Positions 1-64,000 of a DNA stretch of 64,000 nucleotides are shown here, piece after piece. The notes beneath the pieces were generated by a model. The model was not told where the DNA came from. It was given only the letters and a program-made list of their open reading frames with translations, and made no database searches. Every line of letters begins with the position of its first letter. Within the stretch, counting starts at the first letter, position 1. The stretch is from Hybos culiciformis (taxonomy: Eukaryota > Arthropoda > Insecta > Diptera > Hybotidae): contig OZ023273.1 in assembly GCA_964007475.1 (NCBI GenBank), forward strand, positions 82,066,598 through 82,130,597. Direction: 5' to 3'. The position numbers and the translations under genes are program-made.

Positions 1-363
1 ATATACCAGGATTCAGAATGCAAGAAAATTCAACACATCTATTATTGTACAACAGACAACCTTCCTTATTAATAACGAGAAAGAATCTGAATAGTAATAG
101 ATAGTAATAAAAATATATCTGAAATAACAATATCCGACATAAAATTAAAAAATATAAAAATTTTACATGAAAAGCAGAAACTAATTAAATTAATAACTTC
201 AGATAATACACCTAAGACAACATTTTGGATAACTAATGGACTACAGTTTCTCATAATCATTATAATTATTATAATTATTACAATATTCTTATTAAAAAAT
301 TTAAATCCATCAACAAAGACAAAGGCATCACCAACTAAAATTGCAGAAACTCTCGTATTATAG
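1..363 (+). pseudogene. env-like C-terminal fragment of an LTR retroelement (decayed)
   Basis: Frame 1 is open at 1-69 and, after stops at 70-75 and 88-90, again from 91 to the TAG at 361-363. The distal part ends in a hydrophobic, isoleucine-rich stretch (codons at 241-294) and a short basic tail, the layout of a membrane-anchored envelope C terminus as in insect Gypsy/errantivirus elements. A purine tract (377-386) follows closely, as a polypurine tract before a 3' LTR would. The piece is cut by the window edge and broken by stops, so it is non-functional. The env assignment rests on layout, not on a catalytic or diagnostic motif; a different C-terminal membrane protein is possible. Confidence 0.4.
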
Positions 364-754
364 AGTTTTGTCTCATAAGGGAGGAGTAATGTACATCAAA
401 TCTACATTCAATAAACCCACAATAATTGATTATTCAAATATAATTTCATGCTTTGTTTTGCTTTATTTATTATATTAAGATAAAATCTTAACGCACTTTT
501 TGCTTATTAATCAATAATCTATGTAATGTTTATACAAGTGTCCAATAAGATTCTTTGTTTCATTATAAGAAATAATTAAAGATAACTTTAAGTACAGTTT
601 GATGATGATTTCCTTTTGTTCATAAAATTCAGAAAAAAAAAGTTCAGTTATAATTAGAATCTAAACCATAAAGGTTGTAATAAAAAGAAAAGTTTAATAA
701 ATAAAACATTTCATAAAATTTAAATTCATGTTTTATTAAATAAGAAATATAATT
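364..754 (+). repeat. polypurine tract and probable 3' LTR remnant
   Basis: The run AAGGGAGGAG at 377-386 resembles a polypurine tract, and AT-rich sequence with no open frame runs from there to the first satellite monomer. Position straight after the env-like stop argues for a 3' LTR starting near 385. No second LTR is in the window to confirm the ends. Confidence 0.35.
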
Positions 755-3700
755 AGCTCGAGAACTACTGGATCGATTTTAATTTTTTAAATGCCAAAAG
801 AAGCGTAATTTTATGAATTTTAATCTCCACATAAATTTGTATTTTAAAATGATTTGGTTTTTGAGCTGATTTGAAAGAAGAGTTGAAAGAAGATTATTTC
901 ATACTAAATTTATCTCTAAAATCTTCTTTCTCAACTTTAAGAACTCATAGCTCGCGAACTACTGCATCGATTTTAATTTTTTAAATGGCAAAAGAAGCGT
1001 AATTTTATGAATTTTAATCTCCACATAAATTTGTATATTAAAATGATTTGGTTTTTGAGCTGATTTGAAAGAAGAGTTGAAAGAAGATTATTTCATACTT
1101 AATTTATCTCTAAAATCTTCTTTCTCAACTTTAAGAACTCATAGCTCGCGAACTACTGGATCGATTTTAATTTTTTAAATGCCAAAAGAAGCGTAATTTT
1201 ATGAATTTTAATCTCCACATACATTTGTATTTTCAAATGATTTGGATTTTAAGCTGATTTGAAAGAAGAGTTGAAAGAAGATTATTTCACACTAAATTTA
1301 TCTCTAAAATCTTCTTTCTCAACTTTAAGAACTCATAGCTCGCGAACTACTGGATCGATTTAAATTTTTTAAATGGCAAAAGAAGCGTAATTTTATGAGT
1401 TTTAATCTCCATATAAATTTGTATTTTAAATGATTGGGTTTTTGAGCTAGAGCCTCAAACCCGTTGAAAGAAGATTATTTCATACTAAATTTATCTCTAA
1501 AATCTTCTTTCTCAACTTTAAGAACTCATAGTTCGCGAACTACTGGATCGATTTTAATTTTTTAAATGCCAAAAGAAGCGTAATTTTATGAAATCTCCAC
1601 ATAAATTTGTATATTAAAATGATTGGGTTTTTGAGCTAGAGCCTCAAACCCATTGAAAGAAGATTATTTCATACTAAATTTATCTCTAAAATCTTCTTTC
1701 TCAACTTTAAGAACTCATAACTCGCGAACTACTGGATCGATTTTAATTTTTTAAATGGCAAAAGAATCGTAATTTTATGAATTTTAATCTCCACATAAAT
1801 TTCTATATTAAAATGATTTGGTTTTTGAGCTGATTTGAAAGAAGAGTTGAAAGAAGATTATTTCATGCTAAATTTATCTCTAAAATCTTCTTTCTCAACT
1901 TTAAGAACTCATAGTTAGCGAACTACTGGATCGATTTTAATTTTTTAAATGCCAAAAGAAGCGAAATTTTATGAATTTAATCTCCACATAAATTTGTATT
2001 TTAAAATGATTTGGTTTTTGAGCTACAGCCTCAAACCCGTTGAAAGAAGATTATTTCATACTAAATTTATCTCTAAAATCTTCTTTCTCAACTTTAAGAA
2101 CTCATAGTTCTCGAACTACTGGATCGATTTTAAATTTTTAAATGCCAAAAGAAGCGTAATTTTATGAATTTTAATCTCCACATAAATTTGTATATTAAAA
2201 TGATTGGGTTTTTGAGCTAGAGCCTCAAACCCGTTGATACTAAATTTATCTCTAAAATCTTCTTTCTCAACTTTAAGAACTCATAGCCCGCGAACTACTG
2301 GATCGATTTTAATTTTTTAAATGGCAAAAGAAGCGTAATTTTATGAATTTTAATCTACACATAAATTTATATATTAAAATGATTTGGTTTTTGAGCTGAT
2401 TTGCAAGAAGAGTTGAAAGAAGATTATATCATACTAAATTTATCTCTAAAATCTTCTTTCTCAACTTTAAGAACTCACAGTTCGCGAACTACTGGATTGA
2501 TTTTAATTTTTTAAATGCCAAAAGAAGCGTAATTTTATGAATTTTAATCTCCACATAAATTTGTATTTTAAAATGATTTGGTTTTTGAGCTGATTTGAAA
2601 GAAGAGTTGAAAGAAGATTATCTCATACTAAATTTATCTCTAAAATCTTCTTTCTCAACTTTAAGAACTCATAGCTCGCGAACTACTGGATCGATTTTAA
2701 TTTTTTAAATGGCAAAAGAAGCGTAATTTTATGAATTTTAATCTCCAAATAAATTTGTATTTTAAAATGATTTTGATTTTGAGCTAGAGCCTCAAACCCG
2801 TTGAAAGAAGATTATTTCATACTAAATTTATCTCTAAAATCTTCTTTCTCAACTTTAAGAACTCATAGTTCGCGAACTACTGAATCGATTTTAATTTTTT
2901 AAATGCCAAAAGAAGCGTAATTTTATGAATTTTAATCTCCACATAAATTTGTATATTATAATGATTGGGTTTTTGAGCTAGAGCCTCAAACCCGTTGAAA
3001 GAAGATTATTTCATACTAAATTTATCTCTAAAATCTTCTTTCTCAACTTTAAGAACTCATATCTCGCGAACTGCTGGATCGATTTTAATTTTTTAAATGG
3101 CAAAAGAAGCGTAATTTTATAAATTTTAATCTCCACATAAATTTGTATATTAAAATGATTTGGTTTTTGAGCTGATTTGAAAGAAGAGTTGAAAGAAGAT
3201 TATTTCATACTAAATTTATCTCTAAACTCTTCTTTCTCAACTTTAAGAACTCAATAGTTAGCGAACTACTGGATCGATTTTAATTTTTTAAATGCCAAAA
3301 GAAGCGTAATTTTATAAATTTTAATCTCCACATAAATTTCTATTTTAAATTGATTTGGTTTTTGAGCTAGAGCCTCAAACCCGTTGAAAGAAGATTATTT
3401 CATACTAAATTTATCTCTAAAATCTTCTTTCTCAACTTTAAGAACTCATAGTTAGCGAACTACTGGATCGATTTTAATTTTTTAAATGCCAAAAGAATCG
3501 TAATTTTATGAATTTTAATCTCCACATAAATTTGTATATTAAAATGATTGGGTTTTTGAGCTAGAGCCTCAAACCCGTTGAAAGAAGATTATTTCATACT
3601 AAATTTATCTCTAAAATCTTCTTTCTTTAAGAACTCATAGCCCGCTAACTACTGAATCAATTTTAATTTTTTAAATGGCAAAAGAAGCGTAATTTTATGA

Positions 3701-6700
3701 ATTTTAATCTCCACATAAATTTGTATATTAAAATGATTTGGTTTTTGAGCTGATTTGAAAGAAGAGTTGAAAGAAGATTATTTCATACTAAATTTATCTC
3801 TAAAATCTTCTTTCTCAACTTTAAGAACTCATAGTTCGCGAACTACTGGATCGATTTTAATTTTTTAAATGCCAAAAGAAGCGTAATTTTATGAATTTTA
3901 ATCTCCACATAAATTTCTATTTTAAATTGATTTGGTTTTTGAGCTAGAGCCTCAAACCCGTTGAAAGAAGATTATTTCATACTAAATTTATCTCTAAAAT
4001 CTTCTTTCTCAACTTTAAGAACTCATAGTTCGCGAACTACTGGATCGATTTTAATTTTTTAAATGCCAAAAGAAGCGTAATTTTATGAATTTTAATCTCC
4101 ACATAAATTTGTATATTAAAATGATTGGGTTTTTGAGCTAGAGCCTCAAACCCGTTGAAAGAAGATTATTTCATACTAAATTTATCTCTAAAATCTTCTT
4201 TCTTTAAGAACTCATAGCCCGCGAACTACTGAATCTATTTTAATTTTTTAAATGGCAAAAGAAGCGTAATTTTATGAATTTTAATCTCCACATAAATTTG
4301 TATATTAAAATGATTTGGTTTTTGAGCTGATTTGAAAGAAGAGTTGAAAGAAGATTATTTCATACTAAATTTATCTCTAAAATCTTCTTTCTCAACTTTA
4401 AGAACTCATAGTTCGCGAACTACTGGATCGATTTTAATTTTTTAAATGCCAAAAGAAGCGTAATTTTATGAATTTTAATCTCCATATAAATTTGTATTTT
4501 AAAATGATTTGGTTTTTGAGCTGATTTGAAAGAAGAGTTGAAAGAAGATTATTTCATACTAAATTTATCTCTAAAATCTTCTTTCTCAACTTTAAGAACT
4601 CATAGTTCGCGAACTACTGGATCGATTTTAATTTTTTAAATGCCAAAAGAAGCGTAATTTTATGAATTTTAATCTCCACATAAATTTGTATATTAAAATG
4701 ATTGGGTTTTTGAGCTAGAGCCTCAAACCCGTTGAAAGAAGATTATTTCATACTAAATTTATCTCTAAAATCTTCTTTCTCAACTTTAAGAACTCATAGC
4801 TCGCGAACTACTGGATCGATTTTAATTTTTTAAATGGCAAAAGAAGCGTAATTTTATGAATTTTAATCTCCACATAAATTTGTATATTAAAATGATTTGG
4901 TTTTTGAGCTGATTTGAAAGAAGAGTTGAAAGAAGATTATTTCATACTAAATTTATCTCTAAAATCTTCTTTCTCAACTTTAAGAACTCATAGTTCGCGA
5001 ACTACTGGATCGATTTTAATTTTTTAAATGCCAAAAGAAGCGTAATTTTATGAATTTTAATCTGCACATAAATTTGTATTTTAAAATGATTTGGTTTTTG
5101 TGCTGATTTGAAAGAAGAGTTGAAAGAAGATTATTTCATACTAAATTTATCTCTAAAATCTTCTTTCTCAACTTTAAGAACTCATAGTTCGCGAACTACT
5201 GGATCGATTTTAATTTTTTAAATGCCAAAAGAAGCGTAATTTTATGAATTTTAATCTCCACATAAATTTGTATTTTCAAATGATTTGGATTTTGAGCTGA
5301 TTTGAAAGAAGAGTTGAAAGAAGATTATTTCATACTAAATTTATCTCTAAAATCTTATTTCTCAACTTTAAGAACTCATAGCTCGCGAACTACTGGATCG
5401 ATTTAAATTTTTTAAATGGCAAAAGAAGCGTAATTTTATGAGTTTTAATCTCCATATAAATTTGTATTTTAAATGATTGGGTTTTTGAGCTGATTTGAAA
5501 GAAGAGTTGAAAGAAGATTATTTCATACTAAATTTATCTTTAAAATCTTGTTTCTCAACTTTAAGAACTCATAGTTAGCGAACTACTGGATCGATTTTAA
5601 TTTTTTAAATGCCAAAAGAAGCGTAATTTTATGAATTTTAATATCCACATGAATTTGTATTTTAAAATGATTTGGTTTTTGAGCTACAGCCTCAAACCCG
5701 ATGAAAGAAGATTATTTCATACTAAATTTATCTCTAAAATCTTCTTTCTCAACTTTAAGAACTAATAGTTCGCGAACTACTGGATCGATTTTAAATTTTT
5801 AAATGCCAAAAGAAGCGTAATTTTATGAATTTTAATCTCCACATAAATTTGTATATTAAAATGATTGGGTTTTTGAGGTAGAGCCTCAAACCCGTTGATA
5901 CTAAATTTATCTCTAAAATCTTCTTTCTCAACTTTAAGAACTCATAACTCGCGAACTACTGGATCGATTTTAATTTTTTAAATGGCAAAAGAAGCGTAAT
6001 TTTATGAATTTTAATCTACACATAAATTTATATATTAAAATGATTTGGTTTTTGAGCTGATTTGCAAGAAGAGTTGAAAGAAGATTATTTCATACTAAAT
6101 TTATCTCTAAAATCTTCTTTCTCAACTTTAAGAACTCATAGTTCGCGAACTACTGGATTGATTTTAATTTTTTAAATGCCAAAAGAAGCGTAATTTTATG
6201 AATTTTAATCTCCACATAAATTTGTATTTTAAAATGATTTGGTTTTTGAGCTGATTTGAAAGATGAGTTGAAAGAAGATTATTTCATACTAAATTTATCT
6301 CTAAAATCTTCTTTCTCAACTTTAAGAACTCATAGCTCGCGAACTACTGGATCGATTTTAATTTTTTAAATGGCAAAAGAAGCGTAATTTTATGAATTTT
6401 AATCTCCAAATAAATTTGTATTTTAAAATGATTTGGATTTTGAGCTAGAGCCTCAAACCCGTTGAAAGAAGATTATTTCATACTAAATTTATCTCTAAAA
6501 TCTTCTTTCTCAACTTTAAGAACTCATAGTTCGCGAACTACTGGATCGATTTTAATTTTTTAAATGCCAAAAGAAGCGTAATTTTATGAATTTTAATCTC
6601 CACATAAATTTGTATATTAAAATGATTGGGTTTTTGAGCTAGAGCCTCAAACCCGTTGAAAGAAGATTATTTCATACTAAATTTATTTCTAAAATCTTCT

Positions 6701-8408
6701 TTCTCAACTTTAAGAACTCATAGCTCGCGAACTAATGGATCGATTTTAATTTTTTAAATGGCAAAAGAAGCGTAATTTTATGAATTTTAATCTCCACATA
6801 AACTTGTATATTAAAATGATTTGGTTTTTGAGCTGATTTGAAAGAAGAGTTGAAAGAAGATTATTTCATACTAAATTTATCTCTAAAATCTTCTTTCTCA
6901 ACTTTAAGAACTCATAGTTAGCGAACTACTGGATCGATTTTACTTTTTTAAATGCCAAAAGAAGCGTTATTTTATGAATTTTAATCTCCACATAAATTTC
7001 TATTTTAAAATGATTTGGTTTTTGAGCTGATTTGAAAGATGAGTTGAAAGAAGATTATTTCATACTAAATTTATCTCTAAAATCTTCTTTCTCAACTTTA
7101 AGAACTCATAGCTCGCGAACTACTGGATCGATTTTAATTTTTTAAATGGCAAAAGAAGCGTAATTTTATGAATTTTAATCTCCAAATAAATTTGTATTTT
7201 AAAATGATTTGGATTTTGAGCTAGAGCCTCAAACCCGTTGAAAGAAGATTATTTCATACTAAATTTATCTCTAAAATCTTCTTTCTCAACTTTAAGAACT
7301 CATAGTTCGCGAACTACTGGATCGATTTTAATTTTTTAAATGCCAAAAGAAGCGTAATTTTATGAATTTTAATCTTCACATAAATCGGTATATTAAAAAG
7401 ATTGGGTTTTTGAGCTAGAGCCTCAAACCCGTTGAAAGAAAATTATTTCATACTAAATTTATCTCTAAAATCTTCTTTCTCAACTTTAAGAACTCATAGC
7501 TCGCGAACTACTGGATCGATTTTAATTTTTTAAATGGCAAAAGAAGCGTAATTTTATGAATTTTAATCTCCACATAAATTTGTATATTAAAATGATTTGG
7601 TTTTTGAGCTGATTTGATAGAAGAGTTGAAAGAAGATTATTTCATACTAAATTTATCTCTAAAATCTTCTTTCTCAACTTTAAGAACTCATAGTTCGCGA
7701 ACTACTGGATCGATTTTCATTTTTTAAATACCAAAAGAAGCGTAATTTTATGAATTTTAATCTCCACATAAATTTGTATTTTAAAATGATTTGGTTTTTG
7801 TGCTGATTTGAAAGAAGAGTTGAAAGAAGATTATTTCATACTAAATTTATCTCTAAAATCTTCTTTCTCAACTTTAAGAACTCATAGTTCGCGAACTACT
7901 GGATCGATTTTAATTTTTTAAATGCCAAAAGAAGCGTAATTTTATGAACTTTAATCTCCACATAAATTTGTATTTTCAAATGATTTGGATTTTGAGCTGA
8001 TTTGAAAGAAGAGTTGAAAGAAGATTATTTCATACTAAATTTATCTCTAAAATCTTCTTTCTCAACTTTAAGAACTCATAGCTCGCGAACTACTGGATCG
8101 ATTTAAATTTTTTAAATGGCAAAAGAAGCGTAATTTTATGAGTTTTAATCTCCATATAAATTTGTATTTTAAATGATTGGGTTTTTGAGCTAGAGCCTGA
8201 AACCCGTTGAAAGAAGATTATTTCATACTAAATTTATCTCTAAAATCTTCTTTCTCAACTTTAAGAACTCATAGTTCGCGAACTACTGGATCGATTTTAA
8301 TTTTTTAAATGCCAAAAGAAGCGTAATTTTATGAAATCTCCACATAAATTTGTATATTAAAATGATTGGGTTTTTGAGCTAGAGCTAGAGAGAAGATTAT
8401 TTCATAAT
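755..8408 (+). repeat. satellite array, about 40 monomers of ~194 bp
   Basis: The phrase (C)GCGAACTACTGGATCG recurs at 755, 949, 1143, 1337, 1530 and on, at steps of 194, 194, 194, 193 and so forth. Two monomer forms alternate: type A with GCTGATTTGAAAGAAGAG and type B with GCTAGAGCCTCAAACCC before the common GTTGAAAGAAGATT. Spacer variants AATGCC and AATGGC also alternate. Many monomers hold the 14-bp palindrome TAGTTCGCGAACTA, and each holds an inverted pair (GTTGAAAGAAGATT against AATCTTCTTTC) able to fold into a hairpin. Rare deletions recur at fixed offsets, showing block duplication. No open frame of note is present. The wording resembles the tandem repeats inside insect Helitrons, but no Helitron end is seen here. 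Confidence 0.97.
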
Positions 8409-8890
8409 AACTGTTGCTGAACTTTTTCGAAGATATAAAAAACAACAGCTAATTCAAAAAATAATTAAACACAAAGATAAGGGTAAAAATTTCGGTGGGG
8501 GTGTCACCAGGCCCGAAGTCATAACGCCCTCGGGCTTTTTGACCCACTTAAAAGGGCCATAACGCCCGCGGGCTTTATGACTCTTTTAAAATGAGCCATA
8601 ACGCCCAAATAAAATGGGACATAAAACCAAAATATATGGGCTTTATGTCTCTCTGACTGAGTCACAATGCCCGAATTTTTTTTTTCCAATATATTTAGCA
8701 TGAGTAAATGCAATCAAAAATGTTTAGGAGTTTTAAAAAGAAGACTTAAATAAAAGATTTTTTTTTTATTTCGACCAAAATTTACACAAATTTGTAATAT
8801 ATATATAAAAAGATAACTTTACAAAAATTGAAAATAAAAATTTACTATTTCAAATCAAATTAAATAAAGCGAAAAAAGTAACATCTAAAA
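8409..8890. other. AT-rich spacer with a cluster of GCCC/GGGC palindromes
   Basis: At 8512-8680 the phrase CATAACGCCC occurs repeatedly, facing GGGCTTTATG in opposite sense; the central one, around 8558-8580, is a near-perfect palindrome centred on GCCCGCGGGC. This may be the remains of a small inverted-repeat element. The rest holds nothing I can name. Confidence 0.5.
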
Positions 8891-9048
8891 TTAAGAACTC
8901 CTCAAAGAATCTTAGCATTGAACCCTCATTATGCGCAAGGATAAAAATTGGAACATTTTAAAATAATAATTTGAAATGTGCCGACTCGTATTGTCATCGT
9001 TGCGCATAAAGCGTGGGCCAATACTAGGATTCCTTGACCAATTCTTAA
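8891..9048. mobile_element. MITE-like inverted-repeat element, copy 1
   Basis: The left end TTAAGAACTCCTCAAAG is matched, in reverse complement, by the right end TTAAGAATTGGTCAAGG; both arms go on through TAG(C/T)ATTG and TATGCGCAA. A sister copy lies at 9704-9857. No coding capacity. Target-site duplication is unclear. Confidence 0.65.
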
Positions 9049-9195
9049 TTATAGTAAATATTTTTTTTTCATTTGTATAGTACATAGTGTAAAACTTATG
9101 TAAAGAAGAGTACAAAAAAAAAACTACTTTGCATTACAAAAAAAATTAATTTAATTCTAAAGAAAACAGATTTTAGATATAACTATATAAGTAAA

Positions 9196-9448
9196 TAGAG
9201 CTGTAAAAATTCAAATAGTTGGTATTGAGTACTATTAATGATTTCAGAGTAATTGTATTTGAAAAAGTCGTCTATTTCGCAATTCTTTTTTGAGAAAAGT
9301 ATTGATTACTTTTTATCTTTTAAATACAATTTCTTTGAATTCAACACTTTTCTAAATAGAACTCCTTTCTAAGAAAAGTATTGATTACTTTTACTATTAC
9401 AATTACTTTGTATTTGAATAGCAAATGTATTTGAATTCTTACAACCTA
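9196..9448. mobile_element. hAT-like MITE
   Basis: The left end TAGAGCTGTAAAAATTC and the right end (reverse complement TAGGTTGTAAGAATTC) agree at most positions and both lead into AAATA. This is the form of hAT termini. The flanks TAAGTAAA and TAAGGTAAA are only roughly alike, so the duplication is not secure. The interior repeats GAAAAGTATTGATTACTTTT twice. Confidence 0.55.
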
Positions 9449-9703
9449 GTAAGGTAAATATAAAGCATGAGTAATTTCATAATGTTTACGGAAAAACAAA
9501 AATCGAATTATTTTAAACCAAATAAATATTCGATATGAATTAAGAAATGGTTCCAAAAAAAATAAATATAAATCGGTATACGAATATAAAATTTTAATTG
9601 ACTACAAAATGAAATAATTTTTTTTTTAAAATATTTAATATTATTCAGTATTATTTCACCACTACTTTATTAATATTATAAAATTAAAAATTATACTAAA
9701 AAG

Positions 9704-9857
9704 AGAACTCCTCAAAGAATCGTAGCATTGGATCCTTTGTATGCGCAAAAATGACAATTAGAGAATTCCCCCATAATGTTTTGAATTCTAAAAACTCCGA
9801 TTCTCGTCATCCTTGCGCATAATAAGGGTCCAAAGCTAACTTTCTTGGAGGAGTTCT
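9704..9857. mobile_element. MITE-like inverted-repeat element, copy 2
   Basis: AGAACTCCTCAAAGAATC at the left and its inverse near 9840-9857 (GGAGGAGTTCT) bound a fold-back whose arms share TATGCGCAA and GGATCC/GGACCC. It is a sister of the element at 8891-9048. Confidence 0.65.
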
Positions 9858-9925
9858 ATTTTTTGTATATTTTTTATTTAGCTAACTTTCTTTGAGGGGT
9901 TCTATTTTTTGTATATTTTTTATTT
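9834..9925 (+). repeat. 46-bp direct duplication
   Basis: AGCTAACTTTCTT and the following run recur at 9834 and 9880, exactly 46 bp apart, with two substitutions. The unit starts inside the right arm of the MITE at 9704-9857, so it looks like a slippage product at its edge. Confidence 0.8.
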
Positions 9926-9988
9926 TATAATAATACTGTAATAAAATAATACTAAATAATAGTAAACATTTTTGGACTAAAAAATAAT

Positions 9989-10461
9989 TTATATAAAAAT
10001 GTAACTATTATAAAAATTATGAAAATATTGTTCTGAATTATTAACAATTTGCCTGCAAAATGGGCACAAAATTGGGGATTTCTTCTCCATGGACCTTTTA
10101 CAAATTTCAGTCAAACAATCTGTGCATAATTTAAAATCATTACATGGTTTCAACAAAACAGTTCTTGGATGTTCGAAACAAATCCCGCATAAAATTGTTT
10201 GTGTCGGTAAAAGAGGTTGTGAAGGTTCACATTCTTCAACATTATCATTATCCATTTCTCCTTCATTATTATTTTCTGTAATTCTTCCTTCAAATTATTG
10301 TTCTTGTATTCATACAAAGATGTTATTATTTGATTTAGAAATTCGCTTATTGTTAGTTTTTTACTTTTTAATGCACTAACTTCAAACCCCTTTAAACAAG
10401 AAATAAAATCAATAGTATTTTTCAAATCTTCTTCCAAAAGAACATCCATAAATTTAAAAAA
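9989..10461 (-). pseudogene. RING-finger protein fragment, frameshifted
   Basis: On the minus strand an open frame from about 10461 (FFKFMDVLLEEDLKN) passes by one frameshift near 10285 into a second frame ending at 9989. The distal frame carries a RING-type pattern: CGIC, then PCNDFKLCTDC, then LCPFC. In a classic C3HC4 RING the second pair reads C-x-H; here that histidine position is not a histidine, so one zinc ligand appears lost. RING domains act in ubiquitin ligases, but the substrate cannot be inferred. The first part of the frame is duplicated at 10755-11145 with the flanking repeat. It may be a host gene piece captured by repeat X or a decayed TE accessory gene. Confidence 0.55.
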
Positions 10462-11145
10462 ACACGAAGCAGTCATAGGAACTGCCGAAAGAAGTTTATA
10501 CTTCAAAGCTTTAAACTATGACTATGACTATGGCTAATGGACTGCTTTTCGACTTTATTTACATTTTGTACTGAGCAGCCCATTATTTGTAGCCACTGTT
10601 ATTTCATAGTTTAAAGCTTTTAAGTATTAACTTCTTTCGGCAGTTCCTATGACTGCTTTGTGTGTTTTTTTTTTTTGCATATTTTAAGCAGGGAAGACCG
10701 TAACCATAGCTCCCTATCCAAAATTTTTCGTCAGGTAATTCCACCCTCACTTCCACTTTTTAATGCACTAACTTCAAACCCCTTTAAACAAGAAATAAAA
10801 TCAATAGTATTTTTCAAATCTTCTTCCAAAAGAACATCCATAAATTTAAAAAAACACGAAGCAGTCATAGGAACTGCCGAAAGAAGTTTATACTTCAAAG
10901 CTTTAAATTATGACTATGACTATGGCTAATGGACTGCTTTTCGGCTTTATTTACAATTTGTACTGAGCAGCCCATTATTTGTAGCCACTGTTATTTCATA
11001 GTTTAAAGCTTTTAAGTATTAACTTCTTTCGGCAGTTCCTATGCTTGCTTTGTGTGTTTTTTTTTTGCATATTTTAAGCAGGGAAGATCGTAACCATAGT
11101 TCCCTATCCAAAATTTTTCGTCAGGTAATTCCACCCTCACTTCCA
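10363..11145 (+). repeat. tandem duplication of a 392-bp segment
   Basis: The stretch starting ACTTTTTAATGCACTAAC at 10363 recurs at 10755 and is followed to about 11145 with only scattered substitutions and a poly-T length change. Each unit holds the first exon-like part of the RING fragment, an inverted-repeat module and the start of the minisatellite. High similarity indicates a recent event. Confidence 0.95.
10459..10676. repeat. X-family inverted-repeat module (copy 1; copy 2 at about 10851-11066)
   Basis: AACACGAAGCAGTCATAG at 10461 is mirrored by CTATGACTGCTTTGTG near 10650; the arms extend inwards over GAAGTTTATACTTC and GCTTTAAACTATGA, giving a fold-back of about 215 bp. The same end sequence occurs at about 46866-46890 and 49795-49815 next to the 105-120-bp repeats, so this is the terminal module of the X family. 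Confidence 0.75.
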
Positions 11146-11512
11146 CCCTAACTTCCACTCTCACTTCCACCCTCACTCCCGCCCTCACTTCCGCCCTCAC
11201 TTCCGCACTCACTTCCGACCTCTCCTCCGCCCTCATTTCCGCTCTCACTTCCACCCTCACTTCCGTCCTCACTTCCGTCCTCACTTCCGCCTTCACTTCC
11301 GCCTTCACTTCCGCCTTCACTTCCGCCCTCACTTCCGCCCTCACTTCCGCTCTCACTTCCGCCCTCACTTCCGCCCTCACTTCCGCCCCCACTTCCGCCC
11401 CCACTTCCGCCCACACTTCCGCCCTCACTTCCGCCCCACTTCCGTCCTCACTTCCGCCCTCACTTCCGCCCTCACTTCCGCCCTCACTTCCGCCCTCACT
11501 TCCGCCCCCACT
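11129..11512 (+). repeat. 12-bp minisatellite
   Basis: About thirty copies of CTTCCGCCCTCA with point variants. All frames stay open across it, giving artificial Gly-Ser-Glu or Ala-Glu-Val-Arg repeats on the minus strand; these are not evidence of a gene. Confidence 0.97.
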
Positions 11513-11519
11513 TTTTTTT

Positions 11520-12050
11520 TTTGCATATTTGTGTCGGAACGACTCCCTGCCCAAAAATTTTTCGGCAGGTAATCTTTATTTTACCGGAGCCACCTATGTA
11601 TTTTGAAAAAAAAAAATGTTTGTATATTTTAAGCCGGCACGACCTAACCGTAACTTCCTGCCCAAAAATTTTTCGGCAGGTAATCTTTATTTGACCGGAG
11701 CTACCTATTTTGAAAAAAAAAAATTTTTTTGTATATTTTGAGCCGGCACGACCTAACCGTAGCTCTCTGCCCAAAAATTTTTCGGCAGGTAATCTTTATT
11801 TCACCGGACCTACCTATTTTGGAAAATAAATTTTAGTTTTTAAATAATTTGAATTTAAATTTGTCGCGCCAAATTATTTTGTTTTTATAAATAACAAATG
11901 ATTATTGACCACTTATTTTTTGAGTATTCAAACGGTACATCATGTCGCTTTTCTTTCGAACTCGAAATTCGAATGAGTACAATAATTTTTACCCCCTACA
12001 GAATTACTCAATTATATCATACAACGCGCCTAAAGAAGTATAAACTTCAA
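11520..12050 (+). repeat. X family copy A: three ~105-bp repeats plus tail
   Basis: Three tandem units, each with GGCACGACCTAACCGTA (the first degraded), TGCCCAAAAATTTTTCGG, CAGGTAATCTTTATTT and ACCGGAGCTACCTATTTTG, span 11520-11830. An AT-rich tail follows, with GTCGCGCCAAATTATTTTG, ACCCCCTACAGAATTAC and the end CAACGCGCCTAAAGAAG. The same order occurs, inverted, at 45955-46915 and in direct sense at 49790-51106. No coding frame. Confidence 0.9.
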
Positions 12051-12560
12051 AAATTCCCATGACGATTTATTTGGCTGGAGAGTCGGCTATTGTACCCTTC
12101 TGCAGGACTCGTCGTCCTGAAAGTTTCTTTGTACACAGAAAAATTGTTTACATTTTCCTAAAACGAAAAACAAAAAATAAATGTATAAGTCGTTCTCGTT
12201 TCATTATAAAATTAAAATAAGATCTAATAATATAAAATATTATACACAAGAATAAAAAAAATAATAATAAGAGCCAAAAACCTAGATGTTAGTGCTCCTA
12301 AGCTCTATAAGTTTTGCTGTAAATATATTACATCAAAATTTTTTATAAATAAATAAAAAATAAATAAAATAGATCACAATAATGTTGTTGGCTAAAAGAA
12401 AATTGATTTCTGTGTGTTGCGTAAAGCAACATCTTATTATCAATTTTTATGAACAAAAAATACCTTATTCGATTTCCAACAAATTTAAAATTATGTTTGT
12501 CAAGCTAAATTAATATGTTGAGTAAATTAAAATATTGTAATGTTTTATTACACACGCAGG
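12051..12560. other. AT-rich spacer, no gene seen
   Basis: Apart from a short palindrome around CAGGACTCGTCGTCCTG at 12103-12119, I see no repeat, open frame or element end. Confidence 0.5.
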
Positions 12561-12919
12561 ATGTAATTCGACTCTTAAAATAATTATATTCACAAATTAT
12601 ATCATTTATGTTAAAAAATTATTAATTAGAAAACTGCATATTTTTCATTTTATACACTTAAAAATAAGTATATAAGACCTTAAGAATTCTCAATAAAAAA
12701 TATAGTTAATACCAAACCACTGACTTTTATTAACTTCAACATTTGGGGGCTCAACCTAAAAAAAAAAAAAAAAACGCGATGTCTGAACAACCAAACAATA
12801 TTGATGAAGCAACCATCAAACAGAAGAAAATTGGAGAAGAAATGGATCGAATGATAGCCAACTTCAAGAAAGATTCATCTTCGAGGAAGACCATAGACTA
12901 TGTAAACAGGAAAAGTGAA
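12561..12919 (+). mobile_element. Gypsy-like 5' end: LTR, primer-binding site and gag start
   Basis: A candidate LTR starts TGTAATTCG near 12561 and ends TTCAACA near 12739. It holds a TATA-like TATATAAG and an AATAAA signal. TGGGGGCTCAACC follows two bases later, a good primer-binding-site position. An ATG at 12779 opens a frame for about 47 hydrophilic residues (MSEQPNNIDEATIK start) and runs into the gap. The layout is that of a Gypsy 5' end with the first gag codons. The LTR does not match the one at 14756-15122, so the two belong to different elements. Confidence 0.5.
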
Positions 12920-13119
12920 NNNNNNNNNNNNNNNNNNNNNNNNNNNNNNNNNNNNNNNNNNNNNNNNNNNNNNNNNNNNNNNNNNNNNNNNNNNNNNNNN
13001 NNNNNNNNNNNNNNNNNNNNNNNNNNNNNNNNNNNNNNNNNNNNNNNNNNNNNNNNNNNNNNNNNNNNNNNNNNNNNNNNNNNNNNNNNNNNNNNNNNNN
13101 NNNNNNNNNNNNNNNNNNN
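12920..13119. other. assembly gap of 200 N
   Basis: Exactly 200 undetermined bases. The gag start on its left and the hAT transposase on its right are unrelated, so the true missing sequence is probably longer and should hold the 5' half of the hAT. Confidence 0.99.
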
Positions 13120-13121
13120 TG

Positions 13122-13730
13122 TTTATGTTAAATGAATTGGTTTCTCAGGATAATACATTAAGTCGACAGCTTTTCACTGAACTCGTACATAGAATTAAAG
13201 AAAGAAGAACCATCTACTCCGATATTTTTTATTTTTTAAACGATCATCAGAAACAAAGCTGTGATAATTTCGATATTTTCAATGTGATGAGTAAAACAAA
13301 AATAATAAAAGCTATTGAAGAGTTAATAAAAAAATTTAATAATTTTGGAATTAGCAATGATAAAGAAAATAAAGAAATTCTTAATATTGAAGATCCTCAA
13401 CCGGATATATCATTAATGAGCTTAAAAGAACGGCTTCAATATCAAATAAAAATTAAAACTTCTCAAATATCGCTTAAAAATAAAAAAAAGGATTGTCGTG
13501 CTTCTTCGATAAAAAAAGAAATTTATTATTTTGAAAACGAGAATGTAAAAGGGAAGTATTTAACACAGGCTTACAAATATTTGAGTTCAATTCGCCCCAC
13601 TTCCGTAGAGTCAGAAAGAGCCTTTTCAAATGCAGGTCAAATATGCACAAAAATACGTTCAAGACTTGGAGATGACTCATTAGATGCACTTTGTTTTCTA
13701 AGAGGATATTTTAAAAAAGAAAATATGTGA
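13122..13730 (+). pseudogene. hAT-1 transposase, C-terminal part
   Basis: Open from the gap to a TGA at 13728. The last ~50 residues carry the hAT dimerisation signature: RPTSVESERAFSNAG, then KIRSRLGDDSLDALCFLRGY. In hAT transposases this domain holds the third acidic catalytic residue and mediates oligomerisation; the glutamates in SVESERAF are in the expected place. The N-terminal BED finger and RNase H core are missing because of the gap. The visible frame is intact, so the copy may be fairly young. About 330 bp downstream lies the hAT right terminus. Confidence 0.85.
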
Positions 13731-14060
13731 CTTTTAATTATAAAAAAAGTTTTCTATTAATAACTTTGATGTTAGAAAAATGACTGAATTAATTGTATGT
13801 GATAACTTCGATCTAAATCGAAAAATGTAGAAAAAATGTTATAACCTTTTTTTTTTATTATCTAAATTATAAAATAAAAATTGTTTTGGTTAATTCAAGT
13901 GTATTATTGGCAACATTTTTTTTGGATGACCCCCAAATTTATGTTTTAGTGACGTCATGAAAATATCGAAAATTATCGATAATTATCGGAAATAAAAAAT
14001 ATTTATAATTCGAGAAATATCGAGAAATTTTCGTTATCGAGAATCAAATCATAATCCCTA
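13731..14060 (+). mobile_element. hAT-1 3' subterminal region and right terminal inverted repeat
   Basis: The segment ends with a sequence whose reverse complement starts TAGGGATTATGATTTG, a hAT-like terminus, exactly where Gypsy integrase coding begins. Subterminal ATCGATAATTATCG and ATATCGAGAAAT motifs repeat. The left terminus is not visible and must lie in or beyond the gap, so the 8-bp duplication (candidate GTTATTAT at 14061) cannot be checked. Confidence 0.7.
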
Positions 14061-14062
14061 GT

Positions 14063-14749
14063 TATTATAGTAAGCCAGTTAGATTAATTAGCGACCGAGG
14101 ACCATGCTTTACATCTGCTCAGTTTGTAGATCATTTAAAGGAAGTAAGCATTAAGCATATTTTGGTAGCCAGCGGATGTCCAAAGGCCAATGGTCAGGTG
14201 GAAAGATTCAATCGGACCATTCGGCCTATGATATCTAAATTGGTTGAAAGGGAAAATAAAATATATTGGAATGATGTATTAGGCAAAGTCGAATATGCTC
14301 TCAATAATGTTGTGTCTAGTAGTACAGGCTATACTCCATCTCAATTATTATTTGGAATAAATCAAAGAGGTGAAGTTTTGGATAACGTGAAAGATTATTT
14401 AGAGAACTTTAGTTATGAACAAAAAAGTATTAATTTAGGAGAAATAAGGCAACTCGCTTCAAATAATATTCAGAAAAGTCAAAAATATAATGAAAATAAA
14501 TATAATTCTTCTCGAAAAGAACCCAGGGTATATTCTATTGGGGATTTAGTTATGATCACTAACGTCGACACTACCATTGGGGTAAATAAAAAACTTATTC
14601 CAAAATATCGAGGTCCGTATGTAGTTTATAAAGTTTTAAATAACGATCGATATATGTTAAGAGATGTTGAAGGTTTTCAAATTACGCAAAAGCCTTTTGA
14701 GGGCGTTTATGATGTTACCAGACTTAAGCCTTGGATATCTAAAAATTAA
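14063..14749 (+). pseudogene. Gypsy integrase, C-terminal two thirds (5' cut by hAT-1)
   Basis: The frame opens at the hAT-1 junction and runs without stop to 14749. It reads LISDRGPCFTS, then GCPKANGQVERFNRTI, then GYTPSQLLFG: the second Asp and the Glu of the DDE integrase core, followed by the C-terminal chromo/GPY-like module (KYRGPYVVYKVL). The first catalytic Asp and the zinc finger are missing because the hAT interrupts the gene. The uninterrupted frame and close 3' LTR suggest a recent Gypsy insertion broken by an even later hAT. I cannot say which clade. Confidence 0.9.
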
Positions 14750-14755
14750 GGAAAA

Positions 14756-15122
14756 TGTAATAATTCGAGGTCGAATTAAGGTCAGGATGGCCGAACTGTA
14801 AGGAGTTTTATTTTTTTGATGATCTATGCTTTAGATTTAAGTCTATGGTTTAACGAATAAAAGCGATTTGCTAGAAAGAGAAAATTAGATTTGTGAAAAA
14901 TTAAAAAAAGAGAAGTTAGATAAAAAAGGAAAAAAGAATTTTTAAGAGAAAATTAGAAGTAAGTTGGGAATAGGAAAAAGACGTTAAAAGATTGTATTAA
15001 AAAAACTGAAAAATTAAATTAAAGAAAATTAAAAGAATTATTTGGAAAAGAATAAAAAGAAATTTAATTGAACAATTGGCTTTTATTTCAAAATCCTGAC
15101 GGTTTAGAAGTAAACCCTTACA
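14756..15122 (+). repeat. Gypsy 3' LTR (367 bp)
   Basis: Begins TGTAA seven bases after the integrase stop and ends TTACA, a perfect inverted terminal pair. The internal GTCAGGATGGCCGAAC is of the kind common in insect Gypsy LTRs, and AATAAA is present. The matching 5' LTR is not in the window. Confidence 0.8.
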
Positions 15123-15462
15123 ATTATATGTATAGGATCCACTTCATTTTTAACTGCAAGCTGCATTTTTTCTAATAACAATTATGGTGATGATAATCTT
15201 TTATCTGTTTTATCTACATATAAATAAAAATTGAGAATATGTATGCATGTATTAATTTACGAAAACAAATTAAATATTTATTATCAATTCAAAAAAAAGA
15301 ACAATTCAGTTCATTTACTATACTTATTTTTAGTTAAAAAAAATTATATACATTAGTTTAAATACATGGTAATATTTAATACCATTATATTCTAAATATT
15401 AGAAATAAAAATATTAATTTATAGAAATTAATTATTAATAAATTATTATTTATGGTTATTAT
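15123..15462. other. AT-rich spacer, no gene seen
   Basis: Simple AT-rich sequence; I see no repeat boundary or open frame. Confidence 0.5.
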
Positions 15463-15885
15463 TTATTGTTCATGAGTAGGTGTAAATAAATCGATCAAAC
15501 TAGATAGTTGAACAGGAGTGGATGGTTCGGTAAAAGCAGTTGTTTCAGTCGTTTTGGTTTTCTTTTTAATGATTTTTCTTCTCTATTTGTAATTTTATGT
15601 TCACTGAAAAGAAATAAATACATTTTAATCAAGATAAAGAAAAAATAAAACAAAAGCTAAAGATACTTACGTTCGCTTTACTCTTTCTGAAGAATGTTTA
15701 AGAAAGTCAATAAAAAATTGTTGAATTTTGTGTTCGGTGTAAGAATTATCATAACTTTCTCGTATAATTTCTAGAAACAAATTGGTTAATTTTTCAAATT
15801 TTGAAAAACGTTTCTTAATTGTCGTTCCCTTCCAGGAAAATCCTTGAAGCAAGACATCGCATATCGTCATATTTCTAAGCCACAA
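15463..15885 (-). pseudogene. DUF4806-like gene fragment with one intron
   Basis: Minus-strand exon 15885-15671 encodes about 70 residues (MTICDVLLQGFSWKGT, then FIDFLKHSSERVKRT). It ends at a GTAAGT donor; the intron 15670-15604 closes with TTTTCAG. The next exon continues with EHKITNREEK; a +1 shift in an A-rich run then gives a Ser/Thr-rich tail ending TAA at 15463. The W-x-G ... LKHxxxR pattern resembles the DUF4806 domain found in insect TE-associated proteins. Function is unknown. The shift suggests a pseudogene, unless the true acceptor differs. The 5' exon(s) are not seen. Confidence 0.45.
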
Positions 15886-16145
15886 AATAAAACATTAAAT
15901 ACGTATAATTTTTTTTTTTGAAAATAGTATAAGCAATGTTCCCTCTAAAATGGGCGCTAAAAATATGGGCACTAAAAATATTTAATTTAAGTATATCTTA
16001 TTTAATTTATACAAATTAAAACAACATTTATTTATTGGATTTATTTATTCGGATTATTATTTTTAAGAACAAAAAAAAAATATAATTCTTGGTTTTAAAA
16101 ATATTCTTGAATTTAAAAAAGAAAAATAAAAAAACATAAAAACAT

Positions 16146-16940
16146 CACTAAAAATATAGCTTCTTAATAGAAATATTAGTAAAAATAACGAAAATTAATA
16201 CAATGAAACATAACTTTGTTTTCAAAATATATTTTTTTAAATAAAATAATTGTGTTTTTTTAATATTACTTAATAACTATGTTCACACATTTAATTTTTT
16301 TTTTTAACAGATAATTTTTCAACCTTTTTTTAGGTTTATTACTTTTGAATCTTTTAAAGCTTTTTTTTAAATAATAGTTTTTATAAAGTACCAAAATAAC
16401 TAAAATAAAAAAATATTCTTGACTTAAAAAATAAAAATAATCACTAAAAATATAGCTTCTTAATAGAAATATTAGTAAAAATAACGAAAATTAATACAAT
16501 GAAACATAACTTTGTTTTCAAAATTTTTTTTTTTAATTAAAATAATTGTGTTTTTTTTAATATTACTTAATAACTATGTTCACAGCATTTAATTTTTTTT
16601 TTAACAGATAATTTTTGAACCTTTTTTTTAGGTTTTTTACTTTTGAATCTTTTAAAGCTTTTTTTTAAATAATAGTTTTTATAAAGTACCAAAATAGAAA
16701 ATAACTAAAATAAAAAAATATTCTTGGATTTAAAAAATAAAAAAACATAAAAATAATCACTAAAAATATAGCTTCTTAATAGAAATATTAGTAAAAATAA
16801 CGAAAATTAATACAATGAAAAATAAATGTTTTAAAATATTATAATTGAGTTTCTTAAGATTACTTCACAGCATTTTATTTTTTTTTAACAAGAGATATTT
16901 TTTGAACCTTTTTTTTATCTTTTGAACCATTTAAAACTTT
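16146..16940 (+). repeat. three tandem copies of a ~300-bp segment
   Basis: CACTAAAAATATAGCTTC starts at 16146, 16442 and 16758 (steps 296 and 316). The third copy is shorter and merges into the 3' end of the DUF7869-like gene; copies 1 and 2 carry degraded versions of its Lys-rich tail. The gene end therefore seems to have been amplified outwards. Confidence 0.9.
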
Positions 16941-18287
16941 TTTTGGATCTTTTCCAGGCTGCGAAGATCTTGTTGTTTTTATCACATTTATATTTGAATC
17001 GGAAAATATAGCTTTATAAAACTGCACATCTGGATCATCCATATACTTGTACATGGATTCAATGTCTTTTATTTTTTCTTTTGAAGTTAATAATTCAGTC
17101 AGTCTAACATTATTAACATTAGGTAAATTCAACTCTTTCTTGCTATATTGTCGTCCGTACCTTATGTCAAAAATGGTGAAAAATTCTTCATCGAGATTTG
17201 TTTTATATTTAATTTTAAATAAATCACTTTAATCATAAATTATACGTTTAACTTTAGTATAAGGTATCCAATTAAAATTTGCGGAAGCAACACTGAAGTT
17301 GTAAAAGTCGGTGCTTTTCATTTGCATTATTTCCAATTTCACATTTGCATAATTAATTTTGAGCAAATGTTTCAGAAGAGAAAAAGGACTATATATTGAT
17401 ATGCCCTTTAAATGCCTCTCGATGACACTGTGTACAGAATCTACTTCCTGGATAAGGGAATGTCCTGGCTCCGAATATTTATGCTCAACAATATCAATTC
17501 CTGAATGTTCTTCTAAAAAATTTAATACCATCATACTGTTAATTTTGTTCCTATTTTGGGGCACACAAGAGTCCGACCATAGAACAATTTTTTTTATGTT
17601 GGGATTATTAGTTACACATTTTTCCAAATTTTTTTTTGAATGCAGAGACCAAATCATTCCTCGATCTTCCACTCTGTGCCTCAGTCCATATGCTGCAATA
17701 TGTTTTTTTGTCGATATTACAATGACCCGTAAGATTAAATACCGAAAACTTACGTTTATAAAAAAAATTAGAAACGTATGCTCGTGGTAGTGAAAATACA
17801 TTTCCCAAATCGTAGCAAATAATTGCTGTCGTGTCATTATAACAATTTCTATCTCCATTCTATTTTTCCAGATATTTTATTTTTCAGGTGAAATTCAATT
17901 TTGGTATTTTCAGCATTCGTTAATTCAGTTGTTTTTTTTGTATTAGGAGCACAAATCGCATTGATCTTTTTTCGGAACAAAAAAAGATAAATTAAATTCA
18001 TCATTAAAAACTTTTCTGTATACATGCTCTTTAACTGAAGATTTTAAACATTTCTCTTTGTATAAGTCGTACATCTTACGAATATTTAATGATGAATCTA
18101 AATAGTGCCTTAATGTTCTTTCACGGCAGTAATGCGACTCTACGTGAGGGAAACTTTTAATGTGCTCTCTAACTTCATCTAATAAGACGTTGGGTGTTAT
18201 TTTTTTTATATGTTTTCCTTTCAAGGGTGATTTTGCTGTACCAGTTGAGTCGAGCTTGTTTTTAAAAATAATAAATTCTTTTTTCAC
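16875..18287 (-). pseudogene. DUF7869-like (DDE-type) transposase-related gene, frameshifted
   Basis: Minus-strand pieces read in order. 18287-17943 carries HVESHYCRERTLRHYL and FFVPKKDQCDLC. A one-frame shift leads into TKKTTELTNAENT. Then come CYDLGNVFSLPRAYVSNFFY and HCNIDKKTYCSIWTEAQSGR, with LWSDSCVPQNRNK and EPGHSLIQEVDSVHS further on. A Lys-rich tail ends at 16875. The spaced Asp (CYDL), Asp (LWSDSC) and Asp/Glu (QEVDSVH) look like a DDE-type set. The arrangement matches a widespread insect protein family that I recall as DUF7869, whose activity is not established. Several frameshifts and stops make this copy dead. Confidence 0.6.
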
Positions 18288-18488
18288 TTATATCTAAAGT
18301 ATTGGGGTACCTAGGTAGCTACGATCGGTTGAATTTTTTTTAACGCCGATTTCCCATATTTTTGGCGGGGAGGTGATCCCAAGATGGCAAAAATGTTTCT
18401 GGGTGAAAGCTCCAGTCTTGGAGAGACGACCTCCAAAATTTTCACCTGTTTTCAATGCAAGAGGGAAAAAAAATACCTAGGTACTTAC

Positions 18489-18555
18489 CTCGATCTGTTT
18501 CAGATTTAACTAGAGGCCTAATTCTGACAGCTACTTGAACGCTTTCTTCAGCCAT
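18489..18555 (-). CDS. kinesin-like first coding exon, copy 1 (KIF4/Klp3A type)
   Basis: On the minus strand an ATG in a good context (ATCACCATGG) opens 22 codons, reading MAEESVQVAVRIRPLVKSE and then TDR, up to a perfect donor AG|GTAAGT (exon ends 18489). V-x-VAVRIRPL is the first beta strand of the kinesin motor domain. The short leader and an expected Gly after the splice fit the start of chromokinesins of the KIF4/Klp3A group, which move on microtubules in mitosis. No second exon is seen on the minus strand between here and the window start, so this is either a promoter-proximal piece with very distant exons or a duplicated orphan exon. The only coding difference from copy 2 is synonymous. 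Confidence 0.7.
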
Positions 18556-18901
18556 GGTGATTGTATTTTTTATTCTCTCTAGTGACTTGTTGATTAAATG
18601 TTGAAGATGAATGAATTACCAACAATAATAATTCAATCAAATAAATAAAATAATAATGATTTACAAAATTATCACTCAGATTTTATAATTAAAAATTAAA
18701 ATAAAAAAATTCTGACAAAACAATTATTTATAAAGAAAAACAACTCCTGTTAATTTTTGAAAATTTTTTTTTGAATTAGCAAAATAGTGTTGTCGAACAA
18801 AAATGTTTTTTTGTGAAAGCTCCAGTCTTAGAGATACGACCTCCAAAATTTTCACATGTTTTCAATGCAAGAGGGCAAAAAAAAAATACCTAGGTACTTA
18901 C

Positions 18902-18968
18902 CTCGATCTGTTTCTGATTTAACTAGAGGCCTAATTCTGACAGCTACTTGAACGCTTTCTTCAGCCAT
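18902..18968 (-). CDS. kinesin-like first coding exon, copy 2
   Basis: Identical to copy 1 in amino-acid sequence; one Ser codon differs (TCA against TCT). It keeps the same ATG context and the GTAAGT donor ending the exon at 18902. A transcript starting here could read its own exon or skip to copy 1; both donors are intact and in the same phase. Confidence 0.7.
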
Positions 18969-19212
18969 GGTGATTGTATTTTTTATTCTCTCTAGTGACT
19001 TGTTGATTAAATGTTGAAGATGAATGAATTACCAACAATAATAATTCAATCAAATAAATAAAATAATAATGATTTACAAAATTACCACTCAGATTTTATA
19101 ATTCAAAATTCAAATTAAAAAAATTCTGACAAAACAATTATTTATAAAGAAAAACAACTCCTGTTAATTTTTGGAAATTTTTTTTCGAATTAGCAAAATA
19201 GTGTTGTCGAAC

Positions 19213-19489
19213 TTACAAAAATTTAAATCAATCACTGCAAACGTCTGTATGCACTCTGCAGACATATTTTAGCTTTGCGTCGAATTTTAAATTGCACATT
19301 AAGCGCTCATGGTACACAAAAAAAAAATGTATACTGTGTTGATTTTTTTCTGGGTAGAGTTTTTTGTGCACAGTTAGCAATTTCGAATACATTTGCATGT
19401 TCTTGACTACAAATCGACCGGCGCCGTATTCATTAGGTGCCCTGTGCAAGTGCACATCATGCACATATAGCTTGACCAGCCCTGATCCC
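19213..19489 (-). mobile_element. hAT terminus relic
   Basis: The reverse complement of 19489 starts CAGGGCTGGTCAAG and runs into GTGCACTTGCACAGGGC, a hAT-type end. It abuts Gypsy-2 coding sequence at 19490. The opposite end and a credible 8-bp duplication were not found. Confidence 0.45.
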
Positions 19490-19618
19490 AAGGCTATTAT
19501 CTTTGCACATTTTCAACTTCATTTGGCCTTTACAAATTCTGTCGTTTGCCTTTCGGAATAGAAACTGCTGGCGAAATGTTTCAAAAGCTAAATGACAAAA
19601 ATTTTAGTGACTTAAAAA
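19490..19618 (+). pseudogene. Gypsy-2 pol, reverse transcriptase segment 1
   Basis: Reads TSFGLYKF, then RLPFGIE and FQKLND: the conserved stretch of a Gypsy RT just upstream of the catalytic YxDD. It is cut at 19618 by hAT-2; the frame resumes at 21815 with YVDDILVG. Upstream RT, protease and gag are absent. Confidence 0.75.
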
Positions 19619-21806
19619 CATAGTTGGGTTTTATAGGTGTCTGAAACACTTTCATATGTATAATACGTTTCATACATTTATTACATATAATATGTGTATA
19701 ATACATAATAAACGGTTTTTTTTAAAATTATTTTTTTAAAATTATTAAGTAGGCTAAAATTTTGAAATGACAACCAAATTTTACTGAATCCATAACAATA
19801 ACAAACAAACTATAAAACGAAAGCAATATAAAAGTGAAAGTCAACCGCGTGAAAAGCAAAACTAAAATTTTTAAGTACTTAGAAACATAATGTCGGTCGG
19901 TGGGCGTCCACTATCAAGTCTTTGGAACAGTCTAAAATATAAAAAGTTCGTAGGAAAAAATAAGAAGTTATGTGCTAAATGTGTTGTTTGCAATAAAATT
20001 TTAAAGAATACGGCTTCTGAAAAACTTCGAGCACACAGGTTAATTGATTTCTTTTTAAAGAAAACTTTAAAATCATTTGTTGATACCATGAACGAAAAAG
20101 AACAAGAGCAAATTGATTTATTGCTTGGTAAACTTTTTTTCGCTGATAATTTATCATTTCGATTAGTCGAATCAACATTTTTCCGCAATTTCATTTCCGC
20201 CTTAAGACCATCATACAAGCCACCAAATCGGAAGAAACTGAGTGGAGGTATTTTATATAAGATACATGATAAAAGCGTAGAACAACTGAAATTAAAAGTG
20301 TCCGATAATTCGGTTTTATTAATCGATGGATGGAAAAATGATTCGGCCAATATACAAACAGTTACTTGCACCATACATGATTGCAATGGTGGTCGTGCCT
20401 TTTTAGCAGCTTTTGATTTTACATCTGAGGAATTATCAGAAACAGCAATTAATTTGAATGAAATACTTGAAATTTGTAAGCAATTATCAATCTACAAATG
20501 TAACAGCCAAATTCATGCAATGGTCTCTGACAATGCGGCAAATATGGTTTGCTATGGGTAATTTAATTTATAATTTTATTACATTTACAGTAACCCTTAT
20601 TATATTACATTTATTTCATATAAAAAATTACTTAATTTAGTTCAATTAATTTATTTTCGTATTTTAGGTAACTTAAGTAACTTATGGCACTCAAGATGTA
20701 GTTCGCACACTGCTAATTTGTTATTAAAGAATATTGGTGACAAAATAGTATTACAAAAAGTGATCAAAATTTTCAAAGAATTCAGAAATCCAAGACCAGC
20801 AAATGCAATCAAATGTGAAGGTGGATTGAAGCTAAAGTTACGTGTAGAAACAAGATGGTACACTTAAGTCTTATTTAAGGAATCTTCGGAACGTTATAGC
20901 AACTAATGAATTCAAAAAATATATATCGAATGAAACAATTAAAAACGTTTATGATGATTATTTTGAAAATAAACTGAAATATCAAGTAGAACTAATGGAC
21001 CCTATATACATTTTGATTCAGAAATGTCAAGATCTCAACTTTTCCATAGCAGATTTGTGTGAATTATGGCTGGATCTAAAGCTTCCACCACAATTTCAAC
21101 AATTTTTATTTCAAAGACGTACGATGGCCATAAGTATCTATAGCAAAACGGAAAATTATTTGCATCCTATTTCTAGAGGATCAAAGCTTTCACATGAAAA
21201 TATAATTGAATTAGAAGGTTTTTTAGTGAATGAGCTTGATGAAATAGGAATAGAATCGTTTACTTTATTCAAAAATAAACAAGACATTTTTCGAATATTG
21301 TATGAAAAAAAATGAAATTCATATAAAACGTTCTGGAACATGGCTTCTACAAAACATAAATGTCTAGCTCAGTTTGCCATCAAACTTCTTTCAATTCCTC
21401 ATCGGCCGAGGTAGAAAGGATATTTTCGAGTTGGAAGCGAATTCATTGCCCTATTCGAAATAAATTGAAATTTGAAACTTCAAAGAAGTTGATGGAAGTG
21501 TATTACAATTTGAAAAACGAAAATGAAATTTCATCAAGTGATGAATCAGAATAACAATCAAATATATGATTCAAAAACCATTAATTTAAATACGATATTA
21601 TTAAAAAACGATATGATTAAAGAAACAAAATAATTATAATAAAATAAATTTAAAACAAATCAAAATTGATTGATTTTTAGTATTTTAATTTTATTTTTTT
21701 ATTTTTATTTAGCTTTTGAATGTATAATACGTTTGCAATTTACTGCACCAGTATTATACTTATGTATTTACGTATGATACTTAAGTATAATACTTCCCCA
21801 ACACTG
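19619..21806 (+). mobile_element. hAT-2 element, 2188 bp, 8-bp TSD CTTAAAAA
   Basis: Both flanks carry CTTAAAAA (19611-19618 and 21807-21814). The right end in reverse complement starts CAGTGTTGGGGAAG, and the left end CATAGTTGGGTT is a degraded match. The insertion falls inside Gypsy-2 RT, which reads across once the element is ignored. It contains a nearly full-length but broken transposase. Confidence 0.9.
19890..21554 (+). pseudogene. hAT-2 transposase, near full length, broken
   Basis: Domains in order: a BED-like start (KLCAKCVVCNKIL), a DUF659/RNase H part with VLLIDGWKNDSANIQT (first Asp) and MVSDNAANM (second Asp), HSRCSSHTANLLLK, a long helical insertion, and the C-terminal dimerisation domain AEVERIFSSWKRIHCPIRNKL (split here by the last Glu-rich tail to 21554). 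The enzyme family cuts and pastes DNA with 8-bp duplications. An intron-like segment lies at 20560-20668 (GTAATT to TTTTAG), but splicing leaves the frame off by one. Further frame breaks occur near 20866 and 21313. The BED finger lacks the usual His pair in clear form. Confidence 0.85.
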
Positions 21807-21814
21807 CTTAAAAA

Positions 21815-22422
21815 CCACGGTTCTTTATGTCGACGATATTTTAGTTGGAGATGAAACGATTGAGGAGCATGACGAAAATTTAAATAAGTCATGGAAAGAG
21901 CTATCGAAAGAAACGTCAAATTTAATATTAATAAAATTCATATAGGGTACAAAAGGCCACTATCTCGGTCATATAATTTCGATATTGATCCCGACAGAGC
22001 AAAGCGATCGAACAGCTTAAAGCTCCTTGTGACAAAAAAGAACTGCAATGCCTGCTAGGTATGATAATTACATGAGAGAATTTATACCTTTATCTGAAAT
22101 TTCAGAGCCTTTAAGAAACCTTTAAAAAAAAAAACGTGAGCTTTTTATGGTTAGCTCAGCAAGTATGTCTTCAAAAAATTAAATAAAAAATTTCTAATGC
22201 CTCTACATTGCAGCCTTTCGATACAAGTAAACTCTCAAGTAAACTCGTCAAGGAGATGCTTCGAAATCAGGTCTAGGTTTTTGTTTAATGCAAGACGGCA
22301 AGCCTGTTTCTTTTGCGTCAAGAAGTCTCTCCCCTCGCTTGTAATAAATCTGATCAATATATCTATGGAAGTTTTAATTTTAACAGATCACAAACCCCTT
22401 CTCGGTACTATGACCAAGAAAA
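21815..22422 (+). pseudogene. Gypsy-2 pol, RT C-terminus and RNase H start
   Basis: Opens with VLYVDDILVGDE, the RT catalytic YxDD box. Frame-shifted pieces of the RT thumb follow, then RNase H: remnants of the DAS-x-GLG strand near 22240-22270 and ILTDHKPL near 22379-22400. Stops and shifts are frequent. It ends at the Helitron-like insertion. Confidence 0.75.
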
Positions 22423-23401
22423 TCTAATATGTAAAAGCGAATTGGTGTGTTGCGAATAGGTTCCTAAACCGCTCAGCCGATCGTTTTCAAACTTGCACCA
22501 TGTCTTTGTTTCAGGTCGTGGTCGTTATAGGCGTTATAGTTCGGAGTCGTTATAAAATTTGATTAGCCTTCTACCCAGGGACCTCCCCGGGAGCGGTCTT
22601 CAAAAGTTCGTCCGATTTCATTCAAATTTGGTATGTAAAAAGAGGAACTGATTACACACAAATTTTGTAACAAAAAATTTGTTGATCCAGGAACCTCCCC
22701 TCGGGGCGGACTTTAAAAGTTCGTCAGATTTCATTCAAATTTGGTACATAAAAGAGTAAATGATTACACACGAATTTTGTAACCCACGAATTTTGTAACC
22801 AAAAATTTATTGACCTCCTACCCTAGGAGATGACTTCAAAAGTTTGTCGGATTTAATGCAAATTTGGTACATAAAAATGATTAAACCCACAAATTTCTCT
22901 TTTTAGGTGGCCTCTTCGAATATATATAGAAATCAATTTCTTTATTACGAATAACTACAAAATATTAAAAACTAAACCACTCAACCGACCGTTTCGGAAT
23001 TTACACTGTCCCTTTGTGTCGGGGGTGATTATAGGCTATTTCAAAATTTGAATTGCACCCTACCCAGAAACCTCTCCCGGGAGGGACTGAAAGTTCTTCC
23101 GATTTTATTCAAATTTGGTTAATAAAAAGAGGAAAGGAGAAAAAACACAAATTTTGATTTGGAAACCTGTTTAAGGGAAGGATATCATTCGATTTCATAT
23201 AATTTAAGTGTTGAATAAGTAGAAATGATAAATCTTAATTCCGCTTAGATATTTTCCCAAATGTTTATCAACCTGACAACAAAAATTCCACTTAGAAAAA
23301 TAAATCATTTGGAGTATGTAGCTGGGCACGGGTTGACGGCTATATTATACAAAAGTCACATCATTGAAAACACAGCAACGTGTGTACGGGTACACAGTTA
23401 G
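22423..23401 (+). mobile_element. Helitron-like nonautonomous element
   Basis: Starts TCTAATATGTAAAAGCG, close to the 5' end seen in insect Helitrons, and ends with the hairpin GTGTACGGGTACAC followed by AGTTAG and a T. There is no duplication of the target, and it sits between an A and a T, as rolling-circle elements do. The inside has imperfect repeats of TCCGATTTCATTCAAATTTG with CCTCCCCGGGAG-type palindromes. The 3' tetranucleotide is TTAG rather than CTRR, so it is aged. Confidence 0.65.
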
Positions 23402-24362
23402 TAGGAGATATAATCCTACGCTTCAAAGAATGAAAATACGTTTATTAAAATATAAGTTAACTCTGAAATACGTCTCTGGAAAAGAAATGTTTATAGCTGA
23501 TCTGCTTTCAAGAAATTTTATCTTCACAGAATCAAAACCGGAAATTAAAGACCTTTCTGAAGTAGTTCGCACTATAAACGTAAGCGATATTCAAAAAGAA
23601 AAATTTAAAATTGAGACTAAAAAAGACCCTATTTTAAATAAATTAATGACTGTTCTGCAGTCTGGATGGCATCAAAATAAAAATTGTCTAGAGGAAAATT
23701 TAAAAAATATTTTTGGAAATTTCAAACTGATTTGAGTCTAGACGAGGACTTAATTTTTTTTAAAAACAGAATTTTAGTTCCATAATCCATGAGAAAAAAC
23801 ATACTTGAAAATTCACGAATCACATATGGGAATAGAAAAAACCAAATCACTAGCTAAAAGTACTATATTTTGGCCAGGAATAAATGAAGAAATTGAAAAT
23901 CTGATAGCAAAATGTAATATCTGCCAAAATTTCGTAAGTCGAACTTTAAAGATCCCTTAATTCAACACGACGTCCCTGACGTGCCCTAGTTTAAGCTGGG
24001 TATGGATATCATGGAATTAAGTGGGAAATCTTATTTAATTGTCGTAATTTTGATATTATAGAACTCAGAAACAAAACTGCCAACCACATAATTTTGAAAC
24101 TAAAGATATTATTTGCAACACACGGTATACCAAAGGTCATTATATCAGACAATATGCCCTTTGGTTCGGTTCTTCTTCAAAATTTCTGTGAAAATTACGA
24201 TATTCAAATTATAACTTCAAGTCCCCATTACTCGCAATCAAAAGGCTTATCAGAAACATTTGTCGACATTGCAAAACTCAAAAAATCTCAAGAGAGTAAA
24301 ACAGAAATTTGGTCAATTTTATTAGAATATAGAAACACGCCTATAAAAGGAAGTGACACATC
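23402..24362 (+). pseudogene. Gypsy-2 pol, RNase H end, zinc finger and integrase
   Basis: Reads RMKIRLLKYKLTLKYVSGKE and then ADLLSRNF (end of RNase H), a degraded HHCC finger (HMGIEKTKSLA near 23823, CNICQNF near 23915) and an integrase core: GMDIMELSGKSY, ATHGIPKVIISDNMPF (second Asp), SQSKGLSETF (Glu). Several stops. It is cut at 24362 by hAT-3; the same gene resumes at 26394. Confidence 0.85.
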
Positions 24363-26393
24363 CAGGGCTGGATTTACCCTTAGGCTAAGAAGGCTGCAGC
24401 CTAGGGCCCCGTTGACTTGCGGGCCCCCAAATTCAACTGTTTTATTATTTTGATTTAAAAATTTAAATTTTTACTTTAAAAAGTTGTTTTTGAAAGTAAA
24501 ATATTTTCGAAAGCACAATTCTTTTCATGTTTATTTTAAAAAAAATTGTGTTGGCTTTGAAATTTTATTTAAACGTTTTCAAACAAAACATTGAATTCAA
24601 ATCGTTGCTTCAGCTTATCGATTGAAATCAGCCGAAAGTATTCGTTTAGTTGAAGCGTACCCCGATGATTTAGAAATAGATTGTATACGAATTTTTACAG
24701 TTTTCTTCTACGATAAATACCGAAGATCCTAAAGTTGTGGACTCCATTTGGATAAGTACGTTATGTTGGGAGCATATCCAAACGTTAGAATCGTTTTAGG
24801 AATATATTTTACTATCTCAGCGACCAACTTTGAGGGTGAAAGATCATTTGCAACATTATCACGTGTTAAAAATCATATAAGAAACTGCACTGGACAAGAC
24901 CGAATAAATGCCTTATCGTTAATAATGGCTATAGAATCCAAACTTCTACGCGAAATGGATTTTGATTCCATTGTTGAAGATTTCGCAGAAAAAAATCTGG
25001 AAGAAAATGTTTCTAATCTAAATTATTTTTTTCGATATATGAATTACACTTCATGTTTTTATTTTATATATGAATAAACTTAATATTATTTTCTCTTATA
25101 GGGTCGAATGCCCACTTATTGTTATATACCCCCTTATTGTTAGTACGATGAAAAAAGGTTAATTTGGAAGCTTTTCTTTACCGGGACTTATGTTCTGAAA
25201 CATGGAAGTTTTTCAGTGTTCACATTTTAGTCTGGTGGAAAGTTTTAAAAAAAAAATTCACATGGGTAAAAAACCGGATTATCGGCGGTGTGGTCGAAAT
25301 TTTTTAATTTCTTAATAGATTTGATTAAGAAACAACGAATTAAAATTAAATTATCAATTTTTGGCTGTTACTAAAATTTCAGTTTTTTTGTGATAAAAAG
25401 TAAGTGAAAACATTAAATTTAAAGACTTAATTGTCAGTTTAAAAAGAAAAATTGTATTTCTCGTTTTTTGCATAAAACAATAAGAGGGATCAATTTTTTT
25501 TTTAAATCGCCACTTGTTGTTAGTAAATTTTTTATTTCGGTTATTAGGTTTAATTACTAGACCGAAAACCAAAAAAAAAAGGAAAAAAACGATGTCAATA
25601 CAGCATAGTTTCATTAGAAAGTTCAATTGCAGTCATAAAAAATGGTATGTTGACATTTGGAGCGAGTAGGAATTTTCCTGTTCCATATACTACGCTTCTA
25701 CCTAAAATAAAAGGTAAATGTCCAATATAATATAAAGTATATAGAGGATTTGATTCAATTTTAGGACATGAGTCAGAAAAAATATTAGTAGTATTAGTAG
25801 ATTGGCTATCGAAAATTTTAGAGTGGTAATCGAAATTATTAAGTCAGATGTCGTGTCAAATTTCGAAAGTTTTGAACCACATTCCTTTATCCAATAAACA
25901 ATTAATTTTTTAATTATTAAAATTAGTTTGAATTACACTGTTTGCTTCCTAACTAATGTTACTTTTTTTTTAAATTAAATAAATTTATGGATTTAAAAAA
26001 ATAAAGTCAATTTGTGTAGAATGATTAAAATTACATAAAAAATATGACTAACAATATGTGGCATATTTTCTAACAATAAGTGGGACATACTAACAATAAG
26101 TGGGTAAAATTGGAATATGTTTAAAAAAGTAAAATTTTTACAATTTTTTTGATTGGAAGCGTAAATTCGGGGATCAGAATTTCTTTAAAATAGGTCAAAT
26201 TATATTTTCCCAAGTCAACATTTGTATATAGTTACGTAGCTTCTCTAAAATAGCATTTAAAACAACGTAAATTCCTTAAACTAACAATAAGGGGGCATTC
26301 GACCCTATTAACTATAAAACAGCAGAAAGCAAATTAACCTTTTTGTTAATAAAAATTTAGCCTTGGGCCCCCTCAAGAGTAAATCCGGCTCTG
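24363..26393 (+). mobile_element. hAT-3 element, 2031 bp, 8-bp TSD
   Basis: The left end CAGGGCTGGATTTACCC and right end (reverse complement CAGAGCCGGATTTACTC) agree well. Flanks GACACATC and GACAGATC match at 7 of 8 bases. It lies inside the Gypsy-2 integrase. Only the transposase C-terminus is recognisable. AT-rich interior from 25080 holds repeated CTAACAATAAG(T/G)GGG phrases. Confidence 0.9.
24748..25077 (+). pseudogene. hAT-3 transposase, dimerisation domain
   Basis: Reads AYPNVRIVLGIYFT, then NFEGERSFATLSRVKNHIRN and LREMDFDSIVEDFAEK. This is the C-terminal hAT domain of the zinc-finger-MYM-like transposase type. The frame is intact for about 100 residues, but the upstream transposase (24600-24747) is broken. 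Confidence 0.85.
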
Positions 26394-26857
26394 GACAGAT
26401 CTCCAGCACAATTATTATTTGGAAGAAAAACACGCTCAATTTTACCCGAAAGATTCTCAGAATCGCGACTACAAATGTTTCCTAATGTTAAGCTCGCTTT
26501 AATTAAAAATTCTTAGCGAAATAAAACGTATTATGATCGATCCGCAAAGAAAATAAAAGATTTTGAAGTAGGTTGTCTTGCTTGGCTTCAAGAAGGAAAA
26601 AAATGGGAAAAAAAATTGTCAAGAAACATGAAACTTCACGTTCATATTGATTCAACTTGAGAACGGAAATATTGTAAGAAGAAATGCAAGACTTTTGAGA
26701 CATTTTATCGAGTCGTAAACATTATGAAAAAGTTTCACCCACGTAATAAATGTAATTAAATGAATTTTCATTGTTTTCTTTTAAAATCATCGAATTTATT
26801 ATTGAATTTTTTATTTAAGCAGAAGTTATACGATTTTCCTTTAAAAAAAAAGGAAGA
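26394..26857 (+). pseudogene. Gypsy-2 integrase C-terminus and polypurine tract
   Basis: Continues the integrase after hAT-3: SPAQLLFGRKTRSILPE, then YYDRSAKKIKDFEVGCLAWL. Stops follow. A purine run ending AAAAGGAAGA directly precedes TGTAGTATATT, the start of the LTR. Confidence 0.75.
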
Positions 26858-27303
26858 TGTAGTATATTTAATCTTAAATATATAAAAATGAATTCATAAC
26901 GTCTCCTTTTTAAGAGAAATCTTTATATCATATCTTTATATACTTACGCTTACCATTCGTCCCTTTTTTCAAGGGACAGTCCCTTGTTTGGATGTCTCAT
27001 CCCTTGAATTGAGATATTTTAAAAAGGACGCGATATGTCCCTTATTTTCGCATTAGTTCCCTTAAAGTCCCATATTTCTGCCACACACGTTTAAATTTTT
27101 AATAGCTCTGAAATAACAAATTTTTAGCAGAGCGTGAAAATAATTCTTTTGGACAACAACGACAATTTCTTTAATTTTTATGACACTTGTGTACAATATT
27201 TAAGCCAATTGACAAAAGAATTCGAAAATATACTTGTTGTTGAATGGATTTTATTGAAAAGTGTACCGTGTGTTGAAAGTTGAAAATAGCTTAATTTATA
27301 TAT

Positions 27304-27587
27304 GTGAAAAAATTCCAAAAATTGACGATAATGAGTTACTTGATGAAGTGTCTATTTCTCTCAAATGTGTACTGTTACATTAATAATAGAATCGTTGTTG
27401 ATTATTTGAAAATTGAGACAACACGATCTAGATATTGTAGCGAGTATGCTTCGTTTAAGGTTTTCTGCTCATTCAAAGATTTCAAAGTAATTAATGACGT
27501 AAAATTTTGGCCTAACGATATAATTTGCCATGAGTTCCGCGAAAAAAATAATAACCATTTTCGAAAACCAAAAACAACTCGACACAA
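27304..27587 (+). pseudogene. hAT-4 transposase, N-terminal part (tentative)
   Basis: A 95-residue open stretch beginning at 27304, with alternative frames upstream. One frame has KIPKIDDNELLDEVSI, a phrase of the kind seen in hAT proteins. No zinc ligand or catalytic residue can be placed. The call rests mainly on its position inside hAT-4. Confidence 0.3.
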
Positions 27588-30574
27588 TTGAGGCTTCTAA
27601 ATGTTTTTTATCAAAATGTACATGGTCTTAGGACAAAAACAAATTGTTTGTTCACTTCTACGTGTAATTCTGAATATGATATTTTGATATTGACAGAAAC
27701 TTGGTTAAATGACGATTTTGCTGACTCGGAAATGGTTTCTCCGTCATATAATCTATTCAGACGCGATCGTCATCAGGGTAGTGCTGCAACCACAGTTGGT
27801 GGTGGAGTTGCAGTAGCTGTGAAAGGCTGCTTTGATTCTGAGAGAATTTTGATCCCTGCTGATGATTAAGAAATTTTATGTGTTAAGGTTAAGCTCTCCA
27901 ATTTTTGTTTGTATATTTTAGCTGTATATTTACCACCTAAAACAGGTGATGCTAGAAAAAATTTACACCTTAGCTTGATTAACTACTTGATTTTTTTTAG
28001 TGATATTATTTCTGACTCAGAAAGAGTATTGTTTTTGGGAGATTTCAACTTGTCTGCGACTGCTTGGCTCGTTGATCCTGAATGCGACTGTTTTTATCCT
28101 ACATCTTCATGTTCAGTTAAATCCATCTTAACTGATCATTTGTTGTCACTCAATTTTGAACAAAATTCTTCAGTTAAAAATGTGAATGGTAAACAATTAG
28201 ATCTTGTTTTTTCTATAAATTTGTCTTCTATTTTAATTACTCATTGTGCAGATTCATCGCTGCCGGAGGAAAACCACCATCCTTCTCTTGTTATTAGTCT
28301 AGATATTGGTCATTCTCCGAGTGAACTAATGGTGGTCTTTAATTTTAGTAAAGCCGATTATGTAGGAATGAATAACTCTCTCAGTCTTTTAGATTGGAGT
28401 TTTTTACATTCTCAAAACATTGAACAGGCTACTAAAGAATTCTACTCTATTATTTTCAATTTCTTTATTGAGTACGTACCATTCAAATCTAATCGCATTC
28501 GTAATTTCTCCCCGCCGTGGTATACTGATGAGATCTCTCAGAAACAAGCGTAATATGTTATGGAAAACATATTGTAGTGATAGGAGTGAATATACACTTG
28601 GTCAATATTTGTGTATAAAGGAGGATTTTCGAAGGCTTTCTATTAACTGCCATTCTAACTATTTGCTAAATCTAGAAACTGATCTCAAGTTAGATCCAAA
28701 ACAATTCTGGAACTTTGTTAACTTAAAAAGAGGTTCTTCTTCATATCCAACAACTCTCCATTACAATGATGTCAGTAGTGACAATAATTATATTATTGCT
28801 AATCTCTTCGCTGATTTCTTCAAATCTTCTTTTGAGGCCGTCCCTACTTCGCGTTCGCCTGAAGTTGACTCTGTCAACTCATATTCTTTTCTTTCAAATT
28901 TTAATTCGTATATATCTAAAACTGAAATCTCCAAACATATCCAGAAATTAAAAAAATCAAACACAGTAGGACCGGATGGCATTCCGTTTTCTTGATGGAA
29001 TGTGTGGATAAATTAATTGAACCACTTTATATTCTATTTAATATGTCTATTTCTTTATGTTGCTTCCCTAATATTTGGAAAATATCCTATCATCCTATCC
29101 ACTTCATCCTATCCACTTCATAAAAAATTCAATAAAGCACATATTCCGAATTATAGGCCTATCGCCCGACTATCTTCCTTGCCTAAACTATTTGAGTCAA
29201 TTATTTCTGACAACCTTCAATTTTTCATCAAGCCTATTATTTCTGATAGACAACATCGTTCGTGGGAAGTCAACTACCACTAACCTTTTAGACTTTACGT
29301 CTTTTTGTAATAGTAAATTTCTTTCCGGAAATTATGTCGACAGTATTTTTACAGATTTTTCGAAAGCTTTTGACAAATTATGCCACAAAACCCTAATTTG
29401 TAAATTGAACAAAATGGGCTTTCATTCAGCTTTTGTCGATTGGATATATGATTACTTATCTAATCGTTATTATCAAGTTTCTTTTAATAACTTCTTATCA
29501 GCACCGTTTTTGGTAAATTGTGGTGTTCCACAAGGTAGTCATATTGGTCCTATTTTCTTTATTTTATTTATAAATGATCTTCCAAATATATTAAATTCAT
29601 CTGAAGTTCTTATTTACGCAGATGACGCAAAAATTTTTAAGTCCATAACTAGTTATTCCGATTGCATTGACTTGCAAAATGATATCGAATCATTTTGCAA
29701 TTGGTGTATCTCAAATAATCTTCAATTGAACGTTAATAAGTGTCACTCAATGTCATTCTTTAGAAAGAAGAACATTTTTGATTTTCAATACAGTGTTGGA
29801 TCCTCTTCTTTAACAAGAGAAGTAGAGACCACTGATCTTGGAGTTTTGTTGGATGAAAAGTTGAATTTCATTAAACACATCGATTTTGTTACAAGTAAGT
29901 CACTGCGTGTTCTTGGTTTTATCAAGAGGCAATCTAAACAATTCAATGATCCATATGTTATGAAACTTCCATATTCTTCTTTTGTTCGTCCCACGTTGGA
30001 ATATTCTTGCCAGGTCTGGAATCCATTCTACGCTACTCATATCTCTAGATTGAAATCGGTTCCTTCTTTCGCTTTAAGGCGCCTCAATTGGCAGGATAAT
30101 TTGAATTTACCTCCATACACTCACAGACTTCAACTTCTAAATTTCCCAAGTCTGGAGAATAGAATAGCTTATTTGTCGTTCAGGTTTATCCATAAAGTCA
30201 TCGAAGGAAAAACGACAAGTAGCTGTTTAATGTCTAACTTATTTTTCAATGTGCCCTCAAGAAGTCTTAGAAATTTTGATGTCATTTGTATTCAATTTTC
30301 CAGAACCAATTATGGTCAATATAGCCCACTTAACTCCCTATTCAAGATTTATAACCGATACAAATTCCTGCTTCAGTTATACGTTTTCGAAAGTCCTTCT
30401 TTTAAAAGTAAATTTTATCATACTATTTTAAATAATTCAAACTAAGTGATACATTATTTAATAGTAAATGTTACTGATTTGTATATATTTTTGCATCCCT
30501 TATTAAATTAATTGTATATATATTTAATTTTAATATCATATATTTTTTTTATGCGCTTGTATTAAGCATGGAAA

Positions 30575-30605
<31 letters not shown>

Positions 30606-30606
30606 A
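27588..30606 (+). mobile_element. LINE-1: Jockey-superfamily retrotransposon, ORF2 with frame breaks
   Basis: Endonuclease: NVFYQNVHGLRTK, LILTETWL, LFLGDFNLS, LDLVFS, ENHHPSLVI (APE-type catalytic Asn, Glu, Asp/Asn, Asp, His). Reverse transcriptase: YRPIARLSSLPKLFE, FTDFSKAFD, GVPQGSHIGPI, IYADDAKIF. The C terminus has PPYTHRLQLLNFPSLENR, usual for Jockey-like elements. There is a stop at 27867 and frame changes near 28550, 28993 and 29280; from 29290 the frame is open to 30445. ORF1 is missing, so the copy is probably 5' truncated. The 3' end is a run of AAAT units at 30572-30606. It copies RNA into DNA at a nicked target; this copy is dead. Confidence 0.92.
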
Positions 30607-30609
30607 AGT

Positions 30610-30992
30610 GTCTTGCATCTCAAATTTTGCAACTGAAGAAAAGGTTAAAAAAAATTAATTATAAAATTGTCTTTAAAATTATGGAGTTTTGTTTCTGCTT
30701 ACCAGGCTCAAATGCACTTACAGAGCGAGTGTTCTCAATTATGAACAATTTATGGATATCTGAAAAATCTCAAATGAAAGTAGATACCGTTAGATCATTA
30801 TTAATATGCAAGTGGAATTTTGAAATGAAATGCTTGGACTTTTATAATTTCTTGAAAGTGAAAAAGAAATTCTCAAAAAAATTCACTCTACTCAAAAATA
30901 TTAATTGTATTAACTATATTTTAATTAAATTTTTTTTTATATATTCTAAATCAAAAATTATTTCTTTTCTAGATCTTAGATCCTATCTATAA
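30610..30992 (+). pseudogene. hAT-4 transposase, dimerisation domain
   Basis: Reads CLPGSNALTERVFSIMNNLW, then VDTVRSLLICKWNFEMKC: the hAT C-terminal domain with its Glu-Arg-x-Phe core. It starts just after the LINE tail, showing that the LINE split the hAT gene. Confidence 0.85.
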
Positions 30993-31216
30993 AAAAAATG
31001 AAGATGCAATTTTTTTTTCTCAAGTCATATTGTTCTTTATTTAAGTTTGAATATGAATTTAAATTCAATATCATTATATTTTAGTTTGTATAAGAACTAA
31101 TATACTGTTTTTGTTTAAAATTTGGAAACTGTTTTATTTCTGTCCCTTATTTTTATAATTCAAAAATGGTCACCGTATATATACTACACATAATCTAATT
31201 GGGAATTAATATTATA

Positions 31217-33183
31217 TGGGTAATTTGCATTTCAATTGATAAAAAAGTATCCACCAACTTTTTCGACAACGTATTCATAAAATATTAGTTTAAGTAAAAG
31301 GTTTTTCTATAAAATGTTAAGACGAACCTTTTGTGTGTATAAAACTCAGGATTAATTTTTTTTGTTTTTTTTTACAAAAAAAAATGTCCATGGGCCAAAA
31401 CTGGAAATTATAATTGTAATATTTAAAAAAAATATTCTACAGAAATTATAACAACTATTGTATATTGTGGGCTGAATACTTTTAAATAAAATTACAAGTG
31501 CATTTTTATTATTTATTACGGAATTCATTAATTTTTATTTGTGAAATGCATAGAAAAAAAGTGTCCGTGTAAAAATATTCTTGAATGTTACCCATACATT
31601 TCATGTTTTTTTTTGTTTTATTCAAAAAATCAAATAATAATTATTAAAACGGAAAATGTTGTAAAAAAATTTATAAAAATTAAAAAAATTAAGTTTTTTA
31701 ATTTTTTTGGACCAACAAACTCCTGAATGTTACTGGAAATATTACAAGGATAATTATTGTTTTAATGAGAAATCGAATAAATTGGAAAGTTGATAAGGAT
31801 GTTGGGAATCTGCTGTTGTGCATGACGAAACAGAAATTTTCTTGCAATGTATTATTCGTTTTTTTAATTTAAAACATTGATGCCCTACGAAAATTCCTGA
31901 CTGTTACTTATTATACAATTTTTGTTTCGTTATAAATAGTTCATTTATTTTGTCCATTTTTAGTCTTCAAGAGAGGATATTTAAAAAAGATATAGATAAA
32001 AAGAAAATTAGATATTGCCAGAGATAAAAAATATAAGTAAAATGAGACAAAAAGGTTTTTTTAATGGAAATCAATCAAAACTACCGATGTTTACTATTAC
32101 AATTTTTATTTTTAGGAATGATAGAAGAAAAAAAATCTCTGAAGTATCTGATGAAATGAAAAAATATTATAGTGAAAAAATATTATAAAATATTATGAAA
32201 CAACAATACGAAAGAAAAAAGGCTGCAAAACGACCTGCAAAACAACAACTTGAATATATTGACTAAATTCAAGATAAGCAACTAAATTTTTGAATTATCT
32301 GAAAGAAAATTATCCGGAAGTGAATTGACATCAATTTTTCTCTGAAGGACCGTCTGCACAATACCGACAAAAAAACAATTTTTTCATGTTTTCTATATTT
32401 ATTTAAAAAAGGATTTGAATGTGGTACATGGTCGTTTTTCTAGAAAGTCCATGGAAAAGGTGGTGCAGATGGCGTTGGAGCTGTTTTAAAACGCACTGCA
32501 GATCCTTTTTTAGCTCATGGAAGTGATATTTCGAATGTGAAATTATTATTTTGTCTTTAATAAATTAACGAATAAAAAAAATTGTGTTTTAAGTCTGTTT
32601 TTTTCGAAAAAAAAAAAAAAATTTCCTGAATGTTACTAAAAGTCCTGAATGTTACTTGTATTGTTATCAAAGCATGCGTCAAATACCAATAAAATTTTAC
32701 AAAAATTTATATCACACAATTAAGCCTCCCCATCTAAACTAACTAGTAAAATATCAATTTTAAATATTGGAACCAAAATGACATGATAAAAACAAAAACA
32801 TTATAAAAATCAGAAATTTTTCTATGGTGAAATAGGAAAACAATTTTTTTTACTATTAATATTTAACAATTTTTAAAAATTTATTGGTATTTTTAATCTT
32901 TGTTAGCATTATAAAAAGTTTATGTTTTCCGAAATTTTGTAATATTTTAAAAATTTTAAATAAATTCAAAAAGATTAAGGTAACATTCAGGAAGAAAATT
33001 TAGGTTTTTTATCACAAAAGTCGAAATATACCAAAAAATATTAAACTTGAAGTGGTTGCGTTTTAAGATATATTAAATAGATAAAACAACTCATACAAAC
33101 TACTAATTCGTACATTGAAAGTCGTAAGTTTTTTTTTTTTTAAAGTTTAAAAAACAAAAATCAATTGAAATGCAAATAACCCA
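31217..33183. mobile_element. TIR element of uncertain superfamily, TATA-flanked, 1967 bp
   Basis: The left end TGGGTAATTTGCATTTC and right end (reverse complement TGGGTTATTTGCATTTC) differ at one base and go on through AATTGAT. Flanks are TATA on both sides (TA or TATA duplication). A motif TCCTGAATGTTAC or close variants occurs at 31577, 31731, 31893, 32623 and 32643 in direct sense and at 32980 inverted, as transposase-binding subterminal repeats often do. A short conserved protein phrase lies inside. Confidence 0.7.
31960..32570 (+). pseudogene. remnant of a TE protein (family not named)
   Basis: Broken frames hold FFSEGPSAQYRQKNNFF and, about 35 codons on, HGKGGADGVGAVLKRTAD. I have a general memory of this pair of phrases in uncharacterised invertebrate TE proteins but cannot name the superfamily. 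A splice-like TTTTTAG near 32114 precedes an open piece with RRKKISEVSDEMKKYY. No catalytic set can be assembled. Confidence 0.45.
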
Positions 33184-33251
33184 TATATATATGCATCACA
33201 TATATTGAATTCCAAAATGTTCTATTCCGTTAATTTAATAATGTATATGAA

Positions 33252-34199
33252 CAGTGCCGTAACTAGGCAGGTGCAACAGGTGCACTCGCACAGGGCCCAG
33301 GATCTTTGGGGCCTTGGAAATGGTAAACTAAAAAAAATTAATCGATAATAAAAAATTTTATAAATAAAATAATAATAATAATAATTCACACTTATAGTTG
33401 ATCCGAAAGTGTTTCTAATGTATGAAAATGGCAAATTATGGGTAAACGGATGAGGAAGTAATATGACTTCAGAAAATTTGTTCAAAATGCAGATTTATAA
33501 TGTTTTTGATACTCTATTTCTATTATCTCAATAAAATTGACGTTATGAGCAACTGACAACTATCTGCAACGATTTTTCCTTTCTGTTTGGTTTGTTTTTG
33601 GAATCAACCAGCGTTTTTAATCTAAAAAAGTCGGCTGCAGATTTAGCCATTAAGTATAGTAAAAATTTTAATATGTACAAGTCCGCCTGTAACTTTCAAA
33701 GCTTCAAATTTAAAGCCTCGACGCTTATACGTAATATTAAAACTGCAACTCGACTTGAAATTTTGCAGGCACTTCATGACTTTGGCTTAATTGAGTCTTA
33801 TCCAAACATTAATATTGCTCTGTGAATATTTCTCTCTCTTCCAGTTTCTACTGCATCGTGTTAAAGAAGTTTTAGCAAGCTAAAATTAATCAAGAATTAT
33901 TTAATATCCACTATAGCACAAGAGAGGCTATTCGATCTTTCAATAATATCTATTGAATATAACATTGTAAAAAAATTATGTAGTTATGACGATGTTATAA
34001 ACGAATTCGCGGAAATGAAAGCCAGAAAAGTGCAATTCAAATATAAACATTTGTAAAAAATATAATAATAAATAAATATTTGTTTAGATTTTATTAACTA
34101 TGTTCATTTCTTGTAATTAATTTTCCAAAAAAAAATTAGGATTAGTTTAGGGCCCAAAAATGTAATATTGCACAGGGCACTAGAAAAGTTACGACGCTG
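33252..34199 (+). mobile_element. hAT-5 element, 948 bp, perfect 8-bp TSD TATATGAA
   Basis: TATATGAA at 33244-33251 and 34200-34207. The left end CAGTGCCGTAACTA and right end (reverse complement CAGCGTCGTAACTT) form a hAT-type inverted repeat. The interior keeps the 3' part of a transposase only, so it is an internal-deletion derivative. Confidence 0.92.
33592..34060 (+). pseudogene. hAT-5 transposase, C-terminal part
   Basis: 33592-33825 is open and ends near YPNINIAL; after a stop the same frame continues with LSLPVSTASC, RSFSKLKLIKNYL and NEFAEMKARKVQF. This is the dimerisation region of the MYM-like hAT type; the key Glu in front of RSF has become a stop codon. Upstream domains are missing. 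Confidence 0.8.
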
Positions 34200-34297
34200 T
34201 ATATGAATATGAAATCAATTGTATATTAATTTAAGAATAAAAACTTAACATGAAATAAAATATAGTTCAGTTGTCAATCAGAACGCAGATGTTTCAT

Positions 34298-34580
34298 TTA
34301 GAGAATAATACAATTATCATTTTTGATTTTTGAAGAATCATTATTATCATCATTGTTATTGTTATTATCATTATCATTATTATTATAATTATCATTATTA
34401 TTAATTTTACTATTATAAATTTTCTGTGACTCAAAACTAGATAAACTAGAAGAATTTTCATTAAATTCAATACATTCATCGAACAAATCTGGAGAATTGT
34501 GTTGAACACTATTTTGGGCATCTTTAGAATCAAAACTAGAATCAATATTAGTTTGAACTTTTGGAATAGATATGCCGTAA
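34298..34580 (-). other. low-complexity open frame, Asn/Asp-rich
   Basis: A minus-strand frame runs from about 34580 to 34298. It starts with ordinary composition (SSFDSKDAQNSVQHNSPDLF, then ECIEFNENSSS) and ends in an Asn/Asp tract coded by a degenerate microsatellite. It could be the last exon of an unknown protein: a TTTTCAG lies just upstream on the minus strand, but the phase after it meets a stop. I do not recognise it. Confidence 0.25.
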
Positions 34581-35084
34581 TAATACTTATTCTAATTTTG
34601 AACCGTTTTTCTGAAAATATATATTATATAACACATAGCATTACACACATAATGAATAGTATTACATTTAAGTAAAATGTATATTATCTAAATTATATAA
34701 ATTACATAAAAATAATAATGTCTTGAAAACTTTTTTTTTTTTGAAGTGAAACTTCTTTAGAGGCATTGTGATTGCGAGTGAAAAAATTGTAAGTGTCAAA
34801 AATACCTCGTTTATTGTCAAAAATGCCTCGATTATTATGTACGAGAAGTTATACACTTTTTTCAGCGAATCTTATACACTTTATCGCATGCGAGAAAATT
34901 CAAAAATGAAATTATTATTTTTTATCGCATTCGACAAGATTTAATAATAATTAATTATTTTAATGATAAACGTGTTTTAAGGCTTTAAATCAATAAAATT
35001 AATTAAAATAATTAATTTTTGATTATTCTGCATCAAAAAAAAAAAAAATTCTTTAGTGGAAAAAGTAGTAATTTTGCAAAATGT

Positions 35085-35226
35085 TATTTGTCCGCATTTT
35101 GCCAAATGACATTTGTCCGCGGCGGACAAAAGTTATTTCGAATCGCGGACAAATGTAATTTTGATGTCCGCGATACAAAACCAAATCGCGGACAAATGTC
35201 CCGCGGACAAATGTCCAACCCCCATA
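35085..35226. repeat. CGCGGACAAATGT module inside the long-TIR element
   Basis: Short inverted and direct copies of GCGGACAAATGT and ACATTTGTCCGC, ending AATGTCCAACCCCC. The same end and order occur in the element at 63301-63490, so it is a shortened copy of that family. Confidence 0.7.
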
Positions 35227-35360
35227 TATTACACAATGATTTGAACTTAACTTAGTAAAATAAAAATAAATTTTATTTCTTTAGATGTTAAAATTAAATC
35301 AAGAAGAAAAAGATTTCAAAGATAAGTATTAATTTTTATTTTTCTTTGACCCAACAAAAT

Positions 35361-35650
35361 CATTCTGAAGAAGTGTCGGACTTTAGGTGGACGCCGGTAT
35401 GGGGGAACTTTGGTGGATACCCTGCCCCAACTTCACACCAAGCGGCGTCGATGGTTCTCTTCTGGAAGTATCCATCCACCAAAGGTTTATGTAAAAATAA
35501 AAAAATTTTAAATGAGTCACTCTGAAGAAGTGTCGGACTTTAGGTGGACGCCGGTATGGGAGAACTTTGGTGGATACCCTACCCCAACTTCACACCAAGC
35601 GGCATGGATGGTTCTCTCCTGGAAGTGCCCATCCACCAAAGATTTATGTG
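35361..35650 (+). repeat. two direct copies of a 133-bp GC-richer segment
   Basis: Copies at 35361-35493 and 35518-35650 (step 157), about 90% alike. Each is open in one plus frame (SEEVSDFRWTPVW start) and in one minus frame, and is richer in G+C than its host element, which suggests captured sequence. Substitutions do not favour either frame, so coding is not supported. Confidence 0.8.
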
Positions 35651-36909
35651 CACAGTACAATATTTTATTACGAAGAAACTACTTTTTCCACTAAAGAACT
35701 ATTTTTTTTTTTGATGCAGAATAATCAAAAATTAATTATTTTAATTAATTTTATTGATTTAAAGCCTTAAAATACGTTTATCATTGAAATAATTAATTAT
35801 TATTAAATCTTGTCGCATGCGATAAAAAATAATAATTTCATTTTTGAATTTTCTCGCATGCGATAAAGTGTACAAGGTTCGCTGAAAAAAGTGTATAACT
35901 TCTCGTACATTCGATTATTGTCAAAAAAAAAGGCAAAAAAAAAGAAAAAAGAAAAAATTTATGTGTCAGCTGATGATAAAACCGACAGCCGCTAGCAACT
36001 TAATGAAGCTTATCAGCGCAATAACCTACTCTATATTGGCTCAGAATTAAAGTCGAAAATACATTTTTTTTTTTCGATTGAAAGGAAAATAAAATTTATT
36101 TTAAATTATTGAATATCAAATATTTCATTTATTAATTATTAGTGCTAATTTTCAAAAAGTTTTTGGAATGCAAATATGTATTCTGAATAAAAATGTTCCA
36201 ATGCACCTATTTTGCAGATAATTTATTTTTTATATTAATTTTTCTTAATGTAATTTTTAGTTTGTTAGTGTAATTTATTTTGACATTAAATTAATTACTT
36301 TTCGGAAGAAATACTAATGTCAAATTTTGCAGGCATATTTGAAAATGCTTTTTTAACTAAAACAGATTTTTTTTGTAGTAATTTGTAATTGAGTTATTAG
36401 TATAAATTATTTTTGACATTAAATTCCATTAATGCAATGCATGTAAAATATTTTTATTCTAATTCCTTTTCAGAAGAAGTACTAATAAACATGAAATTTT
36501 TGAGGCATATTTGAAAAAGTTATTTTAGGTTAAACTATTCGGGCAACAAAAAGAAAACATGATTTAAGCCACGCTGCTGTTTTTTCATACATTATTGTCG
36601 CTAATAATGTAGTTGTAACCGGAATTGTGTTTACAGCTTATAATATAGTGAAATCATCTGGCAATCAGTGTTGCCATGCAGCCGTAATTCTAGCCATTTT
36701 GAAACAATTTAAAAGCCATTATGCCATTAAACTTTTTGAGCTTAAAAAGTAGTTTTTATCTCTAAGTAGTCGCTGGTTTTTATTTTATTTTTTTTAATTT
36801 TTCTAAGCCGCCGAATCTCCCCAAAACAAGTTATTTTAAGTCGACCGGTCGCAGCAGTCGAAGAACAAAAATCAACTAGTCGCCGTCGAAAAAATCGATT
36901 GACGTCATG

Positions 36910-37929
36910 CAGAGTAAACATATTTCTATAGTAGAGTAACAAGGAATAACGAAAATTTCTATGCAAAAAAAAAAAAAAATTCACCTCCCTCTTACAAGGT
37001 GTCTTTCTGATTCCTTTTACTTAAGTTTTTTTCGCAGGTTTTTTTAAAATCCAAAATTAAGTACTTTTTTAAGAACAAAGTGAGTTCATTTCGTTTTATT
37101 TTCGACTTAAAACTATTTTCTTATTTTTAAATTTTTTGAAAACCGTAAAATTACTTATATTTTAAAATTTTTTTAATTTTTTGTAAAGACAAAAAATTAT
37201 CATAGTCAGCTGGTTCTTTTATAAAATAAATGCATTGTTTACATTTATTTGACTTTAAGCGCGTCATAGTTTCCCTTAAATACTCAATACTAATAAATAA
37301 TTTCGATTTTTTTTATAGCTTGACGCTAGTGATTTAAATGTGAGAAATTAAAATAATAATTAATATTAACTTTAACCAATTTTTTGTGAAAAAAACATGA
37401 AAAAAAATTAAAAAGTGAAAAATGGGAAAAAATAAATGCTATTTTCGTAAATTTTAAACAGTTTGAAAAATGTAAATTAACAGTTCCTCCTCAAAACTTT
37501 CTTAATTATATTAAAATATTGCAGGATAAGTTTTCTGAAAATTTCGATTTACATGTAACAGAAAATAATTTAGTAAGTAAATTAGCTTCCCTTCTTACAA
37601 ACGTTGAATGTAATTTCAAATGTTGTGAAAATTTCAATACAATTTATTTGATTAATTTTTTCATACGTGTGCGCATATATTTCATTTAAAATTTTTTTAT
37701 AAAAATGTAAAAATTAGAAAAAATAGAAATAAAATGTTCTCTGTGATGAGTTTATAAAATTAAAAGTCTTGTTTTATTTCGTAACTTTTAAAAAAGCAAC
37801 CATCCCATCCCTGATCATTTTTATTCAACACAATGATAGATTTTGAGTAAAAAAAAACATCGATTTTTTGGCGGGACGAAATATATTTTCTATGGCAGAT
37901 ACTTTACTTTATAAAATAGGTGTACAATG
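36910..37929. mobile_element. nonautonomous hAT-like element, 1020 bp
   Basis: CGTCATG on both sides (36903-36909, 37930-37936). The left end CAGAGTAAACATATTT and right end (reverse complement CATTGTACACCTATTT) agree at most positions. The paralogous site near 48150-48170 in hAT-A is uninterrupted and reads TATGACGCC, which fixes the boundaries. No open frame of interest. Confidence 0.75.
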
Positions 37930-38040
37930 CGTCATGTCTTATATGCACTTGGCCATTTTAAATATTTATTTAGCCTCCCCAGAAAATACTACTTGCCACG
38001 AAGTTTGACTTCTTCCGTGTGTGTCACGAGACTCACATTT

Positions 38041-41039
38041 TTTTTTTTTTATTTATTCATTGGTAATATAATATACAATCAATTTTAACATTTCATTTAA
38101 TCTAGAGCCCAACGCAAGAAATGCTTTATAGGGCTAATACTGGCAGCATTATTACAGTACTCAACAAAAAAAAAAAAAACAATAATTATTAAAAATTTTA
38201 GCAATAATAAATTGACATATTTTTCATTTCAATTTAATACAAAATAATTAATTTTCAATTATAATTACATTATCTAATCAGTCTAATTATACATTATTTT
38301 ACATAAAAGCAACAATTTTTTTTATTTATTTACTAATCTATAACAATTACAGTGTGACCACAATCAACTGTCGGGTTAAAAAATGGCTACAAAAACTTTA
38401 ATTTTACGTCAATTATCAGGAAATTTTATTTATAAGATCCTTATAATATATCATCAAACATAAACGTAGTAGAATGTCATTTAAGGAAGAAACCACTCAA
38501 TAATTAAAATTAAAACAAATGAATTAATCGAGCATCAATGATCGATTTTTTAACATGTATCTTAAAAGCATACAAAGAAGGTAAAGCCTTAACATTATTT
38601 GGCAAAGAATTATACACTATAATTCCTATATGAGACATTTTCTGAGCGGTCAATTCTAGTCTTGCGCGGGTAATTCTCAAAAGAGAAACTTAACGAGTTT
38701 GTCGTTGAGGGTAATCAAAGATTAGTGTTTGATACCCAATCATATTTCTATTTTTATAAATAAAAGTAGCAGTTTGTAGTATGAAAATACCCTTAATAGG
38801 TAAAATATTTATTAATTTGAAAAGGGATAAAGTTGAGAAACGAATATCTTTATTGAAGATAATTTTCAAGCTTTTATTTTGAATTATTTGAAGTGATAAT
38901 AGCGCTGAGGTACTTCCATTGCCCCATACTACAGTAGACTAAGAAAGATGTGAATGAATCATTGAAAAATATAATAGTTTTTTTTGTTTAAATATGAAAT
39001 TTATTACGAAATCTATATAGGATACCAAGAGCAGGAAGTAGTTTATTCTTAATTACGGCGATATGCTCGTCCCATTTTAAATATTTATTTAAAGTTATCC
39101 CAAGATACTTCACCTTTTCTGACTCATTTATTAATATGTTGTTTATACTGATAGTTATAGGTTCTATTATTCTATTAATTGTTCTGAATACGATCAGTTC
39201 AGTTTTATTTGCATTAATTGTTAATTAGTTTATAATTAAGTACATTTCAATAGATCTAATATCCTGTTCAATTTTTCTTTTCACTTCTTCAGTACTTATA
39301 CCGGGGTAAAAAATCGAAGTATCATCCGCAAATTGGAATAAAACTCCATTAAGAGGTAATTTAGCCATAACGTTAATATAAATAAGGGAAAGAAGAGGAC
39401 CTAATACACGTCCCTGTGGAACACCTATATTAATGGGCATAAATGAGCTCTTAGCTTCATTTATTTGAACATATTGGTATCTATCTGACAGAAAACTTAT
39501 AAAGAATTGAAGTGAATTACCACGAACCCCCGCAATATGTAGTTTTTTCAGAAGAATATCATGATCAACGCTATCGAAAGCTTTTTTCAAGTTCAGGAAG
39601 AGACCTCCTACTATTTTGTCTTGGTCAATGAATCCACATATAGATTCTACTAGTTGTACCATGGCTGTTTGTGTTCCACTTCCAGTTCTGAATCCGTATT
39701 GTTGTGAATAAAAAAAGTTATTATTATTTAGAAATTTAGAAAGTTGATTAAATACTATCTTTTGGATAATTTTATCTAATATTGGTAAAATAGAGATAGG
39801 TCTGTAATTATTCATATTTTCTTTATTGCCTCCTTTAAAGATAGGCAGAATTTTTTGTATTTTTAATTTATTGGGATATCTTCCAGTTCTAATAATTAGA
39901 TTAAAAAGTTTAGTTAATAATTGTGCAAAAAGTTCTTTCGATTCATAAATAATCTTAGGCGAAACATCATCAAAACCACAGCCTTTATTTAATGGCATTT
40001 TAGAAATCAAAGACAGCACTTCATCATAAGGAGTATCTTGGAAGTTAAACGTTGTAATGGATGGACACAAAGTTCTAAAATGATTTAAATCGTTACTAGG
40101 ATTACTAGGATTACTAGAATTAAACTCAGCTGACATTTGAGAACCTACTGTGGCAAAAAATTCATTAAGAGCGTTTGAAATATTATTTTCGTTGTCAACC
40201 AGAGTTCCGTTTTTGTCTATTATTTGGTTAATTTGAGAAGTTTTGTCTTTGCCCGTAATAGAATTAATAAAATTCCATACTTTTTTAGGATCTCCAGCAC
40301 AATTATTTATTTTTGATTGGAAGTGTGAATTTTTTTGCTCTTTTAGTTGTTCCTTCACTAACCTCTTCAGTCTTATGTAGCTATCATGTATATCCAAATT
40401 GTCTCTATATTTCAAGCTAAGTTTTCTCATTTTATTTTTTTGTTTAATAAGCTTAATTAAATCCTCGCTTATCCAAGGGAACTGTAAATTACTGTTTTTG
40501 ATTTTAGTAATACGCGTTTTTCTGTGGTTTAATACTAGATTAGTTAGCGAGTAATAAATAAAATCATAGAACACATCAGAGTTGGTAAAAGTATCCATAA
40601 GAGTTGAAGAGAAAACGCTATGAATTTCCATTTTTAGACCTATATAATCAATTTTTTTGTTTTTTTTGAGTTTGAATTTACAATTTGGTAGTGTGCAACT
40701 CAACCTGCCTACCAATAAATTATGATCACTAAGAGAATTCTCACAATTACTCACCAATATCTCAGAAAAATCAAAGATATTGGTGAATATATGATCAATA
40801 CATGATTGCGACTGAGGTCGAGTTACGAGATTGTTATGCAGAGTGAAATTATGAGAGTATAGTAGTTCAAGAAAAAAATTGGATGAAGTAGAATTAAGTG
40901 TATTTACATTAGAATCACCCATAAAAATTGTGTACTTATTACCCACAAAATTGAAAATTTCATTTAGTTGTTCATAGAATTTGGATTAATTGCATTTAGG
41001 GGATCTGTAGTATGCGACAATGGAAATTGCCTGCGACAT
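38041..41039 (-). mobile_element. LINE-2: 5'-truncated non-LTR retrotransposon
   Basis: Minus-strand element with its A-rich 3' tail at 38038-38050 and homology up to about 41039, where it stops within the endonuclease start, the usual sign of 5' truncation. The 3' UTR covers about 38051-38530. It sits in the inverted hAT-A copy on one side and meets the EnSpm-like relic on the other. Confidence 0.88.
38530..41039 (-). pseudogene. LINE-2 ORF2: endonuclease and reverse transcriptase
   Basis: Minus strand in order: SQAISIVAYYRSP and a stop near 40987, then KYTIFMGDSNVN, CIDHIFTN and LSDHNLLVG (end of APE endonuclease: GDxN and SDH). A linker follows, then the RT: NYRPISILPILDKI, QQYGFRTGSGTQ, LFLNLKKAFDSVDHD, GVPQGRVLGPLLS and FQFADDTSIF. 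The main frame is open from 40946 to a TAA at 39225, and continues in the same frame with NANKTELIVF and YLGITLNKYLKWDEH; later stops fall near 39000-38940 and 38695. Motif A has Asn-Leu-Lys where Asp is normal (FxDLxKAFD), so the catalytic Asp appears lost. The clade may be CR1/Jockey-like. Confidence 0.88.
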
Positions 41040-42960
41040 ATAAGTTACGTTTTTTAGTTTTAAATGACTTACGGGTATTAATTGGCGTTGATGATAAAAA
41101 CCCTTCTGTTACATCTTCGCTATTGAGTGGCTTTTTAAAATTTGAGCTGACTGGTGACATGTTCATTTTTATTTCAGTCTGTTAGAAATATTAATGGTAA
41201 AATTTTGTGAAGGACTTATGTAAAATTGGTATTAGAACAAGTTTTTTTTCGTAGTCTATAGGATAAAATTTTTGGATGATACCAGATTTAGGAAATGATA
41301 TTATTTCATTTTCAATATTACTGCATTCTACTATTGCAAGCACAGAAGATGAATCCACCGGTAAAAAAATCAATAACAGTTTGGAATTTATGACAAATAA
41401 CTATCTCTTTATTCAATTGTTGACCAAATCCAATTACTTTCACTGGTATGTTATTTTGAACTAAACAGTAAGAATCTGCATTTTTTTTAAGTCAATATTG
41501 TAATCACAAGAATATTGGCCAACCGATTTTTTTGAACAAGGCACAGGTAACTTGCTTATTTCACCTAACCGTCTATGTAGCTGTTGCAAAATGTTTTTTC
41601 CTCCTCTAAGAATTCGCTTGATGAACTGCATGTAATTTTCTGATTTATAAGCTGAGAAATTTTCTAAGGGTCCATAAAGTTTCACACAATCAGCCAGATG
41701 TAATAAGCAGTGAACATTAAAAGATACTTTGTTTTCGCCAAAAACTTTTGCGATCGCTTCAACAAAATATTTGAGCATTTCATCTGCAACTTCGATGTCG
41801 GTGCAAATAATATTTTGACTGCAGAGAAATCGGATTGATGAACGCAAAAGTAGAAAAAGGAAATACACTTCATTGTTAACCCTATTTTTTAATACAACAA
41901 AAACTGTCTAAATTCTGTTGCTTACCAACGAGGAAGGTGATCAAGAGTTCGAGGGCTTCTAGCGAACTCTAAAGGGGTTGAATTATGCAAATTGTGTAAT
42001 ATAATATTTATTTCATTAATTTAAAAAAATTAACCGTCTTTTTTTGATAACACCCAAATCAACTAAATGCATCACGTCTATAGGGAATTGTGAAACCTGC
42101 GGTTTCTAAAATAACTATATTATCTCGAAATTTTACCTGATGATGAGTAGGATCTAATATACTAGAAAATGACAACTGTTTTTCCCAGTATGATACTGAA
42201 CTCCAGTTATATAAACACTGGCTGGAGAGTCCGCTATGAAAATTCCGATCTTGAAAAACCTTTGTTCCGAACCCCATTTTTTTGTAAATGTTTAATTTCA
42301 TCTACAGTCATTTTCAAGTACTCGTTTAAATCATGAAGCCCCAAATAGCGTCCTATTAAAAACCGACCTTAATTTTTGAAATTATAAAAACTTCCAATAA
42401 GAGGCCATAATACTTTTCGTGAACTTTTAAAGAAACTTAAGCCATCAATATTAAACTACAGTAAAACACATTTCTAAAAATGGTAAACAATTTTTAGTTA
42501 TGTAGTTTTGAATTCCAAAATATTAAACTACAGTAAAACACATTTCTAAAAATGGTAAACAATTTTTAGTTATGTAGTTTTGAATTCCAAAATGTATGTA
42601 TTGTCCACATTCAAAGTTCATTATTGAAGCAGGACTACAATCTGTTTGTAGAAGCTTCGGGCAGATTTGGGAATATTTTGAATATTTGATCGATGAAGCA
42701 CTTTTAGTTAAAGAGAAATTTTTTGATGAGGAATATTAATTTCTATAGCCCATTGCCTCAAATCGTCGCACAACAATCGAAGCTTTCACCATCACTGACA
42801 GAATGATCATTGGTAACTAAATCTGCTTCTGTGACGATTTCACCACTATCTTTAGAAGTTTCATCCCATTGTATTAAAGCCGATTCATCACGACTACACT
42901 GAATCCGACCGGAATTTTCTATTTGTTTGTAGCGCAATTCGTCTTGTTTTTTTCGACATC
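41040..42960 (-). pseudogene. EnSpm/CACTA-like transposase, decayed
   Basis: Minus-strand order: MSKKTRRI near 42959; a first-exon acidic piece (SALIQWDETSKDSGEI); NIDGLSFFKSSRKVLWPL with FLIGRYLGLHDLNEYL (42480-42310), the catalytic-region phrase of EnSpm-type transposases; GFGTKVFQDRNF (42290-42250); and FNVHCLLHLADCVKLYGP with FSAYKSENYMQFIKRILRGG (41740-41600), its C-terminal domain. An open piece ending 41191 and one at 41040-41160 (MNMSPVSSNFKKPLN) may belong to the same gene. Many stops and shifts; no CACTA ends were identified. Confidence 0.7.
42448..42591 (+). repeat. 72-bp tandem duplication
   Basis: ATATTAAACTACAGTAAAAC recurs at 42448 and 42520 with identical sequence between. 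It lies within an intron-like part of the EnSpm-like relic, and its perfect identity implies a recent slip. Confidence 0.95.
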
Positions 42961-43985
42961 TAAATATTCTTTATTACGTCCTGTTTTTTATCAGCCAATG
43001 GTGACGCTATTTTTAAAGTAGAATTTTATTTATAATTTTTTTTATAAGATAAAAATAGAGAAATATTTTTTTTATTCCTATTAGAAAATATTTTTTTCAA
43101 ACATATATAATTTCTAATTGCAGTTTATGAGCAGGGACCTACCCACAATTTCAGAATTTTAAAACTATAATATTGAATAAAATTTCATACCTGGGGTTTA
43201 TACTGGATGGTTTCGAAGATTAAAACTAAAATTATTTTTTAATGTGTTCGTAAAATTTGTGTAAAAGAAAATAATTTTCGTTTTAATCTTGAATAAAAAT
43301 CTTGGTTAAATATTTCATTAATTTCTGTCAAAAAAAGAAAAAAAAAAAAAAATAATAATAATAAAATAAAAAGTCATGTGCAAGGGGGCGGGGGGCGGGC
43401 GGGCGGTCAGTGGGATTTGCGCCGCCTATGAAAAGGCTTTAACGAGAAATTAATTTAAAAAAAAAAAAAAGGCGGGGCGGCTGGCGGCGCCGCAAATCCC
43501 ACTGAACTACCGCGCGCGCGCCCGCCCGCCAACCCTTTTTTTATAAAATTAATTTCTCGTGTTTAAAATTTTTTGTGAGGGTCATAACTCCGAAATGGGG
43601 GCTTTCCCGCTAAAACCGTCTCGGATTTAACATTTTTGGCACCGCCTCTATTATATATCCAAAAATAGGGCACAAAAAAAAAAGTCCATACAAAAATGTA
43701 TGAAAACTTTGCGAGACCCTTTCTCCGAAACGGGCCTTTGCCCCAAGAACTGATTTCAGTTCTCCAAGTTTCAGACCATTTTAAGACTTTCAAGGAAACG
43801 GCAGTATCGCCAAGAATTTTTAGTAAATCCTTTTATTCGCTATCGAATTTTTTTATTTTAAAGTGCTTTAATTAAAATTAAGAAAAATAGAAATAAAATT
43901 TTATCCGTGTTACACTTTTAAATTTAAGAATTTTTATTTAAAAAATATTTCATCGGGTCCATCCATGATTTTGTCTATTGAACAC
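42961..43985. other. spacer with a GC-rich inverted pair
   Basis: At 43385-43427 and 43482-43530 there are GC-rich arms in opposite sense (GTCAGTGGGATTTGC against GCAAATCCCACTGA) with runs of GGGC/GCCC. A second inverted pair, ACGAGAAATTAATTT at 43442 and AAATTAATTTCTCGT at 43546-43560, interleaves with the first. Position 43563-43793 holds moderately GC-rich sequence without a credible gene. The rest is AT-rich. Confidence 0.6.
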
Positions 43986-44639
43986 TAGGACTTCCAGTCC
44001 CGGGATCACGGGATATTGAGGTTTTTTACAATCCCGAGATCCCGGGATTATGTTATAGAAATCCCGGGATTCACATACTTAACGTAGTTTTATCAAATAG
44101 TATGAGAATTCTAATCTTCTTTCAAAATATTGTTTTTGAAAGAAAAGTACATTTAAAATTTTTAACGTTAAATCAGAATTATTGTCGACAAGTAAGCCAT
44201 GACTATTTTTGTTGCTATAGCAACGAAACTGTAGAAATTTTAAATTTCAATAATTATTTTGAAAATATTAATATTTTTAGTATGTTTTCGATTTGTGAAC
44301 ATAAAGTTAAAGTAGTCGAATTAACAAAATGAAAATAGTATTTAAAATAAAATATACTTTTGTATTCTTTGTGCAATTATAATTAGGAAATGTTATATTG
44401 TTATATTGTTATATGATTAATATTTTTTGAATTAATATTTTATATTTACAGTGCTTTCTTCAGTGTTAAATTAAAATATTGTTTACTATTTCTAAATTAA
44501 TCGTATTATCGTATTTCTAAATTCCGATGCAATACCCTGTAAGTAAGTATATTGAAAAAATGATGTTATTTGAATGCGGTATTTTTAATTAATATTATTT
44601 TATATTAAAATTGTTGTCTACAAAGAATATTTCACAGGA

Positions 44640-45229
44640 AGTAATTCAGCAGTATGGAAACATTTCCTACGCGATGAAAAAGGTGAGACTCAATGTGTAA
44701 GGTGAGCGATTGCACAAAAGTTTTAAAAATTGACAGAACCTGGAGCTTGGGTTTAGTGGTGGAACGACACGAGGTCTACACAAAATCCAACTAAAGAATA
44801 AAAACGATTCTGATGTCGCAAGTACATCTGGTGAACCTCCGAAAAAAAAAGTTACAACATTAACTAATTTTTTTCCTGCATTGGAGCATAAGCAAAAATC
44901 GCTTCCTGCAACCCTGTCACGTTTAACTGCACTAGATGGGCTCTTATTTAATGTTTTATGCCATTTTTTGGATCTGCGTGCAGGCTTAACTGCCATGGGA
45001 TTTAAAAAATTGCCTACGTCACCAAGTACGATTTGTAAAATTGTTTTAGATTACGCTAATGAAATAAGAAATTCTGTTAAAGCTGAAATTGCTATCCAAC
45101 GAAAATCAGGAGAACGATTTTCTCTGTCATTCGATGAATGGACATCGTTACGAAATCGGCGATACATGAATATAAACGTACATGCTGAAGAATCAAAATT
45201 CTGGAGCTTGGGTTTAGTTCGTATTAGTG
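44640..45229 (+). pseudogene. hAT-A transposase exon 1 (BED finger, start of RNase H fold)
   Basis: Begins with SNSAVWKHFLRDEKGETQC, the first half of a BED zinc finger. The frame then shifts near 44703 (Cys ligands CVR and CTKV in different frames) and resumes as GGTTRGLHKIQLKNKN. From 44762 it is open through LTNFFPALEHKQKS, TLSRLTALDGLLFN and ERFSLSFDEWTSLRNRRYMN, where Asp of FDEW is the first catalytic residue. The exon ends ...VRISG at a GTACTG donor (45230). A 17-base phrase TGGAGCTTGGGTTTAGT appears twice (44738 and 45201), once in the expected place and once in the damaged finger. Confidence 0.8.
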
Positions 45230-45258
45230 GTACTGTATGAATATACCGAACTGATGGT

Positions 45259-45632
45259 GGATTTAGTACGTGCACTAAATCCGGATTTTGCTGGGGTTGT
45301 TTAGCACTTGGACTAAACAACCGTGAACTGCTGTCCTGGAGCTAAAAATTGAAATACAAAATATTCTAGTACTTGGACTAGAATATTCAATGTATTAACA
45401 ATTACTAAAGGTAATATTGCAGTGTTTTAGTACTTGAACTAAAAGATCCACTCTATTATATTTACCTGAATGTTATTCCAGCACTTGGACTGGAATATCT
45501 TCACCTTTTATGAAATTATTAAGGCACTTCAACCTCAACAACTTCCTCTGTTTAATGAAATTATTAAAGCACTTGAAACCTCAATAACTTCTGCTGAATT
45601 TATTATTAAGGCACTTGGAACCTTAATAATAA
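45259..45632 (+). repeat. series of eight short hairpins with a common loop
   Basis: Each has a different stem but a loop of the type (C/T)ACTTGG(A). Perfect stems: GGATTTAGT with loop ACGTGC (45259-45282); GGTTGTTTAG with loop CACTTGGA (45295-45322); AATATTCTAGT with loop ACTTGG (45360-45387); TTTTAGT with loop ACTTGA (45425-45444); TATTCCAG with loop CACTTGGA (45474-45497); TTATTATTAAGG with loop CACTTGGAA (45600-45632). Two decayed ones lie at about 45516-45539 and 45561-45587. The arms always end AG or AGG before, and CT or CCT after, the loop core. Confidence 0.85.
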
Positions 45633-45910
45633 GGGGATCACAATAAAAGAACAAACACTTTAATCTGTTTCTAAAATTATAATGACTTTATTATTCAAAT
45701 TCGTGCATTTTTATACTATTTTAGTCCCTAGTCAGCATTTGTATTCTACTATTTTTTCTTTGGAACTTACTTAACTTATACAATTATTATTTTTACCAAA
45801 ATTGCTACATATTCAAATTTCGTATAAATTCATTCTTAACATATAAAATTCACTCTTAACATAACATATAAATATTTACAGGCATATTAAATTACACATA
45901 AATAATTAGG

Positions 45911-45935
45911 TTGATAAAGTGTAATGCTTTATCAA
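45911..45935 (+). repeat. isolated 9-bp-stem hairpin
   Basis: TTGATAAAG and CTTTATCAA around the loop TGTAATG. It differs in loop from the series upstream. Confidence 0.7.
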
Positions 45936-45954
45936 CATAATTATTGTTGTTCAA

Positions 45955-46915
45955 TGTTTTTGAAGTTTGTATGATATAATTGAGTAATTCATTTTCATTC
46001 TACTCATTCGACATTCGAAATCGAATTCGAACTGACATGGTTTTTGACGTTTCAATACTCAAAAAAATTAGTGGTCCACTCAATAATCATTTGTCATTTA
46101 TAAAAACAAAATAATTTGGCGCGACAAATTTAAATTCAAATTATTTTTTAAAAATTATTCGTTAACAAATTATTTAAAACTAAAATTTTCTTTTTTTTTT
46201 TTTCAAAATAGGTAGTTCAATAATCATTTGTTATTTATAAAAACAAAATAATTTGGCGCGAAAAATTTAAATCCAAATTAATTTTAAAAATCTTTCGTTT
46301 ACAAATTATTTAAAACTAAATTTTTTTTTCAAAATAGGTAGCTCCGGTGAAATTAATATTACCTGAAAAAAATTTTTTGGGTGGGGAGCTACGGTTAGGT
46401 CGTGCCGGAGCAAAATATACGAAAATTTTTTTTTTTTCAATAGGTTGCTCCGGTGAAATTAATATTACCTGAAAAAAATTTTTGGGTGGGGAGTTACGGT
46501 TAGGTCGTGCCGGAGCAAAATATACGAAAATTTATTTTTTTTTTAAATAGGAAGCTTCCTCCGGTGAAATTAAGATTACCAGTCGAAAAATTTTTGGGCA
46601 GGAAGGTACGGTTAGGTCGTGCCGGCACAAAATACACAAAAAAAATTTTTTCCCGAAATAGGTAGCTTCGGTGAAATTAATATTACCTGAAAAAAAATTT
46701 TTGGGTAGAGAGCTTTGGTTAGGGCGTGCCGGCGCAAAATATACGAAAAACATTTTTTTTTTTCAAAATCGGTAGCTCCGGTGAAATTAATATTACCTGC
46801 AAAAAAATTTTTGGGTGGGGAGTTACGGTTAGGTCGTGCCGGAGCAAAATATACGAAAAATTTTTTCTATGACTGCTTCGTGTGTTTTTTTGTTTTTTTT
46901 CTTCCATATCATAAT
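45955..46915 (-). repeat. X family copy B (inverted), six repeats of ~110 bp
   Basis: Order on the plus strand: tail (CAATTGAG-type start, CGAATTCGAACTGACATGG, GGCGCGACAAATTTAAATTC, partly doubled at 46082 and 46205), then about five to six units with GTAGCTCCGGTGAAATTAAT, TTTTTGGGTGGGGAG and TACGGTTAGGTCGTGCCGG (46333-46866), and the end CTATGACTGCTTCGTG. It lies wholly in the hAT-A intron. Confidence 0.9.
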
Positions 46916-46930
46916 GATGTTTCTGAACAG

Positions 46931-48063
46931 GTACAATGCCTGAAGAAAAGTGTATTAAATTATTAATAGAAAAGTTAAATGAACATGGACTAAATTTGCA
47001 TAAGGATATCATCTCTATTACGAGTATTACGACAGATGGAGCCAGTGTTATGACAAAAGTTGGAAAATTATTATCATTGCAACATCAATTATGTTTGGCA
47101 CACGGAGTAAAACTTGCAGTTATTGATGTTTTGTACAAAAAATCAGAAGAACGAGCCGAATCAGAAGAAGATACTGAAGTAGAGAAACTTTCAGATAGTA
47201 ATAGTGAAACTGAAATGTGTGAAGAGCTGGAAAGTGTGAAATGTGTGAAGAGCTGGAAACTGTGTCCAGAAAGCTCTTATAGATGTAAAACTAAATAAAT
47301 CTACAGATAGTTCTCAAAATGAAATCCAAGCGATTTCTGAAATTGTTGATGCTTTAACATCTATCAAGGCTACTGTTGAAGCTTTTTGTCGCCAGGACGC
47401 GAACCTTATTACGGCCGATATCGCTATTAGCTTTACGTTGAAGAAACTGGAACACGCGGATAATATTATTAGTCAAAAACTGTTTACAGCTTTAACTATT
47501 CGATTGAAGCAACGTCGTACGGATTTAAGCGGACTTTTGTATTATCTACATAATGGCTCACTCCGACAAAGAATTCATTATAGTACCAACACCGACTAAG
47601 TGCCGTAAATTAATTGCAGATCTTCTTGAAAGATTGAATGCAACTTCCATAACAGCATGTTCTACAATAGAAGTTGATGAATTTCAAGATGTTTCTCTGC
47701 AGGAGGGAATTGTTGAAGTTATTTCTGTACAACCGTTAACTACAGCCGAAGAAATTAATAAAGCAATAAATGATGGCATGTCACGTCCACAAGTGATACC
47801 ACATCGATGCGAATCGTTAGTCTCCAAACTTCAAAAAGAGATGGCTCTATTTGAAAATGGTGACTCACATGGCGATTATTTGAGCGTGCATATAAATATT
47901 TAAAAACGATAAAACCAACCAGCATCGAGTCAGAAAGAGCGTTTTCTTCTGCAGGTTTATTTTGTAATAAATTACGAAGTTCTTTGGGCGATAAGGTTCT
48001 AGACGAGCTCTGTTTCCTCAAATGCCACTTCCAACAACAAAAAAAAACATATGTGAGTCTCGG
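46931..48063 (+). pseudogene. hAT-A transposase exon 2 (RNase H core to dimerisation domain)
   Basis: Opens MPEEKCIKLLIEKLNEHGLN and has SITTDGASVM (second catalytic Asp), HQLCLAHGVKLAV, an acidic insertion, EAFCRQDANLI, QRRTDLSGLLYYL, and the C-terminal KPTSIESERAFSSAGLFCNK with DKVLDELCFLKCHF. A 26-bp tandem duplication at 47212-47263 shifts the frame within the acidic insertion; a second shift lies near 47553 and a third near 47880. Repairing these is not attempted. All domains are present, so the gene died recently relative to others here. Confidence 0.88.
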
Positions 48064-48283
48064 GACGCACGGAAGAAGTGAAACTTCATGGCAAGTAGTA
48101 TTTTCTGGGAAGGCTAAATAAATATTTAAAATGGCCAAGTACATATAAGATATGACGCCGATCGATTTTTTCGACGGCGACTAGTTGATTTATGCCCTTC
48201 GAATGCTGCGGTCAGTCGACTTAAAATTACTTGTTTTGGGGAATTCGGCGGCTTAGAAAAAATTAAAACCCAGCGACTGCTTA

Positions 48284-48687
48284 TACCTTGTTCGCATTCT
48301 AATTTAAATTCCACTTATATTCCGGAAAACAAATTACCGTTCGCATTACAAAATTTGATGAGAAGTGGAATTTAATGATGTATACAAAAATTTAGAAATT
48401 TGTTGTTGAAAATTTTGACTTTTTATCTCACTTTTTATCAATTTTATTTTGTTTTTTTTTTTTCATTTTGACTCGAATTGGACAAAAAAAATTGTTGCCA
48501 ACTATAATAAAATTTCAAAAAGTGAGTGAAAGTAACTATAAATATAGCATTTTAACCCTGACAAACTACAATATGAAAATGGAATATACATATTCCGGAA
48601 TATATTTTTATATGAAAAATCCAGTTCATTTTCCTGAAATATTCCGGAAAACAGCATATTCCACAAATATTCTCCTAATGCACCATA
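48284..48687. mobile_element. 404-bp element with TTA flanks in hAT-A
   Basis: The inverted hAT-A copy reads straight from GCGACTACTTA into GAGATAAAA (36760-36775), while here 404 bp intervene between TTA at 48281-48283 and TTA at 48688-48690. A 3-bp TTA duplication is usual for PIF/Harbinger elements. Inverted ends are weak; the inside has several ATTCCGGAATAT-type palindromes. Confidence 0.65.
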
Positions 48688-49789
48688 TTAGAGATAAAAG
48701 CATTTAAAAATTCTAAAATACTTTTTAAGCTCAAAAAGTTTAGTGGCATAAAATTATTTCAAAATGGCTAGATTTATGGCAACACTGATTGCATTCTACT
48801 ATATTTCTACTATATTTTAAGCTGTAAACACAATTCCGGTTATTAGCGACAATAATGTATGAAAAAACAGCAGCGTGGCTTAAATCATGTTTTCTTTTTG
48901 TTGCCCGAAAAGTTTAACCTAAAATAACTTTTGCCTGAAAAATTTCATGTTTATTAGTACTTCTTCTGAAAAGGAATTGTAAAAAAATATTCCTCCTGCA
49001 TTTTATTAGTGTAATTTAATGTCAAAAATAAATTACACTAACAAACTACAAATCACATTAAGAAAAATTAATATCAAAAATAAATTATCTACAAAATAGG
49101 TGCATTGGAACATTTTTATTCAGAATACATATTTGTGTTCCAAAAACTTTTTGAAAATTAGCACTAATAATTAATAAATGAAATATTTGTTACTCAATAA
49201 TTTAAAATAAATTATATTTCCCTTTCAATCGAAAAAAAAATAGTATTTTCGACTTTTATTCTGAGCCAATATAGAGTAGGTTATTGCGCTGATAAGCTTC
49301 ACTAAGTTGCTAGCGGCTGTCGGTTTTATCATCAGCTGACACATAATTTTTTCTTTTTTTTTTTGCCTTTTTTTTTGACAGTAATCGTTTTACTTTTGAG
49401 AATAAATGTTTTATTTTTTGACAATAATGGTTCTATTTTTGACACTTACATTTTTTTCACTCTCAATCACAATGCCTCTAAAGAAGTTTCACTTCAAAAT
49501 ACTTAATTAAGAATTTTAATATGAATTACTTAATATATGAATTTAATAATTACTATAAGTTATTAATAATTTAAATAAAAAGATTAATTTTATACTGAAT
49601 TAACTGCAAGCTTTTATTATTTTCTACTTTATATTTTTTTTCAGCAGAGGAACTCAATACCGGGATCAATCCCGGGATCCCGGGATTTGTAAAATGCAAT
49701 CCCGAAATCCCGGGATCGGAATTTATGTCCGGGATTGGAAGCCCTATTGAACACCTATAATAAAATCATATAAAAACTAAGTGTAAATC

Positions 49790-51098
49790 AAAAACACGAA
49801 GCAGTCATAGAACTGCCTACAGAAGTTTATACTTAAAGATTTAAAATATGAAATAACAGTGGCTACAAATGATAGGCTGCTGAGTACAAAATGTAAATTA
49901 AAATATTTTATCCTCTACCAAAAAAACGCACAACGCGGCTAAAGAAGTATAAACTTCAAAAAAAATTTCCTATATTTTGCTCCAGCACGACCTAACCGTA
50001 GCTCCCCACCCAAAAATTTTTTTTCAGGTAATATTAATTTCACCGGAGCTACCTATTTTCAAAAAAAAAATGTTCGTATATTTTGCTCCGGCACGACCTA
50101 ACCGTACCTCCCTACCCAAAAATTTTTCGGCTAGTAATCTTAATTTCACCGGAGCTACCTATTTTGAAAAAAAAAAAATTTTCGTATATTTTGCTCCGGC
50201 ACGACCTAACCGTAGCTCCCCACCCAAAAATTTTTTATTCAGGTAATCTTAATTTCACCGGATCTACATATTTAAAAAAAAAATAAAATTTCGTATATTT
50301 TGCTCCGGCACGACCTAACCGTAGCTCCCCACCCAAAATTATTTTTTCAGGTAATATTAATTTCACCTGAGCTACATATATTGAAAAAAAAAATTTTTTT
50401 CGTATATTTTGCTCCGGCACGACCTAACCGTGGCTCCCCACCCAAAAATTTTCTGCAAGTAATATTAATTTCACCGCAGCTACCTGTTTGAAAAAAAAAA
50501 AAAAAAAATTCTATATTTTTCTCCGGCACGACCTAACCGTAGCTCCTTGCCCAAAATTTTTCGTCAGGTAATCTTAATTTCACCGTAGCTACCTATTTTG
50601 AAAAAAAAATTTTTTTTGTATATTTTGTGCCGGCACGACCTAACCGTAGCTCCCTGCCCAAACATTTTTCGGGAGGTAATCTTTATTTTAACGGAGCTAC
50701 CTATTTTGGAAAAAAAATTTAGTTTTAATTAATTTGTAAACGAAAGATTTTTAAAATTAAATTGAATTTAAATTTAAGGCGCCAAATTATTTTGTTTTTA
50801 TAAATAACAAATTATTATTGAACTTATTTTAAAAAAAAATTTTTAGTTTTAAATAATCTGTAACCGAAAGATTTTTAAAAAATAATTTGAATTTAAATTT
50901 GTCGCACCAAATTATTTTGTTTTTATAAATGACAAATGATTATTGAGTGGACCACTAATTTTTTTGAGTATTGAAACGTCAAAAACCATGTCAGTTCGAA
51001 TTCGATTTCGAATGTCGAATGAGTAGAATGAAAATGAATTTTTACCCCCTACAGAATTACTCAATTATATCATACAACGCGCCTAAAGAATTATAAAC
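49790..51098 (+). repeat. X family copy C, seven to eight repeats of ~110-115 bp
   Basis: Begins AACACGAAGCAGTCATAG, then GAAGTTTATACTT, ACAGTGGCTACAAATGA and a GAAGTATAAACTTC palindrome. Units with TTTTGCTCCGGCACGACC, GTAGCTCCCCACCC and TTAATTTCACCGGAGC run from 49975 to 50712. The tail (GGCGCCAAATTATTTTG, partly doubled; CATGTCAGTTCGAATTCG; ACCCCCTACAGAATTAC) ends CAACGCGCCTAAAGAA. Short open frames inside are by-products of the repeat. Confidence 0.92.
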
Positions 51099-51101
51099 TT
51101 A

Positions 51102-51864
51102 TGCTAGAGATAGAGTCGACGTAATTCACGCGCGTGTACGCACGTAAAAAATCAAATTGTATGAAAATGTATGAGACCGACTATACGCAACGACGTAAAA
51201 CGTAGCTTACGCGCGTAAAAGTTGAAATATTTTAACTTTCCCAGTATTTTACGCCGTACATTGTGGAAATCATTTGTTTATAATTGTGTTGTTTATTTTG
51301 TTGTAATTAGAAAAAAAAATTGTGTTGTTTATTTTGTTGTATTTAGAAAAAAAAAATTTTACAAACAAATAACTATTTAAAAAAATAAAAAAGTTCATAA
51401 ATATAATTATATTCAAAAATAAAAATTAAATAATTATTTATTGCAAATTTATTAAAATTTTTTATGTTTTATTAAGTTATAAATAAATTAAAAAGCATTA
51501 TAAAAATATTACAAACAGAATATTTTTATAATGCTTTTTAATTTATTTATAACTTAATAAAACATAAAAAATTTTAATAAATTTGCAATAAATAATTATT
51601 TAATTTTTATTTTTGAATATAATTATATTTATGAACTTTTTTATTTTATTAATTAAAAACTAAAAGATAATAATTAAAAACTAAAATTACTTAAAAAAAA
51701 TTTTAAAGAAAAAATAATAATTAAAATAAAAATTGGATGACATTTTCCTCTTTTGTTTTTCGCATGTGAACGGCGTTGAGCATAACAGGTAAAAAAAAAC
51801 AGGTTTTTTTTATTTTTTTTACGCGCGCATACGCGCGTGAATTACGTCGACTCTATCTCTAGCA
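51102..51864. mobile_element. Harbinger-like MITE, 763 bp, TSD TTA
   Basis: Both ends read TGCTAGAGATAGAGTCGACG inwards and continue with ACGTAATTCACGCGCG-type sequence; TTA flanks at 51099-51101 and 51865-51867. The 3-bp TTA duplication suggests PIF/Harbinger. It contains a large palindrome at 51383-51646 but no gene. It inserted directly at the end of X copy C. Confidence 0.9.
51383..51646. repeat. 128-bp-arm palindrome inside the MITE
   Basis: Arm 51383-51510 and arm 51519-51646 are almost exact reverse complements around the 8-base loop ACAAACAG. The arms are AT-only over long stretches and could extrude a cruciform. Confidence 0.92.
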
Positions 51865-51995
51865 TTAAAAAAAAACAACCAATACAAAGAGAAGTTTTGG
51901 CGGGAGAAAACTACACTTATTCCTGTGCTTCTTATCTTTAATTTAATATGTCAAAAAAAAGCTAGCGGGAATTCTCCGGAGAATAATTTTTTTAA

Positions 51996-53035
51996 GGGAG
52001 CGTCTACAGTTACGGCAAACGTAACTCTTTTTTTTTTTTTAAGTTACGGCAACCGTAATACTGTTCAAAATTGACTAAAGTTACGGCAAACGTAACTCTT
52101 TTTTTTTTTTTGAGAGTTACAGCAACCGTAATCCTGTTCAAAATTGACTAAAGTTACGGCAAACGTAACTCTTTTTTTATTTTTAGAGTTACGGCAACCG
52201 TAATCCTGTTGAAAATTGACTAAAGTTACGGCAAACGTAACTCTTTTTTTATTTTTAGAGTTACGGCAACCGTAATCCTGTTGAAAATAGTTTAAAGTTA
52301 CGGCAAACGTAACTCTTTTTTTTTTTTTAGAGTTACGGCAACCGTAATCCTGTAGAAAATTGTCTAAAGTTACGGCGGACGTAACTTTTTTTTTTTTAGT
52401 GATTACGGCAAAGTTTTTTTTTGAGCATTATGACTTTTTTTTTAAATAAAAAGTTGTTATGCTGAATGGGGGAAGGCCGCCGCCTCCCCCAAACCCCCCC
52501 GGGCTTCTTTTTTTTTTTTTATTTTTATTTTGCTTTGGCGCTTCGCGCTTTTAAAACTATTTTTGTATTTTTGTATAACTATGTAAGGTTTTACTATTCT
52601 TGCATTTTTTGTATGACGATGTAAGGTTTTTACTTGTCAATAACTTTCACATGTACACATAATTTATATTTTCTATTTTGTACACGTTTATAATTTTAAT
52701 ACTGTAGCCGAGAGGTAGAGTGGTAGAATGAAATGCTAAAGAACGAGGTTCGAATCCCGAAGAAAGGGTTAAAACAAAAAAAAAGGAAGAAAAGAAAGAA
52801 AAGAAAAAAAGAAAAACATGAAAAAAAAGAAAAAAAAATTAAATAAATTTTTTTTTTTTCGACAAAAAAAAATTGCCGTAACTTTAAGCATTATGTAAAA
52901 GTTACGGTTGCCGTAACTTTAAAAAAAAAAAATAAGTTACGTTAACCGTAACTGTTAAAAAAAAAATAAGTTACGTTAACCGTAACTGTTAAAAAAAAAA
53001 AATAAGTTACGGTTGCCGTAACTGTAGCCACTCCC
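51996..53035. mobile_element. palindrome-array TIR element, 1040 bp, 9-bp TSD
   Basis: Ends GGGAGCGTCTACAGTTACGG and (reverse complement) GGGAGTGGCTACAGTTACGG. Flanks TTTTTTTAA on both sides (51987-51995, 53036-53044). The uninterrupted flank sequence is present at 53183-53280, so the site is confirmed. Left part (52007-52410): about twelve short palindromes GTTACGGCAAACGTAAC / GTTACGGCAACCGTAA in a ~72-bp period. Right part (52870-53025): five more. Between them: a GC-rich hairpin (GGGGGAAGGCC region, 52467-52500) and a tRNA-like segment. Confidence 0.85.
52703..52760 (+). promoter_or_regulatory. tRNA-like pol III internal promoter (A and B boxes)
   Basis: TAGCCGAGAGGTAGAGTGG at 52705 resembles an A box with D arm, and GGTTCGAATCC at 52747-52757 is a perfect B box, about 40 bases apart. 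No acceptor stem can be formed and no anticodon arm is clear, so it is not a working tRNA gene. This is what remains in tRNA-derived SINEs, here inside a DNA-transposon-like frame. Confidence 0.6.
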
Positions 53036-53439
53036 TTTTTTTAAATACTTTTTTTATTATTTCTTTCAACTTAATTGGTAGAGTTGCCAGATTGAAAATT
53101 TTCGAAGAAAAAACCAATACAGTCTTAAAAAATAGATTTGTATATAGTTGTAATTGTAACTGATGAAACTGGTGAACAAAAGCTAGCAGGGAATTCTCCG
53201 GAGAATGATTTTTTTACTTTTTTTTATTATTTCTTTCAACTTAATTGGTAGAGTTGCTAGATTTAAAATATTTCCCCCTAATGAAGGAAATTTGTCAAAC
53301 CGTGTATGTGGAAAAAATTAAGTACAACGTACAAGAAATTCCTTTTATGGGGAATTTCGAAGAAATTTGTTGAATATAATGGCTACTCTGATCGAAAGAG
53401 TATATTTGAAAATAATTCCAATTCAATTTGAAATAACTT
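53036..53439. repeat. flanking sequence in two copies (empty-site paralogue)
   Basis: CTAGC-GGGAATTCTCCGGAGAAT and TTATTATTTCTTTCAAC occur at 51960-51986 plus 53050-53095, split by the palindrome element, and again unsplit at 53183-53275. ATTCTCCGGAGAAT is itself a palindrome. Beyond this I see no gene before 53440. Confidence 0.8.
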
Positions 53440-54538
53440 AAACGAATTTCAAAAAATGGATAAAATTAACTTAAACGAATTTCAAAAAATGGATAAATGG
53501 ATAAAATTAATTGAAAAAAATAGAAATCCTTCAAAAAATGAAGAGAAGCAGAAGAAACTTTGATCTTAGATTACGTTAAAAAAAATCGTACATGATGGTA
53601 AAGAAATTGAGGTATGTATTGAATTAACCATTATTTACACATTTTTTTCAAAATTTTTTGGTTCAGAAACCGTCTGCAACAAGTTTTTATAACAAAATGT
53701 CTATTGATTTAAATCTAAAAGTTAACGAGTCCCAATTGAAGACAAAAAAGCGCCAATTAAAGTAACTTTCACTAAAGCTAGAGAATGGGTGAACCAAACC
53801 GGTCAAGGAGTTGAGAAAGGCTCTGTAAAAGGTTTAATATTTTTACAGCTAATGTTTTACAAAAAAAAAATATAAATGTTTAAATTTTATTTCAGATCAA
53901 ATCACAAGCATCTGCCCATATTACGATACTTGTTGGAAATTTTTGATAATAAAAGCAATATTGGGCCCCCTTTTAATCATTTAATGAGTTAGAAGAATCA
54001 TCAGCGTTTGATGAATTCATTGAAGTGAGTGAAACTGAAGTTAATTACAATATCCAAATTCCACATTACTCAACAACCTACAGCTCTGAAGAATAAACAA
54101 TTGAATGTAATGTGGAAAAAATTATATAAGTCAAACATCAACAATTATTGAAATTGACTCGGATAAAAAAAAAGTGATGATCCTGCTTCCGTGAAAAAAT
54201 TTAAAAAATATTTAACTAAATCACCTAGAGGTAGACATAAAATCAAAAAATTACGCTCAAGAATTTTTAAGAGAAATTCAAAATAAAAGGTTTCAATCAA
54301 TAGAAAAAAAAAAATAAATTGAAATATTAAAATTGGAGAGCAAAACGAAATTTAAAGAAAATGAGCTTATACTCGCTCGGGAGAAGTTTGAATTTGAGAA
54401 AGATTTAAATTAAAAGAAATTGAACTAAAATATGAAACTGAATTCAAAATCAAATTGAAAGAAATTGAAAGCAATGAAAAAATCGTAAAAATAAAAATGG
54501 AATTAGCTCTATCGATCGCAAAAATAAATCAAAACTGA
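53440..54538 (+). pseudogene. Myb/SANT-like gene relic with two introns and a coiled-coil tail
   Basis: Pieces read KMDKWIKLIEKNRNPSKNEE (ends at GTATGTATTG donor near 53612); after TTTTTTGGTTCAG at 53667 comes SFYNKMSIDLNLKV; then KVTFTKAREWVNQTGQGVEK with a GTTTAA donor near 53834. After TATTTCAG at 53896 the frame continues DQITSICPYYDTCWK. W-VNxTGxG and CPYY belong to the SANT-like DNA-binding proteins encoded beside PIF/Harbinger-type transposases. A Lys/Glu-rich helical tail (REKFEFEKDLN, then KEIESNEKIVKIKMELA) ends at 54538. Many stops. No element ends identified. Confidence 0.6.
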
Positions 54539-55238
54539 CAATAAAAATAAAACAAAGTACCCAAATTAATTTTTTGTGACATGAAGTTATGTTGTGATAT
54601 GATGTTGTGATATCAAATTTACCGTACTGTGTTAATTTTGTATATGGTATACCTATATGTGGGGGGTATATGTGGGTAGTTCCACGGAAACTGGAGGAAA
54701 ACTAAATAAAAATTGTAAAAAAAAATAAAAATATTTTTGAGACTTAAATCAGTATTTGTTAGATGCTTCAGAAAATTTCGAACTTATTCTCAAAGGGAAC
54801 ACCGCATTTTTCGAATTTTTCGATTTTCAAAGAATTTGTACCGATCAACTTATTCCCGTCTAATCAAACGAATCACGGGATTGACACCACGGTAATGACA
54901 AAAAAACAGTTTCTACGTAATTTATTGGAAAAAATTCGAAATAATTAAAATTTTTAATTAAATAAATTTAAGAAAAAAACAGAGAAATCTAAATAAAATT
55001 GATTAAAATATATTTTTTATTATTTCAATTAAAAAAACCACTTACCACGGTAATGACAAAACAATACCGGTTATCGGTTTTATCGGTAACCGGTAAATTG
55101 CTCTGAAAACTAATCTTTGTATTACTGGTAATTTTTTTTTTACCGGTTATTCAATAAAATAAAATAATTTTTAAATTTCCAAATTTCGTAATAAATCTTA
55201 TTATGAAAATCGTACGGAACGCTGTTCAATATGAATAT
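54539..55238. other. spacer with an ACCGGTTA inverted pair
   Basis: 55060-55095 holds ACCGGTTATCGG facing TCGGTAACCGGT, with further ACCGGTTATT at about 55142; such motifs occur in hAT ends but no partner was found. The 61-codon frame at 54763 shows nothing recognisable. Confidence 0.5.
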
Positions 55239-56148
55239 TGTAGTGCCCCCTTATTATTATATACATATTATTATATATTTAAGATTATATACTCTCTTTC
55301 TTTTACTTGTTAAGTTATCTTAGTATTAGTTAATAAGAAAGTATAAGACATGTCTAGGTACTTAGTTCTAAGTTTAGTTTATAATCAACTCTGGATAGAT
55401 ACATTTTAAAATAAATTATATTAAATAAAATTAAACAAGGTTTTTCAATCAAAGATACCCTTGTAATGATCTTATCATCATTAAATTTAAAAGTAAACTA
55501 AATTGATAAAATTATTTAAATTTTGTTGAACCCTAAGAATTAAGATTACAGTAATTTAAAATTGATCTGATTGGGTGACCAATCAATAATTAATAAGTTA
55601 TAAAACAATAGAAATAATATTTTTGATTTTAATCTGATCTTTAGTAAATAAGACTATATATATATAAAATTATTATTGTATATAAAAAATATTATTGTAT
55701 ATAAAAATCATATGTAGAATTTAAGAAATTTTAGTACATAAGATTTTGTACAAATAAGATAAAAATTAGAAATAAAATTTAGATTGAAATTTAACTTTAA
55801 ATCGACATCTCAATTAATAATACAGCTTCCTGAGCTAATATATAAACAGGTAAGAAGGCCTGGTAAGCCTCTATAACATACCAAGCTGTTCCAAGCTTTA
55901 AATGGAATATCCGGCTCTTTAGCTAAAACGAAAGCGCGTCTCGATTTATAAGACAAACTGGCTGAACAGCCTAGACAATAGGATCTCTATAATGACATGC
56001 TTGTGGTCATTATAGATTAGGGAACTTATAGGCCTTAGATGTCTTGGACAACACAGATGTCCATCCCAAGATCCAATACATATTAAATAATTAATAAACA
56101 AATAAAGTAAACGTTAAACACTTTCCTTTACACCCTAGAAATATCACA
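55239..56148 (+). repeat. Gypsy-3 5' LTR (910 bp) and primer-binding site
   Basis: Starts TGTAGTGCCCCC and ends ATATCACA, followed at once by TGACGATCGTGACAG, the type of primer-binding site common in insect Gypsy elements. AATAAA is present near 56099. No 3' LTR is found because the element is cut at 62282. Confidence 0.65.
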
Positions 56149-58123
56149 TGACGATCGTGACAGCGAAGTCAAAAAAAAAAAATTTAAAAACGCGATAAAG
56201 TGATTTTTTAATTTAATTGGATTCTTATTTAAAAATAAAAAAAAAAAAATGGAAAAAAAAAAGAAAAAAAAAATTTATTAATTTTTGGATTTGTCCAACA
56301 AGTCCAATAAAAATAATAATTCCTGAAAAAAAAGGAGGAAGAAAATGACAATTATTTACAAAAAGAATAAATTTGAAAAAAAAAATTTTTTTTGTAAAAA
56401 CAAAAAATTAAAAATTAAAATTAATGAAATATTTTTAAATTTAACTTACCTTTACTTACCTTAAAATTCCTGAAAAAAATACCTATTTAAAATAAAAAAA
56501 AAAAAATTTCGAAAAAAAAAAAATCCTAAAATTGAAAAAAAAAGAAGGAAAAAAAAATAATGGCGCCTACGTACAGAAATAAATATAATTGAAAAAATAT
56601 TCAAAATCCCGCCACATCATTAAAAAGAAAAAAGGCGTAAAACCTATGAAAAAGAAAACAATTTTTTTTATTAACAATTCCAAATAAAAAAAAAAAATGG
56701 TTGAAAAAAATGTATAAAGAAAAAATGCAAAGAAAAAATTACACATACACAGAAACAAAAAACATAAAATGAAATGAAAATGAAACAAAAAAAAAAAACA
56801 TGATATGACAATCAAAAAAAAAAAAATTATTATTCAAAAAAAAAATTTTATTGACAATAAGTGAAAAAAAAAAAATCTTTTAAAAATTATTATTACAAAA
56901 AATAATAATAAAAAATAAAAATTAAAAAATTAAAATTTAAAATTAAAATTAAACATAAACATCAAATCCAAAAAGCGAATTGAAAATTGGAATCATTTTC
57001 TTTTCGAACTCCAAAAAAAAAAAAAACAATAACAAAAAAAAAAGAACATAATTTTACAATATTGGTAAACAAAAAAAAAAAAATTATAAAAGACAAAAAA
57101 TTAATTTTACAACAACAGCTGATGTAGTTTTAATAAAAAGATGATATTTTTTTTATGAGCAGCAGCAATGACAACAGCAGCAGCAGCTACGAAATTACAT
57201 TTATCACCAGCAACAGCAAAGCTGTAAAATAAAAGCAGCAGCAATTTCATCTTTAACAACAAGTATTTCATTGCAATTAATTTGTATTTCAATTAAATTT
57301 TTTTTAAATTTAAATTTTTTTTTTTTTTAGAATCATATTAATTTCAAAATTATATTAAAATTAATAAATATTTCAAAAAAAAAAAAAATTCTTCAATAAA
57401 GATTAGAAAATAAAACTACAAAGAAACAATGTAGATCCAAATTGTTATATAAACAATTCTAAATTTTTCAAAAAAAAATATTAAAAAATTTTTCAACGTT
57501 AATTTCTAAATCAACATTTTCAAATTTTAATAATTGGATGTACACTGTTTCGAATATTTTTATATAATAAATTATCCTATATAATTTTACAATTACTAAA
57601 AATTAAATATTATTTAAAAGAGAAAAAAAAAAAAAACATAAAATAAAAATAAATATTATATAATTAAAAATTACATAATTTAACATAATTAACTTGAACT
57701 GATTATTACACATAAATATTTTACAAATAAATATTACATAATTTACTTTGAATTTATTTCTTCAAATTTTTTTTTCCCTCGTAAAATTAAAAAAAAAAAA
57801 TTATAATATTATCTCTTATTATTACTCATTATTACTTATTATTACTTATAATTACTTATTATTACATATTATTACTTATTACATGTTACTACAATATTTT
57901 AATTTTGATTTAAACTTGCATAATTAAAAATGGTTTAACATAATTTTGCTTATTTATTTGACATCTTTGTTTTCTCTGGAAGTTATTCATATTCCAATAA
58001 TGACCGGATCTAATTTTGCATATACAACATAAGGTAACCACTCCTCAAATTTTCCCCATTTATTTCGATTTCAATACAAGGTATCCACTCCGCAAATATT
58101 TTAATTTCGTAAAATTTTTTTTT
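56149..58123 (+). other. Gypsy-3 leader, A-rich, no gene
   Basis: Almost 2 kb of A-rich sequence with long A runs. A CAG-rich patch (GCAGCAGCAATGACAACAGC near 57161) and repeats of ATTACTTATT near 57830-57880 are the only structure. Short open frames are shadows of low complexity. Confidence 0.6.
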
Positions 58124-58880
58124 ATGGATGAAGCTTGCAACGAAATTCAAACAGCTAAAGATAATTTTCGTAAAGCTTACAAACGAATTCTGAAAGACCT
58201 TAAACCAAAAAATTTAGAAACATTACAAGCAATTAAATTAAATATTAAAGAAACATGTAACATCTACGTAAATACAGTTCTTCAAGCTTGTATTACATTT
58301 GAAGAACAACATCATCAAATTTTAGCTAAAGATCGTCAGTATTGTTACGATAAATTACAAGAGAGCTTCAAACTATTAAAGTGCGCAGATCTAATTCCAA
58401 AAGATATTCTATTACCGATCAAAATAAATCAAATCGAAAAAGAACAAAATATAATAGAATCAGATAGTTCTGAAGAAAACTTTGACGATACTGTGACGAT
58501 GGCTCTTTCTAATCCTGAATTTTTGCGTTTAGCTACTTCACAAATAAATAGAAATTATAGTGGTGATCCACTATCACTTAAATCTTTTATCGACTCAATA
58601 AATTTGTTAGACACACTAGCAGAGACACAAGACTTAAAAAATTTATTAGCTCAATTTATTTTATAAAAGCTTGACGGAACAGCTCGCGAAGCTATAGCCG
58701 ATGATTCTAATACGGTAGAACTTATTAAACAAGATCTTAATAATTCGATAAAATAAGAAAGTTCTAAAATTATAGAAGGAAAAATAAAAGCTTTGAGAAC
58801 GGATAGGAACACTTTACAAAATTCTTCAGAAAAAGCTAACGAATTAGCTGAAGCTTTTCGTCGTTCACTTGTGTTAGAAG
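58124..58880 (+). pseudogene. Gypsy-3 gag, N-terminal and capsid part
   Basis: ATG at 58124 opens MDEACNEIQTAKDNFR, helical, then SGDPLSLKSFIDSINLLDTL, the capsid start typical of Mdg1/412-type gag proteins. Stops at 58664 and 58754 interrupt; the same frame goes on with GTAREAIADDSNTVELIKQD and ELAEAFRRSLVLE, where hAT-6 inserted. Gag forms the particle that packages the element RNA. Confidence 0.8.
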
Positions 58881-60062
58881 CAGGGATGCCAACTGGGGTG
58901 TTTTACCCTGGAGTTTCCAGTTTTTCAACTAAAACTCCAGTCTCCAGGTTTTTTTTAAATTTTTCCAGTTTTTATCAAAATTAATAATTTTAAAGTAAAA
59001 TTGAAATTCACTCACATAAGCCCTTCACATGTCATTTTACTTTGTAATTCATTGAGCTATATCAGGGAAGTCAACTGATTTTTCTATAAGATCTACTTCA
59101 CGCAGTAAAAATTCTCTGTGATCTACTTTTTCTAAAAGTAGGCGTAAGAGGAGAAGGCAATATTTAGGGACCCAAATTCTAAGTGTTCGTATGTTAAATT
59201 AGTTCGGTATTTCGACTTTATTATTTTCATTTTTGAAAATGGTGTATCGCACAAATATCTATGTCTCCCTTAACAGGCGTATACATTTTCAGCACGTTTT
59301 TTTAGATTCGGATATTTATCTTCTGCTAAATATTACCAGAATTTATTTTCGGAAGCTCTCCTTTATTCTAAATCATTTTGTAAAGTAATAATTTCTGCTT
59401 CAAGTGTAATGTTGTTCACAAAAATTGTTGAAAGTTTTTCTGCAATTGTTTCTCCTTCAATATTGCTATCAAATGGAAAACTCATAAATAAAACTACATT
59501 ATCAAGTTTTTTAAAATCTTCAAAACGGTTACCTAATTCTTCAATAACGTTCTTAATTTGTTTGATATATTTATTTTCATCATAATTAGTAGAAGCAGAA
59601 CTTTTTAATTGCGCCAACATGTTTGGATAATTCGATAATTTTTTTTTGATTCTTGAAATTGAAAAGACAATTTGAAAGGAAATAAATATATGAAATATGA
59701 ATATTTATTGGCGATTGACCTAAAATCATTACGCGATCGACATCTCTGAGCTATAGTATCATTTGTTCCCAAACAAAGTAATTATATAACTTTAAAAATA
59801 ATTGATCTCATTAATTTCAAACCTCATTTTTTTCTAATTTTAATTGTTGTGAATTTTTATTTATTGTTTTATTTTATATCACTTTTTATAAAGTTTTATT
59901 CTTATTTGAATAATTTTTGTATCTGCGGTTTATTTAATTTTTCGTTTGTTTATGTTGATAATAATGTAATTAATAATTTATTATTTTTTGTATTGTTCCA
60001 TCTAAATTTTTTTTGCTTTTTCAACTCTCCAGTTTTTCCCCGGTGAATAGTTGGCAACTCTG
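58881..60062 (-). mobile_element. hAT-6 relic, 1182 bp, perfect 8-bp TSD GTTAGAAG
   Basis: GTTAGAAG at 58873-58880 and 60063-60070. The ends CAGGGATGCCAACT and (reverse complement) CAGAGTTGCCAACT form a hAT-type inverted repeat. It split Gypsy-3 gag; the gag frame is continuous across the site when the insert is ignored. It carries a transposase tail on the minus strand. Confidence 0.93.
59160..59620 (-). pseudogene. hAT-6 transposase, C-terminal part
   Basis: Minus strand 59620-59363 is open: YIKQIKNVIEELGNRFEDFK, then LFMSFPFDS and NNITLEAEIITLQNDL. This is the pre-dimerisation region of the hAT type found in GTF2IRD2-/SCAND3-like proteins. The following dimerisation domain (to 59160) is full of stops (DICAIHHFQK is what remains of its core). 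Confidence 0.75.
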
Positions 60063-60070
60063 GTTAGAAG

Positions 60071-60588
60071 GTATTCCAACACAAAAAGCTAAAGAAATTT
60101 GTATCGAAAAAACAGTCGGAATGTGCAGAAATAATGCAAGATCTGATCTGACCAAAGCTGTTTTATCATCGACCCAATTCAAAGACCCTAAAGAAGTAGT
60201 ATCAAAATTTTTAATAGAAATAGATTTACAATCGCAAGAAAAACAGGTTAGAAATTCTTATGGAAATCGTTCCACGAAAATTGTAAATTATAATAGGGGA
60301 AATTTCAGACAACAAAATCAACGATTCTTAAATAACAATTTTCGAAATAATAATTATAGAAATAATTTGAACAATAACCGAGGTAATTTCAATAATAATC
60401 GCGGACATTTAAATAACAGAGGTAACTTTAATAATAATCGTGGGAACTTTAATAATGCAAATCCACGAGCATTTCCTCCAGCGAATAGAAATTTCAATCA
60501 AAATAATTACGTACGATACGCGGGAAACGACCAGGCCTCCCAAAACGGCCAGGGGGAGCAAGATCAAATGCGTTTACATCAAAATTAA
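60071..60588 (+). pseudogene. Gypsy-3 gag, C-terminal Asn/Arg-rich part
   Basis: Continues after hAT-6 with IPTQKAKEICIEKTVGMCRN and an RGNFNNNRG repeat region (60294-60480), typical of the nucleic-acid-binding tail of insect Gypsy gag proteins that lack a zinc knuckle. Ends TAA at 60586. Confidence 0.85.
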
Positions 60589-61318
60589 ATAATAACGCTA
60601 ATTTTAATACACATTACATTTATCCTAGTTCACAATCTGAATGTGAGTTAGATTCAAACTCGAATACAACAAAAATTTTTTATAATTCTAATTTAAGACC
60701 AAATGCTAAGCTAAATACAAATTTTTCAAAAAAAAAATAAAAATTTTCCTAATTATTATCCAAATTTAAATACTAAATCTAAAGTAACTACAAAAAGTGT
60801 TTTTAACGTAAATCCAAATTTCTCTGATTTCATTATTTTAAATTCTAAATTAAATTTTCAAGGTTCAACATTTTTAGTCGATACTCAAGCAGATATTTCG
60901 CTAATAAAAATTTCATCAATCGATTCAAATTTTAACTTAGAAAATAAATTAAATTCAAATAATATTATAAGATTTTGGGAATCACAAAATGCATATAAAA
61001 AGTTTAGGTACAATCAACGTCAACTTTCATTTTAAACATACAATTTTATCTTGTTTACTACACGTAGTTCAAGACGAATTTAATATCCCTTCGGATGGTA
61101 TTTTAGGCAAAGACTTCCTCAAATTTTATAAGTGTCAAATAAATTATGATTCTATGCAATTAACACTCAACAATAATTCTTATTCTTTTTCAATTCCAAT
61201 TTTAGAAAACCCTAGTGAAAATTCAATTGTTTTACGTTCTAGATGTGAAGTCATTCGTACTTTTATTCTTCCAAATGATTCTCCTTGTGTAGTGCTTGAT
61301 CAAGAAATCGCGATCTGA
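60589..61318 (+). pseudogene. Gypsy-3 protease region
   Basis: GSTFLVDTQADISLIKI (60860-60912) is the active-site turn of a retroviral-type aspartic protease; the usual DTGA reads DTQA. A frame change follows, then MHIKSLGTINVNFHF, SDGILGKDFLKFYKCQINYD: the protease C-terminal flap and the GxLGxDFL strand. The frame shift near 60990 and the active-site change argue against activity. Confidence 0.8.
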
Positions 61319-62282
61319 TATTTTCATTCCACGTACGATAGTTTCTTCAAAAACTCCTTTAATTAAAGTTTTAAATTTATCAGATAAAATCCGAATAATT
61401 CCTAAAAACACTTCACTTAAATCAGAACCTCTTTCAAATTTTAACATCCTAAGAATTGACACAAATAAAAATCAAAATAGAACAAAAGAATTGCTTCAAA
61501 TAATATCTAAAAATACCCAACCGCAATACCAAGAAAAATTATTAAATTTATGTGAACAATATAGTAATATTTTCCATATGAAAGATGATAAAATGACAAC
61601 AAACAATTTCTATACACAAAATTTAAGAATAGATAACAATACTCCGGTATATGTGAAGAATTATAGACTTCCATATTCCCAAAAACAGGAAATCGACGAT
61701 CAAGTTAATAAATTTTTGAAAAATGATCTTATTGAACCAAGCCAATCTAATTTTAATAGCCCAATAATTTTAGTGCCTGAGAAAGGTTCAGATAGAAAAT
61801 GGAGATTATGCATAGATTACCGTCTAGTAAATAAAAAACTAATTGCAGATAAATATCCACTGCCAAGAATAGAAGACATATTAGACAATTTAGGCAGATC
61901 AAAATTTTTTACTGTACTCGACCTTTACTCGGGATTTCATCAAGTTCCACTTAATGAAAACTCGCGAGATATAACATCTTTTAGCACAGACAAAGGTTCG
62001 TTTAGATGGAAAGTTCTTCCATTCGGTTTAAATGTATCACCTAACTCATTTTCAAGAATGATGGCGTTAGCGTTCTCCGGTCTTACACCGTTACAATGTT
62101 TTCTATATATTGACGATATAATATGTATTGGCTGGTCAGTCGAACATCACCTTAAAAATCTTAAATCTATCTTCGAAGTTTGTAAAAAATTTAACCTTAA
62201 ACTTAATCCTGAAAAATGTGTATTTTTTAAAAACGAAGTCACATACCTAGGACACAACCCAACTAGCAAATTAGCTCTATAA
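61296..62282 (+). pseudogene. Gypsy-3 reverse transcriptase, truncated at the thumb
   Basis: Open for 328 codons: VYVKNYRLPYSQKQEIDDQV, SPIILVPEKGSDRKWRLCID, VLDLYSGFHQV (motif A Asp), LPFGLNVSPNSF, LYIDDIICIG (YIDD) and LNPEKCVFF with VTYLGH. All RT catalytic residues are in place. It stops at 62282 where a different sequence begins; RNase H, integrase and the 3' LTR are absent, so this is a 3' truncation or recombination break. Confidence 0.92.
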
Positions 62283-63300
62283 GAGAATTCGATTCTTTTA
62301 GTAGAAAGCTTATGTATTCTAGTAACTATCTATTAAGTAGCAAGAATTCTGTTATTACCTCAAAAGTGGCGAAAATTATAAGTATAATTTGTTATATAAG
62401 TATTTACAAACGGGTTAGTAGGTGGCTAATAACATTCTCGAATTCTGTAACTATTCCCATTATTAGCCTGTATAACACTTTTTTTCATGAAAGAAAAGAG
62501 AAGGACAGCGATAAAAAAGAAGTGCATAAATATATATAAAAAAAAAATAGTGAAAAGAAAAGGAAAAGGAATAAAATATAATAAATAAATATTACGATGG
62601 GTATATGTAATAATAAAATAAATGTATTTGTATTTAACTTAACTTGCGCACATTTTAATTTTTAAATGTGTATTAAATTATGTATTATAAATACATATAA
62701 TAAAACTATTGTAATATATAATAAAACTATTGTAACTATTGTAACTATTGTAATTGTTGAAAAAAATTAAATAGACATTTTTTTTTTAATGCAATTGAAA
62801 AAATAATGCAATTTTTTATATTTCAGGATTGATAAATATGAAAACCTAGTGAAATTTTTGATATTTAAATAATTTTAAATTAGAAAAGGCATTAAATTTG
62901 TTAATATTTTCATACATTTTAAACTCATATAAGCAAAGTATGAGCAAAATGTAGTTTGCCATGGCAGATATAAATAAAATTTAACTGATGTTCTATTATT
63001 TTTATTTTTTATGTAGTTTTTGAATTCATAGATTTTTTAAAAAAGAATTAAAAATTTGCCAAAGAATAATATATTTAGTTCTCCCAAACACATTGTGCGT
63101 TTAAATAAGTTGAATTTCCATAAAGTATTTTATTCCTATATTCGAATAACCTATGAGATTTTTAAGAAATTTTATAGAAAAATCCCAAAATTTTAGATTA
63201 TTTCCTGTTTTGAAGTGACTTAAGTTTTGTTTATTGATTTTTATTTTTAGGGATAAGTATTATTTTTAATTTTTTCAATTGTTATAAAACACCAAAAAAA
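62283..63300. other. AT-rich spacer, no gene seen
   Basis: GAATTC occurs near both ends of 62283-62460, with short inverted similarity, but no element could be defined. The rest is AT-rich with no open frame of interest. Confidence 0.5.
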
Positions 63301-63490
63301 GGGCGCCGTGACATTTGTACGCGATGAAATTTGTATGGAAAACTTCGCGGACAAATGTCATTTTGCAAACTGTCATTTGTCCGCGATAGATTTTTCAGAT
63401 TTTTAGCGGACAAGACATTTCGAATCGCGGACAAATGTCATTTTTATGTCCGCGATACAAAAACAAATCGCGGACAAATGTCCAACCCCC
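63301..63490. mobile_element. small TIR element of CGCGGACAAATGT type
   Basis: Left end GGGCGCCGTGACATTTGT and right end (reverse complement GGGGGTTGGACATTTGT) with four to five further ACATTTGTCCGCGA / TCGCGGACAAATGT motifs in both senses. It is flanked by A runs on both sides, so the duplication cannot be read. A shortened sister lies at 35085-35226. Confidence 0.7.
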
Positions 63491-64000
63491 AAAAAAAATG
63501 TTTAATAGGGATAAAAATTAATTTAATTTTGTGAAACTATAAAATAACAAATAAAAAAATAAAATAGTCGGTTTTTCATTTTTGAAGCAAAAATTAATCA
63601 AAAATGAATTTTCTTTATTTGATTGGAATTTTTTTTAAATCTAGTGAAGTAAAACTATTCACTGGTATCATTCACTATAACTTTTTTATCACACGAACAA
63701 AAAAAACTAAAATGGTTAACAACCTGTCTGTATTGCCATGTTTCTAGATAATTTAAAGGAACATTTTGGAGCTCTATAGGTATTATGCAATTAGCAAGGA
63801 TAAAACTGCGGATTTTTAGACAAAACGGAAGGTATTAAAAAGTCAACCTTACAATAAAGAATGATATTAAATTCTCAGTCAGTAGTTTGATTTTATTTCT
63901 CGAAATAAATATTATTTTTTGCATGAATTAGCAAATTCAAAACTTTTATACGAAAAAATAGAAAAAAATGCATTAAAATTCACAGAAAAATGTGAAATTT
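63491..64000. other. AT-rich end of window, no gene seen
   Basis: No open frame, repeat or terminus recognised. Confidence 0.5.

Follow-up and report, generated by a model that had tools for sequence, protein, structure and literature searches.

What keeps a run of neighbouring hairpins paired while the letters of their stems differ from one hairpin to the next and the loop stays nearly the same? The question is raised by a short array at 45259-45632 of the DNA stretch analysed here (64 kb, hereafter the window), in which eight related hairpins lie within 375 bp; as DNA, six of them have perfect stems, 7-12 bp long. The original prediction had described eight hairpins, six of them perfect, and exactly these were found. 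It had further held that the stems are unrelated and that the other two units are decayed, and had proposed either that a constant core was inserted and its flanks copied in inverted form, by template switching among other processes, or that selection acts on RNA hairpins with a loop-binding factor.

Chance Expectation

Perfect hairpins with a stem of at least 7 and a loop of 5-9 number six in the array. Dinucleotide shuffles of 45240-45640 averaged 0.135 such hairpins, and none of the 1000 shuffles had more than 2. Four sites in the window match the 12-base core AGNACTTGGACT with at most one mismatch, against 0.53 expected, and all four are in the array. A 400-base piece from 52001 likewise holds six perfect hairpins, in a tandem repeat, and hairpin density by itself does not set the array apart within the window. 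The densest hairpin region of the window is made of tandem repeats of TTACGG-type palindromes (52004-52411 and 52899-53025); with overlapping ones included, 29 perfect hairpins begin within 52000-52999.

Layout of the Array

The units are named h1 to h8 in order of coordinates and their loops are given as read on the minus strand. Perfect DNA stems of 9 and 7 bp are found in h1 (45259-45282), which has the most divergent loop, GCACGU, and in h4 (45425-45444, loop UCAAGU). Three further units combine a perfect DNA stem with a closing U-G pair, namely h2 (45295-45322, 10 bp, CCAAGU), h5 (45474-45497, 8 bp, CCAAGU) and h8 (45600-45632, 12 bp, with the 7-nt loop UCCAAGU). The stem of h3 (45359-45388, CCAAGU) has 12 bp including one outer G-U and is perfect as DNA over 11 bp (45360-45387). 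The remaining two, h6 (45512-45545, loop UGAAGU) and h7 (45557-45591, 7-nt loop UUCAAGU), are imperfect as DNA; these are the units that had been taken as decayed, a description that we withdraw because each forms 14 pairs on the minus strand when G-U is counted.

Read on the plus strand, the loop core is ACTTGG in h2, h3, h5 and h8 and ACTTGA in h4 and h7, so that the shared core originally proposed is present in six of the eight units, the departures being ACTTCA in h6 and ACGTGC in h1. The minus-strand consensus is near YCAAGU, or YCAAGU(R), and the closing pair on that strand is U-A or U-G in every unit. The related statement that the arms always close with AG/CT or AGG/CCT is not exact for h7. 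Spacing between units is 38-65. From h6 to h8 the period is about 42-45 and the spacers are in common, as in ordinary tandem duplicates, and the three look like the youngest duplicates of the array. All eight loops point the same way, an arrangement with a chance of 0.008 under random orientation. This tells against random insertion and against template switching that inverts the loop, though not against the intrastrand kind.

Kinship and Covariation of the Units

Comparison of the units with one another revealed that their stems are homologous, contrary to what had been supposed: mean pairwise identity over the inner eight bases is 0.56 in one arm and 0.60 in the other, values that none of 5000 random sets reached, against a background of 0.29. 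Insertion of a core with inverted copying of unrelated flanks is for this reason not favoured, since the arms can be aligned from unit to unit. The six loop bases have a mean identity of 0.80, while the outer flanks, at 0.28 and 0.27, are no more alike than random 8-mers of the neighbourhood (0.29). With h1-h5 taken alone and the two inner bases removed, the kinship of the arms is weaker but still above background, with an identity of 0.50 vs 0.29 (p about 0.009). The lower bounds on the number of changes are 4 in the six loop sites, 12 in the eight left-arm sites and 10 in the eight right-arm sites, and there is no strong difference between loop and arms in rate of change.

In the minus-strand alignment of the eight units over nine pairs, 71 of 72 cells are standard pairs, and slid pairings reach 50% at most. 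Both sides have changed in six of the nine pairs, and the covariation score was matched in none of 500 shuffles. On the plus strand 62 of the 72 cells are paired; its covariation score was also matched in 0/500 shuffles, as expected of any palindrome. Compensatory changes thus exceed both column shuffles and slid pairings in a comparison among the paralogous units of this locus. Because all the units are paralogues at a single site, they do not give independent counts, and h6 and h7 have several changes in common. The hairpins of the array are paralogues whose stems carry compensatory changes and whose loop has changed little.

Strand and Folding

Counting G-U, all eight units form on the minus strand with 89 pairs in total, and six form on the plus strand with 59 pairs. 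In 300 shuffles of each strand, hairpins so defined averaged 1.96 (at most 5) on the minus strand and 1.56 (at most 6) on the plus strand; the plus-strand count of six therefore equals the maximum of its shuffles. RNA folding of the region, a check proposed along with the original prediction, gave for 401 bases z = -9.27 on the minus strand vs -4.97 on the plus strand, with almost equal shuffle means. Five 150-base minus-strand windows from 45250 to 45699 have z of -3.1 to -7.8, and three plus-strand windows from 45400 to 45699 have z of -1.4, 0.2 and -2.1. Low values were also obtained off the array, at the hAT end described below (43900-44124, both strands, -3.5 to -4.7), at 46375-46524 (-3.5 and -4.0) and at 45850-45999 on the plus strand (-4.3). 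Folded as single-stranded DNA, the two strands are about equal (z -7.15 and -6.36).

The departures from Watson-Crick pairing bear on the choice of strand. When the first eight pairs of every unit are tallied, 59 are Watson-Crick, 4 are G-U on the minus strand, none is G-U on the plus strand and 1 is other; over ten pairs the figures are 68, 7, 2 and 3, and over thirteen pairs, where several stems have already ended, 78, 10, 5 and 11. With changes common to h6 and h7 counted once, three of the four departures within eight pairs are G-U on the minus strand, for which a neutral model gives a probability of 0.016-0.31 (0.016 if the transition share is 1/3, 0.051 at 1/2, 0.112 at 2/3 and 0.31 at 1). 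If the tenth pair of h6 and h7 is included as well, the count becomes four of five (0.003, 0.016, 0.046 and 0.19 for the same shares), a favourable choice that omits the plus-strand and other departures present in the ten-pair tally. The assignment to the minus strand rests on few independent events and is only moderate. Upstream of the array on that strand lie a TATA-like TATAAAAA (45715-45708) and an initiator-like TCATT (45685-45681), a pair that would fit a putative promoter for a minus-strand transcript.

The Host Element

The array is located within a decayed hAT transposon on the plus strand (43986-49746), recognized by its 8-bp target-site duplication, its similar inverted ends (TAGGRCTTCCARTCCCGG) and homologues with hAT domains. 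The duplication, TTGAACAC, lies directly outside the element ends at 43978-43985 and 49747-49754 and is found once more in the window, at 34502; the short inverted ends, read inward, are TAGGACTTCCAGTCCCGG and TAGGGCTTCCAATCCCGG. None of the five transposase pieces matches Pfam at E 0.001; PF05699 aligns to the last piece with E 0.0011 and 19.1 bits, below its cut-off of 21.4. A search with the read-through protein, in which scoring was limited to the 7995 candidates sharing most words, found 188 homologues, and many of the 120 listed carry the C-terminal dimerisation domain. The organism is named in seven of these 120, which are six arthropods (a springtail, two beetles, two moths and a butterfly) and one frog; taken with the mobile elements present, this makes an arthropod origin of the DNA likely.

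The transposase reading runs up to 45229 and resumes at 46931, and the pieces after this block are in different frames. The block between (45230-46930, plus strand) begins with GT, ends with AG, joins in frame and has GGTAC on both sides; the array begins 29 bases past its GT. Among the 120 listed homologues, 118 align across the join and 116 are free of gaps nearby, and the block is therefore either an intron or an insertion. It also contains a separate element of 109-bp repeats (45967-46896, plus strand), which is a neighbour of the array and not part of it. Matching pieces lie within 49790-51100 and 10458-12047, and its right end at 46896 is set by a 30-base match. The array may belong to sequence inserted into the decayed transposase gene and not to the hAT element itself.

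Some further duplications touch the element. The copy of the 109-bp-repeat element at 49790-51100 is in inverted orientation just outside the hAT 3' end. An 18-base stretch of the transposase exon (45201-45218) also occurs on the same strand 461 bases upstream (44740-44757), at a frame change, and the pair looks like a local templated insertion as far as the letters go. Segments of 48036-49499 match 34739-38053 in inverted orientation with 80-94% identity; perhaps another element is nested in the 3' part of the hAT element, with its second copy there.

Searches for Relatives and Known Families

No Rfam family reached the gathering score anywhere in the 64-kb window, and nothing was found in the array when 45000-46000 was searched with E up to 1. 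No tRNA was found in the window. A weak Rfam microRNA match (plus strand, 45898-45948, E 0.64) lies outside the array. A microRNA precursor has a single stem of at least about 22 pairs, and with a longest stem of 14 pairs and no Rfam match in the array this class was rejected. A protein-coding repeat was likewise rejected, as every reading frame is interrupted within the array; among the open stretches that reach into it, the longer ones have 96 codons on the minus strand (45051-45341, h1-h2) and 58 codons on the plus strand (45470-45646, h5-h8). A CAAGTG-like core would also suit a transcription-factor site, which is not favoured as the sole cause because the flanks covary.

A covariance model built from the eight units recovers each of them, and because of that construction their own scores prove nothing. 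Its only other matches with E <0.05 are h3 on the plus strand and a palindrome at 45904-45942, also on the plus strand and lacking the shared loop, for which E is 0.0022 vs 0.0054 for h1. To the right of the array, 45891-45955 is an imperfect 29-base inverted repeat with a perfect 10-bp centre, again lacking the shared loop.

Viral and prokaryotic collections were scanned with a paired-core pattern (CAAGTRCT, a gap of 28-58, AGTYCAAGTRCT), for which the viral contigs contained 64 matching stretches and the genome contigs 116, of which 80 were listed; the latter total is of the same order as a rough hand estimate assuming even base use. None of the 180 stretches has a pair of cores, at most 450 bases apart, that both close a stem of at least 7, as judged with 6-nt loops only, a test that misses 7-nt loops such as that of h7 in the window. 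Seven groups have one stem of at least 7, and groups of up to seven cores occur with no stems. No relatives of the array were thus found in the prokaryotic and viral collections scanned. Plasmid and phage records gave only short DNA matches (E 0.4), and the 15 peptide-pattern stretches found for the first transposase exon in viral contigs yielded none confirmed by tblastn. In the literature, no publication on such an array was found by title and abstract start, which is not proof of its absence from print.

Origin and Possible Function

The explanation that we prefer is that the minus strand of the array, read from 45632 to 45259, encodes a single structured RNA with eight paralogous hairpins, kept by selection, and we give it slightly less than even credence. 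It is favoured because pairing on the minus strand is nearly complete, stem changes are two-sided, the loops have changed little and all point the same way, and the flanks are at background identity. Such an RNA would be, or would have been, transcribed from the minus strand, which the TATA-like and initiator-like sites would allow, and its repeated YCAAGU(R) hexaloop would give a protein or other partner several copies to recognize. Selection would keep the pairing and the loop while the letters of the stems drift, and template switching between the arms may supply some of the double changes. Of the two causes originally suggested, the better fit is selection for RNA hairpins whose loop is bound by a factor, because of the stem covariation, the little-changed loop, the single orientation and the inner G-U pairs on one strand; the function of the hairpins and their partner we infer from this pattern. 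Against the minus-strand RNA it counts that the host element is dead, that the plus strand also covaries, that both strands fold similarly as single-stranded DNA, that low z values are found off the array too, that the array has no Rfam match and that the plus-strand palindrome lacking the loop fits the covariance model better than h1 does. That the array stands for an undescribed class of eukaryotic RNA, in which tandem hairpins would present a YCAAGU loop to a loop-binding protein on stems free to change if paired, seems to us rather doubtful.

Mutation alone is the main rival: an old array of small palindromes in which replication, by template switching, re-copies one arm from the other with no function involved. 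Template switching has been proposed to create hairpins and to fix their pairing, with multiple compensatory changes enriched and with the loop sequence retained when the switch is intrastrand, although the evidence for maintenance of short stems is called circumstantial in that report (PMC8794818). The perfect Watson-Crick pairing of six DNA stems agrees with it, as does the difference between h7 and h8, which amounts to two adjacent A-T to T-A swaps, and the 18-base second copy in the same element (44740-44757 and 45201-45218) suggests local copying errors. Such switching leaves the loop open to point changes and does not predict that single-sided inner changes appear as G-U on one strand, both being only moderately strong points, and the uniform loop orientation argues against the interstrand form only. 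As the whole cause we regard mutation as possible while leaning against it; the template switching put forward in the original prediction can still have helped to keep the arms matched.

The hairpins could instead act on the plus strand, in an intron of the hAT pre-mRNA, for example by controlling transposase splicing. The position 29 bases past a GT that joins in frame to the AG at 46930 would suit such a role, and h1-h5 and h8 form on the plus strand too. The poorer pairing (62/72 cells), the three plus-strand windows with z of -1.4, 0.2 and -2.1 and the different frames of the transposase pieces after the block speak against it, and the lack of a gap here in 116 of the 120 listed homologues fits an intron and an insertion equally; we consider this reading improbable. 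Units that are alike between outer flanks at background identity would be accounted for by a minute mobile hairpin, inserting a constant core and copying its flanks inverted. Such an element would hardly leave arms that are homologous between units, one direction for all units within 375 bp at a spacing of 38-65, or the common spacers of h6-h8, which are like those of ordinary tandem duplicates, and is therefore very improbable. A constant loop on a variable stem is also the known logic of rolling-circle origins and integron attC sites. By analogy, an enzyme might cut or recombine single-stranded DNA hairpins at the constant loop of the array, and the strong DNA folding of both strands would permit this; to our knowledge eight close copies are not typical of rolling-circle-type origins, and we hold this reading to be just as remote as the mobile hairpin.

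If copies of the array exist elsewhere, one array would offer eight natural replicates with which selection for pairing can be separated from arm-to-arm template switching. If the minus-strand RNA is real, the repeated loop on freely changing stems would point to a loop-reading protein not yet named, and if mutation alone is at work the locus would be a clean case of perfect hairpins maintained with no function.

Comparison with Known Systems

In viral packaging signals, as in the array, one loop motif recurs on a number of hairpins whose stems vary; those hairpins are spread across a viral genome and bind coat protein, whereas the array is linked to no virus or protein. The roX RNA and the Xist A-repeat, which carry stem-loops in one noncoding RNA, are alike to the array by description, the difference being that stems here are of 7-14 bp and that the host region is a transposon. 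Accounts are available for packaging signals with repeated degenerate stem-loops (PMC3662417, PMC3593212, PMC7793301) and for the stem-loops of roX RNA in dosage compensation (PMC6451107), as far as the accessible parts of these sources go. RNA stems attributed to template switching resemble the array in being short and perfect and in showing several compensatory changes at once; that work treats microRNA and rRNA hairpins compared between species (PMC8794818), whereas eight copies within one array and a common loop are compared here. Coding palindromes of Nematomorpha mitochondria are similar in that many perfect inverted repeats are kept in a genome, but they reach 284 bp, lie in mitochondrial coding genes and have no common loop mentioned in the accessible part of the report (PMC6649704).

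Other Features of the Window

A perfect palindrome at 51382-51647, its 129-bp arms separated by a loop of 8 bp, is either a young foldback element or an assembly artefact. A run of 200 N (12920-13119) adjoins another hAT C-terminal domain, in 13122-13727. A satellite array with a 194-bp unit occupies 754-8380 in about 40 copies with 91% matches.
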